From: Cerasicoccus arenae
GTDB lineage: Bacteria; Verrucomicrobiota; Verrucomicrobiia; Opitutales; Cerasicoccaceae
Reading direction: 5' to 3'
NCBI RefSeq assembly: GCF_014651635.1
Contig: NZ_BMXG01000007.1
Span: forward strand, 124,001 to 188,000
Length of the DNA stretch: 64,000 nucleotides
Made by a program: the position numbers and the translations under genes. Below the pieces are notes generated by a model. It did not search any database and was not told the DNA's origin. It was given only the letters and a program-made list of their open reading frames with translations. Shown here piece after piece: positions 1 to 64,000 of the stretch. The first letter of the stretch is position 1. Every line of letters begins with the position of its first letter.

Positions 1-1
1 C

Positions 2-802
2 GAAGGCGGCTTCATGCTACCAATGGAGGCGTTCTACAAAAAAGCTATCCTCGCTGAACGCGGCTCTTTTCGCCCCGTAACACACGTCAATGTGGACATG
101 ATTACCTGCGCTGGTTCTCAGTTTGTTCAAGAAGAAGCCGTTATGGACGAAAGCGTGATGCCACTCTTCGAAATCACAATGAAGAACCTGTTGGCCGGCG
201 GTCACGACATTGATTACAAGGACTTCCTCGCCCGGGTTGATACCATCAATACGCTAGGCTACCCCGTGCTCGTTTCCAACTACCAAGAGTATTATCGCCT
301 GTCAGCTTATTTCCGTCGATACACCGATCGCATGGTCGGCCTTGTGCTTGGAATCAACCACCTGCAAGCCATCTTTAACGAGGAATATTATCAACACCTT
401 GATGGTGGCATTCTGGAGTCCTTTGGCCGCTTGTTTAAGGAAAAGGTCAAGCTTTTCGTCTACCCGATGAAGGGCACAGGCTATCACGCTTATCTGGCAG
501 GCAGTGGCGATAAATTACGCGAAACGTCGGCAGGCTTTGAGAGTAAAATGCTTATCACTGCTGACAACCTGCGCGTCAAGAATCACCTACGCCACCTCTA
601 CGCCTACCTGCTGGAAAACCATTATCTAGTCCCCGTTCTCGGCGCGAATCCGGACATCCTCGACATTTTCTCGCGCGACATCATTCGCCAGATTCTCGAT
701 GGAGAAGACAATTGGGAAAAGGCCGTCCCCGAGCCAGTGGCCAAAAAGATTAAGGAAGACGGTCTTTGGGGAACGAAGACGATTGCTGCTCCAGCAGAAT
801 AG
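2..802 (+). CDS. Partial hypothetical protein (C-terminal part)
   Basis: The reading frame is open from the first bases of the window, so the true start lies upstream and the ATG at 14 is only internal. The visible 266 residues form a soluble, mixed alpha/beta protein with no membrane segment or signal. The segment around IFNEEYYQHLDGGILESFG and the closing LLENHYLVP / VPEPVAKKIKEDGLWG part resemble, from memory, an uncharacterised family often labelled nicotinate-mononucleotide adenylyltransferase or, wrongly, TonB-dependent receptor. I see no nucleotidyltransferase motif in the visible part, so I assign no function. Confidence 0.75.
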   Translation, partial: EGGFMLPMEAFYKKAILAERGSFRPVTHVNVDMITCAGSQFVQEEAVMDESVMPLFEITMKNLLAGGHDIDYKDFLARVDTINTLGYPVLVSNYQEYYRLSAYFRRYTDRMVGLVLGINHLQAIFNEEYYQHLDGGILESFGRLFKEKVKLFVYPMKGTGYHAYLAGSGDKLRETSAGFESKMLITADNLRVKNHLRHLYAYLLENHYLVPVLGANPDILDIFSRDIIRQILDGEDNWEKAVPEPVAKKIKEDGLWGTKTIAAPAE

Positions 803-804
803 CC

Positions 805-845
805 AAAAAAAATCAACGAGCGTTATCAGCGCAAACATTCGTTGA
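805..845 (-). terminator. Possible intrinsic terminator, minus-strand orientation
   Basis: TCAACGA (813-819) and TCGTTGA (839-845) form a 7-bp stem. On the minus strand the stem is followed directly by eight T (complement of A at 805-812). It would stop leftward transcription, yet no minus-strand gene ends here. On the plus strand there is a stem but no T tract, so it is a poor terminator for the gene ending at 802. Confidence 0.4.
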
Positions 846-977
846 ATAGGTTAACTGAAACCACCGATATTCATACGGGAAAATCAAATGCGGATATGCA
901 ATTCTCGCCTCCGCGAGATCACTGATTCTACCAACTTATAGCGATTCGCGGTTTCCTCTATCCTAACTCCGTTTTGT

Positions 978-3146
978 ATGTACCAACAGGCTTCTTTCCT
1001 TCGATTACTCACTGGGTTCATTCTGCTTACAGGATGCACCGCTTCTGCCAGTAGCAACCTCATCATCAATGGAGCGATGACGGATTGGGATGCGGAGATG
1101 CCGACCGCGTGGACGAGCCAAATCACTCAGAAACTTGAAAAAGTAAAGGGCCCCACTCCAGAAAACCAAGCGCTACAGGTCGAAGTCAGCACTGCATATC
1201 CTTTGGAGCATGGGAGCATTTCTCAAGCATTCGCCATCAAGCCGCAGACTCGCTACCGTATCTCGGGGCAAATTAAGGGCACCCCTGGCATGGGCTACCT
1301 TCAGATTGCCCTCCAAAAAGACAGCGAACCGTTCTCTCGTTTGCAATCCAAACGCAACGCGGGAGACGACTGGACGCCAATCGAACTGACATTCCATACC
1401 GCAGACTGCAATAGCGCGGAGGCAATCCTGCGGTGGGAGCAAGAAACGGATTATCTCGGTAAGCGAGTTGCATTTGCCGATCTCACCGTCGAAGAGCTCG
1501 GGCCACTTGTTTATGAGGGTGAGGAAGTCGCTCCGAGAGCCGTAGCCACATTTAACTCGATCGGTCTTTATTGGAAGCCGAATGGCGGCACCGCCACGCG
1601 CAGCGTCTCCGTAAACTATCGTAAAAAAGGCACTGACACTTGGGCTGAGGCAATGCCGCTCTGGTTCGACAGCAACGAGCATCCCGAGGAGGAAGCTGAA
1701 CACACAGCCGAGTACCGGGGAAGTATCGTTTATCTCGATTCCGGCACGGAGTATGAGATCAAGCTCGCTCTTGAAAATGGGCCAACGCGCGTCATTACCG
1801 CGACAACTCGATCTGACGACTTTAAGATCATTCGAAAGGTCACACTACCAACTACTTATACAAAGAAATATGAGATATTTGAAGGAGGCAGCGCCGAGGA
1901 GGGTTATGTGCTCTACGAGCCTGCCGAAGGAGCCAAAGCCGTTTGGGATGGTGGCGGTCTCATTGAGCAGAATCTGGAAATCAAGGCCTCCTATGTTATT
2001 GTTCGCGGTCTCACCCTCACCAACGCTCGAACAAACGGTATCTACCTGGATAATGTGCGCGATGTGATCATCGACAACTGCGACATTAGCGGATGGGGGG
2101 AAACTCGCGCCAATGGACAGGCTGACAACTTGAATGCGGCCATTTATTCACGTTCGCCTATGATCGAGCGGATTGTGATCCAAAATTGTGATCTTCATCA
2201 CCCGAGAAGCGACAGTAACTCTTGGAATCAAGAGCGCCCTGGCACAAAGAGCAAACACCCGCAGGGGCCACAGGGCATCGTATTCTACGGAGGAAAAGGC
2301 GGACACGTGATTCGGAACAACCGCATCTACTCGGACATGGAGCACATGTTCAACGACGGTATGGGCGAGGTCCATAACTTCAGCTATAAGGGGTTTCCCG
2401 TTTGTGACAGCGACATCTACGACAACTTCATTTCCCACTGCTGGGACGACGCCCTCGAAATCGAAGGCGCAGACATGAATGTCCGGGTCTGGAACAACTA
2501 CATAGACATGACCTACGGAGCCATCGGTGCCGCGGTCCCCACGCTCGGCCCCGTCTATTTCTTCCGCAATGTTTATGCCGTATCTCGCAAGCATGAAGGG
2601 ACCTCGGCTAATGACTTAACGGGCCACTATCTCGTGAAAATCGGCAACGAAAACGCTCAACTGTCGAGGGGGAAGATGTACATCTTTCACAATACGTCCC
2701 TCCAGCCTGCTCCATTTGACGGCTCAAATATGCCAAGCAGTGGCGCTCAAGCAGGCATCGCCTACACCTCCCCCAAAAAGAAACAGGAGAACATCACTTC
2801 ACGAAACAACATTTTCCATATGCGCCGCCCGACGAATTGGTCCATTAAGAATCCTCAGAAAACAACCAGTAACGATTTTGATTACGATTTGTATGACGGC
2901 AGAACGGCGTTCAAGGATGGCTCGGAGGCGAATGGAGTAGAAGCATCCCCACAATTCGTGTATGCGCCAGATGGACGCCTGTGGCTATCCCCTGGCACAC
3001 CAGGCCATGACGCCGGTGAGCGTCTGCCAAATTTCAACGACCGCTTTGTTGGAAGTGCCCCAGATATGGGAGCGATTGAGCAAGGCAGCCCAGAGCCAAA
3101 ACCAGCCACTTGGCCAAAATTCCCGGCTCCTGTTTCATCTAATTAG
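978..3146 (+). CDS. Secreted right-handed beta-helix lipoprotein
   Basis: The 722-residue protein starts with a lipoprotein signal: a hydrophobic stretch and lipobox LTGC with Cys20, so it is probably lipid-anchored in an envelope membrane. Residues about 25-175 look like a carbohydrate-binding-module-type beta sandwich (opening NLIINGAMTDWD), followed by a fibronectin-like region. From about residue 325 to 650 a parallel beta-helix follows, with repeated turns such as YVIVRGLTLTNARTNGIYL and VIIDNCDISGW. Related folds include polysaccharide lyases and other pectate-lyase-like enzymes. I cannot identify catalytic residues, so polysaccharide binding or cleavage is inference. It stands alone, with 175 bp upstream and about 150 bp before ovoA. 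Confidence 0.75.
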   Translation: MYQQASFLRLLTGFILLTGCTASASSNLIINGAMTDWDAEMPTAWTSQITQKLEKVKGPTPENQALQVEVSTAYPLEHGSISQAFAIKPQTRYRISGQIKGTPGMGYLQIALQKDSEPFSRLQSKRNAGDDWTPIELTFHTADCNSAEAILRWEQETDYLGKRVAFADLTVEELGPLVYEGEEVAPRAVATFNSIGLYWKPNGGTATRSVSVNYRKKGTDTWAEAMPLWFDSNEHPEEEAEHTAEYRGSIVYLDSGTEYEIKLALENGPTRVITATTRSDDFKIIRKVTLPTTYTKKYEIFEGGSAEEGYVLYEPAEGAKAVWDGGGLIEQNLEIKASYVIVRGLTLTNARTNGIYLDNVRDVIIDNCDISGWGETRANGQADNLNAAIYSRSPMIERIVIQNCDLHHPRSDSNSWNQERPGTKSKHPQGPQGIVFYGGKGGHVIRNNRIYSDMEHMFNDGMGEVHNFSYKGFPVCDSDIYDNFISHCWDDALEIEGADMNVRVWNNYIDMTYGAIGAAVPTLGPVYFFRNVYAVSRKHEGTSANDLTGHYLVKIGNENAQLSRGKMYIFHNTSLQPAPFDGSNMPSSGAQAGIAYTSPKKKQENITSRNNIFHMRRPTNWSIKNPQKTTSNDFDYDLYDGRTAFKDGSEANGVEASPQFVYAPDGRLWLSPGTPGHDAGERLPNFNDRFVGSAPDMGAIEQGSPEPKPATWPKFPAPVSSN

Positions 3147-3297
3147 GGTAATGACCTTGCGGCAAGAATTAGGGAAAAATTAGAAAAAAGTGCCTCGGTG
3201 GTTGTCAGGATATTGGTTTAAGTTAGACTAATCCTTCCTAACATTTTACCTGAACAGGCCCTAATTGAATCTTAGAAACCCGCTCCCTGATACTGTC

Positions 3298-5445
3298 ATG
3301 CCAACCGCACATGAATCATTTCTAGACGGCGTCGAAACGCCACTGACCGTTAACCTCCGTGAGGGCGATCCTAACGCCAAACGTGAAGAAATTCGGCGCT
3401 ATTTCCATCAGACATTCGACATCTATGAGAAGTTGTTCGAGCCGATGAAAGGCCAAGAGGCGTTTGTCGCTCGAGCTGACCCACTGCGCCATCCGCTGAT
3501 TTTTTATTACGGCCACACTGCCGTCTTTTTCGTCAACAAACTCATCTTGGGTAAATTCCTGAAAAACCGGCTGGATCCGCATCTCGAATCACTGTGCGCC
3601 ATCGGGGTTGACGAAATGAGCTGGGACGACCTCAACGGCGCTCATTACCAATGGCCCGACCACAACGTAATCAAGACCTATCGTGACCGTGTTCGCAATG
3701 CAATCGACCGGTTGATTGATGAGACGCCACTCGAACTGCCCGTGCAATGGAATAGCCTCTACTGGATCATCATGATGGGCATTGAGCATGAGCGCATTCA
3801 CTTAGAGACCTCGTCCGTATTGATTCGCCAGTTGCCATTGGAATTAGTCGAACCCGAACACCCCGCTTGGGCCGTTTGTGAAAATGATGCCCCCCCCCCC
3901 TCCAATGAGCTTTTAACCGTTCCCCCAGGCACCGTAGTCCAAGGCAAAAAACAACCCAGTGAATTCTATGGTTGGGACAATGAATACGGTCACTACGAAG
4001 CCGAAGTAGGCGAATTCAAGGCCGCAAAATATTTGGTAAGCAATGCCGAGTTCCGCACTTTTGTGGACGATGGAGGCTATACTAAGGAGCAATTCTGGAC
4101 CGAAGAAGGTTGGAGTTGGGCACAATATGACGCCCATGGCATGCCCCGTTTCTGGCGACTGCGTAAAGATGGCTCATATGGGCTACGCACCATGCTCAAA
4201 GAAATTGACATGCCTTGGTCCTGGCCGGCAGAAGTCAATTACCTTGAGGCCAAGGCTTACTGTAATTGGCTCGGTTCCAAGACCAATAGCTCCATCCGCT
4301 TACCCAGCGAAGAAGAGTGGTATCGTTTGCTCGACTTCACGGGCGCGCCCGATGTCAATGGCTGGCAAGATGGTGCACCGGGCAATATCAATCTGGAAGT
4401 CTGCGCATCGGCGACACCTGTCAATCGATACGCATTCGGTCAGGGGTTCTACGACATTCTCGGTAATGTCTGGCAGCATACTGAGACACCCATTGCGGGC
4501 TTTTCAGGCTTTGGTGTCCACCCGCTTTACGACGATTTTTCCACGCCCACCTTCGATACCAAGCACAACTTGATTAAGGGTGGCTCTTGGATTTCCACCG
4601 GCAACGAAACTCTCCGTGACAGTCGTTACGCCTTTCGTCGTCACTTTTATCAGCATGCTGGCTTTCGCTATATCGAAAGCGAACTGGACGTTGCAATTAA
4701 GGATGATCGCTATGAGACCGACCCTTTCGTCACCTTGCATTGTGAAGCGCACTACGGCCCCGAGGCATTCGGTGTTGAAAATTACTCGGAAAAAATTGCC
4801 CAAATTTGCCTCGATCGGATGACCAAAAGTCAGCGAGGTAAAGCACTAGACATTGGCTGCAAAGTGGGCCGGACAAGCTTTGAGCTCGCAGCAGGCTTCA
4901 ATCAGGTTCTCGGACTTGATCCAACTGCACGCACCATTCGCATAGGCGTTGAAATGATCGACAAGGGCTACACCCAATGGGAAGCCCCATCCGAGGGCGA
5001 GATCGTCAATTTCCGTCAGGCCTACCTAAAGGATATAGGTCTAGACCGTTCCCGCAGCAAAGTCGAATTCATGCAGGCAGACCTGTCGAACATGAAGGAC
5101 CTTTACCGAGGATACGACCTAATCCTCATCAACTGCATTCTGGAGCACTCCTATCACCCGGCAAAATTCTTGGAAACGGTGCACGAACGTCTGAATGACG
5201 ACGGCTTGCTCGTTATTGCGTCAACAAATGACTGGTCGACAGAGCATACGCAACGAGAAGATTGGCTAGGCGGGTTCAAGGATCGCACGGGCGAAAATCA
5301 ATCGACGATTGATGGTATACAACTAGCGCTGAGTGAAAAGTTTGTTCAAGCCGAACCTGCGGTCGATATCCCGCAAATCATTCGCCACAACAGTCGCAGC
5401 TATGAACACAATCTAGTGCAGGTAAGTTTCTGGCGAAAAGCGTAA
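3298..5445 (+). CDS. ovoA: 5-histidylcysteine sulfoxide synthase / putative methyltransferase OvoA
   Basis: Bifunctional ovothiol biosynthesis enzyme. An N-terminal DinB-like domain and a central formylglycine-generating-enzyme-like domain form the non-haem iron sulfoxide synthase that joins cysteine to histidine. The C-terminal SAM methyltransferase (from about residue 475, motif LDIGCKVGR near 516) would methylate the imidazole of ovothiol. The iron site is visible: HERIHLE gives the family HX3HXE motif (H164, H168, E170), with H73 as the likely third ligand. The length of about 716 residues matches fused OvoA rather than EgtB. The start is ambiguous: an in-frame TTG at 3265 extends it by 11 residues, and neither start has a good ribosome site. 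A run of 11 C (3890-3900) lies in frame and encodes Ala-Pro-Pro-Pro. Confidence 0.9.
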   Translation: MPTAHESFLDGVETPLTVNLREGDPNAKREEIRRYFHQTFDIYEKLFEPMKGQEAFVARADPLRHPLIFYYGHTAVFFVNKLILGKFLKNRLDPHLESLCAIGVDEMSWDDLNGAHYQWPDHNVIKTYRDRVRNAIDRLIDETPLELPVQWNSLYWIIMMGIEHERIHLETSSVLIRQLPLELVEPEHPAWAVCENDAPPPSNELLTVPPGTVVQGKKQPSEFYGWDNEYGHYEAEVGEFKAAKYLVSNAEFRTFVDDGGYTKEQFWTEEGWSWAQYDAHGMPRFWRLRKDGSYGLRTMLKEIDMPWSWPAEVNYLEAKAYCNWLGSKTNSSIRLPSEEEWYRLLDFTGAPDVNGWQDGAPGNINLEVCASATPVNRYAFGQGFYDILGNVWQHTETPIAGFSGFGVHPLYDDFSTPTFDTKHNLIKGGSWISTGNETLRDSRYAFRRHFYQHAGFRYIESELDVAIKDDRYETDPFVTLHCEAHYGPEAFGVENYSEKIAQICLDRMTKSQRGKALDIGCKVGRTSFELAAGFNQVLGLDPTARTIRIGVEMIDKGYTQWEAPSEGEIVNFRQAYLKDIGLDRSRSKVEFMQADLSNMKDLYRGYDLILINCILEHSYHPAKFLETVHERLNDDGLLVIASTNDWSTEHTQREDWLGGFKDRTGENQSTIDGIQLALSEKFVQAEPAVDIPQIIRHNSRSYEHNLVQVSFWRKA
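3890..3900 (+). repeat. C11 homopolymer inside ovoA
   Basis: Eleven consecutive C, in frame in ovoA. Gain or loss of one base would truncate the protein before the sulfoxide synthase core. See the finding on homopolymers. Confidence 0.9.
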
Positions 5446-5496
5446 CATGACTCCATAGGCAGTTTTCGTATTGCCCGCCATGTTGACGAGAACAGC

Positions 5497-6204
5497 ATGA
5501 TGGGCAACTCAGGTCAGCTCATAACTACGCAAGTCCAGTCACTCCGCCGCAGTTGCCAGCACTGCGGAACACCGTTTACGTCGCGAAACAATGACGTGGC
5601 ATTTTGCTGTATGGGTTGCGAAAGCGTATATCAGCTTATTCGCGACCAAGGCTTCGACGAATATTATGCGCGTAAGTCCGGCGTCACCGATCCAATACTC
5701 GAAGCGCCTTTTACCGAGCTGAATTGGCAATGGCTACACGAGCTTGTCATTCAGGCTGAAACCATGCCGAGTGAGAACGCATCTGCGGAGTTCTCTGTTT
5801 CTGGGTTATCCTGCAACGGTTGCTCTTGGCTCGCACAGCAAGTCATTACTCGCCAATCAGGAATTCTCGACAGCAAAATACACGGTGCACCGAGCCATAT
5901 AGAACTGACATGGTTGAGGGGCACTGACCTCGTAAAGTTAGCCATGGAACTTCAACGTTTTGGTTTCCTGCTCCACCCCCTCGATGCCCCCCCCCGGCCA
6001 GCACGCACACCACTGATATTCGGCGCAGTCTTTGTAGGCAGTGCCCTGCTCTTTCAATTGCCACGTTTTCTGGGCGCTACTGACGGGTTTGCTTTCGCGC
6101 GAATATTCGACCTTATGAGTACCCTACTGGGCGGACTCGCAGTATTAATGGCCAGCCACTTTATCGTCCGATGGCAAGCCTACCAACAACAGCTCAAGTC
6201 TTAA
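5497..6204 (+). CDS. CcoI-like metal-binding N-terminus, lacks P-type ATPase core
   Basis: This 235-residue protein matches the N-terminus of copper-exporting P-type ATPases of the CcoI/FixI type. It has a Cys-rich domain (CQHC at 20-23, then FCCMGC near 36-41), then an HMA-like domain with GLSCNGC (C106, C109), then two hydrophobic segments (about 172-190 and 202-222). It ends there: no TGES, CPC, DKTGT or nucleotide-binding part follows, and the next gene runs the other way. It could be a stand-alone copper-binding membrane protein for cytochrome oxidase assembly, or a truncated relic. Its intact domains favour a real small protein. A C9 tract (5987-5995) lies in frame just before the membrane part. 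The gene overlaps the convergent one by 11 bp. Confidence 0.75.
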   Translation: MMGNSGQLITTQVQSLRRSCQHCGTPFTSRNNDVAFCCMGCESVYQLIRDQGFDEYYARKSGVTDPILEAPFTELNWQWLHELVIQAETMPSENASAEFSVSGLSCNGCSWLAQQVITRQSGILDSKIHGAPSHIELTWLRGTDLVKLAMELQRFGFLLHPLDAPPRPARTPLIFGAVFVGSALLFQLPRFLGATDGFAFARIFDLMSTLLGGLAVLMASHFIVRWQAYQQQLKS

Positions 6205-7216
6205 GAAAGGGATCAACGATTCGTTTCTCGTCTTCGTCCTCATGTCGTCGATAATTATGGCGCGCAATCAGGAAAGCTTCACCCGCCGCGCCAAAAAGAA
6301 AGAGTAAGTCATCTGGTTCCTCAAGGAGGTTATGATAAAAGGCAGCAACGCCCTCTAGCCAAGAATTCGGCTGTAGGACGAGTATCGCTAGTGGTTCGTT
6401 TAACTCGACTGACGTCGCAAGAATTTCGCTGAATATTGCCCCAATGGAGACACTGAAAAATGCGCACAACGCCGCTATCCCCGCAATGGTTGCGTTGCCT
6501 CGGCCTCCACAGCCAGCAGAAGCAGCTGACCCCACCAAACCACCTACAATCAAAACCCCCATCCATTCAACAGGATCCATTAAACTGAGGAATTCTCGCG
6601 GGATCAGGATGGACATACCGTCGTAGAAAAAGTCCCGCTGGGCACCAATGAGCAAATCAATGAGTCCTAAAACGAACACCCCGAAGAGTGCGGCACCGAC
6701 GGAAAGAGCTGTGGCCCCAAGAAAACGCATACCTTCGGACACCGCACCAGTCATTTGCTGAACGGTGGAAAGCTCATCCGAGTTATTATCCCGCTTGGGC
6801 ATCGGTGGAGCGGTTTTCTTACTTGGAGCACCAGGAATCGATGGGCGTGTTTTCGGGGTTTTACCTGTTGCCGCCTCTTCATCCACCAGTTGATGAGGGC
6901 GTTCAAATGGGGCGCGTGTGCGTGCAACTGCCGTTGCAGCCTCCTGTTTTTTCTTGGGAATCAAAAAGCGGGTAATGCCCTTTAATGGTGGCGCTTCTTC
7001 TGCTTCTGTTACGCCTACCGGAATCTCATTTTCGCTTTCAGGTACGTAAGGAGAAAGCTCGTCTATAGTCTCAAGCGGGACATAGCGTGGTAGAGCAGAA
7101 TTCCAAACAAGTGTGCTTCCTTTCAGAACCCGGCGACGTAGCAATATGAGAATCTGGTCCCGAGTCACGGGGCCTATCTTATTGCGGTCAACCATGTAAT
7201 ACCATTTATCTGCCAC
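6194..7216 (-). CDS. GYF-domain (DUF4339) membrane protein
   Basis: The first 50 or so residues form a GYF_2/DUF4339 module: WYYMVDRNKIGPVT, the loop around ILILLRRRVLKGSTLVW, and the closing P/L-rich strand. Such modules bind proline-rich peptides and often head bacterial membrane proteins. A charged, proline-rich linker (about 60-150) follows, then a region with four to five hydrophobic segments (about 155-310) and a charged C-terminus. Function unknown; a regulatory or scaffolding role in the membrane is inference. It is alone in its transcription unit, 166 bp from the efflux genes on the same strand. Confidence 0.75.
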   Translation of the reverse strand: MADKWYYMVDRNKIGPVTRDQILILLRRRVLKGSTLVWNSALPRYVPLETIDELSPYVPESENEIPVGVTEAEEAPPLKGITRFLIPKKKQEAATAVARTRAPFERPHQLVDEEAATGKTPKTRPSIPGAPSKKTAPPMPKRDNNSDELSTVQQMTGAVSEGMRFLGATALSVGAALFGVFVLGLIDLLIGAQRDFFYDGMSILIPREFLSLMDPVEWMGVLIVGGLVGSAASAGCGGRGNATIAGIAALCAFFSVSIGAIFSEILATSVELNEPLAILVLQPNSWLEGVAAFYHNLLEEPDDLLFLFGAAGEAFLIARHNYRRHEDEDEKRIVDPFLKT

Positions 7217-7266
7217 CCGTAAAATACCTCATCTGCTTGAAATACCCAATCATAAGGGTTTCCCAA

Positions 7267-7314
7267 ATTATGCCTCAATCGTAACTAATATAATTGTTAA
7301 TTCTTGAGCATAAT
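7267..7314. promoter_or_regulatory. Interrupted inverted repeat
   Basis: ATTATGCCTCAA (7267-7278) and TTGAGCATAAT (7304-7314) are complementary except for one bulged base. The interval is very AT-rich and itself roughly symmetric. It lies between the GYF gene and the 3' end of the outer-membrane channel gene. There is no T tract, so a terminator is not shown; operator or mRNA structure are equally possible. Confidence 0.3.
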
Positions 7315-7382
7315 GTAGCCATCTTTCCATAGAGAGCAATATCAGGATTCAATTGTTCCTGAAAGCGAGAAACGATGAAAAA

Positions 7383-8912
7383 TCATTGATCCCGAGACAA
7401 GCGAGGAAGATTTCCGGTCGATCGAGCCAGATCAGCAATGGATGACCCTAAGTTTGTTCGGGCAGCGATCTGGTTGCGTCGAGCGTCGTCTAAATCCTCC
7501 TGCGAGGTCAATAGATCCAGCAGATTGTTAATGCCAGATTGATAACCAATAGATATCGCCTCATAAGCTTCCTGTTGGGCGTCAAGCGCTGCAGTGGTGG
7601 AATCTACTTGTCTCAAAGCTGAACGATACGCAAAAAATGCAGTCCACACTTGCTTGAGCACTTCTAACTCGGTTTCTCGTGCATCTTGCCGTGCACGACG
7701 AGTCAGATCACGCTGCTTATCGATCTCATACCATTTATTGAAGCCTTGAAAAATATCCCACTCAAGCGTTAGAGCCGCAACGTAATCATTCATCGGTGAA
7801 GCATTGCTTCCGGTAATCTCAGCATATTGGAGCGAAACACTTGCATTGATTTCAGGCCAGAGATTGGCGCGAGCAGCATCAAGATTATATTCCTGCTCCC
7901 GCACATCAGCGTAAGAAGCCATAAGCGTAGGGCGATTTTGGAGCGCTTCGGCAACTAAACGATTCACATCAGTGTCGAGTGAATCAAAGTTAGGAAACTC
8001 CTCTAATTGCATGATTTCCAGCCCAGAGCTAACCTCAATACCAAGCGTCTTGGCTAAATCCGCGCGCGCTGCTTCAATTTTGGCTATATCGCCCTCAATC
8101 TGGGACTCCGCAGTCTTCATATTAGCCAAGGCGCGAAGCGAGTCCTGCTTGTTTCCGAGTCCTGATTCCAGCTTTTTAGATGCTGAATCGTAAGTTGCTT
8201 CAGTATTGAGCAAAAAGGCACGAGAAGCGGCTAAATTAGCTTCTGCAGACCACAATGTGTAGTAGTTGTAAAGCACGTCACGGACGACGTCTTGGTAAAT
8301 CTGATTGTATGAAAAATTCGCCGAGTAAAGTGCTTCACGGGCAGCGCTTGCTTGGGCTTCGCGTTCACCAAAGTTAAAAAGTAGCCAATTCAGATCAAGC
8401 GCCGGGCCATACTGTGTATTCCAATTTGTGCCTGAGGTGCCTACATTTTTCAGTTTTTCCCGCTGCACACTGGCGCTGACGGTGACGTAGGGATAGTATT
8501 CGCTCAGGCTCTGTCCATACTCCGAGGCCCGTGAACGGGCCAGAAACCACAGGCTACGCGTTTCAGGGTTATTCGACAGCGCAATGTCCACCAAAGCGGG
8601 CAAATCCAATTTGGGCAGGCCGACTGCCGCAACCGGATTTTCGCTATAGCCACCCTTCTTGTTCTTAAAGTATGGGTCCTCGCCCGTCATGAAATTTACT
8701 GCGTCCATTCCGGGGTTATCCGTTCTTGGGGCATTTCGCTGTGCTGAGGGGGGGGGGCGCCAGAGTTCACTTGGCCGTGCGGCGACTTCCTCGTCAACAT
8801 TCACGCAACCGTGGAAATAGCCGACTGAAATACTGAGCAAGCCAATAAGCCTGAGTGCGCGAAACGCGATCTGGATATTAGTTTTCTGAATGCCTGATGT
8901 TGAATTTTGCAT
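7383..8912 (-). CDS. Outer-membrane efflux channel, TolC/OprM family
   Basis: Outer-membrane component of the tripartite RND pump encoded immediately upstream. The 509-residue protein has the duplicated OEP domain of the family, with long helical stretches (for example residues 255-300 and 395-490) and the recurring ALxNRP motif (EALQNRPTLMASYADV). The N-terminus has a hydrophobic segment ending YFHGC, a poor lipobox, so lipidation is uncertain. It follows the pump gene with only 3 bp between, so they are surely co-transcribed. Residues about 50-60 hold a Pro-Pro-Pro encoded by a run of ten C on the coding strand (8748-8757). Confidence 0.9.
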   Translation of the reverse strand: MQNSTSGIQKTNIQIAFRALRLIGLLSISVGYFHGCVNVDEEVAARPSELWRPPPSAQRNAPRTDNPGMDAVNFMTGEDPYFKNKKGGYSENPVAAVGLPKLDLPALVDIALSNNPETRSLWFLARSRASEYGQSLSEYYPYVTVSASVQREKLKNVGTSGTNWNTQYGPALDLNWLLFNFGEREAQASAAREALYSANFSYNQIYQDVVRDVLYNYYTLWSAEANLAASRAFLLNTEATYDSASKKLESGLGNKQDSLRALANMKTAESQIEGDIAKIEAARADLAKTLGIEVSSGLEIMQLEEFPNFDSLDTDVNRLVAEALQNRPTLMASYADVREQEYNLDAARANLWPEINASVSLQYAEITGSNASPMNDYVAALTLEWDIFQGFNKWYEIDKQRDLTRRARQDARETELEVLKQVWTAFFAYRSALRQVDSTTAALDAQQEAYEAISIGYQSGINNLLDLLTSQEDLDDARRNQIAARTNLGSSIADLARSTGNLPRLSRDQ

Positions 8913-8915
8913 TAC

Positions 8916-11900
8916 CTAGGCTTTTTTCCCGCGCTCCCCTCGCGTAAAGAGCGGTATCTTGTCCATGACGTGCTTTTCAAACCACTCAAAATATAGGAAC
9001 AAGGCAGGGGTAACGTAAAGCGTGATCAACTGAGAAACGATCAGCCCCCCGACAATGGCCGAGCCCAATGGCTTACGAGCGGCGGCGTCAGCGCCCCACC
9101 CGATCGCAATCGGTACGGCACCGAGTAGCGCAGCGGCAGTAGTCATGATGATCGGGCGAAAACGTTCCATACAGGCTTCGTGCACCGCATCAATCGGTGA
9201 CAAGCCATCAGCCTGACGCTGGATGGTGAAGTCGATCATCATGATGCCGTTTTTCTTCACAATGCCCATAAGCATAAACATCCCAATGCCCGCGTAAAGT
9301 GACAGTTCCTGGCCAAGCAATAACAACGTCGCCAAACCACCAACCACGGCGACCGGTAGAGCGGTTAGTACGGTTACGGGATGCACCCAGCTTTCGTAAA
9401 GGATGCCGAGGATCACATACATGACGAAAATGGCCACAATTGCCATAACTGCCATACTGACAATCGTTTCCTCAAACATCAGAGCCTGCCCCTGAAAGCT
9501 CGTCATCACGTCTGGCGTGGACAGTTTCTTGACCGTTTCCTTCACGAAATTATTCGCATCACCGACAGCCGCCCCCTCTTTGATGTTATAGTAGATGGTG
9601 ACTGAGCTGAAATTGTTAATATGGTTCACCGCCAGTGGCCCGACATCCTCGTGGTAGGTTGCTATGGAGGCAAAAGGCACCAGATTGTTTTGAATGTCAA
9701 AGACGTTTGAATCACTTGTGAAAAGCTCGCTTTGATTGAAAGCCGACTGAAAATACAGAGAGTCCAAGTCAGGTGCTTTGGAGCGCCATTCGGGCTGGGC
9801 TGCGACAATTACCTGATACTGTTGAAACGGTGACTTGATCAGATAAGAATAATTGAGCGAATAAGCGTCTTTGAGCACGGTCGCGAAGTTGTTCGCGGTC
9901 ACCCCATAAGCACTGCCCAGAGGCCGCCAGAACTCCATTTCAATCTGCGGATTCGACAGATAAAGATCACTATGGACGGACGAGAAAAATCCGCTCTTCA
10001 TCATTTCGGCGACAAGTTTTTCCGACGTTTCATAGACCTTATCAGTGTCCAAACCCGACAGGCTATAGGCATAGTTACCCAAAGTCGTCGATGTCGCACC
10101 AGTCGAAATTTCCAATGATGGATTGGGCTGAATTGCAGGTAAAATGCCCGGTATACCCGCTAAAGCTGCTCGCAATTGAGTATCGACGACATCAATAGCT
10201 GGACGCTCGCTAACATCGATCAGCGAAATAAAGGTTAGAATAAAATTACTCTGCGCAAAGCCCGAAACCCCAGACACCGTGACGAAATTATCAACGTAGG
10301 GATTTTCCTCAATAACTGCCTTAACGCGCGCTTGGTAGCGCTTCAAATCGTCTGCCGAAGCTCCAGTGTCGGCAATAAATGCCCCTTGGATGAAGCCACT
10401 ATCCCCCACTGGAATGAAGGTCTTCGGGACCATGTAACCAAAGCCGACAACCCCGGCCATACAGGCAACCCATGCGAGCGCAGAAATCCACTTGTGCTTA
10501 AGGAAAAAGCGCAGGGTCGGATCGTAAAAGCCAAGACAGGCTTTCTCAAGCCGATTGGCAATCTTCTGCATGAAGGTTTCCTCACCATCATTATGAGACT
10601 TAAGCATCCGTGCGCACATCAGTGGTGTGAGCGACAGAGAAACCAGACCTGACATAACCACCGCGACGGTAATCGTAACACCGAACTCGCGGAAAATACG
10701 GCCCATAAGCCCCCCCATAAACACCAGCGGGATGAACACCGCCGCCAGTGAAAGCGTCATCGAAAGAATCGTGAAACTGATCTCCTTGGCCCCTTCCATC
10801 GTAGCCGTCAAGGGGTCCTCTCCGTAGTCCTCCATGCGGCGCACCATGTTCTCCAGGAAAACCACCGCGTCATCCACCAGGAAGCCGATGGAAAGCGTTA
10901 GCGCCATGAGGGAAAGGTTGTCTAGCGTATAGCCGCAAAGCTTCATCACCACAAAGGTGAGCAAGAGCGCCATTGGCAGGGCGACCATTGGAATAATGGT
11001 GTCACGTGCACGCCCCAAAAACAGGAAAATGGTACCACAAACGAGGACGAAGGCGATTAGCAGCGTTTCTTCCACGTCCTCCACCGAGGCGACAATCGTT
11101 TTGGAGCGATCATAAATAACGCTCATGGCGATGGACTGTGGAATCTGCGCCTGAAGTTCCGGAATCATCGCCTTAACGGCGTTGGCGATCTCCACGTCGT
11201 TCGCACCATCCGCTTTTTGCACTGCTAACACAACGCCCGCTGCATTTGGCGGGACGAGGGGCGACCAGTAATCGATATTAAAATCTTCCGCCTGAATGCC
11301 TTCCACCACATCACCCAAGTCTCTCAGATAAATCGGACGGTCGTTTTTGACGGCTACGATGATGTTGGCGTACTCCTCAGGCGTGGTCAGCTGGGCATTC
11401 GGCTGAAGTGTCATGTTGATCGTGTTGCCCTTGTATTCACCGGCACCCAATGTGTTCGTGCTGCCCTGCACAGCCTGAGTCACTTGGTCGAATGTCAGGC
11501 CACGGTTATACAATTCCTGCGGGTTAAGTTGGACTTGGACCGCACGCTTGGACCCATAAACATTGACCGCAGAAACACCGTTAATGATCTGCATACGCTG
11601 AGCGACCTGAGTAAAGGCGTAGTCGTAAATGTCGCCCTCCGTCATCGTGGTGGACACCAAACCGAGATAAATAACGGGCTGCGCGTTCGGATTCGTCTTG
11701 GTGTAGCTTGGTGGGCTGGGCAAGTCCGTTGGCAAATCACCTTGGGCACGAGTAATGGCGGACTGCACATCCGTCGCCGCCGCATCGATACTTTTACTTA
11801 AATCAAATTGCAGGACGATATTGCTGTTACCCTGCGTATTATTGGACGTGATCAGCTCAATCCCCTGAATCTGCAAAAACTGCTGCTCCAGCGGTGAGGC

Positions 11901-12092
11901 CACGTTGGCGGCCATGATCTGAGGGCTCGCACCCGGATAACTCGCTGTCACCTGAATGACTGGATAGTCAACATTGGGCAAGTCGCTAACCGGCAAAGTT
12001 AAATAGGACCAGACGCCAAACGCTGCGACCGATAAGGCCAGCAGCAACGTCATCACTGGACGTTTTATAAAAGGATCGGAAATGGAAGACAT
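8916..12092 (-). CDS. RND efflux pump, AcrB/MexB-type inner-membrane protein
   Basis: A 1058-residue proton-driven pump of the hydrophobe/amphiphile (HAE) RND family. It begins ISDPFIKRPVMTLLLAL, typical of the family, and shows two repeats of one membrane helix, a periplasmic loop of about 300 residues, then five or more membrane helices. The paired aspartates of the proton relay are present in GFLVDDAVVFLENMVRR. The C-terminal helix set includes GIVKKNGIMMIDF, as in AcrB and MdtB/C. It sits between adaptor and channel genes in the order MFP-RND-TolC, with an 18-bp gap to the adaptor. The substrate cannot be read from sequence; there is no heavy-metal (CusA) signature. Confidence 0.95.
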   Translation of the reverse strand: MSSISDPFIKRPVMTLLLALSVAAFGVWSYLTLPVSDLPNVDYPVIQVTASYPGASPQIMAANVASPLEQQFLQIQGIELITSNNTQGNSNIVLQFDLSKSIDAAATDVQSAITRAQGDLPTDLPSPPSYTKTNPNAQPVIYLGLVSTTMTEGDIYDYAFTQVAQRMQIINGVSAVNVYGSKRAVQVQLNPQELYNRGLTFDQVTQAVQGSTNTLGAGEYKGNTINMTLQPNAQLTTPEEYANIIVAVKNDRPIYLRDLGDVVEGIQAEDFNIDYWSPLVPPNAAGVVLAVQKADGANDVEIANAVKAMIPELQAQIPQSIAMSVIYDRSKTIVASVEDVEETLLIAFVLVCGTIFLFLGRARDTIIPMVALPMALLLTFVVMKLCGYTLDNLSLMALTLSIGFLVDDAVVFLENMVRRMEDYGEDPLTATMEGAKEISFTILSMTLSLAAVFIPLVFMGGLMGRIFREFGVTITVAVVMSGLVSLSLTPLMCARMLKSHNDGEETFMQKIANRLEKACLGFYDPTLRFFLKHKWISALAWVACMAGVVGFGYMVPKTFIPVGDSGFIQGAFIADTGASADDLKRYQARVKAVIEENPYVDNFVTVSGVSGFAQSNFILTFISLIDVSERPAIDVVDTQLRAALAGIPGILPAIQPNPSLEISTGATSTTLGNYAYSLSGLDTDKVYETSEKLVAEMMKSGFFSSVHSDLYLSNPQIEMEFWRPLGSAYGVTANNFATVLKDAYSLNYSYLIKSPFQQYQVIVAAQPEWRSKAPDLDSLYFQSAFNQSELFTSDSNVFDIQNNLVPFASIATYHEDVGPLAVNHINNFSSVTIYYNIKEGAAVGDANNFVKETVKKLSTPDVMTSFQGQALMFEETIVSMAVMAIVAIFVMYVILGILYESWVHPVTVLTALPVAVVGGLATLLLLGQELSLYAGIGMFMLMGIVKKNGIMMIDFTIQRQADGLSPIDAVHEACMERFRPIIMTTAAALLGAVPIAIGWGADAAARKPLGSAIVGGLIVSQLITLYVTPALFLYFEWFEKHVMDKIPLFTRGERGKKA

Positions 12093-12110
12093 AGCGCGCC
12101 GCGGTCCCGG

Positions 12111-13514
12111 TTATTTGCTCTCTTCGGCCGGTTTGCCGTCGGAACCCTTTGCGTCAGCACTCTTTGGCGGAGTTCCCGTCACACTGCCTGTTTCCAGATT
12201 CAGTAAAAACTCAGTCTCTTGCTCGCTCAGCACGCCATGGGACTGCAGCTTCTTCAAAAGCTGGGGCGGCAGACGCCGACTGTCTTGGATTTTCTTAATC
12301 TCCGCGGGCGTGGCCTTCTTGTATTTCTGAAGCATCTTCACCACAGGATCAATCATTTGAGGCGGAAGCTTAACGTCAGCCGGATTCCCGTCGGTCACGA
12401 TTATTTCTGATTTATCACGGAGAAAATCAAGGCCTTCGCCAACCAGTTTATCACCAGGTTTGACCCCACTTTCAATGACGATCGTGCCGTCTTCCTGTAA
12501 TTGCCCAACTGTCACGCTCTTCTGGGTAACCGTGCTCGTTGCCTCATCGATAACGAAAACAAAACGCCCATTTTGGCCGATGCCTACGCTGCTTGAAGAC
12601 ACGACCATTGCGTCCTTGATCGTTTTGAGATAAACGCGAACTGCTAGCGGCTGATTCGGCCAAAAGAAGCCGTCATCGTTCTTAAAAGTAGCACGTAAGT
12701 TAACCGTGCCGGTTTCTGTGTCCACCGCATTACCAAGAATGGTTAATTCACCCTCGCGGTGCTGCGATGCGTCCGAGAGTGAACTGGCGCGAATGGTCAG
12801 CTTGCCTCCTGCTTTGTTGAAATAACTGCGAATGTCGTCGAATCGAGATTCCGGCGAAATAAAGTCCACGTAAATGGGGTCCATCCGTAGAACGGTTGCG
12901 AGGGTCTCACCTTCGAGTGCACTAACGACATTACCAACGTTCACCAGATAAATACTCGCCATCCCATCAATCGGCGATCGGATCTCAGTGTAGTCGAGAT
13001 TGACCTTTGCTGCGAGCAAATCGCCTTCAGCCTTGCGTAAGGCACCGCGATCAGACTCCACCGTCGCCTCCAGCGCTTGAAAGTCTTGTTCAGAAATCAG
13101 TTTTTGCGGAACCAGCGGACGATTTCGCTCCAGCGCGAGTTCATCAATGGCCAACTGGGCACGGGCCTGTTCGACCGAGCCCTCTGCCTCCTCAATCGCT
13201 GCGATATAAGGCGGCTGGAAAATCCTATACAGCAGATCGCCTTTCTTCACCATGGAACCCTGTGTAAAAGTCACCTCGGTGATCTGGCCATCGACTTGGC
13301 TAACGATGTTTACCGACTCATAGGCTGTTGCTCTGCCCAGAGTGTCGCTATACAAGTAAACATCGGCCGTCTTGACCTCGTTAACCGTAACGGTGCGCGG
13401 CGGTGGTCCCTTTGGCTGAATTGGCTCGGGGCCACAACCAACCAGGAACGCGAATGCTGCCGTGGCGCATATGCCCACCGGCAACTGTAATCCATTCCTC
13501 CATAATTTACTCAT
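12111..13514 (-). CDS. RND periplasmic adaptor (membrane fusion protein), lipoprotein
   Basis: Adaptor that links the RND pump to the TolC channel. I place the start at the ATG at 13514 because it gives a clean lipoprotein signal ending in lipobox LVGC (Cys27); an upstream ATG at 13562 adds 16 residues. A biotinyl-lipoyl-like domain (VDGQITEVTFTQGSMVKKGD), an alpha-hairpin (IAAIEEAEGSVEQARAQLA and onward) and beta-barrel domains follow. After the usual end of the family (near INVTDG-like IIVTDGNPAD) there is an extra, mostly helical, charged tail of about 85 residues ending in a Lys/Glu/Ser-rich stretch. It is the first gene of the efflux operon. Confidence 0.92.
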   Translation of the reverse strand: MSKLWRNGLQLPVGICATAAFAFLVGCGPEPIQPKGPPPRTVTVNEVKTADVYLYSDTLGRATAYESVNIVSQVDGQITEVTFTQGSMVKKGDLLYRIFQPPYIAAIEEAEGSVEQARAQLAIDELALERNRPLVPQKLISEQDFQALEATVESDRGALRKAEGDLLAAKVNLDYTEIRSPIDGMASIYLVNVGNVVSALEGETLATVLRMDPIYVDFISPESRFDDIRSYFNKAGGKLTIRASSLSDASQHREGELTILGNAVDTETGTVNLRATFKNDDGFFWPNQPLAVRVYLKTIKDAMVVSSSSVGIGQNGRFVFVIDEATSTVTQKSVTVGQLQEDGTIVIESGVKPGDKLVGEGLDFLRDKSEIIVTDGNPADVKLPPQMIDPVVKMLQKYKKATPAEIKKIQDSRRLPPQLLKKLQSHGVLSEQETEFLLNLETGSVTGTPPKSADAKGSDGKPAEESK

Positions 13515-13583
13515 GCGCAGTCGTTTCCTAGTAGTTTCGCGTAGTATCGCCGGACTTTTCATTCTGTCAACTGGTCAATTAAA

Positions 13584-13593
13584 CGAACGTTCG
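13584..13593. promoter_or_regulatory. Perfect palindrome upstream of efflux operon
   Basis: CGAACGTTCG is a perfect 10-bp palindrome about 70 bp upstream of the adaptor start, flanked by AAA on both sides. Its AAACGAACGTTCG form resembles operators of TetR-family repressors, which often control RND pumps. No TetR gene is in the window, so the regulator would have to be elsewhere. Confidence 0.35.
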
Positions 13594-13701
13594 AAAACTT
13601 GGGGCCGATGGAAAACAAAAAAATTCCGACATTAGCGGCCTTAATCAACTGCTATCATTACACTGGCGAACGATATTGCTGATTTACATTGAAAACATGG
13701 C

Positions 13702-14145
13702 CTAAAAATCGTCGCCCAGAGAGAAATTGACGCCCTTAATTCCAGCATAGGAAACGGCGTCCATGACCTTGACAATAGTCTGATGGTTCACTCCATCTGC
13801 TGGGGCAATGGTCACCAACGCATCGACCTGGTTGGCGTCGCTGGCTTGTTTGAACCGCGAAAGCATCGCAGAAAGTTCTATCAAGCGTGGTGCGTCAGGA
13901 GTGTCGTAAGCGTATTCGTTGACGACTACCTGGCCTTCGTCGTTTATTTCAATGATCTGCTCGTCGGGCATTTCTACGGGCTCAGTCTGCTCTACCACTC
14001 CAGGCAGCTGGAATGAAATATCCGCCTCCTGCTTCTGCAAAGTCGCCGCCACCATGAAATAGATCAGCAACAGGAAAACGCAGTCAATCATCGGCGCGAT
14101 AGGAATCGTTACCTTTGCATCGGTCTTCTTTTTAAGCTGAACCAT
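13702..14145 (-). CDS. ExbD/TolR-family biopolymer transport protein
   Basis: 147 residues with one N-terminal membrane helix and a periplasmic domain, as in ExbD/TolR. The pore aspartate lies in IAPMIDCVFLLLIYFMVAA, the family hallmark. The periplasmic part ends with VMDAVSYAGIKGVNFSLG, matching the ExbD C-terminus. ExbD works with ExbB as a proton-driven motor for TonB or related systems. It lies 44 bp downstream of a second ExbD gene on the same strand, but no ExbB or TonB gene is next to it. Confidence 0.88.
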   Translation of the reverse strand: MVQLKKKTDAKVTIPIAPMIDCVFLLLIYFMVAATLQKQEADISFQLPGVVEQTEPVEMPDEQIIEINDEGQVVVNEYAYDTPDAPRLIELSAMLSRFKQASDANQVDALVTIAPADGVNHQTIVKVMDAVSYAGIKGVNFSLGDDF

Positions 14146-14189
14146 TGTCGGAATTTACACGGCGTTAATGATTAACTTTATCGGCAAGC

Positions 14190-14603
14190 TTACTGCTGAT
14201 GGGTTGCATAAATGACCTCGTAAGCGCCAGCATCAGCGCAGACACGGAGTACAGCCTTGATGTCCTTATAGGATGTTTCTTGATCGGCTCGGACAGTGAC
14301 CCGTAAGCGTGGATTCTGTTCCAGAGAGGACTGAAGCTCGGCCTTGATCTCTGCTGCCGAAACGGAGCGTTCGCCCAAAAAGGCCTGGCCGTCAGCATCC
14401 ACGGTGACCACTCCGCGATCAGACAGGTCTTCAGCCACCTCGCTTTCGAGAGATTCGGGGAGCGTAACCTCCTTGGATTTGTCTGCCTGAGCCAACGTGC
14501 TCACACACATAAAGAAAACGAGCAGCAGGAACACCATATCAATCATAGGTGCCATCTGGAAATCTTCTTCGGGCCGTTCGACGCGATGCAGCTTTATCGC
14601 CAT
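14190..14603 (-). CDS. ExbD/TolR-family protein, second copy
   Basis: A 137-residue ExbD paralogue. I take the ATG at 14603 (MAIKLHRVERPEE) because ExbD proteins start with a short cytosolic tail before the helix; the longer frame from 14639 adds 12 unlikely residues. The motif FQMAPMIDMVFLLLVFFM carries the conserved pore Asp. The periplasmic domain includes RVTVRADQETSYKDIKAVL, a typical ExbD strand-helix. It is first of the ExbD pair and is divergent from the CDF exporter gene with a 143-bp shared region. Confidence 0.88.
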   Translation of the reverse strand: MAIKLHRVERPEEDFQMAPMIDMVFLLLVFFMCVSTLAQADKSKEVTLPESLESEVAEDLSDRGVVTVDADGQAFLGERSVSAAEIKAELQSSLEQNPRLRVTVRADQETSYKDIKAVLRVCADAGAYEVIYATHQQ

Positions 14604-14746
14604 TGCAGCCCATGGCATCATTACCCGCGTCAAGGTCAAGCCCTACAGCAAAACAGCGTGCTAAAACGTTACACGCGCGATACAATGTAAGATCAGTCAT
14701 TTTCTTCTTCGCAATTTACAAGTAAGACGGCAGACTCCCGCGCCAT

Positions 14747-15697
14747 ATGGCTCATTCGCACCACGACCATGCCGGACATTCTCACGAAGGACATTCGCAC
14801 TCAGCTAAAGGCATTCCCAAGCAACGTCTCTTGCAGGCGCTGGGCATCAGCCTGATCATAACCGTGGCGCAAATTATTGGCGGTGTCATTTCGGGCAGTC
14901 TTGCTCTGATGTCCGACGCCCTCCATACCGCGACAGACGCAGTCGCGCTGCTCGCAAGTTTTATTGCCGTCAAGCTGGGGGAACGCCCCGGCTCGGAAAA
15001 ACACACTTTTGGCCTCAAGCGCGCGGAAATCGTTGCCGCTGCTATGAATGCCGGGGTGCTGATCGGCATCAGTCTATGGCTACTCTACGAAGCCACGCTG
15101 CGCTTCATTCACCCGGATTCAGTAAAGGCTGGCTGGATGATCGGTGTTGCGGCTATTGGCCTCACCGCCAATGTCATCAATGCGCTGCTCTTGCAAAAAG
15201 GAGCCAAGGACAACATCAATATGCGCTCGGCCTACCTCCACGTGCTGAGTGATGCAGTGGTAAGCGTTGGCGTCATCCTCGGAGGGATCGCGATTATGTA
15301 TCTAGGCAAAGGCTTTACCTGGATTGATCCGATGCTCACCGTCCTAATCTCTCTCTGGTTAATCAAGGAGAGTTGGTCAATTGTCGAGGAATCCATCCGC
15401 ATCATCATGATGGGTACGCCGCCGGGTATTGAGGTAAAGGAAGTCGCTGCCGCCCTGACCGAGCTAAAAGCCGTGCGCGGCGTCCATCACCTCCACATCT
15501 GGTCCTTGAACGACCAGACCATCCACTTCGAAGCTCATATTGATATCGATGACCGCTTGGTCAGTGAATGCAGTTGCGTGGCGGATGAAATCGAGGACCT
15601 CTTGCACGATAAATACGAGATTACTCACGTCACCCTACAATTTGAAAGTGGGCGCTGCGAAGATGAGGCGTTGATCCGCTCCCACGACACGCTCTGA
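14747..15697 (+). CDS. Cation diffusion facilitator (zinc/cadmium exporter)
   Basis: 316-residue CDF protein of the CzcD/ZitB branch, an inner-membrane antiporter exporting Zn2+ and perhaps Cd2+ or Co2+. The N-terminus is His-rich (about 8 His in the first 18 residues). Six membrane helices follow. The metal site is visible as DALHTATD in helix 2 and HVLSD in helix 5, the HxxxD pairs characteristic of zinc CDFs. The cytosolic C-terminal domain (from about residue 205) contains HHLHIWSLNDQTIHFEAHI, the usual dimerisation domain. It is monocistronic and divergent from the ExbD genes. Exact metal is inferred from the family. Confidence 0.92.
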   Translation: MAHSHHDHAGHSHEGHSHSAKGIPKQRLLQALGISLIITVAQIIGGVISGSLALMSDALHTATDAVALLASFIAVKLGERPGSEKHTFGLKRAEIVAAAMNAGVLIGISLWLLYEATLRFIHPDSVKAGWMIGVAAIGLTANVINALLLQKGAKDNINMRSAYLHVLSDAVVSVGVILGGIAIMYLGKGFTWIDPMLTVLISLWLIKESWSIVEESIRIIMMGTPPGIEVKEVAAALTELKAVRGVHHLHIWSLNDQTIHFEAHIDIDDRLVSECSCVADEIEDLLHDKYEITHVTLQFESGRCEDEALIRSHDTL

Positions 15698-15753
15698 GGC
15701 AGTTTCGCTTCCGTGGTTCTTACGCAACCAAGACAGCAGGCCAAGGATGACCA

Positions 15754-16608
15754 TCAACCAGCTTTAACTGGCTCGCCAAGCTGCTCACGCAAGAAAGTGA
15801 GCACAAGCGGACGCAAGTCCATATGCTCAGGCTGAAGGTGGAAAGTGTGAGGTGCGCCGCCGATTTCAAAATACCAATAGCGCAGTCCCTTTTCAGCCAA
15901 CAACGCGGCCAGTTCACGGGAGTATTCGACCCCAACAATTTTATCCGCCGAACCGTGTGCAATGAAGATGGGTGGAAAATTTTCGTTGATGTAAGTGGCT
16001 GGCGAAGCAGCGATCTGGTTCGCCTCGGTTTCTTCCGGCGTTTCACCTCCAAATGGCGATATTTTTCGATCACGAATCACATGTGGTCCGTAAAAATTCA
16101 AGATGCAGCTCACAGCATTAGACTGGTCTAGATAGAGCCCGCCCTTATTCATCTCATCAACCTGAGTCGTTGCGCCAAGCATCATTGCCAGATGACCACC
16201 AGCGGAGCCACCCATTGTAGCAATGCGGTCCGGGTCGATGTTAAACCGCACCGCCTCTTTGCGCATAAAACGCAGCGCGGACTTACAATCATACAAATTT
16301 TGCGGCCAAGCGGCGACCTCCGAAGTGATCTCGTTGGTGTTTGGGTCGCGAATGACTTCGTTGAGCTTATAATTGATCGAAAAAACCGCGAAACCTTGGG
16401 CGGCTAATACATAGCCGATATTGCGCTCACGCTCCATTGCCTTGTCGAGAATGCGCCAACCCCCACCATGAATGAGCAGCACGGCGGGCGCTGGGCCGAG
16501 GAAATTTTTCGGCGGTAGATAGGCGTCCAGCTTTTCCGTGCGCTCGGCACCCAGATAGTCAATGTCCGACTCCAAGCGGACGGTTTCATCAAATAAGACA
16601 GCGGGCAT
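15754..16608 (-). CDS. Alpha/beta hydrolase, carboxylesterase-like
   Basis: 284-residue soluble hydrolase of the esterase/lipase superfamily (BD-FAE/HSL-like). It has the oxyanion motif HGGGW (about residue 47), the nucleophile elbow GGSAGG (near 153, Ser as nucleophile), an Asp near GSADK (about 220) and a His in GAPHTFHL (about 258). There is no signal peptide, so it is cytosolic. Such enzymes cleave short acyl or acetyl esters, for example on plant or algal sugars, but the substrate is not visible. It lies 68 bp downstream of the RNase HIII gene in the same direction and may be co-transcribed. Confidence 0.85.
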   Translation of the reverse strand: MPAVLFDETVRLESDIDYLGAERTEKLDAYLPPKNFLGPAPAVLLIHGGGWRILDKAMERERNIGYVLAAQGFAVFSINYKLNEVIRDPNTNEITSEVAAWPQNLYDCKSALRFMRKEAVRFNIDPDRIATMGGSAGGHLAMMLGATTQVDEMNKGGLYLDQSNAVSCILNFYGPHVIRDRKISPFGGETPEETEANQIAASPATYINENFPPIFIAHGSADKIVGVEYSRELAALLAEKGLRYWYFEIGGAPHTFHLQPEHMDLRPLVLTFLREQLGEPVKAG

Positions 16609-16676
16609 GATCCAAAATTATAATAGAGGTGGAGGCGAAATCGACGGGATGAAAAAAGTCAGTCCGGCAGCTCAAC

Positions 16677-17672
16677 TTATTTTTTCCACGCCTTCTTCTC
16701 GGGAACTGGTAGGCCCCGGGCTTCAAACGCGGTACGGAAGTGCAGTTTAGCAAATTCGCCAAGACGATCATCACCGAACTTTTTGACCAATTCCTTGGCT
16801 TGGGATTTCACGGTCGCGCTCGCACCCTTGGCGAGCGGAATACCCGCTATCTTGGAAAGATCAGCCATGCGGCGCACGAATTCCGCTCGGGCACAGATGG
16901 AAGCAGCGGCCACAACGGGGTCAGACTCCGCCTTGGTGCGCATTTGGAGGTCAAAGTCAGTCGCGGCAAAGCTGTCCTTGGTCAAGGCACACTGCACGAG
17001 TGGCTGCTTGCTAAATTGGTCGAGGAGTCCCCAAGAGACCTTTTTTTCGGCAAGAGCGCTTTCCAAGCATTTGGCGTGTTGCCAGGCAAGAAGACGGTTC
17101 AGATTGCTCCCAAACTTGCCGTATAGCTCGTTGTATTTAGGCATCTTTAGAGCCATGCGCTTCACGACGACGCCCTTGGTCTCCACGATGATTTTGTCGA
17201 GCTTGAGGATGGCCCGGTCACTGGTGATGCGCTTGGAGTCCATGATTCCAGCCTCACGCCATTCGGTGACCATATCGCCCGTCGCAACAACACAGCACGA
17301 GACGAGCGGCCCGAACAGATCGCCCTTGCCAGACTCGTCAAGCCCGGCGTGGTCGGTAAACCATTCCGGGTTGTTCACTTCGTCATAGCCAAGCTCAGGC
17401 GTCATGGTGATCTCTGCTTCGAGCACGAATGTCACCCAGTCTTCGGTCTTCTTACCTTGGACGACGAGCTTGCCGCTCTTGTAGCCGACGAGGTTGATCT
17501 TGTCCCCCTTGTAGCCGAAGTGCGCGTAGTCGACCTCGTAGTATTCCCACAGGCGCTTCTCGCACCATTCCTTGACCATCACCATCTGCTCGTCAGTGAG
17601 CTTGATCGTGTAGAGTGTTGTCTTCTTGGGTCCTTCTTCTTCAAGAACTGGCTGCTTCTTGCGCTTGGGCAT
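16677..17672 (-). CDS. rnhC: Ribonuclease HIII
   Basis: 331-residue type 2 RNase H that cuts the RNA strand of RNA/DNA hybrids. The catalytic acidic residues are recognisable: GLDESGKGDLFGP carries the Asp-Glu pair, with a third Asp in IMDSKRI and another in the DPVVAAASICAR region. The N-terminal about 100 residues contain the TBP-like substrate-binding domain that separates HIII from HII. The preceding start lies in a Lys/Arg-rich N-terminus (MPKRKKQ). It is divergent from mutY with 140 bp between them. Confidence 0.9.
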   Translation of the reverse strand: MPKRKKQPVLEEEGPKKTTLYTIKLTDEQMVMVKEWCEKRLWEYYEVDYAHFGYKGDKINLVGYKSGKLVVQGKKTEDWVTFVLEAEITMTPELGYDEVNNPEWFTDHAGLDESGKGDLFGPLVSCCVVATGDMVTEWREAGIMDSKRITSDRAILKLDKIIVETKGVVVKRMALKMPKYNELYGKFGSNLNRLLAWQHAKCLESALAEKKVSWGLLDQFSKQPLVQCALTKDSFAATDFDLQMRTKAESDPVVAAASICARAEFVRRMADLSKIAGIPLAKGASATVKSQAKELVKKFGDDRLGEFAKLHFRTAFEARGLPVPEKKAWKK

Positions 17673-17812
17673 GGATCGAAGGAAAAAGGAAAAAGATTAA
17701 AGGTTAAAGGAGAAACGTACGAGCAAAGTTTAATCAGATTTGACGGAATTGCGCGTAAAAGAAACAAATAAAGCTTTCCGTCCTTCCCTGTCTTCCTGTT
17801 TAAAGTCTCCCT

Positions 17813-18847
17813 ATGGATCCCTCCCCCCTACCTAACCAAGCACCCGCTTTCACCAAAGCGTTGCTGGCCTGGTATCAGGAAAACTACCGCCCCCTGCCCT
17901 GGCGTGAAACGCCCTCACTGTATTCCACGGTGGTTTCAGAGTTCATGTGTCAGCAAACGCAGATCGCCACGGTCCTGCCCTATTTCGATCGGTGGATGAA
18001 GATCCTGCCTAGCTTCGAAATGCTGACCATTGCCTCCGAATCACTCGTGATCAAACTCTGGGAAGGCCTCGGCTATTACTCCCGCGCACGCAATTTGCAA
18101 AAGCTGGCCCACCAATGGATGGCCGCTGAGCCCAAGCCGGAAACCGCCGCCGACTGGTTGGCCTACCCCGGAGTTGGCCCCTACACCGCCGCCGCCATTG
18201 CCAGCATCACCTATGAGGAGCACGCTGCGGTAGTTGATGGAAATGTCGTCCGTATTCTGGCTCGGCTAACCAACGATCAGCGCGAGTTCTCGGACAACGG
18301 AAAGGCCGTTAAAGCCTTCACCACGCTAGCTGGCCTGCTGATTACTCACGCCGAGCGTCCGGGTGACCACAATCAGGCCATGATGGAGCTAGGTGCCACA
18401 ATCTGCTCCAAGGCCAACCCGCAGTGCCTAATCTGCCCAGTAAAAGACTTTTGCGAAGGCCAACGCGTCGGCAACCCCGCCCAACTGCCCCGCCTAGCGA
18501 AGCGTCAGATCATCCAGAAACGCATTGATCGGGTTTTCCTTATCCACGGTGGCCGCCTGCTCATCCACCGAATTCCGACCACCGCCAAACGCCTCGCCGG
18601 TCTGTGCGAACTCCCGCCAGGAGACTTACTTGAGGTCAGCTTCCCCGCTGAGCTCATCCTGACCCGCCGTCGCGGCATCGCTAACGAACGTATTGAAGAA
18701 CGCTTCTTGCGCATCGATTGGAACAGCAAACTCCACTCGCTGATCACCAAGGATGAGACCCTTTTCTGGCAGCCCCTCAATCAGTTAAATGACATTACCC
18801 TCACTGGCCCCCATCGTAAATGGCTAGCCGAGCTGATGGCCCTCTAA
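17813..18847 (+). CDS. mutY: A/G-specific adenine DNA glycosylase
   Basis: 344-residue base-excision enzyme removing adenine mispaired with 8-oxoguanine. The helix-hairpin-helix (YPGVGPYTAAAI) and the following catalytic Asp in VVDGNVVRILAR are present, as is the early motif SEFMCQQTQ. The 4Fe-4S loop is intact with spacing C-X6-C-X2-C-X5-C (C198, C205, C208, C214). The C-terminal NUDIX-like domain that recognises 8-oxoG is present but short. Its 3' end overlaps the convergent AraC gene by 24 bp. Confidence 0.93.
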   Translation: MDPSPLPNQAPAFTKALLAWYQENYRPLPWRETPSLYSTVVSEFMCQQTQIATVLPYFDRWMKILPSFEMLTIASESLVIKLWEGLGYYSRARNLQKLAHQWMAAEPKPETAADWLAYPGVGPYTAAAIASITYEEHAAVVDGNVVRILARLTNDQREFSDNGKAVKAFTTLAGLLITHAERPGDHNQAMMELGATICSKANPQCLICPVKDFCEGQRVGNPAQLPRLAKRQIIQKRIDRVFLIHGGRLLIHRIPTTAKRLAGLCELPPGDLLEVSFPAELILTRRRGIANERIEERFLRIDWNSKLHSLITKDETLFWQPLNQLNDITLTGPHRKWLAELMAL

Positions 18848-19696
18848 GCCCGATGTGCGCGGCGGACTCTGCACCTGGACCACCCGGCGACGATATTTAA
18901 GCGGCGTCTGCCCAGTTGCGGCCTTAAAGGTTTCGTGGAAATAGCTGGTGCTCTCGAAGCCGCATTCCAGCGCAATATCCAACACACTGCGCTGGGTCGT
19001 CTCCAACCAGCGACGAGCCAAATTAATGCGCTGCTCCATAACCCACTGTGATGGCGTCATCCCGATATGGAGTTTAAAAGACCGGCTCACATGCTCAGGA
19101 GAGCGACCACACAATGAGACGAGACGTGCGACACCGCCTTGCAAATTTACCGGTTCCAATGCGCGGTTCAGTCCGCGCTCCAACCACTCTGGTAATGCCG
19201 CGTGAGTTACCACCCCAAGGACCGGTCGGAGCAATCTGGCTAACGCCAACAGAAAGTAATCGGCATCCAGCACCGCCTTCGGACCAACGATCAAGTCCTC
19301 CGACAAAAGGTTGAATTCACGAATCTGCTTTTCCGTCAACATCACTGGGCGTATTCTTTGCCCAAGCTCCCAGTTATTCTGCAAAGTAGAGCTTTGCGGC
19401 AATGCCCGCTGCACAACCGATGCTTCGATGGCGATGTTCGTAAAAGTAATCGGATCGCTTGCACTTCCCCAAAAGCCATGGACGTCTTTGGGATGAACGA
19501 AATGCAATTCTCCACGGTTCAACATCTGCTCGCTCTCCGCCGTCACCTGCCTTCCTCGTCCGCCTTGGACCAGAAAGCACTCGTAGAAATCGTGCGTATG
19601 CAACTCAGCCGGAGCCGCAGCCGTTAATTTCACCTCGGCCAAATGCAGGTATTCGCCGCCTGGGCAAAGCTCCCGCCATTTCATCTCAGGAATCAT
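18824..19696 (-). CDS. AraC-family transcriptional regulator
   Basis: 290 residues: an N-terminal cupin-type sensor domain (HTHDFYECFLVQGGRG, with ELHFVHPKDVHGF) and a C-terminal double helix-turn-helix (from about 190; LDIALECGFESTSYFHETFKAATGQTPLKYRR). Such regulators sense sugars or similar small molecules. It is divergent from the phytanoyl-CoA dioxygenase gene with a short shared promoter region (about 73 bp), so it is a good candidate to control that gene and perhaps itself. The ligand is unknown. Confidence 0.9.
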   Translation of the reverse strand: MIPEMKWRELCPGGEYLHLAEVKLTAAAPAELHTHDFYECFLVQGGRGRQVTAESEQMLNRGELHFVHPKDVHGFWGSASDPITFTNIAIEASVVQRALPQSSTLQNNWELGQRIRPVMLTEKQIREFNLLSEDLIVGPKAVLDADYFLLALARLLRPVLGVVTHAALPEWLERGLNRALEPVNLQGGVARLVSLCGRSPEHVSRSFKLHIGMTPSQWVMEQRINLARRWLETTQRSVLDIALECGFESTSYFHETFKAATGQTPLKYRRRVVQVQSPPRTSGLEGHQLG

Positions 19697-19769
19697 AAAA
19701 TCAAATATAAGCGCTTTTTCGTCAATAAAGCGAACGTAATATCAATTGAAAGCATTTATAATAGCGTCC

Positions 19770-20588
19770 ATGAATACGACATCTCCCCCCCGCCTTTCCG
19801 CCGAAGAAGTGTCTCAATATAAAGCTGAAGGCTTTGTATTGCCTCACGGAAAAATCTTCAGCGACGAGAAATTCGCCGCCCTCGTTGAACACTTCAACAG
19901 CAAGCTGGCCAAGTTATCGAAAGACGAGCGGCCTGAAGCGATGGACACTCCACATTTCGAAGACGCCAAGTTGAATGAATGGGCGCTTGCCCCAGAAGTC
20001 GTGAACCTCGTCGAGCCACTACTAGGGCCGGACATTCTTCTGTTTTCCACTCACTTCATCTGCAAACCGCAGGGTGATGGCCGCCGCGTGCCTTGGCATG
20101 AAGACAGCGCCTATTGGCGAAAGATGATGAGCCCCATGGAAGTCGCCACGGTCTGGCTCGCGCTGGACCCTTCAACGCGAGCCAATGGCTGCATGTACGT
20201 GATCCCAAAATCGCACAACACAGGCAAAAAGGGCTTCTCAGACTACGAGGGCGTTGACGAGAATGTCAGCGTTTTTAGCACCGAGATCATCCCCTCTCAG
20301 CGTAAGGACGAGCTCGCCGTGCCATGTGAGTTGCAGCCTAATCATTGCTCTCTCCACGATGCGCGGACTCAACACGGCAGCCCGCCTAATACCTCAAACC
20401 AACGTCGTTGTGGCTGGACGATCCGCTTCATCCCAGCCCATGTCCAACTCCACCCAGATTTCTTAGACATACATTTGCTCTATCAGGCAAGGGGCCAAAA
20501 TCTCCTCAATCAGAACCTCGCCGACCCAACCGTCTCCTACCCGCAAATCATGGAAAACCGCCGCGCTAGTAAGTTCAGCGTGCATTAG
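19770..20588 (+). CDS. Phytanoyl-CoA dioxygenase family (PhyH) oxygenase
   Basis: A 272-residue Fe(II)/2-oxoglutarate-dependent oxygenase. The iron ligands are visible: H110 and D112 in PWHEDSAYW and distal H202 in TQHGSPPN; the 2-oxoglutarate-binding Arg follows in RRCGWTIRF. I chose the ATG at 19770 (MNTTSPPRLS) because upstream codons are unconserved-looking. Members hydroxylate diverse substrates, and many planctomycete and verrucomicrobial paralogues are unassigned. It is divergent from an AraC regulator and ends in a strong terminator, so it is monocistronic. A C7 tract lies at 19785-19791. Confidence 0.88.
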   Translation: MNTTSPPRLSAEEVSQYKAEGFVLPHGKIFSDEKFAALVEHFNSKLAKLSKDERPEAMDTPHFEDAKLNEWALAPEVVNLVEPLLGPDILLFSTHFICKPQGDGRRVPWHEDSAYWRKMMSPMEVATVWLALDPSTRANGCMYVIPKSHNTGKKGFSDYEGVDENVSVFSTEIIPSQRKDELAVPCELQPNHCSLHDARTQHGSPPNTSNQRRCGWTIRFIPAHVQLHPDFLDIHLLYQARGQNLLNQNLADPTVSYPQIMENRRASKFSVH

Positions 20589-20624
20589 TCAGTAAGTGGT
20601 TCCAGACATCTCCTGCACAAAAAC

Positions 20625-20665
20625 TTTAGGGCCTGCGTATTACATACTTTAGGCCCTAAATTTTT
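20625..20665 (+). terminator. Intrinsic terminator after the PhyH gene
   Basis: TTTAGGGCCT (20625-20634) and AGGCCCTAAA (20651-20660) form a perfect 10-bp stem with a 16-nt loop, followed at once by TTTTT. It sits 36 bp after the stop codon. Confidence 0.85.
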
Positions 20666-20746
20666 CATTGCAGGTCATCGTGGAAATTAGTAATAAAGCT
20701 ACGGAATCATTTCCCCGCGCTCACTGTATAATCTCACCCCTGCGAT

Positions 20747-22807
20747 ATGCCCCACATCGACAATACGCTTAGATCAATAATCAAACGACCGATTAATTGT
20801 TTAGTTCTGTTTGTTACCTGTTGCTTAAACGTGAGCGTCTGGGCGGAAAAACCAGCTGAAAGCGTACGGATTGACGCTATCTTAGAAGCGCATTGGAAGG
20901 AAAAAGGCGTGCAGGGTGAGGCCATCGTCGATGATCAGATTTTCCTGCGCCGGACTTACCTGACTGTCGCCGGGAGGATTCCATCTTATGAAGAAGCTCA
21001 GACTTGGCTGGCCAGTCAGGACGTCGACAAACGAAATAAACTAATTGAACAATTAATTGAATCCGAAGGCTTTGTTAACCAACAGTTTAATCTCTGGGCT
21101 GATGCATTACGCATTCGCACAACCGGGCGAGACGGCGATGTAAGTGGCGGCAAATACTTCGTTCCTTGGCTAAAGAATCAGCTACGTGCCAACACCCCCT
21201 ATAATGTTTGGGTCCGCGAAATTCTGGCCGCTGAAGGTGCCCCTTGGGACAACCCTGCGAGCTCCTATTACCTCCGTGACGTTGGCATGCCATTGGACAA
21301 CATGGCGATTACCATGCAGGTCTTCCTCGGCACACAAATGCAATGCGCACAGTGCCATGACCACCCAACTGATGTCTGGACGAGGCGTGATTTTTACGAA
21401 ATGGCCGCCTTCCGATACGCAGTCAATACACGTCGAAATTACGGCCAGATGGAGCCCTTGCAACCACTACTCAAGGAGCTGCAGGAGCGAAAGCTCGATG
21501 GACTTTCCGACAAAGAAAAAAAGAAGATGAACGCAGATAAGCTGCTCAACCCAGCAGGGCGCGACCTTTTCCGAAGCATGCGCTGGCAGACCACCCGCAA
21601 TGACCGCAAGCTCAAGTTTCCCGACGACTATCAGTACGAGGACGTTCCGGCCAAAAGCGTCGTGGACCCACACACAATTTTTGGCGAATCACCCGATGTA
21701 AAGAAGCTCAAGGCAGATGATCGTGCGGAATTTTATGCAAATTGGATCACCTCGACCGAAAATCCACGCTTTACCGTAGTTATTGCCAACCGAGTCTGGA
21801 AATCTGTCATGGGACGCGGCGCACTGGAACCCATTGATGACATCCGTGGCGACTCGCAATCCGAAGTCCCCGGTCTCTCTGAAGAGCTGACCGCGATCAT
21901 GCATCAGGTCAATTATGACCTTAAAGCCTATTACCGCATTTTGCTGGAGACCGATTACTTTCAACGCAGCGCTGTAGTCTTTGATTCAGAAAATCCTGAT
22001 AGTTATCACTTTACAGGTCCGACGCTCCGACGCTTGAGCGCAGAACAGCTCTGGGATTCTTATGTCGTGCTCCTCAAACCCGACATTGATAATCGCCCAG
22101 AAAATTATCAGGACCCGCTCCCCCCCCCCCCCGGCCCCGTCCAACTGCTCAGCACATTCACACCGGAACAGATGGCTGACTATCTAGACAGCGCCGAAAA
22201 AGCCTGGAAAGAACGGCAGGACGCAAGGACCGCTTTTTACCGTGTTCGCTCAGATCCCGAAAAGGCCGACACTGAGGAATATAAAGAGCTTAAGCAAACT
22301 CATCAGGCTGCTGAAAAGAAGTGGCGCTCCTACTCCAATGTCAGCGATGCCATGATGATGATGGGGGAGGCAGAGGAACAAGACGCCACTGAGGATCAGA
22401 AAAAGAAAGGCAAAAAGCCCCAATGGTGGGAGCGTAATTTAGCCCGGGCCGCTGATCTGAATTCGCCGGAAAATGTCGATCATTGGTTACGTGTTTTTGG
22501 CCAATCTGACCGCGACATAGTCGACAATGCTGACGAAACATCTACTGTCAATCAGGCACTGCTGCTGCTCAATTCCGGGGAGACCAATAGCATACTCACG
22601 GAAAAATCCGACCCGGTCAAACGGGCAAAAGAAGCCAAGGACCCAATAAAAGCCTTGGAGGCGCTGACGATTGGCTTCCTCACGCGACAGCCCAGTGAAC
22701 AGGAGAAAGCCTACTTGCTCGCACAATGGGAAACGAATCCGAAACTCGCCCGGGAACGTATGGCGTGGGCCATGGTCAACACACAAGAATTTCTCTTTCT
22801 ACAATAG
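20747..22807 (+). CDS. DUF1549/DUF1553 domain protein (planctomycete-type secreted)
   Basis: 686-residue exported protein: signal peptide with likely cleavage after VWA (about residue 33), a DUF1549 domain (about 45-250) with LRRTYLTVAGRIPSYEE, and a DUF1553 domain in the rest (RVWKSVMGRGALEPIDDIR; LRRLSAEQLWDSYV; NTQEFLFLQ at the end). A CAQCH haem-type motif (C200, C203, H204) sits in DUF1549. These families are typical of Planctomycetes and Verrucomicrobia and are thought to act in catabolism of complex compounds in the periplasm; no biochemical role is established. First gene of a three-gene operon. A 13-nt C tract (22120-22132) encodes part of its Pro-rich linker. Confidence 0.88.
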   Translation: MPHIDNTLRSIIKRPINCLVLFVTCCLNVSVWAEKPAESVRIDAILEAHWKEKGVQGEAIVDDQIFLRRTYLTVAGRIPSYEEAQTWLASQDVDKRNKLIEQLIESEGFVNQQFNLWADALRIRTTGRDGDVSGGKYFVPWLKNQLRANTPYNVWVREILAAEGAPWDNPASSYYLRDVGMPLDNMAITMQVFLGTQMQCAQCHDHPTDVWTRRDFYEMAAFRYAVNTRRNYGQMEPLQPLLKELQERKLDGLSDKEKKKMNADKLLNPAGRDLFRSMRWQTTRNDRKLKFPDDYQYEDVPAKSVVDPHTIFGESPDVKKLKADDRAEFYANWITSTENPRFTVVIANRVWKSVMGRGALEPIDDIRGDSQSEVPGLSEELTAIMHQVNYDLKAYYRILLETDYFQRSAVVFDSENPDSYHFTGPTLRRLSAEQLWDSYVVLLKPDIDNRPENYQDPLPPPPGPVQLLSTFTPEQMADYLDSAEKAWKERQDARTAFYRVRSDPEKADTEEYKELKQTHQAAEKKWRSYSNVSDAMMMMGEAEEQDATEDQKKKGKKPQWWERNLARAADLNSPENVDHWLRVFGQSDRDIVDNADETSTVNQALLLLNSGETNSILTEKSDPVKRAKEAKDPIKALEALTIGFLTRQPSEQEKAYLLAQWETNPKLARERMAWAMVNTQEFLFLQ
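22120..22132 (+). repeat. C13 homopolymer inside the DUF1549/1553 gene
   Basis: Thirteen consecutive C, the longest homopolymer in the window, in frame in a proline-rich linker (DPLPPPPGPV). A slip would remove the DUF1553 half of the protein and likely reduce expression of the two downstream genes. Confidence 0.92.
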
Positions 22808-22815
22808 CCCCCCCC

Positions 22816-24111
22816 ATGGACGAAGACCTGAACAAACTTGACGATCTTTCCCGGCGAAAATTCCTCCACTACACCGCGCGTACGCTGCTTGGCGTGGGGC
22901 TTGCGTCAATGTCCAGTAGCCCACTTTGGGCTAATGCCACAGCAGCACGCCTCTCGCGCCCCCTTGCCCGCAACGTGATTTACATTTACCTCGCGGGGGG
23001 CATGAGCCACCTCGACACATTCGATCCCAAGCCCAACACGAAGGCAGAATATGGTCCGGTTGGAGTCATCCCGACCAACATTGATGGCATTCAGGTCAGC
23101 GAGTGGCTTCCTGGGTTAGCCAAGCGAATGAATCACCTTGCGCTAATTCGCTCGATGACTTCCACCCAAGGTGCCCATGAATCCGGCACGTATTTCATGC
23201 GGACCAGCTATGCACCGCGCGGCACTATCCAGCACCCGGGCTTAGGGGCTTGGCTCATGAGCATGTCGGGCAAGACCAACACGACCCTGCCCGGCAACGT
23301 ACGCATCGGCGGCAGTGGGCAAACGCCAGGCCGGGAAGGTTTTTTGGAAAAGCGCTATGCTCCGCTCTTTATTGGTAATCCCGACAAGGGCCTGCGCCAT
23401 GTCAAACTGCACAAGAACGTCGACGAAACCGAACTACAGGAGCGCCTTGCCTTGGCCCAAATGATGGACATGGGCTTCCACCAAAAATATTCCAGCAAGG
23501 AAGTCGCATCTTACGGAGACATTTACGAAGAAGCCATTAAGCTGATGACCAGCGAGGACCTTGACGCATTTAATCTGAGAAAAGAGCCCGACCACGTGCG
23601 CGAGCGCTACGGCAACTCCAGTTTCGGAAAAGGCTGTTTACTCGCCCGTCGCCTCGTGGAAAACGGCGTGCGCTACGTCGAGGTCAACAAGGGCGGTTGG
23701 GACACTCATAACGACAACCACAAGCAAGTCGAAATCCTCTCTTACGAAATTGATCAAGTGCTCTCCGCATTGATTGACGACCTGTATTGGCGCGGATTAC
23801 TCGACGAAACGCTGATTGTTGTCGCCACTGAATTTGGCCGTAGCCCAAGCATCAACCGTAATCAAGGGCGCGACCACCATCCACGCGCCTTTAGCTGTAT
23901 GCTAGCCGGAGGCGGTATTAACGGCGGGCAAGTCTTTGGTGCCACCGACGAGCACGGCGGTGAAGTGGCCGAAAAGGCCGTCACGATTCCTGATTTCAAC
24001 GCCACCATCGCCTACTCCCTCGGCCTGCCAACGGATCAGCCGGTGATGACGCCTAGCGGGCGCCCCATGACGGTTGCTGACAAGGGCGAACCACTCCGCA
24101 TGTTGTTTTAA
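22816..24111 (+). CDS. DUF1501 domain protein, Tat-exported
   Basis: 431-residue partner of the preceding gene. I start at the ATG at 22816, eight bp after the upstream stop, because it places a twin-arginine signal (SRRKFLHYTA, then a hydrophobic stretch) at the N-terminus; a longer overlapping frame from 22726 has no support. DUF1501 has a sulfatase/alkaline-phosphatase-like fold, seen here in VIYIYLAGGMSHLDTFDPKP, HESGTYFMRT, GGWDTHNDN and ATEFGRSPSINRNQGRDHHP. Activity is unproven. DUF1549 and DUF1501 genes almost always travel together in these phyla. Confidence 0.9.
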   Translation: MDEDLNKLDDLSRRKFLHYTARTLLGVGLASMSSSPLWANATAARLSRPLARNVIYIYLAGGMSHLDTFDPKPNTKAEYGPVGVIPTNIDGIQVSEWLPGLAKRMNHLALIRSMTSTQGAHESGTYFMRTSYAPRGTIQHPGLGAWLMSMSGKTNTTLPGNVRIGGSGQTPGREGFLEKRYAPLFIGNPDKGLRHVKLHKNVDETELQERLALAQMMDMGFHQKYSSKEVASYGDIYEEAIKLMTSEDLDAFNLRKEPDHVRERYGNSSFGKGCLLARRLVENGVRYVEVNKGGWDTHNDNHKQVEILSYEIDQVLSALIDDLYWRGLLDETLIVVATEFGRSPSINRNQGRDHHPRAFSCMLAGGGINGGQVFGATDEHGGEVAEKAVTIPDFNATIAYSLGLPTDQPVMTPSGRPMTVADKGEPLRMLF

Positions 24112-24114
24112 CAG

Positions 24115-25458
24115 ATGATCGACTGGCATTCCCTCGGGGCGCTGCACCTCGTTCTGTTGCATGTGCCCATTGGCCTCTTCGTTGGCGTGTTGGCGCTGGA
24201 GCTCGCTTTGTCGCGTGAGAAGCATCAGGAGGCGCATGACGATGCCATCGGCATACTACTACCGCTTTGTCTGCTGACCTCGATTCTAACTGTGCGCTTC
24301 GGCTATGCCCTTGGAGAAACCGACTACGATTGGGACGCCATTGCCGATCATCGAAATGCAGGATACGTTTTTCTCGGCGCGCTGACGCTTGCCTTGTTTT
24401 CATTCTGGTGGTCACGTTGGCGGCCAAATATGTGGAGCGGTGGCGTCTACGCCATCAGCCTCGTGGCCTCACTGATTGCATTGATCCTCACTGGGCATTT
24501 TGGCGGTGTCATTACCCATGGTGAAGACGCGCTAACCGATGCCTTGCCTGAGTTCATGAAAACCAAGCCCAGCGCAACAACGGGGGGGGGCGATACGCCA
24601 GATGGCGTTGTTTCCGGGAGTGAGCCAGCCAATCCCTACATGGACGAAGCTTACGCCATTTTGGAGAAGTCATGCATCGAGTGCCACGGCCTCGATAAGC
24701 GTAAAGGCGGCTACCGGCTCGATGTCCCACGACTCGCGCGAGTAGGCGGAGAAAGCAACAAGCCAGGCATCGTCTCGGGCGAGCCCGATGCCAGTGAGCT
24801 CATCCATCGCATCATGCTTCCACGCGATGCCGAGGGCGCAATGCCCCCCAACAAGAAACCCGCCCTGCCCTCAGAACAAATCGATATGCTCCGTCTTTGG
24901 ATCGAGACTGGCGCACCATTTCCTGGGGAGGAAAACAAAGCAGAAGCCAAGCTAGACCCCGAGATCGTGAAACAACTAGAAGCCTTGCGCGAACTTGGTT
25001 GGGCTACAGATTTCACGCCTTGGAGCAGTAGCAAAGTCCTTGTTAATCTCAGCCAAGCAGAGCTGCCAGACTGGAAACTTTGCCACGCCAAGCTGTTGCC
25101 GCTCTCGTCTAAATTGGTTTGGCTCAACGCTGCCAATCAGGTGTGGCCACCTGAGTTTTACACCGATTTAAAGGACTTCCCGCAGCTTCAGCGGTTACAC
25201 CTTGAACATAGTAACGTGACAGATGCAGACCTTGTTCAGCTGGCATCGTTCAAGCAGTTAAATTACCTGAATCTCGCCTCGACCAAAGTGACACTAAGCG
25301 GACTGAAGACAGCATTAACACTGCCAGCACTCACTGAGCTTTTTATCCACAACCTAGACCTCAAGCCCAAGGACTTGAAACAGATTCGCGTCGAGCACCC
25401 CAACGTGGCGATTATCGGCCAGTCCACTCAAGAAGTGAACAAGCCTAAGGAAAAATAA
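24115..25458 (+). CDS. Membrane c-type cytochrome with leucine-rich repeats
   Basis: 447-residue protein starting 3 bp after the DUF1501 stop. Residues 1-145 contain four membrane helices of a DUF2231-like region (LHVPIGLFVGVLALELAL; RNAGYVFLGALTLALF). A planctomycete-type cytochrome c domain follows, with haem motif CIECH (C187, C190, H191) and axial Met candidates in IMLPRD or AMPPNKK. The last 110 residues look like leucine-rich repeats (LQRLHLEHSNVTDADLVQLA; LNYLNLASTKVTLSGLKTA). It probably carries electrons for, or docks, the two exported partners. A G9 tract (24582-24590) encodes Gly-Gly-Gly in the linker before the haem. Confidence 0.88.
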   Translation: MIDWHSLGALHLVLLHVPIGLFVGVLALELALSREKHQEAHDDAIGILLPLCLLTSILTVRFGYALGETDYDWDAIADHRNAGYVFLGALTLALFSFWWSRWRPNMWSGGVYAISLVASLIALILTGHFGGVITHGEDALTDALPEFMKTKPSATTGGGDTPDGVVSGSEPANPYMDEAYAILEKSCIECHGLDKRKGGYRLDVPRLARVGGESNKPGIVSGEPDASELIHRIMLPRDAEGAMPPNKKPALPSEQIDMLRLWIETGAPFPGEENKAEAKLDPEIVKQLEALRELGWATDFTPWSSSKVLVNLSQAELPDWKLCHAKLLPLSSKLVWLNAANQVWPPEFYTDLKDFPQLQRLHLEHSNVTDADLVQLASFKQLNYLNLASTKVTLSGLKTALTLPALTELFIHNLDLKPKDLKQIRVEHPNVAIIGQSTQEVNKPKEK

Positions 25459-25491
25459 ACGCCAACGCTGGAGGGCCAAACAAAGTCAGGA

Positions 25492-26724
25492 TTAGTGACC
25501 GGCTTCGAGCTTCTTACCCTTGGGCTGGCCAATGGCCGCGAGGAGTTCCTCGAACCAAGGTTGGTCAATGTCGAATGACTTGCCGCCCTTAATACGCTCA
25601 AATTCGATTGCTCGTAAAACACCTCGCTGGTCTTCATCGTGGCCGATGACGCCGCTTTCGCCCTCATGAGCGCATTGCACAGCAAGGTCGGTGCAGCTCT
25701 TGATCAAGCGCAGATCGTCGATGTTCGAGGGGGCAGCGCGTGAGAAATAACCGCTCTTCTGCACCATGTTTTTCTCGGCGTCGAGTGCCTCAGCGAATTT
25801 ACTGCCAAAATATTTGCCTGGGTTTACCGCATCGAGCTTTACGTGACCAAAGGCGTCGCGAGGCACTTCTTCGCCACGAGCTTCCATCTGCTTGACGATC
25901 GACTCCAAGCCAGCGCCTTCACTGACAAAGATGTTCACACAGTCAACTTCGTCCATGATAGCTTTGAGGCGAACAGCTTCGGCCTCCAAGTCAATTTCCA
26001 TCTCTGGAATGTAGATCGCGTGCACGTCGAGGCGTTTTTCGGTCAGGCCGAGACCTGGTGCAAATTCGCGGTCGCCGAGGATTTTTTCCCGATAATAACG
26101 CGCCGTGGCGGCGGTCAGCCAACCGCAACTGCGGCCCATGACTTCATGAACGATCAGCATACGTGGGTTGGCGCTGTGCTCGCCCACGATATTGCGGAAA
26201 TATTTGGCACCCTCCTCGGCGGCGGTCCAGGCACCCAACGTCTGCACGATCGGGAACACGTCGTTGTCGATCGTCTTGGGCAGGCCGATCACTTGCAGCT
26301 CATAGTCGTTTTCGTGAAGGAATTTCGCCAAATCGGCGGCGGCGGTGTTGGTATCATCACCACCAATCGTGTGCAGAACTTCCACGCCGTCCTTAACGAG
26401 TTGATCAGCGGCTACCTTTTGAGGATTTTCGCCTTCTTTCACTAGGCCACGCTTCACGCAATCCTTAACGTTGGTCAGCTTCACGCGGCTGTTACCAATG
26501 GGGCTACCGCCGTGACGATGCAAGATGTGCGCCTGAGCGCGCATCTCTGGCGTGACCACAATGCTTTCGCCAAGAAGGAGGCCCTTATAGCCGCCGACGT
26601 AGCAGATGATCTCCGTATCCGGCGCGATCTCGCTATAACGCTCGATCAAGCCGCCGATAGCGGACGATAAGCAGGGAGCCAAGCCCCCTGCAGTTAGGAT
26701 TCCAACTTTTTTAGGTGCTGCCAT
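25492..26724 (-). CDS. pfp: PPi-dependent 6-phosphofructokinase
   Basis: 410-residue enzyme that interconverts fructose 6-phosphate and fructose 1,6-bisphosphate using pyrophosphate. I choose the ATG at 26724 (MAAPKKVGILTAGGLAP); an upstream ATG at 26739 adds five residues. The Asp-Asp of GGDDTNTAAADLA replaces the Gly of ATP enzymes and indicates PPi use, and PKTIDND is the catalytic loop. MGRSCGWL is the substrate-binding MGR motif. It is a single gene, convergent with the cytochrome operon. With glucokinase at 36 kb it supplies the early glycolytic steps. Confidence 0.9.
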   Translation of the reverse strand: MAAPKKVGILTAGGLAPCLSSAIGGLIERYSEIAPDTEIICYVGGYKGLLLGESIVVTPEMRAQAHILHRHGGSPIGNSRVKLTNVKDCVKRGLVKEGENPQKVAADQLVKDGVEVLHTIGGDDTNTAAADLAKFLHENDYELQVIGLPKTIDNDVFPIVQTLGAWTAAEEGAKYFRNIVGEHSANPRMLIVHEVMGRSCGWLTAATARYYREKILGDREFAPGLGLTEKRLDVHAIYIPEMEIDLEAEAVRLKAIMDEVDCVNIFVSEGAGLESIVKQMEARGEEVPRDAFGHVKLDAVNPGKYFGSKFAEALDAEKNMVQKSGYFSRAAPSNIDDLRLIKSCTDLAVQCAHEGESGVIGHDEDQRGVLRAIEFERIKGGKSFDIDQPWFEELLAAIGQPKGKKLEAGH

Positions 26725-26785
26725 GGCCCAAATACTCAATCACCCCCGCCGAAAGTTGAAAGGAAAAAAACAACGCCCAAGTTGG

Positions 26786-27634
26786 TTAACGAACACGCCG
26801 AGGACGAAAGCCACTACGGTAGCGGCCCTCGTGCTTGAGCATAAAGACATCACGCCGCGGCCAAGCATAGCGAAAGATCACCAGAGCGAACATCAAGCTA
26901 AGAAACGCAGTCCAGGCACTTGCCAACCAAAGACCATGCACCAAGCCTGCAACGAGGAAGCTGGCCAAAACACTCAGCAAAGCTGCCAAAGGTAAAAACA
27001 TGGCACCAGGTGACAGGTAACCTTCGGTTAAAAATCGCCCCAGATAATGTTGAACTGGCCAAATAATCAAAAATGCGGTCACGAACCAACCGAGGAAATT
27101 CTGTAGCGGCACATCGTAGTAGTAGTCACCATTACCACCCCACCAGATCCAGTATCCACGTACAATCGTGGCCACAGGCTCAAGCGCTAAATCAATGGCA
27201 GTCGCCATAAATGCAACTGAAAATGCGACGAAACCGGAGCTAAGCATACGCTCGCGAGACAGAACGGAAAAAAACAACAGCAATGGATAAAGCACCACCC
27301 ACCAAGCCAGCGGAATTGCCCATGGCAAAACGCCTCCAATTGTTGGGCCGAACAGACCAGTGTAAGAATAATGACCAAAAGGATAGGTCGTCATCGCACC
27401 CAGCATTTCCACCACACCTGATAGAATAGCAATCCACAGAAAAATCGCGCCAGCCGCCCCCCAGCCGATCCTTCGCACTGCGTCCATGAAAATGACTGCC
27501 GCAGCCAACAACATGAACAGCAAATCCTCCCAGTGGCCAACTGGCGACTCATACGGAATCGCTACTACGACTAGTCCCACGAGGAACCAGACCGCGTACC
27601 AGACCAGTATGATATGAAATAGGCGGCGAAACAT
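26786..27634 (-). CDS. Carotenoid biosynthesis protein, CruF/DUF422-like
   Basis: About 282 residues with seven to eight membrane helices. I take the ATG at 27634 (MFRRLFHIILVWYAV), dropping 14 residues of the longer frame. The family signature is seen in MTTYPFGHYSYTGLFGPTI, PWAIPLAWWVVLY, and the DLALEPVATIVRGYWIWW stretch. CruF proteins hydrate the 1',2' double bond of acyclic carotenoid ends, and the wider DUF422 family includes less defined members, so carotenoid hydratase is plausible but not certain. It is isolated from other carotenoid genes except a lycopene cyclase-like gene at 32.4 kb. Confidence 0.75.
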   Translation of the reverse strand: MFRRLFHIILVWYAVWFLVGLVVVAIPYESPVGHWEDLLFMLLAAAVIFMDAVRRIGWGAAGAIFLWIAILSGVVEMLGAMTTYPFGHYSYTGLFGPTIGGVLPWAIPLAWWVVLYPLLLFFSVLSRERMLSSGFVAFSVAFMATAIDLALEPVATIVRGYWIWWGGNGDYYYDVPLQNFLGWFVTAFLIIWPVQHYLGRFLTEGYLSPGAMFLPLAALLSVLASFLVAGLVHGLWLASAWTAFLSLMFALVIFRYAWPRRDVFMLKHEGRYRSGFRPRRVR

Positions 27635-27864
27635 TGCCCGAAATCTGCACAGTAAACCTACCCGCCGCAAGCTCACTTAAAGCGCAATTTTCCATTCCTC
27701 GACCCTTTTTCATGGCTCGCAAGCCAAAGGGTATGAATGAACAGCAGCACAGAGCAGATATTGCCATGCAATCATGGCCAAGTATAGCTTAGGAGCAAGA
27801 CAACAAAGCATGTCCGCCACGGCTATTTTGAGCAGACATCCAGAAAGAAGGCAGCAGCCTTTTA

Positions 27865-28602
27865 TCAGGCGCTGATGGCGTCGAGCAGGTCTTCGCTATC
27901 GTACGAATGTAATTCAGTGGCGTGAGCGGCCCCAGTCATGTGTAGCATGAGCTTGATTGAGTTAACAACATCCTGCCCAGTAAAGCGTTGCATCCCCATG
28001 GTCTTGGTTACCTTGTGAGCAATCGTGTAGGGCTTGGCCCAGTGCCGCAGCCAGTATTCCTCAAGATAATGGGCTGAAATCTTCCCGCGCCCGATCATTT
28101 CTGGAGACATATCCTCGATTAAGTTACCATCCAGATCGATTGCATCAAAGGGAATCCCATGATCCGGTAGATCATGGGTAATCGCGCGACGAATGAGATA
28201 ATAGTGCGTGAATTGATTGCCCGAAAGGTCGAGACGGAAACGCTTGGCGCGGCGCACGACATAATGAATTTCAGGAGGAAGGCTGGTGAGTTGTAGGTTA
28301 GAAAGATCAACCAAGAAGTTCGTGTAGCGTGTGCCATCTGTAATGACCTCCTGCAAACGATATTTTGCAACGAGGTAGTCTCGCTGCCGTTCCTTGTCCC
28401 AAGAGGTGAATGCGTCAATTTCTAGTAAGTGGCACTCTGCCGAGGGCGTCTTCAGAATTTCGAGGATCAGTGATTTAGGTGCTTGAGCGAGATAGAGTAG
28501 TTCGTCAACGGATAGGTAGTGTCGTTTATGTTTCATAGCGTAATAATCAGTATAATGGATGTTAATTGTACGGGCGACTTTCAATTGCTGCAATGTAAAC
28601 AC
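27865..28602 (-). CDS. Hypothetical protein with leucine-rich-repeat-like segments
   Basis: 245 residues, soluble, no signal peptide or membrane helix. Three LRR-like segments are visible: VDLSNLQLTSLPPEI, RFRLDLSGNQFTHY and AIDLDGNLIEDM. N-terminal (about 25-65) and C-terminal parts are helical. The start is uncertain; an ATG at 28536 (MKHKRHYLSVDELLYLAQ) is a reasonable alternative. It is monocistronic with about 190 bp and 240 bp of non-coding sequence around it. No function can be assigned. Confidence 0.65.
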   Translation of the reverse strand: MFTLQQLKVARTINIHYTDYYAMKHKRHYLSVDELLYLAQAPKSLILEILKTPSAECHLLEIDAFTSWDKERQRDYLVAKYRLQEVITDGTRYTNFLVDLSNLQLTSLPPEIHYVVRRAKRFRLDLSGNQFTHYYLIRRAITHDLPDHGIPFDAIDLDGNLIEDMSPEMIGRGKISAHYLEEYWLRHWAKPYTIAHKVTKTMGMQRFTGQDVVNSIKLMLHMTGAAHATELHSYDSEDLLDAISA

Positions 28603-28844
28603 CTTATCAGACTATCGCAAAAACACGAAGATTTAAGGCGCTGAAGAAATCGTAAAAATTTTGCCGTTAGACGAACATTTCTCCCTAATAAAAGCCTTAG
28701 CCACTGGCAGAATTAAGGTTCTAATGAATCCCGTTTTAGCCTGCTCAAAAGCAAGGCCTTTAGCCCTTGTCCAAGGGCGCAAAGAATCAGCCAATCGCTT
28801 ACTTTAACCTTTAACATTCGAGTTTTAAAGACTTACCTCCTTCC

Positions 28845-29576
28845 ATGTCTGAAAATATCCGCCTAGACGGTCGCACTTGTGATCAACTTCGTACCATAAC
28901 ATTTGAACCCGGTATCGCTCCGAATGCCACTGGGTCTGTACTCGTCAGTTTTGGCAATACCCGTGTCATTTGCGGCGCGACGATTGAGAAGCGCGTCCCC
29001 GGCTGGATGAATGCGCAAGGTGTTGAAGGCGGCTGGATTACTGCAGAGTATTCAATGCTACCATATTCCACACACGACCGTAAGCAGCGCGACAGTTCAA
29101 AAGGGCGCGTTGATGGCCGTACCGTTGAAATCCAACGCCTCATTGGTCGTTCCATGCGTGCAGCTCTTGATCTCAAGAAGATGCCCGGCATGACACTCTG
29201 GATCGATTGCGACGTCCTTCAAGCGGATGGCGGCACGCGCACGGCTTCGATAACCGGTGCCTCTGTCGCCGCTAAAATTGCCATCAATCGCCTCCTAGCC
29301 GATGGTGTACTCAAGCAAAATCCAATGGAAAAGTCTGTCGCCGCCGTCAGCGTCGGAGTGTGGCAAGGGCTGGAAGTGCTCGATTTGCCTTATGTAGAAG
29401 ACCGTGACGCCGACGTTGATTTCAATGTGGTTATGACTAGCGAGGGCGAATTCGTTGAAGTACAAGGCACCGGCGAAGAAGCCACCTTTACCCACGCACA
29501 ACTCGACCGTCTGCTGGCTCTAGCCAAAAAAGGTATTGGCGAAATTAGCACATTACAGTTGGCAGCATTAAGTTAG
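28845..29576 (+). CDS. rph: Ribonuclease PH
   Basis: 243-residue phosphorolytic 3'-5' exoribonuclease that trims tRNA 3' ends; assembles as a hexamer. Typical motifs are present: the N-terminal RTITFEPGIAPNATGSVLV, GWITAEYSMLPYSTHDRKQRD, RTVEIQRLIGRSMRAALDL and the phosphate-site motif GGTRTASITGA. FVEVQGTGEEATFTHAQLDRLL closes the fold. About 240 bp of upstream non-coding sequence holds no obvious other feature. The gene is followed by overlapping small inverted repeats and then sucC. Confidence 0.95.
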   Translation: MSENIRLDGRTCDQLRTITFEPGIAPNATGSVLVSFGNTRVICGATIEKRVPGWMNAQGVEGGWITAEYSMLPYSTHDRKQRDSSKGRVDGRTVEIQRLIGRSMRAALDLKKMPGMTLWIDCDVLQADGGTRTASITGASVAAKIAINRLLADGVLKQNPMEKSVAAVSVGVWQGLEVLDLPYVEDRDADVDFNVVMTSEGEFVEVQGTGEEATFTHAQLDRLLALAKKGIGEISTLQLAALS

Positions 29577-29580
29577 TCGC

Positions 29581-29618
29581 CCATTCCGTCCATTAAATGA
29601 ATGGAAATCCATTTAATG
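29581..29618 (+). promoter_or_regulatory. Two mutually exclusive inverted repeats between rph and sucC
   Basis: CCATTC (29581-29586) pairs with GAATGG (29599-29604), and CATTAAATG (29591-29599) pairs with CATTTAATG (29610-29618). The pairings interleave, so they form either a pseudoknot or alternatives. No T tract follows. Confidence 0.35.
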
Positions 29619-29747
29619 ATACATTGAAAGAAATTAAGTTTAGGAACATCTCCCAAACGGCCAAAATACCGCGTAAACCGAGCAAATTAACGTTGCAAAA
29701 CGAAAGTTGAACCAGACACTTTGCCGTCCAGCCCTCCTCCTGCACCC

Positions 29748-30938
29748 ATGAATATTCACGAATACCAAGCGAAGGAATTGTTTTCCAAATATGGCATTGC
29801 CGTCCCTGCCGGCAAAGCTGCTCAAAGCGCAGACGATTTTGAATCGGCTCTTAATTCTATCAACGGCGACGTCGTTGTGGTAAAATCACAAATCCACGCA
29901 GGTGGACGCGGGAAAGGGACTTTTACCAGCGGCTTCAAAGGCGGCGTGAAGGTGCTGCCTAGAACAGAAGCGATTGAAGTTGCGGGCAAAATGCTGGGCA
30001 ACACACTCGTCACCCATCAAACCGGCCCTGAAGGCCGTGAAGTCAAGACGGTCTATTTCACAGAAGCCAGCGACATTCAGAAGGAATATTATCTGGCGAT
30101 TCTTCTCGATCGCGCAAGTAGCAGACCCGTTATCATCGCCTCGACTGAAGGCGGCGTAGACATCGAAACCGTCGCCGAAGAGAGTCCCGAGAAGATCATC
30201 CGCGTGATCATCGACCCAGCGACCGGCATCATGCCTTTCCATAAACGCCTAATTGCATTTGGCCTTGGCTTTTCCGACAAAAACCAGCTCAAGCAGTTGG
30301 ATAAGCTCCTGAGCGGACTTTATAAGATGTTCTGGGAAACCGACGCATCGATGGTGGAAATTAACCCACTGATCACCACTCCCGCGGGAGACATTTTGGC
30401 CCTCGACGCCAAAGTCAATTTTGACAGCAATGCCCTCTTCCGGCACCCGGAAATCGTCGCCCTACGCGATCTTGGCGAAGAAGACCCCAAGGAAGTCAAG
30501 GCGTCCGACACCGGTCTCAGCTACATTGCGCTGGATGGCAACATCGCTTGCTTGGTCAATGGCGCTGGCCTCGCCATGGCGACGATGGACATTATTAAGC
30601 ACTTCGGTGGCAATCCCGCAAACTTCCTTGATGTAGGCGGCGGCGCTAACGCCGATCAGGTCACCGAAGCCTTTAAGATCATCTTGAGTGACCCGAATGT
30701 AAAGGGCATCTTGGTCAACATTTTTGGCGGCATCATGAGCTGTAAGACGATTGCTGACGGCATTATTGAAGCAGCCAAGAACGTTGAAATTAACGTCCCG
30801 TTGGTCGTTCGCCTAGAAGGAAACTCCGTCGCAGAAGGCAAACAAGCGCTATCCGATAGCGGCCTAGCGCTGACACCAGCAGATTCCCTCTCGGACGCCG
30901 CCCAAAAAATTGTCAAGCTGGTTGCCGAGGCCAACTAA
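29748..30938 (+). CDS. sucC: Succinate-CoA ligase (ADP-forming), beta subunit
   Basis: 396-residue ATP-grasp subunit of succinyl-CoA synthetase, the TCA-cycle enzyme doing substrate-level phosphorylation. I use the ATG at 29748 giving the family start [17 protein letters not shown]; a frame from 29721 adds nine Pro-rich residues. [14 protein letters not shown] is the nucleotide-binding motif, and [15 protein letters not shown] and [16 protein letters not shown] come from the CoA-ligase domain. It forms an operon with sucD, 33 bp downstream. Confidence 0.97.
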
Positions 30939-30971
30939 ATTTATTTCCCAGAAACCCTTAGCATTACGATC

Positions 30972-31850
30972 ATGAGCGTCCTCGTTGGCAAAAACACCCG
31001 CGTAGTCGGGCAAGGCATTACCGGCAAAGCCGGAACCAAACACGCCCTTAATAACATCGCCTACGGCACCAATTACGTCGCCGCAGTCACTCCTGGTAAA
31101 GGTGGACAACGATGGGAAGACAAACTACCTGTTTTCAATTCTGTCCATGACGCTGTCGCCAAAGAAGGAGCCAACACGTCTGTCATTTTCGTCCCCCCCC
31201 CCTTTGCAGCAGATTCCATCTTGGAGGCCATTGACGCTGGCATCGAACTAATCATCTGCATTACCGAAGGCATCCCCGTACGGGATATGACCGCGGTTAA
31301 AGATGCACTGATCAAGTCAGGCGGTAAAACACGGCTAATTGGCCCTAATTGCCCAGGCATTATGACCCCTGGCGAATGCAATATTGGCATCATGCCCGGT
31401 TACATCGCACAACCAGGTAAAGTCGGTGTCGTTAGCCGTTCTGGCACGTTAACTTACGAAGCGGTCTATCAACTGACTCAGCGGGGGCACGGTCAAAGCA
31501 CTTGCATCGGTATTGGTGGTGATCCAATCAATGGCACCAGTCACCTGGATGCCGTCAAGCTCTTCAACGAAGACCCAGCAACTGAGGCCATCATTCTTAT
31601 TGGTGAAATCGGCGGAAGCGCAGAAGAGGAAGCAGCAGCCTACATCAAAGAATTCGTCAAGAAGCCCGTCGCTGCCTTCATTGCGGGCACGACCGCTCCT
31701 CCAGGACGTCGCATGGGCCATGCTGGTGCCATCGTATCAGGATCCAGTGGAAGTGCGGAAACTAAGATTGCTGCGCTCAAAGACGCAGGTATTGCCGTAG
31801 CTCCAACACCCTCAGAAATCGGCGAAACTTTGCTTTCCATCTACGGTTAG
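30972..31850 (+). CDS. sucD: Succinate-CoA ligase (ADP-forming), alpha subunit
   Basis: 292-residue CoA-binding subunit. [20 protein letters not shown] is the N-terminal CoA-binding Rossmann start; [13 protein letters not shown] carries the active-site His that is transiently phosphorylated. The conserved PPPFAADSI is encoded through ten consecutive C (31193-31202), so a one-base slip would abolish the TCA enzyme. Spacing of 33 bp to sucC supports co-transcription. About 240 bp of non-coding sequence follows, with a weak TGCCA/TGGCA stem and a T7 tract but no convincing terminator. Confidence 0.97.
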
Positions 31851-32092
31851 CAAAAGCCTTCATCGTTCCCCTAAGTTGCCAAATAAAACGATCTGGCATG
31901 CTTTCTTGCATTTTTTTCTTAACTAATGCTAAAGCATGGAGCAGCAATTCCGTTTATATTATATCATTCAATAACGAGGAGCACAGAGGCAATTACGATT
32001 AAGCAATAGATGAAAAAATATCCTGCTTAATGTGTTGCAAATTTGTGACCCAATCCTTACCGATAAGAGATTCTTGATAAGCAACTTAGATT

Positions 32093-32305
32093 ATGGCTAA
32101 AAAACAAACCCATGGGCGCGCGCCCGGAAAAACACAAATATCTATCAGCCTGCCTCAGGACCTGGTAGAAAAAATTGACCGTCTTGCGGCCACGGAAAAC
32201 CGCAATAGGTCTAACTTCATCGCCACGCACCTTGAGTCGTTGGCGGGGGATGTTGAAGCGTCGGAACCTCCCAAGCGTTTCAAGAAAAAAGCTTCTAAAG
32301 CTTAA
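32093..32305 (+). CDS. Ribbon-helix-helix (CopG/Arc-like) DNA-binding protein
   Basis: 70 residues. A basic N-terminal arm (MAKKQTHGRAPGKT) leads into the ribbon strand ISISLPQDLVEKIDRLA and the two helices ENRNRSNFIATHLESLA, a classical MetJ/Arc-type fold that binds DNA as a dimer. The tail is Lys-rich. No partner toxin gene is adjacent, so this is more likely a lone regulator than an antitoxin. It is followed by a strong terminator. Confidence 0.82.
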   Translation: MAKKQTHGRAPGKTQISISLPQDLVEKIDRLAATENRNRSNFIATHLESLAGDVEASEPPKRFKKKASKA

Positions 32306-32345
32306 TGTTCTGTCGGCGGAAGTCGACTGAATTGCCCCAATAATA

Positions 32346-32379
32346 AATCTCGTCACTTCGGTGGCGAGATTTTGTATTT
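32346..32379 (+). terminator. Intrinsic terminator with TTCG tetraloop
   Basis: AATCTCGTCAC (32346-32356), loop TTCG, then GTGGCGAGATT (32361-32371): an 11-bp stem with one G-T pair, followed by TTGTATTT. It lies 40 bp after the ribbon-helix-helix gene. Confidence 0.85.
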
Positions 32380-32415
32380 CTTGCTAATTAGGCTGTTAAG
32401 CATCTCAATAGCTGA

Positions 32416-32799
32416 GTGAATATCTATGCCCACTGGTTGCCTTCAAATGCTTATTACGTATTTCACCTACTGGCTTGGCTCGGCGCAGTGATTGCGCTTC
32501 AGTGGCTTGGTTTTCCACGGTTACTTTGGCAGAATCGACACGCGATTTTTTACCCAGCCATACTATTGGGTAGCTACTTAGCCCTGACAGATATTGTAGC
32601 GGTGCACTTCGAAGTCTGGCATTTTGATGAAAAACTCATTCTCGCTGGAGCCGTTAGCTCACCCTTTCTTCAATTCTTCCTCAAACCGTTCGGTGTGCCC
32701 ATCGAAGAGTGGCTTTTTTTCTACTTAACTGCCCTACTCGTTGCACAGAGCTTCATCCTTTTTTTGCCAGCCTCGCTTCGGCATGCCAAAAGGGATTAA
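32416..32799 (+). CDS. Single lycopene cyclase domain protein (CrtYc/CrtYd-like)
   Basis: 127 residues starting with GTG at 32416. Three membrane helices and the domain's hallmarks are present: VWHFDEKLILAG and PFGVPIEEWLFFYLTALLVAQ, where PxEE(W/L)xF is diagnostic. Heterodimeric cyclases of actinobacteria use two such domains, and fungal or archaeal forms fuse two in one protein. Here only one copy is present, so it would act as a homodimer or need a partner elsewhere. It converges on uvrB with a 4-bp TTAA overlap of the two stop codons. Confidence 0.78.
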   Translation: MNIYAHWLPSNAYYVFHLLAWLGAVIALQWLGFPRLLWQNRHAIFYPAILLGSYLALTDIVAVHFEVWHFDEKLILAGAVSSPFLQFFLKPFGVPIEEWLFFYLTALLVAQSFILFLPASLRHAKRD

Positions 32800-34832
32800 C
32801 GTCCCCAGCGCATATTTTTCCCCTTCTTTGCGCGCTTACGGCGTCGAGTGGGACCAGATTCGTCGTAGTCGCTTGTCGCCGCACCGCTCTTTAAAGCCTC
32901 AATTTGGTCACGCAACACTGCCGCACGTTCAAATTCCAGATTGTTTGCAGCCTCTAACATATCTGCCTCAAGCTCCGCCAAAACTGCAGCTACATCTTGA
33001 TCACCACCTGCGGCTTTAAAATCAACTGGGTTTTCTGCAGCTTCCTGTCGATGTAAGCTCGCTTGCACGGCGCGACGGACGCTACGAGGAGTAATCCCGT
33101 GCTCCTTGTTGTAAGCAATCTGCTTAGCTCGGCGATCTTCAGTAATCGCAATTGTGCGGCGAAGTGAATCAGTAAGCTTATCCGCGTAAAGAATCACTCG
33201 TCCCTTCTCATGACGTGCCGCGCGACCTGCTGTTTGAATTAGACTTGTTTCGCTGCGCAAAAAACCTTCCTTGTCGGCGTCAAGGATCGCGACTAATGCA
33301 ACTTCCGGCAAATCCAGCCCTTCACGTAGTAAATTCACCCCGACAAGCACATCGAATTCACCGCGGCGCAGATTACGCAGAATTTCCACCCGCTCAATGG
33401 CGTCGATATCGCTATGTAGATATTCTACTCGAATATCAGCCTCCCGCAAATAGCTAGTTAGGTCCTCACTCATGCGCTTGGTCAAGGTCGTCACGAGCAC
33501 ACGCTCCTGCGCATCAACCGCAGTCCTTACTTCGCCAATCAAATCCTCGACTTGGCCAGTCGTAGAGCGCATCTCCATCACTGGATCCAGCAGACCAGTC
33601 GGACGTACCACCTGATGCGCAATCACACTGGATTTCTCGAACTCCAACTTCGCGGGCGTCGCCGATACAAAGACACATTGCCCAGTAACATCCCAGAATT
33701 CATCAGGCTTGAGCGGTCGATTATCTAAAGCCGAAGGAAGTCTAAAACCAAAGTCCACTAATCGCTCCTTACGTGAACGGTCGCCAAAATACATGGCACC
33801 AATCTGCGGTACCGTGGCGTGGCTCTCGTCAATGATCAACAGCATATCTTTCGGAAAAAAGTCGATCAGGCACCATGGACGCTCCCCTTCCTTACGAGCA
33901 GACAAATGCCGTGAATAATTCTCGATTCCGTTGCAAAAACCCATCTCTTGCAGTAACTCCAGATCATAGTCTGTACGCATCTTTATCCGCTGTGCTTCTA
34001 TCAAGCGACGGTCCTGCTCAAACTTTGCTACCTGTTGGTTAGCCTCATCGCGAATTGCCTCAACCGCAGTTTCCAGCTTGCGACGGGGAGTAATGTACTG
34101 ATTGGCCGGGTAGAGCTGAAAATGGTTCAGATGTTCGCCCGTAGCCCCCGTTAAAGGATCTAGACCAGTGATCGCTTCAATTTCGTCCCCCCAGAACTCA
34201 ATGCGAATGGCGCTTTCCATATAGGCAGGAAAGACGTCCACGACCTCACCTCGAACACGGAACTTACCACGCGTCAATGCAATGTCATTCCGTTCATATA
34301 GGTTCTCAACAAGTCGCTCAAGCAGGCGGTCTCGTCCAAATTCCTCCCCAACCCGTAGCGGAATCATCATTTCGCGGAAATCCTCCGGCGACCCCAATCC
34401 ATAGATACAACTGACACTTGCCACAACCAGCACATCACGACGGCTGATTAGTGAGCTTGTCGCCGAGATTCTCAGACGTTCAATTTCGTCGTTGATGCTC
34501 GAATCTTTCTCGATGTAGGTATCGGTCTGCGGCACATAGGCCTCAGGTTGATAGTAATCGTAGTAGCTGACGAAGTACTCAACCGCGTTATTCGGGAAGA
34601 AACTCTTAAATTCAGAATATAACTGTGCCGCCAGGGTTTTATTATGCGAAATGACCAAAGTCGGCCGCTGTAGTTCTTGGACAATATTGGCCATCGTGAA
34701 GGTCTTTCCCGATCCCGTCACCCCCATCAATGTCTGAAATCGATTACCAGCCCTCAGTGAACGAGCCAGTAATTTAATGGCGTCAGGCTGGTCACCTTGA
34801 GGGTCATATTCGGACTGCAACTGGAAATCCAC
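32796..34832 (-). CDS. uvrB: Excinuclease ABC subunit B
   Basis: About 678-residue helicase-like subunit of nucleotide-excision repair. Walker A TGSGKTFTMANIVQ, the beta-hairpin region YYDYYQPEAYVP, the helicase motif DESHATVPQIGAMY and the C-terminal UVR motif (AELEADMLEAANNLEFERAA) are present. I use the GTG at 34832 because it gives FQLQSEYDPQGDQPDAI close to the family start; an ATG at 34904 extends by 24 residues. It is monocistronic and overlaps the convergent lycopene cyclase-like gene. Confidence 0.95.
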   Translation of the reverse strand: MDFQLQSEYDPQGDQPDAIKLLARSLRAGNRFQTLMGVTGSGKTFTMANIVQELQRPTLVISHNKTLAAQLYSEFKSFFPNNAVEYFVSYYDYYQPEAYVPQTDTYIEKDSSINDEIERLRISATSSLISRRDVLVVASVSCIYGLGSPEDFREMMIPLRVGEEFGRDRLLERLVENLYERNDIALTRGKFRVRGEVVDVFPAYMESAIRIEFWGDEIEAITGLDPLTGATGEHLNHFQLYPANQYITPRRKLETAVEAIRDEANQQVAKFEQDRRLIEAQRIKMRTDYDLELLQEMGFCNGIENYSRHLSARKEGERPWCLIDFFPKDMLLIIDESHATVPQIGAMYFGDRSRKERLVDFGFRLPSALDNRPLKPDEFWDVTGQCVFVSATPAKLEFEKSSVIAHQVVRPTGLLDPVMEMRSTTGQVEDLIGEVRTAVDAQERVLVTTLTKRMSEDLTSYLREADIRVEYLHSDIDAIERVEILRNLRRGEFDVLVGVNLLREGLDLPEVALVAILDADKEGFLRSETSLIQTAGRAARHEKGRVILYADKLTDSLRRTIAITEDRRAKQIAYNKEHGITPRSVRRAVQASLHRQEAAENPVDFKAAGGDQDVAAVLAELEADMLEAANNLEFERAAVLRDQIEALKSGAATSDYDESGPTRRRKRAKKGKNMRWGR

Positions 34833-35057
34833 GATCCATGAACCATAGGGCGGGATGAGAGAAAAGCAACTACTGCTCAAATTTGCGCTAATCATTTTCC
34901 GCAATTAGCCGTAACTTAAATTTGCATAGTGCAGAAAATACCGCGTAGATGAAGTTTGCTAATTGGCGTTACCCCTAATTTCTCGGGCTTCATCTAATTC
35001 AGCAGTAATGTGCATTGCAGATTATCCCGTGCACAAAAAAAACAACTTTCAATTTAT

Positions 35058-36047
35058 ATGGTAAACGGAAAAGCCCTTATTTTGGCGACGAAACAATACG
35101 CTCACGACTATTCAACCGCCAGTTGGTGGGCGATCTTCTCCACACTAATCTTGCTCGCCGCCGCCATGGCAGGTGCTGCCTTAAGCACACATTGGATATT
35201 CCAACTTGGTTGCTCTGTTATGATGAGCCTGCTTCTCGTCCGATTTTTCGTCATCTACCATGACCATCAGCACCACGCAATTTTACCGCACAGCAAGTTT
35301 CTTAAGGTTGCAATGCGCGTCTGGGGCATGATCGCCCTGACACCCAACGGTATTTGGACGCATTCACATAACCACCATCACAACCACAATTCCAAATTGA
35401 AGGTGCCGCCATTTGGTTCGTTTCCAGTCATGACTGCTGAACGTTACCTACAAGCAACTAGGCAAGAGCGCTTCTTTTATGAGATTAACCGCCACCCCAT
35501 CACGATTCTGTGCGGTTATTTCACAGCATTCGTATTTGGCATGTGTATTGCGCCTTTTTTTGAAAAACATCGTAAACATCAGGACTGCCTAGCTGCTTTG
35601 CTCGTTCACGCGGCGATTTATACCGTTCTCGGACTTATATTCGGTCTTCAAGCGATGTTCTTCGCCTGGTTCCTTCCACAATTCTTCGCAGGCGCTCTGG
35701 GAGCCTACCTCTTCTATGCACAGCACAATTTCCCCACAGTAACCTATCTTGACCGAGACGGCTGGACCTATGAAGGTGCCGCCCTGCAATCCTCCAGCTA
35801 CTGTAAGATGGGGCCATTGATGAACTATTTCACTGCGAATATCGGCTACCACCATATCCACCACCTTAATAGCAAAATCCCATTCTACCGCCTACCTGAG
35901 GTGTATCGGAGCATGCCCGAGTTACAGACGCCCAAAACAACTTCACTGAAGTTTAAAGACATTTCTAGTTGTCTGAGCCTTCACGTGTGGGACCCCGCTC
36001 AACAGCGCATGATTTCTCGACGAGAAATGTATGCCTTAGCGGCATAA
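35058..36047 (+). CDS. Membrane fatty-acid desaturase family protein
   Basis: About 329 residues from the ATG at 35058. The three histidine boxes of the di-iron desaturase/hydroxylase family are present: HDHQHH, the second box HSHNHHHNH, and the third GYHHIHHLN. Several membrane helices lie between boxes one and three. It could introduce a double bond in a membrane lipid or hydroxylate a lipid or carotenoid; the sequence does not decide. It is alone on its strand and ends 17 bp before the convergent glucokinase gene. Confidence 0.85.
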   Translation: MVNGKALILATKQYAHDYSTASWWAIFSTLILLAAAMAGAALSTHWIFQLGCSVMMSLLLVRFFVIYHDHQHHAILPHSKFLKVAMRVWGMIALTPNGIWTHSHNHHHNHNSKLKVPPFGSFPVMTAERYLQATRQERFFYEINRHPITILCGYFTAFVFGMCIAPFFEKHRKHQDCLAALLVHAAIYTVLGLIFGLQAMFFAWFLPQFFAGALGAYLFYAQHNFPTVTYLDRDGWTYEGAALQSSSYCKMGPLMNYFTANIGYHHIHHLNSKIPFYRLPEVYRSMPELQTPKTTSLKFKDISSCLSLHVWDPAQQRMISRREMYALAA

Positions 36048-36064
36048 CCACAAGCGAGATAGAC

Positions 36065-37129
36065 TCAATCCAGCAGTACAGCGGCGTTAGCCGCTCCATA
36101 AAGCGAAATGCTGTACTCACGGATAATGTAGACCGGAAATTTCTTCAGAATTTCTTGGATATTCGGGCGAAAGTTCTGCTCGAAGTAATACATGAACTGC
36201 TTGCCATCCGCAAAGAACGAGTCGTTTTTCTCTACAATCCCCCCCGCTAGGTAAATGCCATTGGAGGGCAAAAGCACGGTAGCGAAATCCGCCGTAATCC
36301 GTCCATAGACTTTAATAAACATTCTCAACACGTCACGGCAAACGGGGTTATTGTCCGCGTGTGCCCCGATCATGGCGGGCTTGTCTGAGTCTGGTGCCGC
36401 ATCAATGTCCTTTAAAATACCCGTCAAAGTGACCTTTCGCACATCTCGGTAAAAATTAAAGATATTCGCCAACCCTCGTCCGGACACCAAAAGCTCGATT
36501 TCCGAGGCAAAGTTGGTGTTTCGCGTCACATAATGCTTCAATTCGCTCGTTTCCGCGTCAAAATTTGCGAAACTCGCGTGTCCACCCTCCGATGGATAGG
36601 CGACCATTTTACCGCCATGGTTAATGACAAAGCCTACTCCCAGACCAGTGCCAGCTCCGATAATCAGTGATACGTCGCCAGACGGTTTCGACAGACTGCC
36701 GTCCGAATGAGGCAATTGAGTAATTTTCGATGGATCGTTGACGTCTAGCAGTGGCACACCATAGCTAATGGCCAGAAAATCATTGATAACGATCGTCGGA
36801 ATCCCAATGGCTGCCGCAATTTCTTTGCCATCAATGTTCCAAGATAGATTGGACAGCTTACAGTAATTGTTCTCCACCGGCCCTGCCCCGCTAATGCAGC
36901 AACGCTCAATCTTGATGCCATCCAGCCGTTTACCCGCCTCAGCGAGAGTTTGCCTAATCGGCTCAATGAGTCCCTTGATCTCAGGACTGGGGAACACGCA
37001 TTCAATTAGAAGCGTAAAATGACCGTCATTTTCTCCCACCAACGCCAAGTTGCTGTTAGTGCCGCCAATATCGCCTGCCAGCAGGAAGCGGGTGAAAGTC
37101 GTTTCAGTGGAATGCCAGGTCGTGCGCAT
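36065..37129 (-). CDS. glk: Glucokinase
   Basis: 354-residue member of the bacterial Glk family (ROK-distinct, like E. coli glk). The phosphate-binding motif AGDIGGTNSNLALV, the sugar-site region INDFLAISYG, and the second phosphate loop GAGTGLGVGF are present; EGGHASF is the conserved substrate loop. It phosphorylates glucose with ATP. A run of seven C on the plus strand (36239-36245) encodes Gly-Gly. The gene is divergent from the flotillin cluster with 105 bp between, which must hold both promoters. Confidence 0.93.
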   Translation of the reverse strand: MRTTWHSTETTFTRFLLAGDIGGTNSNLALVGENDGHFTLLIECVFPSPEIKGLIEPIRQTLAEAGKRLDGIKIERCCISGAGPVENNYCKLSNLSWNIDGKEIAAAIGIPTIVINDFLAISYGVPLLDVNDPSKITQLPHSDGSLSKPSGDVSLIIGAGTGLGVGFVINHGGKMVAYPSEGGHASFANFDAETSELKHYVTRNTNFASEIELLVSGRGLANIFNFYRDVRKVTLTGILKDIDAAPDSDKPAMIGAHADNNPVCRDVLRMFIKVYGRITADFATVLLPSNGIYLAGGIVEKNDSFFADGKQFMYYFEQNFRPNIQEILKKFPVYIIREYSISLYGAANAAVLLD

Positions 37130-37234
37130 GTTCGGTGATTACAAACAAGTGTGTTTAATATAATAGTAACGGAGTATTAACGTCGACTATACTGGACAAA
37201 ACCAAGATTAAACGACAAAAGCAAACCAATCTCC

Positions 37235-37906
37235 ATGGAACAACTACAGCAGATTTACACCGAGGCACTCCGCTGGTATAATTTGCCCTTTACTGCACTA
37301 TTAGCCCTCGTACTCTTGTATTGGGTATTCAGCATAATTGCTGGCCTGTTCGGTGCCGTAATCGATTTCGACATGGATGCTGATTTAGATACCGATGTGG
37401 ACACGGAAGGTGGCACGGTCCTCGGCAAATTCTCTCGAGTCCTGAGTGATGGCGAGGCACCTTTCACCGTGGCACTTTCATTCTTCGCTTTTTTAATGTG
37501 GGGAATGATGATGACGCTGAACCATTTTTTTAACCCAGCTAGCGTATGGGCAATTGGCATGGCTATCATGGCTGCCTCGCTCGCAGTCGCGCTTTTTATC
37601 ACGCGAGCTATCATGCGTTTTCTGTCACGATTAATCCGAAAAATTTTCGGTATCACACCTCAAAATGAAAGCTTCATAGACGCAATTGGGGTAGTAATCA
37701 CCAGTGAAGTCACTGAGACCTTCGGCCAAATCGAAGTTTATCATGACGGTGTCCCCTGCCGCTTTAGCGTAGATCTGTTCCCCGGTTCCGAGCCTCTTAT
37801 TAAGGGTGATTATGCCAAAATCGTACGCAAAGGCCGTAAAGGAAAGACCTATTTGGTTGTAAAAACAGTTGAAGAGCCATCTTTGCCCAAAGGAAATTCA
37901 AAGTGA
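37235..37906 (+). CDS. OB-fold/NfeD-like membrane protein (YqiJ-like)
   Basis: 223 residues: three to four membrane helices (about 17-41, 78-97, 105-130) and a C-terminal OB-like domain (about 140-215; GQIEVYHDGVPCRFSVDL, LIKGDYAKIVRKGRKGKTYLVV). An acidic loop (DFDMDADLDTDVDTEGG) separates the first helices. NfeD/YqiJ-type proteins are partners of flotillins in many bacteria. First gene of a four-gene cluster; its stop codon TGA overlaps the GTG start of the next gene. Confidence 0.82.
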   Translation: MEQLQQIYTEALRWYNLPFTALLALVLLYWVFSIIAGLFGAVIDFDMDADLDTDVDTEGGTVLGKFSRVLSDGEAPFTVALSFFAFLMWGMMMTLNHFFNPASVWAIGMAIMAASLAVALFITRAIMRFLSRLIRKIFGITPQNESFIDAIGVVITSEVTETFGQIEVYHDGVPCRFSVDLFPGSEPLIKGDYAKIVRKGRKGKTYLVVKTVEEPSLPKGNSK

Positions 37907-38475
37907 CTGCTTTCGTGTCCATAGCGATCGCTTTGCTCATCGGAGGCTTGCTGCTTGCATGCGTGCGAACCCCTGCCCCAGGCCAAGCCTTAGTGCGCAC
38001 TGGCTTGGGCAGCACCCGCGCTACCACTGGCTCTGTGCTCGTTTTACCAGGAGTCCATCAATCTGAGAGTTTGGATCTCACCCTCACCCGAATTCCTCTG
38101 TCATTTCGTGGGCCGAATAATCCACTCATCTCCGCTGACCAACAATTATTCGATCTCGAAATCAGCTTATTTTTCCGAGTGTCAGCCGAAGAGTCCGCAA
38201 TTCTCCAAGCAATTAACCATTTCAGCGCGCAAACGCTTAATGATGAGCCCGCCCTAGTCGCTGCAATCAGCGATGACGTCGCTCAATCGATTCGCACCAT
38301 TGCGGGCAATTGCTCATGGTCACAAATCCAATCTCAACCCGATGATTTCAAATCCAGTCTCAGTGAACGATTAACCATACTTACTCCTGGACTGGCCGTG
38401 GATAGCATTGCCCTCGATCACATCGATAAATTCCCGCCAGACATCAGCTCACGTCAGAGCACCCGCTTGCTCTAA
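37903..38475 (+). CDS. Short membrane-tethered SPFH-domain protein
   Basis: 190 residues, GTG start overlapping the previous stop. One N-terminal hydrophobic helix (about 4-20), ending LLLAC, which could be a membrane anchor or a lipobox. The rest is an SPFH-like domain with no coiled-coil tail. It aligns by eye with the N-terminus of the next gene: GQALVRTGLGSTR versus GRAMVRTGMGGIK, and the FDLEISLFFRVS strand versus ITVDFFVRIN. It is thus a truncated flotillin paralogue, arisen by duplication. Probably a membrane partner of the large flotillin. Confidence 0.72.
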   Translation: MTAFVSIAIALLIGGLLLACVRTPAPGQALVRTGLGSTRATTGSVLVLPGVHQSESLDLTLTRIPLSFRGPNNPLISADQQLFDLEISLFFRVSAEESAILQAINHFSAQTLNDEPALVAAISDDVAQSIRTIAGNCSWSQIQSQPDDFKSSLSERLTILTPGLAVDSIALDHIDKFPPDISSRQSTRLL

Positions 38476-38529
38476 AATAGATTTAAAACTAAACATTAAA
38501 ACAAGCCATAACTAACAACCAACACTGTC

Positions 38530-40584
38530 ATGTTCATTCCAGTCTATAAAAACACCCCTCAAGGTCGCGCCATGGTTCGCACGGGCATGGGAGGCATCAA
38601 AGTCTCCTTCTCCGGGATCCTTTATTTCACCGTTCTCCACCGCCTTGAGGTCATGGACATCTCGATCAAACGCGTCCGCGTTGATCGCCGTGGCAAGGAA
38701 GGCCTTATTTGCCGAGATAACATTCGGGCCGATATCACCGTCGACTTCTTTGTCCGGATCAATGACACGATCGAAGACGTTCGCCAAGTCGCCACCACGA
38801 TTGGTTGCGAACGCGCCAGCGACCTCGATAAGATTCGTGAACTCTTTGACGCCAAGTTCTCCGAAGCGCTCAAGACTGTCGGCAAGCAGTTCGACTTTGA
38901 AGAGCTCTACATCGAGCGCGAAAAATTCCGCGATGAAATAAAGAAGGTCATCGGTGTAGATCTCAATGGTTACGTGCTCGATGACGCCGCCATCGATTAT
39001 CTCGAGCAAACGGCGCTAACCGAGCTCAACCCAGATAACATTCTCGACGCTGAAGGTATCAAGAAGATCACCGATCGCACCTCCCGCGAAAAGATCCTCG
39101 CCAATCAAATCGACCAAGATCGTATCAAAACGATCACCAAACAGAACGTCGAGGCCCGTGAGGCCGTCCTGGAACTGGAAAAACAACTCGCCGAAGCCGA
39201 GCAAAAGCAGAAGCGCGAAGTTGCCGTCATCACCTCTCGCGAAGAAGCAGAAGCGGCCCGCGTCCATGAGGAACAGCGTCTGCGCGCCGAAACGGCCCGT
39301 ATTGCAACCGAGGAAGAACTAGCTATAGCCGAGGAGAATAAGCTCCGCCAAATCATCGTGGCGGAAAAATCTAAACAACGCACGGAAGCCATTGAAACCG
39401 AGCGTGTAGAGCGTGATCGTCAATTGGAAGTCGTTGAGCGCGATAAGGTTACTTCCCTCGCCGACATCGAAAAAGACAAGGCCATTGAAAAAGAAAAACG
39501 CGAAATACAAGAAGTCATCAAAGAGCGCGTGATGGTCGAAAAAACCGTCGTTGTAGAGCAGGAAAAAATCAAAGATACTGAGGCCTTTGCGGGTGCCGAT
39601 CGTGCGAAAAAAGTCGCAATTACCCAAGCAGAACAACGCGCCGAAGAGCAACTCGTCGAAAAGGTTAAAACTGCCCAAGCCAGCAAGGAAGCCGAACAAC
39701 TCAAGGCAGATGAACTGTATTACCATGAAGTTCGTAAGGCAGAATCCTCCAAGAAATCCATTGAGCTGAAGGCCGAGGAAACCGTAATTTCTGCCGAAGC
39801 GCATGAAACTGCAGCCGGTCGCGAAGCTGCAGCCAAAAAGACCCTCGCCGAGGGTGTTACCGCTGAATCTGCCGCAGAAGGTCTTGGCCATGCGAAAGTC
39901 TTGGAAGCGAAAGCAAGCGCGTTTCAAAAACAAGGCGAAGCCGAGGCCTCCGTTGCCGAACTTAAATTTCTGGCTGAAGCCAAGGGCATCAGCGAGAAGG
40001 GTGCAGCCAACGCTAGTGCCGATGAAAAGAAGTTCTTGGCCGAAGCCGAAGGTATCCACAAGAAGGCCGATGCTATGAAAGTCTTCAACGAAGCCGGAAA
40101 AGAACACGAAGAATTCAAGCTACGTCTGCAAAAAGACAAAGAAATCGAACTCGCAGAAATCGCCATCAACGAGAAGATCGCCGAGTATCAGGCACACGTC
40201 CTCGGCGAAGCACTCAAGAACACCAAGGTCGACATCGTCGGTGGCAGCACAGACTTCTATGACCGTGTCGTAGGTGCCGTTACTCGCGGTAAATCCATCG
40301 ATCGCTTGATCGATAACTCCCATGCCCTGACCGACGTCAAGGACACCTTTTTCAATGGTGACCCTGAATACTTCAAGACCAAGCTGAAGGCATGGACCGA
40401 GCAGTTCAACATATCGACAGAAGACATCAAAAATCTCTCTGTCGCTGCCCTTCTCTCCCGCATTGCTGATAAGGCCGATGGCAACGATAAGAAGGAAGCC
40501 AACGACCTGCTGTCACTCGCTGAAAAATACGGTATTAGCAGTAAGAAGGCTGGCGAATTCTTCGACACGCTGATCAGAAACTGA
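38530..40584 (+). CDS. Flotillin (YqiK-like), no membrane segment of its own
   Basis: 684 residues. Residues 1-170 are an SPFH domain beginning FIPVYKNTPQGRAMVRTG; about 175-560 are long, charged heptad-rich coiled coil with many EAE/KAEA repeats, as in flotillins; the last 110 residues are helical and globular. No hydrophobic helix precedes the SPFH domain, and in-frame stops just upstream exclude a longer start. Flotillins oligomerise in membrane microdomains. Here anchoring may come from the short SPFH and OB/NfeD-like proteins encoded upstream. Followed by a hairpin and the AAA+ gene. Confidence 0.9.
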   Translation: MFIPVYKNTPQGRAMVRTGMGGIKVSFSGILYFTVLHRLEVMDISIKRVRVDRRGKEGLICRDNIRADITVDFFVRINDTIEDVRQVATTIGCERASDLDKIRELFDAKFSEALKTVGKQFDFEELYIEREKFRDEIKKVIGVDLNGYVLDDAAIDYLEQTALTELNPDNILDAEGIKKITDRTSREKILANQIDQDRIKTITKQNVEAREAVLELEKQLAEAEQKQKREVAVITSREEAEAARVHEEQRLRAETARIATEEELAIAEENKLRQIIVAEKSKQRTEAIETERVERDRQLEVVERDKVTSLADIEKDKAIEKEKREIQEVIKERVMVEKTVVVEQEKIKDTEAFAGADRAKKVAITQAEQRAEEQLVEKVKTAQASKEAEQLKADELYYHEVRKAESSKKSIELKAEETVISAEAHETAAGREAAAKKTLAEGVTAESAAEGLGHAKVLEAKASAFQKQGEAEASVAELKFLAEAKGISEKGAANASADEKKFLAEAEGIHKKADAMKVFNEAGKEHEEFKLRLQKDKEIELAEIAINEKIAEYQAHVLGEALKNTKVDIVGGSTDFYDRVVGAVTRGKSIDRLIDNSHALTDVKDTFFNGDPEYFKTKLKAWTEQFNISTEDIKNLSVAALLSRIADKADGNDKKEANDLLSLAEKYGISSKKAGEFFDTLIRN

Positions 40585-40602
40585 TCACTAGAATCTAGCA
40601 GG

Positions 40603-40633
40603 CCTTAGTCGCTTAAAGATACAGCGACTAGGG
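40603..40633 (+). promoter_or_regulatory. Intercistronic hairpin between flotillin and AAA+ genes
   Basis: CCTTAGTCGCT (40603-40613) and AGCGACTAGGG (40623-40633) form an 11-bp stem with one G-T pair and a 9-nt loop. No T tract follows, so it is not a standard terminator. It may act as an mRNA stabiliser or processing site setting different levels of the two proteins. Confidence 0.6.
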
Positions 40634-40664
40634 GCTATGGATAAAGACTAGGAACATCATAGCT

Positions 40665-43600
40665 ATGGCTGATACAGCAACCGACACCCCCGCACCTGCC
40701 TCGGCACCCAAGCTCGAAGGTGGTGCCTATGAGGTCATCAGACAGCGTCTGGACACCCAGTCCGCCGAGCTACTCAAGCGGCTACAGACTCTCAACATCA
40801 ATCGGCAATCCGTTTTCGGCGCGATCGAAAACAAGCTCATCGCCACTGACCGCATAACCACCGAGCATAACTGTACGCCTCGGGATATGGTTTCGCTGCC
40901 GGGTGGTCGTTTCTTGTTCGGTTACAACGTCAAACTCGGCCTAAAATCGCAGATGCAGATCGGCGACGTCTTTGCGGCTTATCGCTTAGATGGCGAGGAT
41001 CAAAGCTTCCACACAGAAGCTCTCGATATAATTAGCAATCAGGAGTTCCAAGAGGACTTCGCCTACCTTTATAAGTATTACAAGGCAACGAGCTTCGTGA
41101 AATTCCTCCTACGTGGTCACGAGTTCTACATGGCGTTTCGCATCAGCGATGACATTCGAGACATCAAGGTATTCAAGTGGCTCATCACTGATGACGGGCT
41201 AAACTATCTGGGGAATCGCTTCGACCCAGAATACACCTTCCCTCCGCAACATTCGTTTACCTGGACACGCGCCCATCGTGAAATGCAGCGCAGCGGTCAG
41301 CATCCGCACATCTCCATCGAAGATAAGCTCTTTGTAGAAACAGTCGGCGGCGACCTCACGATCAAAATTGAAGACAACACCACCTCTGGCGAAGGAATTT
41401 ATTCCGAGCCCGTTGATCACGTTGATCAAACACTGGATGATGCTGATATTTTCTATGCCGTTGTCGGAGAACTAATACTGTTACGAATCCTTCCCTATCA
41501 GGAAAAAAAGACGCGCTATTTCATCTACAACAGCAAGGTGAAAGAGGTACGCCGCAGTGATGCAATTGGCTCAAGTTGTGTCGCTCTCCCCGAAGAACAA
41601 GGCGTGATCTTCGCGAACGGCTATTACTTGCATAGTGGTGAGTGTAAACTGTTCGACAGCTCACACAGTAACATGTGGTTCGAGCGACTCGTGAAATCGC
41701 CCAATGGCGAGGACTTCCTGTTTTCTTTCTACGAACGGGTAACGGGCGAATACGTGCTGATGAGCTACAATCTCATCCAGCAAACTGTCGGCACGCCAAT
41801 CATCTGCCACGGCTTCACGATTTTTGACAACGGCGAGATGGTTTACTTCCGCGGTGGTGACGAGGCGCAGAAACACCACTCACTGCAAATCTGGCAGACA
41901 CCTTTCACCAACGATGACCTCCCCCCCACCGGCAAGGCAGATAGCTACCTGTTTAAAGTCGGTAACAAGGAAGTCGTCCGCAGTATGAGCGAATGCTATG
42001 AGGTTTACAATCTCCTACAAAAGGACGAAAGCTACACTGGACTCTATGTTGACCTTGTAAAGCTTAGCAGCGACATCCTCGATACGTATTTCTGGCTCAA
42101 CAGCGATGAGGCCGCGAATATCAAGGAAACGCTATATACAATCAATCGCACCGCACAAAGCGCGATCGATGAGTTCGATAAGGTCCAGCGCATCCGTAAA
42201 TCCACCAACGAGCAAACTGAAGCCGTTCAGGTGCGCGTGCGCAAAGTCACCACCGAAGTCAGTAGCACAAAGCCGGACGATATCATTGGCTTCGTCCGTA
42301 GTTTGGCAGACTTGCGCACATTGCGCGGTGAGATAATCGGCCTGCGTGACCTGCGCTACGCTAACATTCCTCTCAGCGAGGAGCTGGAGAACAAAGTCCG
42401 AGCCCTCTCGGATCAGGTCGCACAGCAGGCAGTAGAATTCCTCCTGCTCGATGAAGCGCTCGACCCGTATCGGAATGCTGTTGAAGAGCAAGCTACTGCG
42501 ATCGAGCAAATTGAAAAGGTCACTCAGGCCAATGAAATCAGCGAAAAGCTTGACGCAGCTGGTGCTGAGTTAGAGCTGCTCATTGAAATTGTTGGTAACC
42601 TCAAGATTGAAGATGCAACGCAAACCACGCGCATCATCGACTCGATTTCCAACATTTACTCCCGCCTGAACCAGGTCCGTAACGATTTAAAGGCGCGGCG
42701 CAAAGAGCTCATGCTGGTCGAAGGTGCCGCTCAGTTCAATGCCCAGCTCAAGCTACTCAACCAAGCGGTTGCTAATTATCTGGACCTCTGCGAAACGCCT
42801 AAGCAGTGCGATGATTACCTGACCAAGCTCATGGTACAGCTCGAGGAACTTGAAGGCCGCTATGCAGACTTCGACGAATATCTCGACCAGCTGACGACAA
42901 AGCGTGACGAACTCTATAATGCTTTTGAAACAAAGAAAATGTCGCTTCAGGAGTCGCGTAACCGACAGACGACTCGTCTGCTCACCAGCGCAAAGCGTAT
43001 CCTGACTGGCATTGAAAATCGTGCTAAGGGCCTCAAGGAAATCACAGACATCAACGGCTATTTCGCAAGCGACCTCATGGTCGAAAAAGTCCGCGACATC
43101 GCTGATGAACTGGGAAAAATCGGCGAAAACCTCAAGGGCGACGACATCCTTGGCCAGCTCAAAACCGTTCAAAGTGATGCCATTCGACAACTCAAAGATA
43201 AGCAAGAACTCTTTGTCGACGGCGAGGACATTATCCGCTTTGGCCAGCACAGTTTCAGTGTTAATACGCAAGAGCTAGCGCTGACCACCGTCCAGCGAGA
43301 AGGCGGTATTTACTTCCACCTCTCAGGCACACAGTTTTTCGATCCGATTAAAGATGAGGTGCTGCTCGACACACGATCCGTGTGGGAAATGGAGGCCATC
43401 AGTGAAAGTCGTGTGGTCTACAGAGGTGAATATCTAGCCTATCAATTACTCAGGCATTTCGACGCCAAAAATAAGGCGGAAAATTCCGATCTCAACATTT
43501 CATCAAGTGACTACCAAGCGTTGGATGACAAAGCACGGCTAGAGTTTGTCCAACGTTTCATGGCCCCTCGCTATCAGGAGGGCTACATGAAGGGGGTGCA

Positions 43601-46091
43601 TGACGAGGACGCGTTTCGCATACTCGACGCCCTACTGGCCATCCACAGCACTGTCGGCCTTCTGCGTTACTCACCTGATGCCCGCGCCTGTGGCCTCGTA
43701 TACTGGCAGCACTTTATCGGCCGCACTCCCGATAACGATTTACTATCGGCTAAGGTCGACGCTTTTGGCGAAATGCTTCGCCTCTTTCCCCAGCACCGCA
43801 CTCAACAGGGTTATGTCAACGAATTGCACAAGCGCATCACTACATTTTGCGAAGACTCAGGTCTTTGTGACGCGAAACTGGCTGAAGATGCCGCCGAGTA
43901 TCTCTTTCATGAGTTAATCGACGCCGAGTCCTTTACCGTTTCACTTGAGGCCGCCTCATTGGCGGAAAGCTTCCACCACGAACTCGTATCCAAACGCTTC
44001 ACCGACAAGCTTGAAAAGGCACGCGCCGCCATGCGCGGTAATGCCCCGGGTGAATTCCAAGTCCTCCGAGACTGGATACGCGGCTACGCATTGGCGCAGA
44101 ACATGCCCGAGAATCAATTTGAGTATCTCGACGAAGCTGCCGCGCACCTACTACGTGGTCCAATTGAAAAGCGCCACGTTGTTGATGTCCCGATCGAAAC
44201 AGAGATCACTGGCCTACGTGGAGATCACGACGTCGTCCAAGGCAAGGTCATCTACCTACATTACAATAAGTTCCTCGCCAAGATGCGGGAGCATGAGCGC
44301 GAAGTCGTACCGCTCTACCGCCGTTTCCAAGAGCGTAAGGCCGAGCTCGTCGATGTCATGCGCGAAGACTTACGCCTTAACGAGCTTAAGCCTCGAGTGA
44401 TGAGCGCCTTTGTCCGCAACCAACTTCTGGACAAAGTATATCTGCCGATGATCGGCGACAATCTTGCCAAACAAATCGGCACGGCAGGTGGCGACGCCCG
44501 TACCGACCGCATGGGCATGCTACTGCTCATCTCCCCCCCCGGCTACGGCAAGACCACGCTCATGGAGTATATCGCAAACCGGTTGGGCATTACTTTCGTC
44601 AAGGTCAACGGACCTGCGATCGGACATCACGTCACCAGTCTCGACCCCGAAGATGCGCCCAACAAGGCTGCGGCGGAGGAAGTCGAAAAACTCAATCTCG
44701 CCTTCGAAATGGGCGACAACGTGATGATTTATCTGGATGACATTCAGCACTGTAATCCAGAGCTGCTGCAAAAGTTCATTTCTCTTTGCGATGCCCAGCG
44801 TAAAATCGAAGGCGTTTACAAAGGCAAAGCGCGGACTTACGATTTAAAGGGCCGTAAAGTGGCTGTCGTTATGGCGGGCAATCCGTACACCGAAACGGGT
44901 GGCAAATTTCAGATCCCGGACATGCTCGCCAACCGCGCCGACACCTACAACCTCGGCGACATCATTGGCGGGCATCATACCGCTTTTGAAGATAGCTATC
45001 TGGAGAATTCGCTGACCTCTAACACCGCGCTTCGTCCGTTATCCAATCGAAGCCGTACTGACGTCTATGCAGTCATTAAAATTGCGAAGACGGGCATTCG
45101 AGAAGGCGTCGAATTTGAGGGTAGCTATTCGGGCGAAGAAGTCGAAGAAATGGTAGGCGTCATGAAAAAGATGATGCGCGTCCGCGACACAATTCTCCGG
45201 GTCAATCTGGCTTATATTAAGAGCGCAGCGCAAGCTGACGATTTCCGCACAGAACCTCCGTTCAAGCTCCAAGGCTCTTACCGTAACATGAACCGAATTG
45301 CGGAAAAGCTACTGCCAATAATGAGCGACAGCGAAGTCGAATCGCTGATCGATGACCACTACGAAAATGAAGCCCAAACCCTCACCCAGGGTGCTGAAGC
45401 GAATTTGCTCAAGTTCCGTCAACTTGAGGGCAAAATCACTCCCCCCGAACTCGAACGCTGGGAGGAGATTAAAAAACGCTTTACGAAGAACAAGATACTT
45501 GGTGGTGCAAACAGCGACCCAGTCAACAAAGTCGTCAGCCAGTTGGCAGACAACAACACGGCACTCAGCGAAGGTTTATCTGCACTGGGCGAGCGCCTCG
45601 CAGCAATGCGTCAGCCCGTTACCTTCGACGGAAGCACCTTGGATAAGATTCGTGCCCTATTCCCGAACCCTCCAGAACCCAAGCCGCTTCAACTCGACGA
45701 ATCAACTTTAGCCAAACTCAGTGAACTCTTGCCCAAACGCTCGGAACAGCCACCTACCCTAGCCTTGTCTGACGAGGCAGCCACACTGCTCAACAAACTC
45801 GTCAACAGTCTCGAAAAATCCGCTAAACCCAAATCAACACCAAAACCGCAAGCTGACTCGGCGACTATCTATGCAGAAGCCATCGAAAAGTTGGGAGAGA
45901 AATTGGCAGCCCGCCCCAGCGTTGTCCTACCAAAGCTTTCATTAGACGAAAGAACGGATAGCACCCTTGATCAAATCCTTGAGGCCTTCCATGTGCTCTT
46001 CCGCCACACCGGTATCGAACCGCAGGCCCAACGAGATACTCCGCCGAAAAAAACGCGCCCGAAGAAACCTCTGGCCGATGATTCGCTTTGA
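40665..46091 (+). CDS. Giant coiled-coil AAA+ ATPase ('DNA repair ATPase', DUF3686-type)
   Basis: 1808 residues, cytosolic. The N-terminal about 500 residues match, from memory, DUF3686, annotated only as 'ATPase involved in DNA repair'. Residues about 500-900 are mostly helical coiled coil. One AAA+ module follows: Walker A PPGYGKTT (K1296), Walker B MIYLDDIQH (D1358, D1359), a sensor-like MAGNPY (near 1403), and a probable lid region. The last 250 residues have short repeats of the type FDGSTLDKIRALFP / LDESTLAKLSELLP. The P-loop is encoded through eight C (44533-44540). Position as last gene of the flotillin cluster suggests a membrane-docked remodelling ATPase. No DNA-binding motif is visible, so a repair role is unproven. 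Confidence 0.88.
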   Translation: MADTATDTPAPASAPKLEGGAYEVIRQRLDTQSAELLKRLQTLNINRQSVFGAIENKLIATDRITTEHNCTPRDMVSLPGGRFLFGYNVKLGLKSQMQIGDVFAAYRLDGEDQSFHTEALDIISNQEFQEDFAYLYKYYKATSFVKFLLRGHEFYMAFRISDDIRDIKVFKWLITDDGLNYLGNRFDPEYTFPPQHSFTWTRAHREMQRSGQHPHISIEDKLFVETVGGDLTIKIEDNTTSGEGIYSEPVDHVDQTLDDADIFYAVVGELILLRILPYQEKKTRYFIYNSKVKEVRRSDAIGSSCVALPEEQGVIFANGYYLHSGECKLFDSSHSNMWFERLVKSPNGEDFLFSFYERVTGEYVLMSYNLIQQTVGTPIICHGFTIFDNGEMVYFRGGDEAQKHHSLQIWQTPFTNDDLPPTGKADSYLFKVGNKEVVRSMSECYEVYNLLQKDESYTGLYVDLVKLSSDILDTYFWLNSDEAANIKETLYTINRTAQSAIDEFDKVQRIRKSTNEQTEAVQVRVRKVTTEVSSTKPDDIIGFVRSLADLRTLRGEIIGLRDLRYANIPLSEELENKVRALSDQVAQQAVEFLLLDEALDPYRNAVEEQATAIEQIEKVTQANEISEKLDAAGAELELLIEIVGNLKIEDATQTTRIIDSISNIYSRLNQVRNDLKARRKELMLVEGAAQFNAQLKLLNQAVANYLDLCETPKQCDDYLTKLMVQLEELEGRYADFDEYLDQLTTKRDELYNAFETKKMSLQESRNRQTTRLLTSAKRILTGIENRAKGLKEITDINGYFASDLMVEKVRDIADELGKIGENLKGDDILGQLKTVQSDAIRQLKDKQELFVDGEDIIRFGQHSFSVNTQELALTTVQREGGIYFHLSGTQFFDPIKDEVLLDTRSVWEMEAISESRVVYRGEYLAYQLLRHFDAKNKAENSDLNISSSDYQALDDKARLEFVQRFMAPRYQEGYMKGVHDEDAFRILDALLAIHSTVGLLRYSPDARACGLVYWQHFIGRTPDNDLLSAKVDAFGEMLRLFPQHRTQQGYVNELHKRITTFCEDSGLCDAKLAEDAAEYLFHELIDAESFTVSLEAASLAESFHHELVSKRFTDKLEKARAAMRGNAPGEFQVLRDWIRGYALAQNMPENQFEYLDEAAAHLLRGPIEKRHVVDVPIETEITGLRGDHDVVQGKVIYLHYNKFLAKMREHEREVVPLYRRFQERKAELVDVMREDLRLNELKPRVMSAFVRNQLLDKVYLPMIGDNLAKQIGTAGGDARTDRMGMLLLISPPGYGKTTLMEYIANRLGITFVKVNGPAIGHHVTSLDPEDAPNKAAAEEVEKLNLAFEMGDNVMIYLDDIQHCNPELLQKFISLCDAQRKIEGVYKGKARTYDLKGRKVAVVMAGNPYTETGGKFQIPDMLANRADTYNLGDIIGGHHTAFEDSYLENSLTSNTALRPLSNRSRTDVYAVIKIAKTGIREGVEFEGSYSGEEVEEMVGVMKKMMRVRDTILRVNLAYIKSAAQADDFRTEPPFKLQGSYRNMNRIAEKLLPIMSDSEVESLIDDHYENEAQTLTQGAEANLLKFRQLEGKITPPELERWEEIKKRFTKNKILGGANSDPVNKVVSQLADNNTALSEGLSALGERLAAMRQPVTFDGSTLDKIRALFPNPPEPKPLQLDESTLAKLSELLPKRSEQPPTLALSDEAATLLNKLVNSLEKSAKPKSTPKPQADSATIYAEAIEKLGEKLAARPSVVLPKLSLDERTDSTLDQILEAFHVLFRHTGIEPQAQRDTPPKKTRPKKPLADDSL

Positions 46092-46146
46092 AGCCAGGTA
46101 GATATATCAACTAGCCACCCTCATTGGAGCAAGAGGCCACTTATAG

Positions 46147-47766
46147 CTACGCGCCTGCGGCTTCCTCCTCAATACGGGCGATGTATTCGCTAACATTACA
46201 AGTCAGCAAACGGCTACCGCTAGGGCTGATTTCTAACACTTTGTTGACCACCGGATCGAGGAAATCTCGGTCGTGACTAACGATGAGCATGGTGCCACTA
46301 AAAAGGGTGATTGCTTCCTGCAGCACTTCTTTACTGCGAAGGTCCAAGTGATTCGTCGGTTCGTCGAGAATAATGCAGTTAGCTGGCCGCATTAGCATCT
46401 TCGCCAGAGCAACGCGATTACGCTCTCCCCCTGAAAGCACACTGATGGACTTCTGCTGCGCCTGGCCACTAAAGAGTAGTGCGCCGAGAGCAGCACGAGG
46501 GTTCGCATTGGGGTTTCCATCCACAGCGCTTTCAGCCTCCTCTTGGACGGTGTTATTTGGATTCAATTCTTCGGCTTGCTGCTGGGCGAAATATCCGATG
46601 ACAGTATTTACACCTTTGTCGATTTCGCCGGAATCAACTGGCTCAACTCCCGCGAGAATACGAGCCAACGTGGATTTACCCGCGCCGTTGACACCAACCA
46701 CTGCGATGCGGTCACCACGATCAATCCGGAGACTCAAGCCCTTGAAAACCTGAATATCCCCATAGGATTTATAAATGTCCTTAATTTCCACCACCTTCTG
46801 GCTTGCTGGCGGTGGCTCGGGGAAACGGAAATAAATTTTCCGCTCCTCACGATCCACTTCGACACGCTCGATCTTATCAAGTTGCTTAATACGGCTCTGC
46901 ACCATGCTCGCCTTCTTCTGATTCGCACGGAAGCGGTTGATGAATTCCTTCTGGCGTGCAATATCCTTAGACTGATTGTCGGCCTTTTTGCGCTGCGTAG
47001 CCAATCGCGCGGCGCTCTCCTTTAAGTAAAAGCTGTAGTTGCCGGAATAGGTGTTAAGGTTACCAAATTTAAGCTCATAGGTCGCATTGGTCACGGCATT
47101 CAGAAATGCCTTATCGTGGGAGATAACCATGAGCGACCCGTGATAGCCTTGCAGATACTTCTCTAGCCAGTTCTGAGAAATAATGTCCAAGTGATTCGTC
47201 GGCTCGTCCAAAAGCAAGAGTGAAGGCTTTTTCAAAAGGAGTTTAGCCAAGGCAATGCGCATTTGCCAACCGCCGGAAAATTCCTCGGTCTGACGGCCCA
47301 TATCACTCATTGAGAAGCCAAGACCTTGTAGAATACGCTCGATCTGAGACTTTATTTTTGCCGGTTCAGCATCTTCCAGTTGTTGCTCCCACTCACCAAT
47401 CGTGTCAATAAGCTCATAGTACGCTGGGTCATCAGTATCCAGCTCGTACATTTGTTCGGAGGCGGCATCGATTTTTTCCTGTAGCTGTAGTATGTCCGCA
47501 AAGGCGGTTTCCACCTCTTCAAACAAAGTTTTGCCACGTGCTTCAATGCCATCCTGGGGCAGATAGCCCAGCGTCACGTATGAATGCTTCTCAATAGCCC
47601 CGCTGTCATACTCTGCCAAGCCAAGGAGCACCTTAATTAAGGTAGATTTACCTGAACCATTCACCCCAATTAACGCGATACGATCGCGTGGGCCGATGGT
47701 GGCATTAATTTCGCTGAAAATAGCTTTTTCGCCATAGGCGAGGCTGAGGTCGTTGATAACTATCAT
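46147..47766 (-). CDS. ABC-F family ATPase
   Basis: 539 residues with two ABC nucleotide-binding domains in tandem and no membrane part: Walker A GVNGSGKST and GVNGAGKST, signatures EFSGGWQMRIALAKLLL and LSGGERNRVALAKML, and DEPTNHLD twice. The linker (about 245-310) is Lys/Arg-rich helical, as in ABC-F translation factors that act on the ribosome (Uup, YbiT, EttA groups). The exact subfamily cannot be decided. Usual function: release of stalled ribosomes or antibiotic protection. It is monocistronic with its promoter in the 380-bp region upstream. Confidence 0.9.
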   Translation of the reverse strand: MIVINDLSLAYGEKAIFSEINATIGPRDRIALIGVNGSGKSTLIKVLLGLAEYDSGAIEKHSYVTLGYLPQDGIEARGKTLFEEVETAFADILQLQEKIDAASEQMYELDTDDPAYYELIDTIGEWEQQLEDAEPAKIKSQIERILQGLGFSMSDMGRQTEEFSGGWQMRIALAKLLLKKPSLLLLDEPTNHLDIISQNWLEKYLQGYHGSLMVISHDKAFLNAVTNATYELKFGNLNTYSGNYSFYLKESAARLATQRKKADNQSKDIARQKEFINRFRANQKKASMVQSRIKQLDKIERVEVDREERKIYFRFPEPPPASQKVVEIKDIYKSYGDIQVFKGLSLRIDRGDRIAVVGVNGAGKSTLARILAGVEPVDSGEIDKGVNTVIGYFAQQQAEELNPNNTVQEEAESAVDGNPNANPRAALGALLFSGQAQQKSISVLSGGERNRVALAKMLMRPANCIILDEPTNHLDLRSKEVLQEAITLFSGTMLIVSHDRDFLDPVVNKVLEISPSGSRLLTCNVSEYIARIEEEAAGA

Positions 47767-48105
47767 GATGCTTCCTATGAATACGGAGCAAGTAGATTGC
47801 CATTCAGTGTGAATCTGGCCAGTACAGAATTTAGTCTAGATACGGTAATTTAAAAAAGCTTAGTCTTTAATCTCACAGTTCAAGCCCCCCCCTCGATCTG
47901 GAAAGCAATTTGAGCATGCCGTTTGCCTTACTACGTAATTACCCCTATGACCGTCCCAGCACGAACCCGCCGTTATTCAGTTTTTTGAAGCGATTTGACG
48001 TGTCTCAAAAACTTAAAGGAATGCCGTAACACGCCTTATTTACGATGCATAATTGAAATTGGCCCATCTACTGCAATTTAGGCAGAAAAAAATCAAAACT
48101 TTCCC
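47767..48105. other. Non-coding region between the ABC-F gene and tRNA-Asn
   Basis: About 340 bp with no credible ORF. It must carry the minus-strand ABC-F promoter. A C8 tract lies at 47885-47892. I see no terminator or conserved RNA here. Confidence 0.5.
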
Positions 48106-48133
48106 TTGCCAAGCGAAAAGTCAGCGGCATACT
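48106..48133 (+). promoter_or_regulatory. Probable sigma70-type promoter of tRNA-Asn
   Basis: TTGCCA (48106-48111), 16-nt spacer, CATACT (48128-48133). Expected start near 48140, seven bases before the tRNA. Confidence 0.55.
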
Positions 48134-48146
48134 CCACCAACTTTGA

Positions 48147-48221
48147 TGCCCGGTAGCTCAGCGGTAGAGCAGGTGGCTGTTAACCACTTTGTCGCTGGTT
48201 CGATCCCAGCCCGGGCAGCCA
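48147..48221 (+). tRNA. tRNA-Asn (anticodon GTT)
   Basis: A complete 75-nt cloverleaf with encoded CCA. Acceptor TGCCCGG pairs with CCGGGCA; D stem GCTC/GAGC; anticodon stem GGTGG/CCACT with loop CTGTTAA (anticodon GTT); T stem GCTGG/CCAGC with TTCGATC loop. Discriminator G, then CCA. Its 3' half overlaps, on the opposite strand, the end of an integrase remnant, as expected of an integration site. Confidence 0.97.
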
Positions 48222-48627
48222 TTTTGGACCATGTGTCCAAGTGTGCCAGATAGCGCCTGAGCAAGCCTATCTATCTTGTTTTCAAGAGCTTGGAGTTTCG
48301 AAATCTCGTCCTTGCTTGTGCCAGACTGTGACTGCTCAGGACCCGTAAAGACAGGCTCGGGAGTGCATACGGGAGTGCAATTTTTCTGAGCAAATAGTTT
48401 GGTTACGTTGGCTCCCTCAGAAAGTTTGGCCACGTTCATATAATGCTTTGATGTAGTCGAAGCGTTTGAGTGCCGCAGAATTGATTGAATGAATGGCAAT
48501 TCCATTCCTTTCGTGGCAAGCCAATGGCCGAACGTGCGCCGGAGCGCATGAAAGTCCAAGTCGCCGAATTCATTACTGTATTGTAAGCCTGCCCGCTCGA
48601 GGTCCGCTTTTAGAACCTGGTAGGGTG
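48158..48627 (-). pseudogene. Tyrosine recombinase (phage-type integrase) remnant, C-terminal part
   Basis: The frame holds the catalytic C-terminus only: FHALRRTFGHWLATKG (His-x-x-Arg), LRHSNASTTSKHYMNV (His and nucleophile Tyr), then a linker. It opens at about 48627 with SPYQVLKADLERAGL and lacks the N-terminal core-binding domain and first catalytic Arg. The closing residues GCPGWDRTSDKVVNSHLLYR come from reading tRNA-Asn antisense; the stop lies inside the tRNA at 48158-48160. It abuts the stop of the Rep remnant, so both were cut by one deletion. Likely non-functional. Confidence 0.82.
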
Positions 48628-48631
48628 AACC

Positions 48632-49113
48632 CTAAGACGCGCTGGCTAGGTTCTTCGATACATACTTGAACAGGTATTCAAACTGCTTTTGCTTGATGCC
48701 CGCGACATGGACCCGACCCAGCCCCCACCAGATTGTAAACATCTCTAGGAAGTCAGGCGGGATCTTCTTGCGGTAATCGATGATCAAATGCCAATGCGGA
48801 TATCCGTCTTCATGAAACTCCAGCTTCCACGCCCAGGCGAACGGCCCGATTGCTTTCCTCACACGCGCTAAGAAACGTCGCATCCGCTTCCTGCCCTTCT
48901 CAAAGGCCACCTTCTCCGAAACGAAGCCGTGCCCGTCCGTGGTCAGCGTGAGAAACTTGCATCGCTTAAGGACCGGAAGGCCCTGCGCTCGATCTCACGC
49001 CGTTTCAAATAGACGCCCCGTTTAGTAAACCAGTTCGCGCCATGAAAGGCTGTCGCTTTCTCCAAATCCAGCTCTTTCCTCAAAAATGCGATCACCGTTT
49101 TCTTCCATCATTA
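48632..49113 (-). pseudogene. Rolling-circle replication initiator (HUH-type Rep) remnant, frameshifted
   Basis: The main frame (48632-48910 and a little upstream, from a stop near 49000) contains EFHEDGYPHWHLIIDYR, with the H-x-H metal motif, and a YLFKYVSK stretch with candidate catalytic Tyr, as in G2P/microvirus-like Rep proteins. Further upstream the homologous-looking sequence continues in another frame (WFTKRGVYLKRREIERRA, about 48990-49113), so there is a frameshift near 48985. The C-terminus is truncated at a TAG where the integrase remnant begins. With that remnant it marks a decayed single-stranded-DNA-phage or plasmid-like element. Confidence 0.72.
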
Positions 49114-49276
49114 CAATTTAAACAAAATCAGAAATTAGACCTCAACTCGCCGTGGTTATGATTGACATGGGGATGATTTGTTCAGGCAAAATGTAACGTT
49201 ATTTTTCTTGGTATGGTTGTTGAAAGTCTCCATCCTAGGGGCAATGACTGGTTACTTAAGAGGGGGAAATGGCCCA

Positions 49277-52200
49277 ATGGATTGGGCTCGGGATGTTTTG
49301 AACGTGGCCATTGTGCGCTGCGTGAGCGTGTTGACCATGATTGTAATCGTGGCAGGTGCTAGCGGAAGGCTCCACGCCGACTGGGAGGACAGCTATAGCA
49401 CGTCGGGCACGATCAGTGTCACCGATGATAACGGCACGCTAAAGGCGACGAGCACATTAGAAAACTCCCCGACGCTGCCAGCGACGCTTCAACTGAAGAG
49501 CGGCGATAGCCTGATATTTCAACCGATTGAAGCAACTGTTAGCGGGACCGGGTCTTACACCACCGATGACACGTCACTGGTCGATGGTGTCAGCAAATTT
49601 TACAACGGCAATCAACCGCTCCAGATCACCAGTTCGGCCGATTTGTCGTGGACAACCTCCAGGCTTTTCACTGAGCATCAGGGGACACCTTATGTGGGCA
49701 ATGGCGTTTTATTTGCCCAGTTGAACCTGATTGAAGGCGGCGTCATTCCGCAAGGTATCAACATCGGAATCGACCTTACGCACTCGGGCAATATTACTTT
49801 GGATTCTACGGTGAGCCACGTCCTGTCTCCCAATATACCAACCTTTGCAGATGTGAGTGGCATCCTGGCGGTGTCGGGAAATCAACCGGGTGTGGATTTC
49901 GCGGGGCCAGCCTATGGTGCGGTGTCGGTGACCACGCAGAGCGGATCAACGATCGATGTCACAAGCAATCCCAGTGACTCGACGAAACCGGTTTTAGCGG
50001 CTGGCGTCATGGCGGGCACCTCCTACGCCGGCTACGCTTACTCAGAACCAACCATGATCGATATCGAGCACGGGGGAGACATCTCTGTGACGTCCGATCA
50101 AGGGGTGGGCATCCTCGCGACTGGAACGGTTGCAGCCGGTGTCGTGCAGCAGGATCCCGCTTCAGTAGTAGGTACCGGGGCTGACGTGAATGTCACCTTG
50201 AAGCAGAGCGGGTCGATTACCACATCGGGTAAAACCGGGATCGGTATCATGGCGTTCAACCAAACGTTTTCCCACATCGGATCGGGTGATTTCCATTCGG
50301 GCGTGGTGAATGTCGACCTGCAGAACGGAACGGCTCCGCTGAAGACGGGGGGCACGGATTCAATTTTTTCATTTGGCGTATTAGCCGTTTCATCCGGAAG
50401 CACCCAGGGCGTTGATCCGTTTGGCTTATCAGAAACCGGTGTTTGGGAATCTCAGGCTGGCTCAGTGGGCGGCAAGGCAGAAGTTAACAGTGATCGTGCG
50501 ATCGAGACAGCGGGCGAGTTGTCCATTGGCATTGCCGCCTTCAGTGCGGGAGTCGCGGTGGTCACTGGTGTCCAGGGAGATGCCGGTGTAGCCACATACC
50601 TTGGCAACTCCGACTCGGATTTTAGTGGTGGCGGTGGAGAGATCGTCGTTACCACCACGGAGAATGGCACCATCACCACTGTTGGGGAAAATGCTACGGG
50701 TATCCATGCCAGCAGTGTCCCCGTTGGTGGCGTTGTTTACAACGACATCGACAGTTCGCTCAAATTGGACGGTAGCGGCGATTCGGGTTTGATCCTTGGT
50801 GATATCGATTCTGCCTCCTCCTCCAGCTCCGATGCCGCGCACGGCGGCAAGGTCAGGATTACTACCGGTGCGGATATCGCCACGGGTGACGGCAATGGCG
50901 CGGGTGTCGCCTCGGCCGCGGTCGTTGCTCAGAGCATTGGCGGCGGCGGCGGCAGCGCTGGGGGTAAGTCATCGTTCCTCATCGGCGGCAGCGGTGGCTC
51001 TGGTGGTGATGGCGGCGAGATCAGCATTACCCAGAACAGCGGCGGGACGATTACCACGAACGACGAGAAGTCGATTGGCATTTTAGCGCATTCCATCGGT
51101 GGTGGCGGGGGCAACGGCACCAATGCCGAGGGCCTGTTCATTTCGATTGGCGGCAAAGGCGGTGACGGCGGTGACGGCGGTACTGTAACGGCCAACATTC
51201 AGGATAATATTACAACCCATGATGACTATTCCGGGGGCACGTTGCTGCAATCCATCGGTGGCGGCGGCGGCCACGGCGGGTCAGCGACTACTTGGGGAAG
51301 AGATATTGGGATTGGCATCGGCGGTAGTGGCGGTTCTGGCGGCTCCGGCGGCGAGGTTGCAGCCAATGCGGCCTCGGGCACAAAGATTACCACAGTTGGC
51401 GAAGACTCTACGGGTATGCTGCTGCATTCGGTTGGCGGCGGTGGTGGCCACGGTGGTACGGCCACCAGCTACGAGGCCGGAACCCTATTGACACTTTCTT
51501 TGGCCTTGGGCGGTAGCGGCGGCGATGGTGGCGAAGGCGGCGTGGTACTGGCAAACAACGCTGGAACGATTTCCACCGGAGTGCCGCTGCTTCATTCAGG
51601 CGGTAACTCGGCCGGCATCGTCGCGCAGTCCGTTGGCGGTGGCGGCGGCCACGGCGGGTCAGCGTCCGCGAAATCCTATGACCTCAATCTAATCGATGAA
51701 GTCCCGAACCTGGATGCGACAATAGCCATTGGTGGCTCAGGTGACCCGGGTGGCGACGGTGGAATAACTACGATCAATAACACCGGCTCCATTACAACCC
51801 ACGGCGGGCTGTCTGCGGGGGTTATCAGCCATTCGATTGGCGGCGGCGGTGGAAGCGGCGGTAAGTCCGACGTTGTTTCACACCTGATCAACATTGCTAC
51901 AGAAAGCGCGAAGATTAATTTGGCAATCGGTGGAAGTGCCTCCGCTGCTGGCTCTGGCTCGGATGCGATTGCCAGCAATGGCGACCAGTCCGGCAGTTCC
52001 GCGAGCATCGCGACTACGGGCAATAATTCAGCCGGGATGGTGGTTCAATCCATTGGGGGCGGTGGTGGCCATGGTGGGCATGGCGATGTCGAATCGCCGG
52101 TAAGGGATTGGAGCAAAAGCGAAGAGAAAGAGGCGAAAACTTTAGACGTTTCGTTGAGCATTGGTGGCTCCGGCGGCAAGGGCGGTTCTGGTGGAACTAC

Positions 52201-55135
52201 CATTGGCGAAAACTTTGGCTCGATTTCGACGGATGGCACTGCGTCTCCGGGCATCATCGCTCAGTCAATTGGCGGCGGGGGCGGCGTTGGCCGAACAGCC
52301 AGCGCCGATGGCGGCAATACCATTAACACTGACAATTTAACCATCGGAGGTTCCGGTGGTGACGGAGGCGCAGGCGGTGAAGTGGCGGTCTCTAACAGCG
52401 GTTCCATTCAAACAAGTGGTGGCGATTCCGTGGGTATTATCGCGCAATCCGTCGGCGGTGGCGGTGGCGACGGTGGTAGGGCCGAGTCGAAGTCAAATTT
52501 GGACCTCATTGACCAAGGTCTGGCCCTCGTGCATCCAGAAAATGCTTGGAGTGCCGATGTCGCCGTAGGCGGGCACGGCGGTAGTGGCAACGGTTCCGGT
52601 CAGGTCGGTGTCGAAAACCAGAGTGGCGCGAGTATTGAGACGTCCGGTTCACGTTCCTTTGGGGTGCACGCCCAATCCATCAGCGGCGGTGGCGGTCGGG
52701 GTGGTGCGGCGTCAACCATTACTGATTCGGCCTTCAATCAAGCCTTTACGGACAAGGGCCAATACACCGCAGAACTGTCTATTGCGGGCAGTGGCAAATC
52801 CTCCTCGCCAACACCAGGTGAATTGGAAGTCAAAAATGACGGTAAAATCACGACCACTGGTTACGACGCGCACGGCATTCTGGCCCAATCTGTAAATGGT
52901 GGCGGTGGTTCTGGAGGTGTAGGATCGACAGATACGTATGTCGACATATCAATGGGCGTTGCCATTGATGGCACCTCGGGCGGCCATGGTGACGGGGGTT
53001 CAGTAATCGTCTCCAGTAGTGATTCCATTAGCACCACGGGTACACACGCTGCCGGGATTGTGGCTCAGAGTATCGGTGCAGGTGGCGGTCACGCCAGCGT
53101 TGGTAGTGATAGGCCCAACGGGAAAGTATCGGCTGTGGAGGCCTACGGTCTTCAGACACATATCATGATGGGAAATAGCAATAGTTCGACGTCAGGCGAT
53201 GGTGGGGATGTAGAGATTAATTTGAATCTGGCAGATTCGAATGTCACCTCGATGGTGTCGACGAATGGTAACTGGGCCTTTGGCGTCGTTGCGCAAAGCG
53301 TGGGCGCGGGTGGCGGTAAAGCGAGTGTCATCTCGGGGGCGCAAAGCAATGCCTATAATTCCATCACATCAGTTCAATTAGGGGCCGATGCGGGCACAGG
53401 GGCCGGCGGTTATGTACAGGCCAATTTGTTGACGAACTCTACGGTTAGCACGAAAGGCTACGGTGCTTCGGGTGTTATTTTGCAGTCAATTGGCGGCGGC
53501 GGCGGGATTGCAACGATTGCTTCGCAGGATTACGAATACACAGAAAGCAGCCTTAATGTGCCCATTCAAGTGGGTTCCGGCAGAGGCACAATCAAAGGGG
53601 GCGGCGGTAATGTAACCCTTCTGGGCGATACCACTGTCACGACAGATGGGGACTACGCACATGGTATTGTCATGCAGTCCATTGCGGGCGGCGGTGGCCT
53701 TTTTGGGGCGGGCACTGAAAACGCGCCGTCCAACACCGACCAACCTCTGTCTGTCTTAATGGGCTCTAACACGGACGCCGATAACAATGGCGGCGAGGTC
53801 GTCATGACGGCGAAGTTGAACGTTTCGACCAAGGGTGATAATGCCTTCGGCGTCGTAGCGCAATCGATCGGCGGGGGCGGTGGCATGGCCATGGGGAGTA
53901 ATCTTACTACCAACAATTCCTTTTTAGGTGACAACGGCGGGTCGGACCGCGATGGGGGTACAGTTAGTGTCTCGCTGGCGCAGGACTCCGAGATCACGAC
54001 CACCGGGCAGGCCGCGCATGCCATCGTGGCTCAATCGATTGGTGGCGGTGGCGGTATCATTCAACCCACAGCCTCAACATCCGACGCTCTCGCAAGCAAC
54101 CTGATCTACTATTCATCGGATGCTCATGGTTACGGTGGTGATGTCACCATCACCACCGAAGGCTCAATCACCACGCATGGTGTCGGGGCCATTGGGGTCG
54201 TCGGGCAAGTGATCGGCGGTGGTGGCGGAATTTCTGGCCATCTCGCTGGCTCAACCGGTGGCGATGGGTCCTCATCGAAAGCCAGCGATAATGGAAAATT
54301 GATGATCACCCAAAACGGCATGCTGACCACCAACGGTGTGAATGCGTATGGGATTTTTGCCCAGAATGTTACGGCAAATGGTTCGAATGGGAATGACATC
54401 ACCGTGGTGGTTAATGGCACCGTTAAGGTAAATGATGACAATGGTGTCGGTGTTCATTTCTCGGGCGGAAGCAGCAACAACACGCTTACGATCAACGGCT
54501 CGGTCGATGCACATACGGTTATGAACTTCTATGACTATGGCGATAGTTCCGTAACGCCGACGGTGAACAATAACGGCACGGCCAGTGGCAACATCAATTT
54601 AGTCACTGGAAATGACAGTGCCGGGACGTTTAATAATTACGGAAAGTTTTACGTTGGAGATGAAATTGGCGGCATTATCAACAATCACGGAGATCTGCTT
54701 GTAGGAACCTTGGGGAGTGAGCATGGAATCAAAACGGTTGTTCACACGGAATTTAATCAAAGCGCAGAAGGTCAGTTGATTTTCGATATCTTTGGTGCTG
54801 AAAATCACGATTTACTTATTTTCAATGACAACGTAACCGGTTCATTGATGGGATCTATTGTTGCCATGTTCGATGACGATTTTACGCCAGAAGTGGGTGA
54901 CGTATTCACACTCATGCAAGGAATTAAAGACATCGAATTGGGTGAGAAAGTTCTCAGCTCAATGCAGGTAGAGGGCCTGGCAGAGCACTTCGAGTGGTCT
55001 GCGAAACTGGGTGCTGACTATACCGTCAACCTCCTGATCAACGTTCCGGAGCCCTCAACCTACGCATTGTTTGCCTCAGTGCTGATTGGATTAGCAGCCA
55101 TGGTTTATCGGCGAAAGAGTGCTACCCGAAAATGA
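49277..55135 (+). CDS. Giant Gly-rich repeat surface protein with PEP-CTERM signal
   Basis: About 1952 residues from the ATG at 49277, chosen because it gives a signal peptide (VAIVRCVSVLTMIVIVAGA, cleavage near LHA) and a purine-rich stretch about 12 bp upstream; ATG 49178 adds 33 residues. Residues about 550-1660 hold about 18 repeats of the form G-(I/V)-(V/L/I)-A-Q-S-(I/V)-G5, spaced by 40-110 residues and linked by GGSGGSGGDGG stretches, which resemble passenger repeats of large proteobacterial autotransporters. The end is VPEPSTYALF, a hydrophobic helix and RRKSATRK, a PEP-CTERM exosortase signal. No beta-barrel follows. Likely an envelope-anchored adhesin or matrix protein. Confidence 0.85.
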   Translation: MDWARDVLNVAIVRCVSVLTMIVIVAGASGRLHADWEDSYSTSGTISVTDDNGTLKATSTLENSPTLPATLQLKSGDSLIFQPIEATVSGTGSYTTDDTSLVDGVSKFYNGNQPLQITSSADLSWTTSRLFTEHQGTPYVGNGVLFAQLNLIEGGVIPQGINIGIDLTHSGNITLDSTVSHVLSPNIPTFADVSGILAVSGNQPGVDFAGPAYGAVSVTTQSGSTIDVTSNPSDSTKPVLAAGVMAGTSYAGYAYSEPTMIDIEHGGDISVTSDQGVGILATGTVAAGVVQQDPASVVGTGADVNVTLKQSGSITTSGKTGIGIMAFNQTFSHIGSGDFHSGVVNVDLQNGTAPLKTGGTDSIFSFGVLAVSSGSTQGVDPFGLSETGVWESQAGSVGGKAEVNSDRAIETAGELSIGIAAFSAGVAVVTGVQGDAGVATYLGNSDSDFSGGGGEIVVTTTENGTITTVGENATGIHASSVPVGGVVYNDIDSSLKLDGSGDSGLILGDIDSASSSSSDAAHGGKVRITTGADIATGDGNGAGVASAAVVAQSIGGGGGSAGGKSSFLIGGSGGSGGDGGEISITQNSGGTITTNDEKSIGILAHSIGGGGGNGTNAEGLFISIGGKGGDGGDGGTVTANIQDNITTHDDYSGGTLLQSIGGGGGHGGSATTWGRDIGIGIGGSGGSGGSGGEVAANAASGTKITTVGEDSTGMLLHSVGGGGGHGGTATSYEAGTLLTLSLALGGSGGDGGEGGVVLANNAGTISTGVPLLHSGGNSAGIVAQSVGGGGGHGGSASAKSYDLNLIDEVPNLDATIAIGGSGDPGGDGGITTINNTGSITTHGGLSAGVISHSIGGGGGSGGKSDVVSHLINIATESAKINLAIGGSASAAGSGSDAIASNGDQSGSSASIATTGNNSAGMVVQSIGGGGGHGGHGDVESPVRDWSKSEEKEAKTLDVSLSIGGSGGKGGSGGTTIGENFGSISTDGTASPGIIAQSIGGGGGVGRTASADGGNTINTDNLTIGGSGGDGGAGGEVAVSNSGSIQTSGGDSVGIIAQSVGGGGGDGGRAESKSNLDLIDQGLALVHPENAWSADVAVGGHGGSGNGSGQVGVENQSGASIETSGSRSFGVHAQSISGGGGRGGAASTITDSAFNQAFTDKGQYTAELSIAGSGKSSSPTPGELEVKNDGKITTTGYDAHGILAQSVNGGGGSGGVGSTDTYVDISMGVAIDGTSGGHGDGGSVIVSSSDSISTTGTHAAGIVAQSIGAGGGHASVGSDRPNGKVSAVEAYGLQTHIMMGNSNSSTSGDGGDVEINLNLADSNVTSMVSTNGNWAFGVVAQSVGAGGGKASVISGAQSNAYNSITSVQLGADAGTGAGGYVQANLLTNSTVSTKGYGASGVILQSIGGGGGIATIASQDYEYTESSLNVPIQVGSGRGTIKGGGGNVTLLGDTTVTTDGDYAHGIVMQSIAGGGGLFGAGTENAPSNTDQPLSVLMGSNTDADNNGGEVVMTAKLNVSTKGDNAFGVVAQSIGGGGGMAMGSNLTTNNSFLGDNGGSDRDGGTVSVSLAQDSEITTTGQAAHAIVAQSIGGGGGIIQPTASTSDALASNLIYYSSDAHGYGGDVTITTEGSITTHGVGAIGVVGQVIGGGGGISGHLAGSTGGDGSSSKASDNGKLMITQNGMLTTNGVNAYGIFAQNVTANGSNGNDITVVVNGTVKVNDDNGVGVHFSGGSSNNTLTINGSVDAHTVMNFYDYGDSSVTPTVNNNGTASGNINLVTGNDSAGTFNNYGKFYVGDEIGGIINNHGDLLVGTLGSEHGIKTVVHTEFNQSAEGQLIFDIFGAENHDLLIFNDNVTGSLMGSIVAMFDDDFTPEVGDVFTLMQGIKDIELGEKVLSSMQVEGLAEHFEWSAKLGADYTVNLLINVPEPSTYALFASVLIGLAAMVYRRKSATRK
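50928..54240 (+). repeat. Coding repeat array, about 18 units
   Basis: Imperfect repeats within the PEP-CTERM gene, each with a GG(C/T)-rich core encoding QSIGGGGG-type motifs and often a preceding acidic/Ser/Thr segment. Divergence between units shows the array is old rather than recently amplified. Confidence 0.85.
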
Positions 55136-55460
55136 TTATGCAACCTAATCTGAAGGTGCGAAACCAACCATAGCAAGTATGTCATTGGGCCGTTGGCGTG
55201 ATCAGTTCGAATTTTTAAGTGTGTTTGGCCTGCCTCCCCCCCCCTCAAAAAAAAGACAGCCGATATTTTTGGTTCAGCAAACTTTATCACATCAAAGTAA
55301 TCGCAAGCTTTGATGCTCTGGCCGGAATCACGCACATCGCTTGAATTGTTATTTGTCCCACTAGAAAGCGACCAAATGAGAGTAATTGAACAGGTCTCAA
55401 GGCTCCTCGTTAACTTAGACTTGTTCCCTCCGCAGTTCTCGGACATCACTGCTTCCGCGT
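55136..55460. other. Non-coding region after the PEP-CTERM gene
   Basis: 325 bp without a credible gene. It holds a C9 tract at 55236-55244 followed, after TC, by A8. I see no clear terminator for the upstream gene. Confidence 0.5.
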
Positions 55461-57086
55461 ATGGCCGATACCGATCCAGAGACAGCACCAATTTTGGTGG
55501 ATATCATTCTTCCCATTGAACAATCCGATGACAGGGACGTTCAACGCACGGCATTGGCCTCCAAACTCGAGGTATCAGCCGACCGAGTGATTGATTTTCG
55601 ACTGCGCAAACACTCAATCGACGCGCGCCAAAAACAAATCAAAGCGCAGCTCCGTTTTGAAGTTGGTCTCGACAAGGCACTTCCGCCCGAGCCAGTTCTC
55701 AACCCGGATTACCCATCTGTCACCAAGTCCTCACCTGCCGTCATCATCGTAGGCTGCGGCCCCGCTGGCCTCTTTGCCGGGCTTCGCTGCTTAGAGCGCG
55801 GATTAAAGCCAATCCTGCTCGAACGCGGTAAGGATGCCTCAGCTCGCCGCTTCGACCTCGGGCCCATTCTAAAGCAAGGCATTGTTATCGAGGACTCCAA
55901 CTACTGCTTCGGCGAAGGTGGAGCTGGCACATTCTCGGATGGCAAACTCTACACCCGCGCCACCAAACGTGGTCCAGTTCGCACCATTTACGAAACTCTT
56001 GTGGCACACGGTGCTCCCGAGCGTATCCTGATCGACGCCCACCCACACATCGGCTCCAACCTCTTGCCTAAGGTCGTCATGGCGATGCGTGAATCCATCA
56101 TCTCCGCTGGCGGTGAAGTGCATTTCGGTGCCAAAGTCACCGACTTTCTCGTCACAGGGCAAAAGATTGAAGGTGTGCAAACTGCCGACGGACGCGTGTT
56201 CCGCGCCAACCATACGATCCTCGCAACCGGACACTCAGCGCGCGACATCTACCAACTCCTTCACCGCAAGGGCATTCAACTCGAGCAAAAGCCCTTTGCC
56301 GTAGGGGTCCGCATTGAGCACCCGCAACCGCTGATCGACAGCTTACAGTACCACTACAAAAACGGCCAAGAGCGTCCGCTCTACCTACCCGCAGCCAGCT
56401 ACCGGCTCGCCACTAAGATTGATGATCGCGGCGTTCACTCCTTCTGCATGTGCCCAGGCGGATTCATCGTGCCAGCAGCCACCGAAAACGACGAAGTCGT
56501 AGTCAATGGAATGAGCCTCGCCCGACGTGATTCCCCCTTCGCAAACAGCGGTATGGTCGTCACCGTAGAGCCAGAAGACACCGCTCCCTTTCAGACAGAA
56601 CATGGTGTCCTAGCCGGAATCGCCTTTCAAAAGCATCTCGAAATGGTCGCCAAAACATCAGGTGGCGGCGGGCAAATGGCTCCTGGGCAACGTGTGACTG
56701 ATTTCCTGGAAGGCAAAGACTCCGCAAACTTACCCGTCACCAGCTATTTTCCCGGCATTAAAGCGGCCCGTATCGATAAGCTTCTGCCCGAATGGATTGT
56801 TCGCCGCATGCGCCGTGGCCTCACCATATTTGGAAAGCAGATGCGCGGCTACATCACCGAAGACTGCAACCTAATCGGCTTCGAAACCCGCACCAGTTCC
56901 CCTGTTCGCATTCCGCGTGATCCAACAAGTTTACAGCACCCCGAAATTCAAGGTCTCTACCCTTGCGCGGAGGGTGCTGGCTATGCAGGTGGTATCGTCA
57001 GCGCTGCGCTGGATGGCATTCGCTGTGCCGATGCGGTCAATAGCCACCAAACTGCGCATAAGCTAATGCCTCGGCGCGCAAATTGA
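55461..57086 (+). CDS. FAD-dependent dehydrogenase (COG2509-type oxidoreductase)
   Basis: 541 residues. An N-terminal about 90-residue domain is followed by an FAD-binding Rossmann fold: VIIVGCGPAGLFAGLRCLERG, then LERGKDASARRFDLG. GEGGAGTFSDGKLYTR and the C-terminal PCAEGAGYAGGIVSAALDGIR complete the family pattern of uncharacterised NAD(FAD)-utilising dehydrogenases. Its substrate is unknown. It is soluble and monocistronic. A short frame overlapping its stop (57083-57310) is judged spurious. Confidence 0.88.
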   Translation: MADTDPETAPILVDIILPIEQSDDRDVQRTALASKLEVSADRVIDFRLRKHSIDARQKQIKAQLRFEVGLDKALPPEPVLNPDYPSVTKSSPAVIIVGCGPAGLFAGLRCLERGLKPILLERGKDASARRFDLGPILKQGIVIEDSNYCFGEGGAGTFSDGKLYTRATKRGPVRTIYETLVAHGAPERILIDAHPHIGSNLLPKVVMAMRESIISAGGEVHFGAKVTDFLVTGQKIEGVQTADGRVFRANHTILATGHSARDIYQLLHRKGIQLEQKPFAVGVRIEHPQPLIDSLQYHYKNGQERPLYLPAASYRLATKIDDRGVHSFCMCPGGFIVPAATENDEVVVNGMSLARRDSPFANSGMVVTVEPEDTAPFQTEHGVLAGIAFQKHLEMVAKTSGGGGQMAPGQRVTDFLEGKDSANLPVTSYFPGIKAARIDKLLPEWIVRRMRRGLTIFGKQMRGYITEDCNLIGFETRTSSPVRIPRDPTSLQHPEIQGLYPCAEGAGYAGGIVSAALDGIRCADAVNSHQTAHKLMPRRAN

Positions 57087-57558
57087 CTAATGATGGGCAT
57101 CGAGATACCTTGAGCACGTTTACTCAAGCTTGGCTCCTGATGTTAGCTGACTTTCGTCGAAGCGCGGTAGTAGACCTCTCCAGGAACCGTAACGTTAAAG
57201 TTCTTAGTCAATATTTCAGGTTGATGGATCAGAAAATGGGATGCGAGAACGCCTATGGAATATCAGTTCGGGCCATAGGTGGTGATCTGCTCAGTTTTGA
57301 ACACTGGTAGATTATTAAAGCCGGTGAAATGCAGTTTTGATACGCATCCCCGAAGAAGCTGGTGTGACACGCTCCCGAGTGGCTCTGCGCTTTGGGTTCC
57401 CCAAAACCCGAGCCTGATTCAGAGTAGTCAGTTCAGTTGCTCAAGACATCTCCACAATGCCTTCCATTTTTAGCTATCAAAACTGAAGCCGCATGCCAGA
57501 CCACGACTAAATTCCGCCAAAAGCTTGACCTCTGTCCGCAATCGCTAGTCTTGGACAG
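57087..57558. other. Non-coding region between oxidoreductase and argS
   Basis: 472 bp with only short frames lacking codon bias or recognisable domains. No RNA gene or terminator is evident; small GGGTT/AACCC complementarity near 57391-57410 is too weak to call. Confidence 0.4.
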
Positions 57559-59391
57559 ATGGCATTATCTTTCGATCTCGGTCGCCAACTCGACGCACAA
57601 CTCCGCCAAGCAGCTGAAGGCCTCGCCGCCTTCAGCAACGACTTTGCGCCAGAAGTGCGCCCAGCAGACCCACGTTTTGGCGACTTCCAGGCCAATGGGG
57701 TCTTGGCTTTTGCCAAAAAGGCCAAAGCTAATCCACGTCAGCTTGCGACACAGCTCGTGGATGCATTGATCGCCCTAGACGGTTTTTCAGGTGCCTTAGT
57801 TCAGCCGAAAAAAGGCGAACCTACCCCCCCCCCCAACGGCATTGACTACAGCATCGAAATTGCCGGCCCCGGTTTCATCAACTTCCGCGCATCTACAGGC
57901 GTCTTGGCACAATGGCTGGGAGATTTTCGCGATGAAGATGCCTTTAAGAAAGGCGCATCCAGCCGCTTTGAAGGTCGCAAGATCATTATTGACTACCCTA
58001 GCCCAAACACCGCCAAGCAAATGCATATCGGTCATCTGCGCCCGATGGTTATTGGCGAGGCCGTCGCCCGCATCCTCGAGTTTTGCGGGGCAAACGTTAT
58101 CCGCGACAACCACATCGGCGACTGGGGCACCAATTTCGGTACGCTCATCATGGCCATTAAACGCGAGGGCGTCGACCTCGGTGCCTTGGGTGATAATGGA
58201 CTGCCTGAGATCGAACGCCTCTATAAGCTAGGCACCGCGCTGGAAAAGGAGGACCCCGCTGTGCGTGATATCTCCCGCAATGAGCTGGTCCAGCTTCAGC
58301 AGGGTGATGCAGAAAACACCGCTATCTGGCAGCAAATCGTAGCACTCACAAATCTTGTTTTTGAAAAAACCTATGCCCGCATGGGCGTTACCCCCGACGT
58401 CACTCTGGGCGAATCCTTTTACTGCGACAAGGTCGACCGCATCTACACAGAACTGACCGAATGCGGCATTGCAGAAGAAAGTGACGGCGCACTGGTCGTC
58501 TGGCACGACGAGGTGAAGAAATTTGCGCGCGATAACGAACGCCCCTACCCGTTTAATATTCGTAAGCAGGATGGTGCCAGCAACTACGGTTCAACCGACT
58601 TGGCCACCGTGCTTTACCGCGTTGAACATTTCAAGGCCGACGAGATTGTTTACATTACTGGCGGGCCCCAACAGGACCACTTCGAGCAGCTTTTCCTGAC
58701 TGTAGACAAGTGGTTTACTTGCAAAGACTACTCAAAGCCGCAGTTGGAGCACGTCTGGTTTGGTACCATTCTTGGTGAAGACGGCAAGGCAATCCGTACC
58801 CGTAGCGGCGAATCAATTCAGTTAGCCAGCTTGCTTGACGAAGCCGTGGCTCGCGCCTCAAAAATGGCCGCTGAGAAGACAAAATCCCCAGATCTCACGG
58901 ATGAAGAAAAGGCCGCCATTGCAGAAGCCGTAGGCGTAGGTGCTGTGCGCTATGCAGATCTTTCGCAGAACCGCACGCAGGACTACGTTTTTGCCTGGGA
59001 CAAGCTCTTGGCCTTTGAGGGCAACACCGCACCTTACCTCCAAATGCAGGGTGCGCGTATCCATTCGATCTTACGCAAATTAGGCCTCCAGCCGGGCGAA
59101 GGAGAGGAAGGCGCATCAGCATTGGAAACGGACACGGAGTTGGCATTGGCGCGTAAGCTTTTGAATTTCCCCGTCGCTCTCGAAATGGCGATCAGCGACC
59201 TGCGTCCGCATCATCTCTGCACATATCTTTTTGAATTGGCGGGGGCGTTTTCCTCCTTCTTCAGTGCTGACCACGTAATGGTCGATGAACCTGACATTAA
59301 AGCCCGCCGCGTCATGCTTTGCGCTCGGACACTAGCTGCCTTGGAAACCGGATTACACCTGCTAGGTATTCAGACATTGCAGCGAATGTAG
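57559..59391 (+). CDS. argS: Arginyl-tRNA synthetase
   Basis: 610-residue class I enzyme. The HIGH motif is MHIGHLRP (H156-H159). The KMSK-equivalent is the degenerate GKAIRTRSGES, as is common in ArgS. An N-terminal ADD1-type tRNA-binding domain and the C-terminal anticodon-binding helical domain (EVAL/ALEMAISDLRPHHLCTYLFELAGAFSSFF) are present; it ends ALETGLHLLGIQTLQRM, as in the family. An in-frame run of eleven C (57824-57834) encodes Pro-Pro-Pro about 90 residues into this essential gene. Confidence 0.96.
   Translation: MALSFDLGRQLDAQLRQAAEGLAAFSNDFAPEVRPADPRFGDFQANGVLAFAKKAKANPRQLATQLVDALIALDGFSGALVQPKKGEPTPPPNGIDYSIEIAGPGFINFRASTGVLAQWLGDFRDEDAFKKGASSRFEGRKIIIDYPSPNTAKQMHIGHLRPMVIGEAVARILEFCGANVIRDNHIGDWGTNFGTLIMAIKREGVDLGALGDNGLPEIERLYKLGTALEKEDPAVRDISRNELVQLQQGDAENTAIWQQIVALTNLVFEKTYARMGVTPDVTLGESFYCDKVDRIYTELTECGIAEESDGALVVWHDEVKKFARDNERPYPFNIRKQDGASNYGSTDLATVLYRVEHFKADEIVYITGGPQQDHFEQLFLTVDKWFTCKDYSKPQLEHVWFGTILGEDGKAIRTRSGESIQLASLLDEAVARASKMAAEKTKSPDLTDEEKAAIAEAVGVGAVRYADLSQNRTQDYVFAWDKLLAFEGNTAPYLQMQGARIHSILRKLGLQPGEGEEGASALETDTELALARKLLNFPVALEMAISDLRPHHLCTYLFELAGAFSSFFSADHVMVDEPDIKARRVMLCARTLAALETGLHLLGIQTLQRM
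57824..57834 (+). repeat. C11 homopolymer inside argS
   Basis: Eleven consecutive C in frame near codon 90 of the presumably essential argS. A slip would be lethal unless compensated. Confidence 0.92.
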
Positions 59392-59536
59392 CGGCACCAT
59401 TTGCAGTGTGGGAGGAGAAGTTAAAGCAAAAATGCACCGAGTGGGGACATTCGCGTGTTATTCGCCAATCGACTAGCAAAAAGTAAATCCCCATTCGGAT
59501 GTACTCATATGGTAGCTTCTATACTTTTATTTAACC

Positions 59537-59959
59537 TCAAAACGTCAACTGACCTTTTTGAACGGCATCAGTGATCACAAGGCCCCACATCACAGCAACA
59601 TTGAGCAGTGAGAAGAACACGGCTCCACTGCCCATGTCTTTGGCACGTTTGGCAAATGGATGTGTTTCTTGGGAAATGTAATCCACAGTCCATTCGAGGG
59701 CGGAGTTGCAAAGCTCCACGATGAGCACCAAAAAAACGGAGCCGATCATCAGTGCTTTGCCAAGAAGACCAACTGGTAAAAGAATCGCTGTTGGCACCAG
59801 AATACAGGCTAAAAGTGCTTCCTGACGGAAAGCCGACTCATGCTTCAGACTTGAGCCAATGCCCTCGAATGAATAAAATAGTGCATTCCAAATGCGCTTG
59901 AGACCACCGCGAGACTTGTCTTCACGGACGGGGGGGGGGGCGTTATTCTGCTGCAGCAT
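59537..59959 (-). CDS. dgkA: Diacylglycerol kinase (DgkA family)
   Basis: 140-residue small membrane kinase. After a charged N-terminus (through about 30) come three membrane helices. The active-site motif is ELCNSALEWTVDYISQETHPFAKRAKDMGSG: Glu, Asn-Ser-Ala-x-Glu and the Lys-Asp are all present. In bacteria it recycles diacylglycerol or phosphorylates undecaprenol; the sequence does not decide which. The N-terminal Pro-Pro-Pro is encoded by eleven C on the coding strand (G at 59930-59940), placing a slippery tract six codons after the start. Confidence 0.93.
   Translation of the reverse strand: MLQQNNAPPPVREDKSRGGLKRIWNALFYSFEGIGSSLKHESAFRQEALLACILVPTAILLPVGLLGKALMIGSVFLVLIVELCNSALEWTVDYISQETHPFAKRAKDMGSGAVFFSLLNVAVMWGLVITDAVQKGQLTF
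59930..59940 (-). repeat. C11 (coding strand) homopolymer near the start of dgkA
   Basis: Eleven C on the coding strand spanning codons about 7-10 of dgkA. Its position close to the start codon resembles the classical contingency-gene arrangement. Confidence 0.92.
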
Positions 59960-60099
59960 GATTTGGAATTAAAGATGTGAGTAATAGCCGGGCAGGACTA
60001 CGCATGGCAACGCATTAATCGACGAAGTTATTCAGTGCATAAGAGAATGCAAATATTCTTGAGACGTGATAAAAATGCTACAGCCTCAAAGCATTATAC

Positions 60100-61248
60100 A
60101 TGGAACATCTTCGCGACCCACATACCAAAGTCTACCCCGCAGGTGGAAATCTCTACAGTATTAGTGACTTGCTACACAGCATCACCGACCCTGAATACAT
60201 GGTAGATGGCTTACCGCGGATTTCCGATTACCATTTCAAGGTGGGCGAACCGATTCGTTACCGACTGGATTCCAGCTTGGTTTCAATCCCTGGCGGCGAG
60301 GCTCTCACGCAGGAAGCAATAGAAGGCCTAATTTTCCCGCTGCTCGTTCCTGAGCGTATTGCAGAGATACAGGCCGGTGGACCAATTGACATCGACTGTG
60401 GCTACGAATTTGACGGCGACGAAGAGAAATATAATTTTCGCCTAAACGTTTTCCAAGATCGCCACGGCATGGCGGCGACCATGCGCATGCTCCCCCCCAA
60501 GCCACCGAGCATTGAACGCGTCGGCTTCCCATACGATGACATTTGGGAAGATTTAGTGAGCCTCAAGCAAGGTCTCGTACTGATATCCGGCATCACTGGT
60601 AGCGGCAAATCGACTACGATAGCGAGTATTCTCAATCACATTAATGAGACTCGTCCCGATCGAATTATTACGCTCGAAGACCCGATTGAATACCTTTACG
60701 AGAGCAAGGCCGCGATGATTTCCCAGCGCGAAGTCGGCGTCCACGTGGAATCCTTTGCCCGTGGTCTTCGTAGTGCATTGCGTGAAGACCCAGACATGAT
60801 TTTTGTGGGTGAGATCCGCGACGTAGAAACCGCTGCGCTTGCGATCAGTGCTGCGGAAACGGGACACTTGGTTTTCTCCACCGTACACACACGGGACGCA
60901 ATTGGCTCGGTCACGCGCCTGATCGACATGTTCCCGACTGGCCGTGAACGTGAATTAACCACCCAGCTCTCGATGAATTTGCGCACGGTCATTAGCCAAA
61001 AGCTGGTTCCCTCCGCAACGGGTAAAGGGCGTATCATTGCAATGGAAGTGCTGCGCAACATAGCTGGCGTTGGCAACTTGATCCGGAGTGGTAAAATTCA
61101 TCAGCTGTATTCCTCAATGGAAACAAAAGGCTCGGAAGGCATGATCACCATGGAACAGGCGCTGCTTGAGCTATACAATGATGGTAAGATCACCGCCGAA
61201 ACCGCCCTCGCCTTCGCTAATCGTGAAGAAATCGCCGATCGGCTTTAA
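60100..61248 (+). CDS. pilT: PilT-like twitching-motility ATPase
   Basis: 382-residue secretion-type ATPase that powers retraction of type IV pili. Walker A GITGSGKST, Walker B DPDMIFVGEIRD, the Asp box ITLEDPIEYL and His box TGHLVFSTVHT are present, plus the AIRNLIR-like VGNLIRSGKIHQLYS of PilT. The N-terminal PAS-like domain starts near 25 and has SDYHFKVGEPIRYRL. No other pilus gene lies in the window. It overlaps the convergent membrane-protein gene by 4 bp. A C7 tract lies at 60492-60498. Confidence 0.9.
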   Translation: MEHLRDPHTKVYPAGGNLYSISDLLHSITDPEYMVDGLPRISDYHFKVGEPIRYRLDSSLVSIPGGEALTQEAIEGLIFPLLVPERIAEIQAGGPIDIDCGYEFDGDEEKYNFRLNVFQDRHGMAATMRMLPPKPPSIERVGFPYDDIWEDLVSLKQGLVLISGITGSGKSTTIASILNHINETRPDRIITLEDPIEYLYESKAAMISQREVGVHVESFARGLRSALREDPDMIFVGEIRDVETAALAISAAETGHLVFSTVHTRDAIGSVTRLIDMFPTGRERELTTQLSMNLRTVISQKLVPSATGKGRIIAMEVLRNIAGVGNLIRSGKIHQLYSSMETKGSEGMITMEQALLELYNDGKITAETALAFANREEIADRL

Positions 61249-61859
61249 TTTCGATTCGACCGCTTGAGCGCTTGTTTTTCTTGCCAAAAAAGCAGCGTAG
61301 TCGGAATCACCTGCATCGTTATGATCAGGATTGATAGCGACAACAGTGCCGAAATGCTGGCTTCATAGAAGAGCCAGATAGATCCCAGCCACCAGCCTAC
61401 TGCAGCCGCCCTTAAATAGGGGCGCGGATCAATCATGGCCTGAATGAAGAAACCAACGCCCATCAGCACGGCAAAGATCGCAGGCAGGAGAAAAGGACTC
61501 ATCCCCCCCAAACCAACCGCAACGACTCCGAATAGCGCCATGGCCGCGATACAGGCTGCCCATATGCCTCGCACCAAGCGACTCGTTAAAGGTGTACGGT
61601 GAAATTCTTCGAGTGTCACTTTGCCATAGACGAAAGAACAGACCGCGCCAAAGAGAAATGAAGGTAACCAAATGAAGAGTCCGCCATCTACCGGCACGTC
61701 ATAATTCAAGATGGCCCATTGCAGCAAAGAGCATTTGGCAAGGATCAGCCCCCAGAACACCAAAAGCAACATGCGCGATACGGCCACTTGGCTGGTTCGC
61801 TCCAAAGCGATTTCCATTTCAGCCTTTTCGGCGGTGGGTCTGCGTGCAATTGCAACCAT
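61245..61859 (-). CDS. Hypothetical integral membrane protein
   Basis: 204 residues. A charged N-terminus with heptad-like Glu/Arg is followed by about six hydrophobic helices (30-47, 60-80, 95-115, 120-142, 149-168, 172-195) and a basic tail (KQALKRSNRN). No motif of a known family is recognised. It is convergent with pilT. Its start (61859) overlaps the 5' side of the next plus-strand region, so the two upstream regions share sequence. Confidence 0.6.
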   Translation of the reverse strand: MVAIARRPTAEKAEMEIALERTSQVAVSRMLLLVFWGLILAKCSLLQWAILNYDVPVDGGLFIWLPSFLFGAVCSFVYGKVTLEEFHRTPLTSRLVRGIWAACIAAMALFGVVAVGLGGMSPFLLPAIFAVLMGVGFFIQAMIDPRPYLRAAAVGWWLGSIWLFYEASISALLSLSILIITMQVIPTTLLFWQEKQALKRSNRN

Positions 61860-61954
61860 TCTTAACTAATACGCTGAGTCCACTTACAATGCAATATCCA
61901 GAGAGAAGATTTTCCACGATTGATTTTCTGCAAGAGCTTGGCATTTTGGGCCAA

Positions 61955-62257
61955 ATGATTACTCACGTTGTTGTTTTTTGGCTAGATAAGCCCTATGGTG
62001 AAAACCGTGAGCGCCTTTTGGCCGCCACAAAGTTACTCGGAAAGATCGCTGGGGCAGATAATTTCCGCGCAGGCGTTACGGTTCCCAGTTCACGTGGCGT
62101 AGTGGATGACAGTTTTGCCGTCGCCATTTCCATGGACTTTGCTGATCAGGAAGCAGCGGACAGCTACCAAGCGCATCCCGAGCATCAGAAATTCATACAA
62201 GAGGCCGTAAAACCTTTGGTTAAGCGATTCGTTGTCTATGATTTTGGTGAAGCTTGA
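61955..62257 (+). CDS. Dabb-domain (stress-responsive A/B barrel) protein
   Basis: 100 residues from the ATG at 61955 (MITHVVVFWLDKP), the typical Dabb opening; a frame open from 61844 adds 37 residues without family similarity. A ferredoxin-like alpha/beta barrel of about 95 residues is predicted, with AISMDFADQEAADSYQAHPEHQKFI and VVYDF at the end. Dabb proteins are dimeric; roles vary and the function here is unknown. Confidence 0.82.
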   Translation: MITHVVVFWLDKPYGENRERLLAATKLLGKIAGADNFRAGVTVPSSRGVVDDSFAVAISMDFADQEAADSYQAHPEHQKFIQEAVKPLVKRFVVYDFGEA

Positions 62258-62317
62258 GCTATCTCTGACTTTTCTTAGACGATTGACTACGCACGCCGTT
62301 GTCGGTAGTTTGATCGT

Positions 62318-63445
62318 ATGAGCGATGAGCGGGAAAACAACGGGGAAGACCGTCGGCCAATGAGCGACCGACGCACTTTTGCGTCGAAATTTGAAAACAA
62401 GGAACCAGAACCCGATTTAAATTCGCCTCTCCAAACAGACTCAGTTCCTACCGATCAGCCTCCAAAGCGGCTCTTAGATCCAGAGCCAAGATTAGGCAAA
62501 GATCTTAGTCATCAGAACTTCTCTTCGACGCCGGGTAAACTCGGTCGGTTGGAGGGCGACAGCCCACTTGAGCGCCTGCGACCATATTTAGTCATCAGTT
62601 TGCTCGCTATATTTTTCATTGCAATTGTTGCCTATAATTTAGCTCACAGAGACGAACTAAAGTCCCAAGTAAGCGTAGAAAACAAAGAAAACGTGGTGGA
62701 GACTTTGCCAGCGGTCCTTCCACTGAGTTCAAGACGGGATGACGGCGTGCTTAATCAAGCTATTGGTGTGACCGAAGACAACACCATCACTCTTGGGGGG
62801 TATGAGCGACTGAAGCGGCTTTCCTCAATCATTTTGCGTGGACAAATACAGATAAGCGGGGAAATTTTCTCCTTCAATCTCTTTGGTCGACGTCCGAATT
62901 ACTATCGCCTCGTTTGCCAAATCAATGATGCCGATCAATATATTGTTGGCTTTGACGGCAAGACGGCTTGGGAAGAATACAAACGAGAGGGCTCATCAGT
63001 AAAAAGTACCACACTGAGTAAACAACAAGAGCAAGAAATTCGATCCATTGCCGATTTTGACCTCCCTCCGCAAAAGTATATACTCGCGAGCGAGTATTCT
63101 GTTGATCGTCATACGCCAACGATGACTGCAACTTACGTAACTCGCGAGCTCATCGACAACACAATGTACGATATCATCCAGATCAAAGAAGATGGTAAGC
63201 CAGCGATTACATGCTTCTTAGGATCCAGCAATAATCTACTCTATCAGACCATCGTAAGAGTCGAAGGCATTGAGCAACGGGTAGTTTACGAAAACTATCG
63301 TAAAATTGATGGGGTTTATGTCCCCTTCCATCGCGAGCAATATACCGATGGAAAGCTTGTCGCCACAATTCAAATAGAATCTGCGGACTTCAATCCTGGT
63401 ACGTTAATCGGGTTATTTTCTCAGCCAAATTCGCCGAGTCAATAA
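62318..63445 (+). CDS. Membrane-anchored protein with LolA-like periplasmic domain
   Basis: 375 residues. Residues 1-85 are hydrophilic and disordered, one membrane helix lies at about 90-110 (LVISLLAIFFIAIVAYNLA), and about 230 residues follow outside. The outer part has extended beta strands (YRLVCQINDADQYIVGFDGKTAWEE; VYENYRKIDGVYVPFHREQYTDG) like the half-barrel fold of LolA/LppX-type lipid carriers. This fold call is inference by eye. It is a single gene between the Dabb and glnB genes, transcribed in the opposite direction to glnB. Confidence 0.65.
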   Translation: MSDERENNGEDRRPMSDRRTFASKFENKEPEPDLNSPLQTDSVPTDQPPKRLLDPEPRLGKDLSHQNFSSTPGKLGRLEGDSPLERLRPYLVISLLAIFFIAIVAYNLAHRDELKSQVSVENKENVVETLPAVLPLSSRRDDGVLNQAIGVTEDNTITLGGYERLKRLSSIILRGQIQISGEIFSFNLFGRRPNYYRLVCQINDADQYIVGFDGKTAWEEYKREGSSVKSTTLSKQQEQEIRSIADFDLPPQKYILASEYSVDRHTPTMTATYVTRELIDNTMYDIIQIKEDGKPAITCFLGSSNNLLYQTIVRVEGIEQRVVYENYRKIDGVYVPFHREQYTDGKLVATIQIESADFNPGTLIGLFSQPNSPSQ

Positions 63446-63493
63446 GCCTATCATCGCCATTTAATGACAACTCACTGAGAACATCTGGATTCC

Positions 63494-63832
63494 CTAAAGA
63501 GCCACGTCTCCGTTCTCGCTTGTGCGAATTCGAGTGGCAGATTCCATTGGAATAACAAAGATTTTCCCGTCACCAATTTTACCTGTGCGGGCAGCAGAAC
63601 AGACGGCCTCAATGGCCACGTCCAATTTATCATCCGTTACAGCGATAAAGAGAATTAGCTTGGGGAGAAAATCGACACGATATTCATTACCACGATATAT
63701 TTCCGTATGGCCCTTCTGGCGACCAAATCCCTTGATTTCGGCCAAGGTCATGCCTTCAACGCCTGCGTTTTGCAAAGCGGTTTTTACGTCATCGAGACGG
63801 AATGGTTTAATAATGGCTGTTACGAGCTTCAT
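63494..63832 (-). CDS. glnK: Nitrogen regulatory protein PII (GlnB/GlnK family)
   Basis: 112-residue trimeric signal protein reporting nitrogen and 2-oxoglutarate status. The T-loop GHTEIYRGNEYRVDFLPK is intact, with the uridylylated Tyr51. The B and C loops (ARTGKIGDGKIFVI and the end region) are present. It lies downstream of what appears to be the end of an ammonium transporter gene, with a long hairpin between, so it is best named GlnK; this last point is inference. Confidence 0.92.
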   Translation of the reverse strand: MKLVTAIIKPFRLDDVKTALQNAGVEGMTLAEIKGFGRQKGHTEIYRGNEYRVDFLPKLILFIAVTDDKLDVAIEAVCSAARTGKIGDGKIFVIPMESATRIRTSENGDVAL

Positions 63833-63851
63833 GAGTGAATGATTTTGGGAG

Positions 63852-63882
63852 GGAGCGGCGGGGGATTGGCCCTCGCCGCTCC
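63852..63882 (-). promoter_or_regulatory. Long GC-rich intercistronic hairpin upstream of glnK
   Basis: A 12-bp stem (63852-63863 with 63871-63882; one G-T pair) with a 7-nt loop. No T tract on either strand close enough for a standard terminator. It may separate the levels of transporter and PII mRNA. Confidence 0.6.
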
Positions 63883-63957
63883 TTATTCAGTATCTATGTT
63901 ATCAGAAACCGTAGCATAGGTTTAGTGAGCAGTAACTTACATCTGCAATGAGCAGAC

Positions 63958-64000
63958 TCAGATTGGTTCATCAGCATATTGCTGAAAGTCAGCGTAGGCT
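63958..64000 (-). CDS. amtB: 3' end of probable ammonium transporter gene
   Basis: On the minus strand the last 13 codons before TGA read AYADFQQYADEPI, and the frame is open to the window edge. AYxDF is the ending motif of many Amt proteins (e.g. HGExAYPDF), and Amt genes usually precede glnK. The fragment is too short for certainty. Confidence 0.45.
   Translation of the reverse strand, partial: AYADFQQYADEPI

Follow-up and report, generated by a model that had tools for sequence, protein, structure and literature searches.

Related systems

The closest described system is the operon class presented by Ravi et al. in 2024 (PMC11237479), in which CesT/Tir, PspA, YqiJ/YuaF, flotillin and AAA+ genes are combined and for which a role in membrane assembly is suggested; abbreviated forms without PspA are noted as well. 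Its gene set is that of the locus studied here, and its AAA+ protein likewise carries a beta-propeller and coiled coils. The name DUF3686 is not used in that operon account; from architecture and neighbors, we infer that its ATPase and the DUF3686 protein described below represent one family. In the open-access literature, no further paper on the operon of this ATPase was found, nor any on PF12458, DUF3686, DUF7902 or PF25472.

Flotillin genes adjoining an NfeD-type gene are also known from the SPFH2/NfeD2 operons (YqiK-YqiJ, YuaG-YuaF; PMC2636767), but no AAA+ partner is seen in that account, which provides, with the two-SPFH operons of cyanobacteria, a precedent for doubled SPFH genes. As regards PspA, an SPFH protein is required in B. 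subtilis for bringing it to the membrane (PMC8581546), its occurrence with band-7, FloT and NfeD has been noted (PMC9239133), and a structural study from 2024 suggests turnover of its polymers via chaperones or PspF, in analogy to Vps4 (PMC11746142).

HflK/HflC and FtsH similarly unite two SPFH proteins with an AAA+ protein. FtsH is a membrane protease, whereas the DUF3686 ATPase matches no protease family. ESCRT-III and Vps4 are comparable in that many relatives encode the AAA+ motor in the vicinity of ESCRT-III-like (PspA) genes; in contrast to Vps4, however, the ATPase has no match to an MIT domain (E up to 0.1), and the best fold matches of its core are MoxR-type.

Organization of the locus

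The window, i.e. the 64,000-nucleotide stretch of Cerasicoccus arenae DNA that was analyzed, contains four genes that are real and correctly placed (Table 1). The first-pass annotation had described them as co-directional, the first two overlapping, with gaps of 54 and 80 bp thereafter; all reading frames are open and the positions are right. The overlap of genes 1 and 2 comprises 4 bp (GTGA at 37903-37906), the 54-bp gap separates genes 2 and 3, and the 80-bp gap genes 3 and 4. Despite a common reading frame, genes 2 and 3 are divided by in-frame TAA stops, with which an "open frame 903" in the six-frame search output disagrees. Promoter sites (6, against 6.9 in shuffled sequences) and terminator sites (15, against 11.8) occur at chance level.

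Table 1. Features of the four-gene cluster (window positions)
Feature	Position	Strand	Remarks
NfeD/YqiJ-type membrane protein, gene 1	37235..37906	+	223 aa, open ORF
Short SPFH/Band_7 protein, gene 2	37903..38475	+	190 aa, one N-terminal hydrophobic stretch; Band_7 E=1.2e-7
YqiK-type flotillin, gene 3	38530..40584	+	684 aa, without N-terminal hydrophobic stretch
DUF3686 AAA+ ATPase, gene 4	40665..46091	+	1808 aa; homologs labelled "DNA repair ATPase"
DUF3686 domain	40767..42092	+	residues 35-476; predicted beta-propeller ~57-411
Long helical/coiled-coil region, DUF7902 included	42120..43211	+	residues 486-849
Helical region preceding AAA+ core	43503..44156	+	residues about 947-1164
AAA+ core	44397..45434	+	residues 1245-1590; SPPGYGKTTL, DDIQH, MAGNP, LANRAD, LQGSYR
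C-terminal tail, LDExTLxxLxxLLPKP-like repeats	45597..46088	+	among tails compared, Cerasicoccus only

Gene 1 had been read as an OB/NfeD-like membrane protein. Its position and homologs agree with this, but its match to YqiJ_N in the Pfam profile scan stays under the cut-off (E=0.028). Among seven NfeD-type homologs scanned, one exceeds the cut-off (L154, E=5e-6), two fall below it and four have no match; hence, the name rests mainly on position and homologs.

Conservation of the gene linkage

Among related loci with at least 5.5 kb of upstream flank, a flotillin gene precedes the ATPase in 59 of 60 (58 detected by script and, in addition, L053 with its ~80-bp ORF overlap) and an NfeD family member in 57 of 60. 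The same holds for divergent records from Actinomycetota, Pseudomonadota and Deinococcota, whose ATPases are 36-42% identical: nine of 12 matching records were examined, and flotillin is present in all nine, NfeD in eight. This recurrence of the NfeD-flotillin-ATPase order across phyla indicates that the cluster is more than a product of chance. In a phylum sample of 288 genomes, this flotillin occurs in 26 of the 27 genomes with the ATPase and in none of the 261 without it; at the genus level, the count is 16 out of 16. Where the genes lie apart, the flotillin nevertheless turned up on another contig (G135, G175, G324, L064, L086, L088); no flotillin was found in G233 (91% complete), L057 and L104. 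The first-pass annotation had asked for such a neighborhood search and would have given up the single-machine idea if the ATPase occurred mostly without flotillin or NfeD neighbors; the linkage is strongly conserved, and the idea is therefore not overturned on this account. As an operon, the cluster is not novel: the class and its AAA+ ATPase were published in 2024 (PMC11237479).

PspA is encoded near the ATPase in 35 of the 60 loci and CesT in 30, frequent further partners that the earlier description had missed. At the genome level, PspA is predicted for 19 of 27 ATPase genomes (15 at the curated cut-off) versus 21 of 261 others, leaving eight ATPase genomes with no PspA match. For ATPase loci without PspA, six of seven chosen genomes still possess it; conversely, PspA is present in all five genomes with distant flotillins and no ATPase. 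CesT and PspA are absent from the four genes of the window and their neighbors, and the two pspA genes of the source genome lie on other contigs. Hence, the window does not show the full form of the Ravi class, with CesT and PspA in the operon, but the abbreviated one: a YqiJ/YuaF gene (recognized via homologs), band-7/flotillin genes, and an AAA+ protein with propeller and coiled coil.

The DUF3686 ATPase

Gene 4 matches DUF3686 (E=5e-183), DUF7902 (E=4e-29) and AAA (E=2e-8), in agreement, together with the helical model, with the coiled-coil AAA+ ATPase originally proposed. Its assignment to the DUF3686 family (PF12458), based on a match of 609 bits over the full model against a curated cut-off of 25, is new here. 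The AAA+ core motifs, to which we assign the roles usual in AAA+ proteins, are nearly invariant (>95% conserved in 91 homologs).

What is also new is that the best fold matches of this core, with its conserved catalytic motifs, are MoxR-type AAA+ proteins: CbbQ2 (Z 17.2, 3.7 A over 251 residues; VIA) and NorQ (Z 16.6), followed by dynein (Z 14.8). Foldseek ranked RuvB first, and at the sequence level the AAA+ profile has its best PDB matches with p97/CDC48 and RuvB rather than MoxR, in the region of the Walker A loop. At the site of the helix-2 insert, as read from secondary structure rather than from residue-by-residue superposition, the model contains only a loop and short elements. In contrast to MoxR proteins, gene 4 encodes a large multi-domain protein. 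A VWA-domain partner, as is typical of MoxR proteins, was not detected among the families scanned, which covered cluster representatives and a subset of the window's neighbors. The first-pass annotation had noticed neither the MoxR-like fold nor that, among the flotillins compared, the anchorless form is limited to the genus.

A putative remodeling machine

We suggest that all four gene products may act as one membrane machine. The NfeD/YqiJ-type and SPFH proteins would form a scaffold on the cytoplasmic side of the inner membrane, and the DUF3686 protein would be a soluble AAA+ motor with a beta-propeller head, long coiled-coil arms and a MoxR-like ring, which would be recruited to this scaffold and spend ATP there on remodeling a protein assembly bound to the membrane. 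As substrate, a PspA-family (ESCRT-III-like) polymer, or the complexes stabilized by it, is most likely, with PspA supplied here from genes elsewhere in the genome. That the locus specifies such a flotillin-tethered remodeler, possibly of PspA assemblies, is, on balance, a probable reading, which we hold with modest confidence. In its favor are the linkage and co-occurrence of the genes, the enrichment of PspA, the conserved ATPase motifs, the predicted fold and the B. subtilis precedent; against it are the lack of pspA in the window's operon, the ATPase genomes with no PspA match, the occurrence of PspA with distant flotillins, the three cases in which no flotillin was found, and the preference of Foldseek and the sequence profile for RuvB or p97. 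The ATPase, tied to flotillin and often encoded near PspA, would be a concrete candidate for dismantling PspA polymers.

A serious though less probable interpretation is a complex that has no connection with PspA and serves as a chaperone or in quality control of membrane proteins; its motor extracts or matures membrane proteins within a flotillin enclosure, as in FtsH with HflK/HflC. SPFH-AAA+ partnerships have precedents in HflK/C and YbbK, which interact with FtsH (PMC2636767), MoxR-type AAA+ proteins aid the maturation of protein complexes (PMC3893208, PMC13036017), and 25 of the 60 loci have no PspA nearby. Against it stand the lack of a protease family in the ATPase and the enrichment and frequent proximity of PspA reported above.

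Within the PspA-remodeler reading, a more daring version would regard the DUF3686 protein as an ATPase hitherto missing from bacterial ESCRT-III, whose remodeling it would perform: a counterpart of Vps4 that arose by convergence, with a MoxR-type motor, a propeller head and a flotillin cage holding it at the membrane. In Cerasicoccus, the anchorless flotillin would be co-polymerized with the short SPFH protein, which would leave openings in the cage and supply the anchor. We put this forward tentatively, as an unlikely proposal.

The SPFH genes of Cerasicoccus

Hydropathy supports the earlier reading of both SPFH genes: gene 2 has one N-terminal hydrophobic stretch (mean KD 2.73), in line with the single membrane helix proposed for the short SPFH protein, and gene 3, described as a flotillin without membrane helix, has none (1.19). 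Gene 3 matches Band_7 in the six-frame search (E=5.6e-9), the whole-protein Pfam scan giving no match, and belongs to a flotillin cluster spanning 69 loci. Its SPFH domain, a long helical region read from sequence and the NfeD-type neighbor identify it as an SPFH2 flotillin of the YqiK type. All 61 other flotillin rows compared possess the N-terminal hydrophobic stretch that the window flotillin lacks; among the flotillins compared, the anchorless form is peculiar to this genus. The Cerasicoccus variant with an anchorless flotillin and an added short SPFH gene is new here, and in this respect the window differs from the operons of Ravi et al. as described (PMC11237479).

A single quick FastTree run on 76 candidate proteins, rooted at the midpoint and omitting L009 and L011 as duplicates of L039 and L060, unites the four Cerasicoccus short SPFH proteins with support 1.0; their branches are long and separate from the flotillins. 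On this topology, an origin of the short gene by recent duplication of the flotillin gene in the window was rejected. A split gene or an erroneous start was ruled out by the in-frame stops. In L059 (Sedimentisphaerales), another short SPFH protein with a hydrophobic stretch adjoins an anchored flotillin, and it does not group with that flotillin either.

The low identity of the short SPFH protein between the window and other species (38-39%) reveals fast evolution and could point to a decaying leftover, the missing flotillin stretch being an annotation or sequencing artefact. We regard this as very unlikely: besides the stops that keep the genes apart, the short gene and the arrangement recur in all four Cerasicoccus genomes examined. 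For the short gene, dN/dS is 0.05 between the two most similar sequences; the other three pairs for which dS is finite give 0.2-0.3, one of these being close to saturation. We propose instead that the membrane stretch of the flotillin was lost in Cerasicoccus and that anchoring would have passed to NfeD and, in this species, to the short SPFH subunit. As a natural experiment, the variant bears on how flotillin assemblies are anchored.

Repair and defense functions

A DNA-repair enzyme placed beside flotillin by chance is highly improbable. It is suggested by the database label "ATPase involved in DNA repair" and by the higher mutation rate of a Shewanella COG2268 flotillin-like knock-out (PMC1468410); this knock-out, however, also shows altered iron metabolism and peroxide sensitivity, and its mutation rate may thus be an indirect effect. 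As the first-pass annotation had maintained, the label has no backing in the sequence: no DNA-binding, nuclease or helicase family exceeds the cut-off in gene 4, and the recurrent neighbors are flotillin, NfeD, PspA and CesT instead of a repair context. RuvB matches span only ~45-70 residues around Walker A, and the near-perfect co-occurrence with flotillin argues against chance adjacency. No open-access paper was found that combines "DNA repair ATPase" and "flotillin", and showing that the name has no visible support would correct a label also present in public plasmid records. An anti-phage or other conflict module, suggested by copies on plasmids such as pQBR103, which carries a long operon, is equally improbable, since PADLOC matches are weak and partial (E 0.0004-0.003), no record of the phage collection searched encodes the ATPase, and PspA and CesT are the recurrent neighbors.

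SOS-type control was rejected, as the Bacteroidota HTH-S24 regulator seems to be devoid of peptidase catalytic residues at what we take to be the LexA positions. Small nuclease genes sometimes lie within the flotillin-ATPase gap. Their families have several matches per genome (PDDEXK_3, three to eight in seven genomes; DUF559, three to six in four genomes), which speaks against the repair reading and makes insertions likelier than partners.

The four genes and the predicted ATPase

The open reading frames of the window place the four genes where the first-pass annotation had put them, with a 4-bp overlap followed by gaps of 54 and 80 bp. Its reading of gene 2 as a short SPFH protein with one membrane segment agrees with a Band_7 match and a single N-terminal hydrophobic stretch, a potential membrane anchor; gene 3 possesses an SPFH domain and, by hydropathy, lacks this stretch, as proposed. 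The NfeD-like assignment of gene 1 draws mainly on its position and its homologues; the YqiJ match of its own sequence is weak, and of seven homologues scanned, one scored above the cut-off, two scored below it, and four had no match. Gene 4 encodes, by Pfam scan, a complete DUF3686 protein that also contains DUF7902 and an AAA+ domain. The closest named relatives among the best 80 of 319 matches are Cerasicoccus maritimus and C. frondis, and the window is assigned to this genus (Verrucomicrobiota).

Coordinates of features in the window and in related loci (L, loci related to the ATPase locus; G, sampled genomes)
Feature	Location	Coordinates	Strand
Gene 1, NfeD/YqiJ-type, 223 aa	window	37235-37906	+
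Gene 2, short SPFH, 190 aa	window	37903-38475	+
Gene 3, YqiK-type flotillin, 684 aa	window	38530-40584	+
Gene 4, DUF3686 AAA+ ATPase, 1808 aa	window	40665-46091	+
Repeat-bearing ATPase tail	window	45597-46088	
Recombinase and REP_ORF2-G2P fragments	window	48158-48910	-
Glycine-rich repeat protein, 1985 residues	window	49178-55135	+
HTH-S24 regulator	L068	4916-5707	
Divergent PspA-family gene	L131	7099-7779	
Gap nuclease gene	L009	10881-11255	
Gap nuclease gene	L011	10639-11049	
Gap nuclease gene	L157	7232-7606	
Gap nuclease gene	13 further loci		
Kdo/WaaP-kinase-like gene	L148 (G324)	8526-9365	
Kdo/WaaP-kinase-like gene	L149 (G233)	8831-9670	

Five stretches, which we take to be Walker A, Walker B, sensor 1, the arginine finger and sensor 2, are almost invariant in 91 homologues, and this conservation makes ATP hydrolysis likely. 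AlphaFold2 models (mean pLDDT 87.1 for residues 12-860 and 85.1 for residues 845-1640) predict a beta-propeller, whose best match among WD40-like folds has Z 10.3, together with long coiled coils, a helical segment and an AAA+ core. For the core, VIA-align ranks CbbQ (Z 17.2) and NorQ (Z 16.6) first, then dynein (14.8); Foldseek places RuvB first, and the sequence profile matches p97 and RuvB around Walker A, so that "MoxR-like" denotes a resemblance of the predicted fold, not proven family membership. The C-terminal tail carries LDExTLxxLxxLLPKP-like repeats, also found in the tails of L009, L010 and L011 and differing in number among Cerasicoccus genomes; possibly it is a binding tail.

Linkage to flotillin and NfeD

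An alignment of five ATPases retrieved 319 related stretches. The top 80 loci were retained; Verrucomicrobiota, Planctomycetota and Bacteroidota are over-represented among them, and many are from Hymenobacter. The proposed linkage is borne out by this genome-neighbourhood search: among the 60 loci with at least 5.5 kb of upstream flank, a same-strand flotillin lies upstream in 58 by script, or 59 counting L053, whose reading frames overlap by about 80 bp, slightly beyond the script limit; NfeD lies upstream in 57. PspA occurs near the ATPase in 35 of these loci, CesT in 30 and an HTH-S24 regulator in 29. With the flank requirement eased to 300 bp, 71 of 76 loci, including L053, have flotillin. 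In three of the others (L064, L086, L088) it is present on a separate contig, and the L088 copy reaches the contig edge, so the separation there may reflect a break in the assembly. A search beyond the ATPase locus detected no flotillin for L057 or L104. Twelve plasmid-collection records encode the ATPase. In the nine examined (one Hymenobacter, the second Proteus and the second Deinococcus record were omitted), flotillin is present in all and NfeD in eight. The gene order in pQBR103 is YjfI, PspA, rhomboid, DUF2491, DUF350, DUF1190, glutathionylspermidine synthase, an NfeD-type gene, SPFH and the ATPase.

Across 288 genomes sampled from the phylum, DUF3686 occurs in 27, always as a single copy. 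A close flotillin relative (E 1e-138 or lower) accompanies it in 26, G233 being the sole genome without a match, versus 0 of 261 genomes lacking DUF3686; counted by genus, the two occur together in 16 of 16. In 21 of these 26 genomes no more than about 1 kb separates the ATPase from its upstream flotillin, and in G115 the distance is 3.6 kb; in G066, G135, G175 and G324 the genes are on different contigs, which in G066 may reflect an assembly break. Five of the 261 possess a distant flotillin (~30% identical), and all five also a PspA gene. PspA itself is found in 19 of 27 ATPase genomes versus 21 of 261 others (E up to 0.001), or 15 of 27 versus 15 of 261 by the curated cut-off. Because related genomes are not independent, Fisher values overstate the co-occurrence with the ATPase of flotillin and PspA alike. 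Eight further genomes were picked by hand, and seven have PspA: L055 already had an operon copy, and six of the seven whose ATPase locus lacks PspA encode it elsewhere. The window's genome has two pspA genes, both outside the cluster, one adjoining PspC and a sigma-54 activator.

The Cerasicoccus variant

From 77 SPFH rows, seven short SPFHs and three lacking the N-terminus were set aside, leaving 67. The hydrophobic stretch is present in all 61 flotillins outside Cerasicoccus (19-residue mean 1.69-3.50) and absent from all six Cerasicoccus rows (0.97-1.19), which represent four genomes, two of them twice. The same four share the short SPFH gene, which evolves rapidly yet under purifying selection; only the window's copy has the stretch. 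Because both SPFH proteins lack it in G001-G003, the other genomes of the genus examined, we infer anchoring there through NfeD or surface contacts.

In L059 (Sedimentisphaerales), a 191-aa short SPFH with a hydrophobic stretch adjoins an anchored flotillin, to which it has no close kinship, and several pspA genes. Short SPFH companions may predate Cerasicoccus or have more than one origin.

Proposed function

The operon class is already described by Ravi et al. 2024 (PMC11237479); the PspA_IM30 and CesT_Tir_1 neighbours (Pfam) detected in the present loci, with the predicted architecture, make DUF3686 very likely the ATPase of that paper. What is new here is the genus-level Cerasicoccus variant and the DUF3686/MoxR-like identification. 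Other papers report SPFH2-NfeD2 operons, some with doubled SPFH genes (PMC2636767, 2009), and that B. subtilis PspA is recruited to the membrane by an SPFH protein (PMC8581546). We favor an AAA+ remodeller that would be tethered by flotillin at the inner membrane, with PspA-type polymers as the best single guess for its substrate. A serious rival, by analogy with HflKC-FtsH, is that the cluster would serve membrane-protein assembly or quality control.

Neighboring and inserted genes

The HTH-S24 regulator (cluster c4) is divergent and lies 5' of Bacteroidota operons; its S24 catalytic positions appear replaced, and hence it is probably not cleaved as LexA is. The divergent PspA-family gene of L131 (C3 of the window's own genome) sits beside genes for a thioredoxin-like protein and for a membrane protein similar to DUF2157. 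A 115-residue protein nearby, without a match in the Pfam scan, recurs close to pspA of G002 and G003.

Small nuclease genes of PDDEXK type recurrently occupy the gap between flotillin and ATPase, in 15 of 74 loci and also in G220. Those of the 15 loci comprise 13 DUF559, mostly from Hymenobacter, and two PDDEXK_3/GxxExxY; each of these families also matches at several other places in the genomes that were checked. In G324 and G233, flotillin's place 5' of the ATPase is taken by the kinase-like gene, the scan covering the G324 copy. The glycine-rich protein of the window had no match in the Pfam scan, and its tail reads as PEP-CTERM-like. The tyrosine recombinase and replication protein fragments 3' of the cluster are likely a mobile element remnant.
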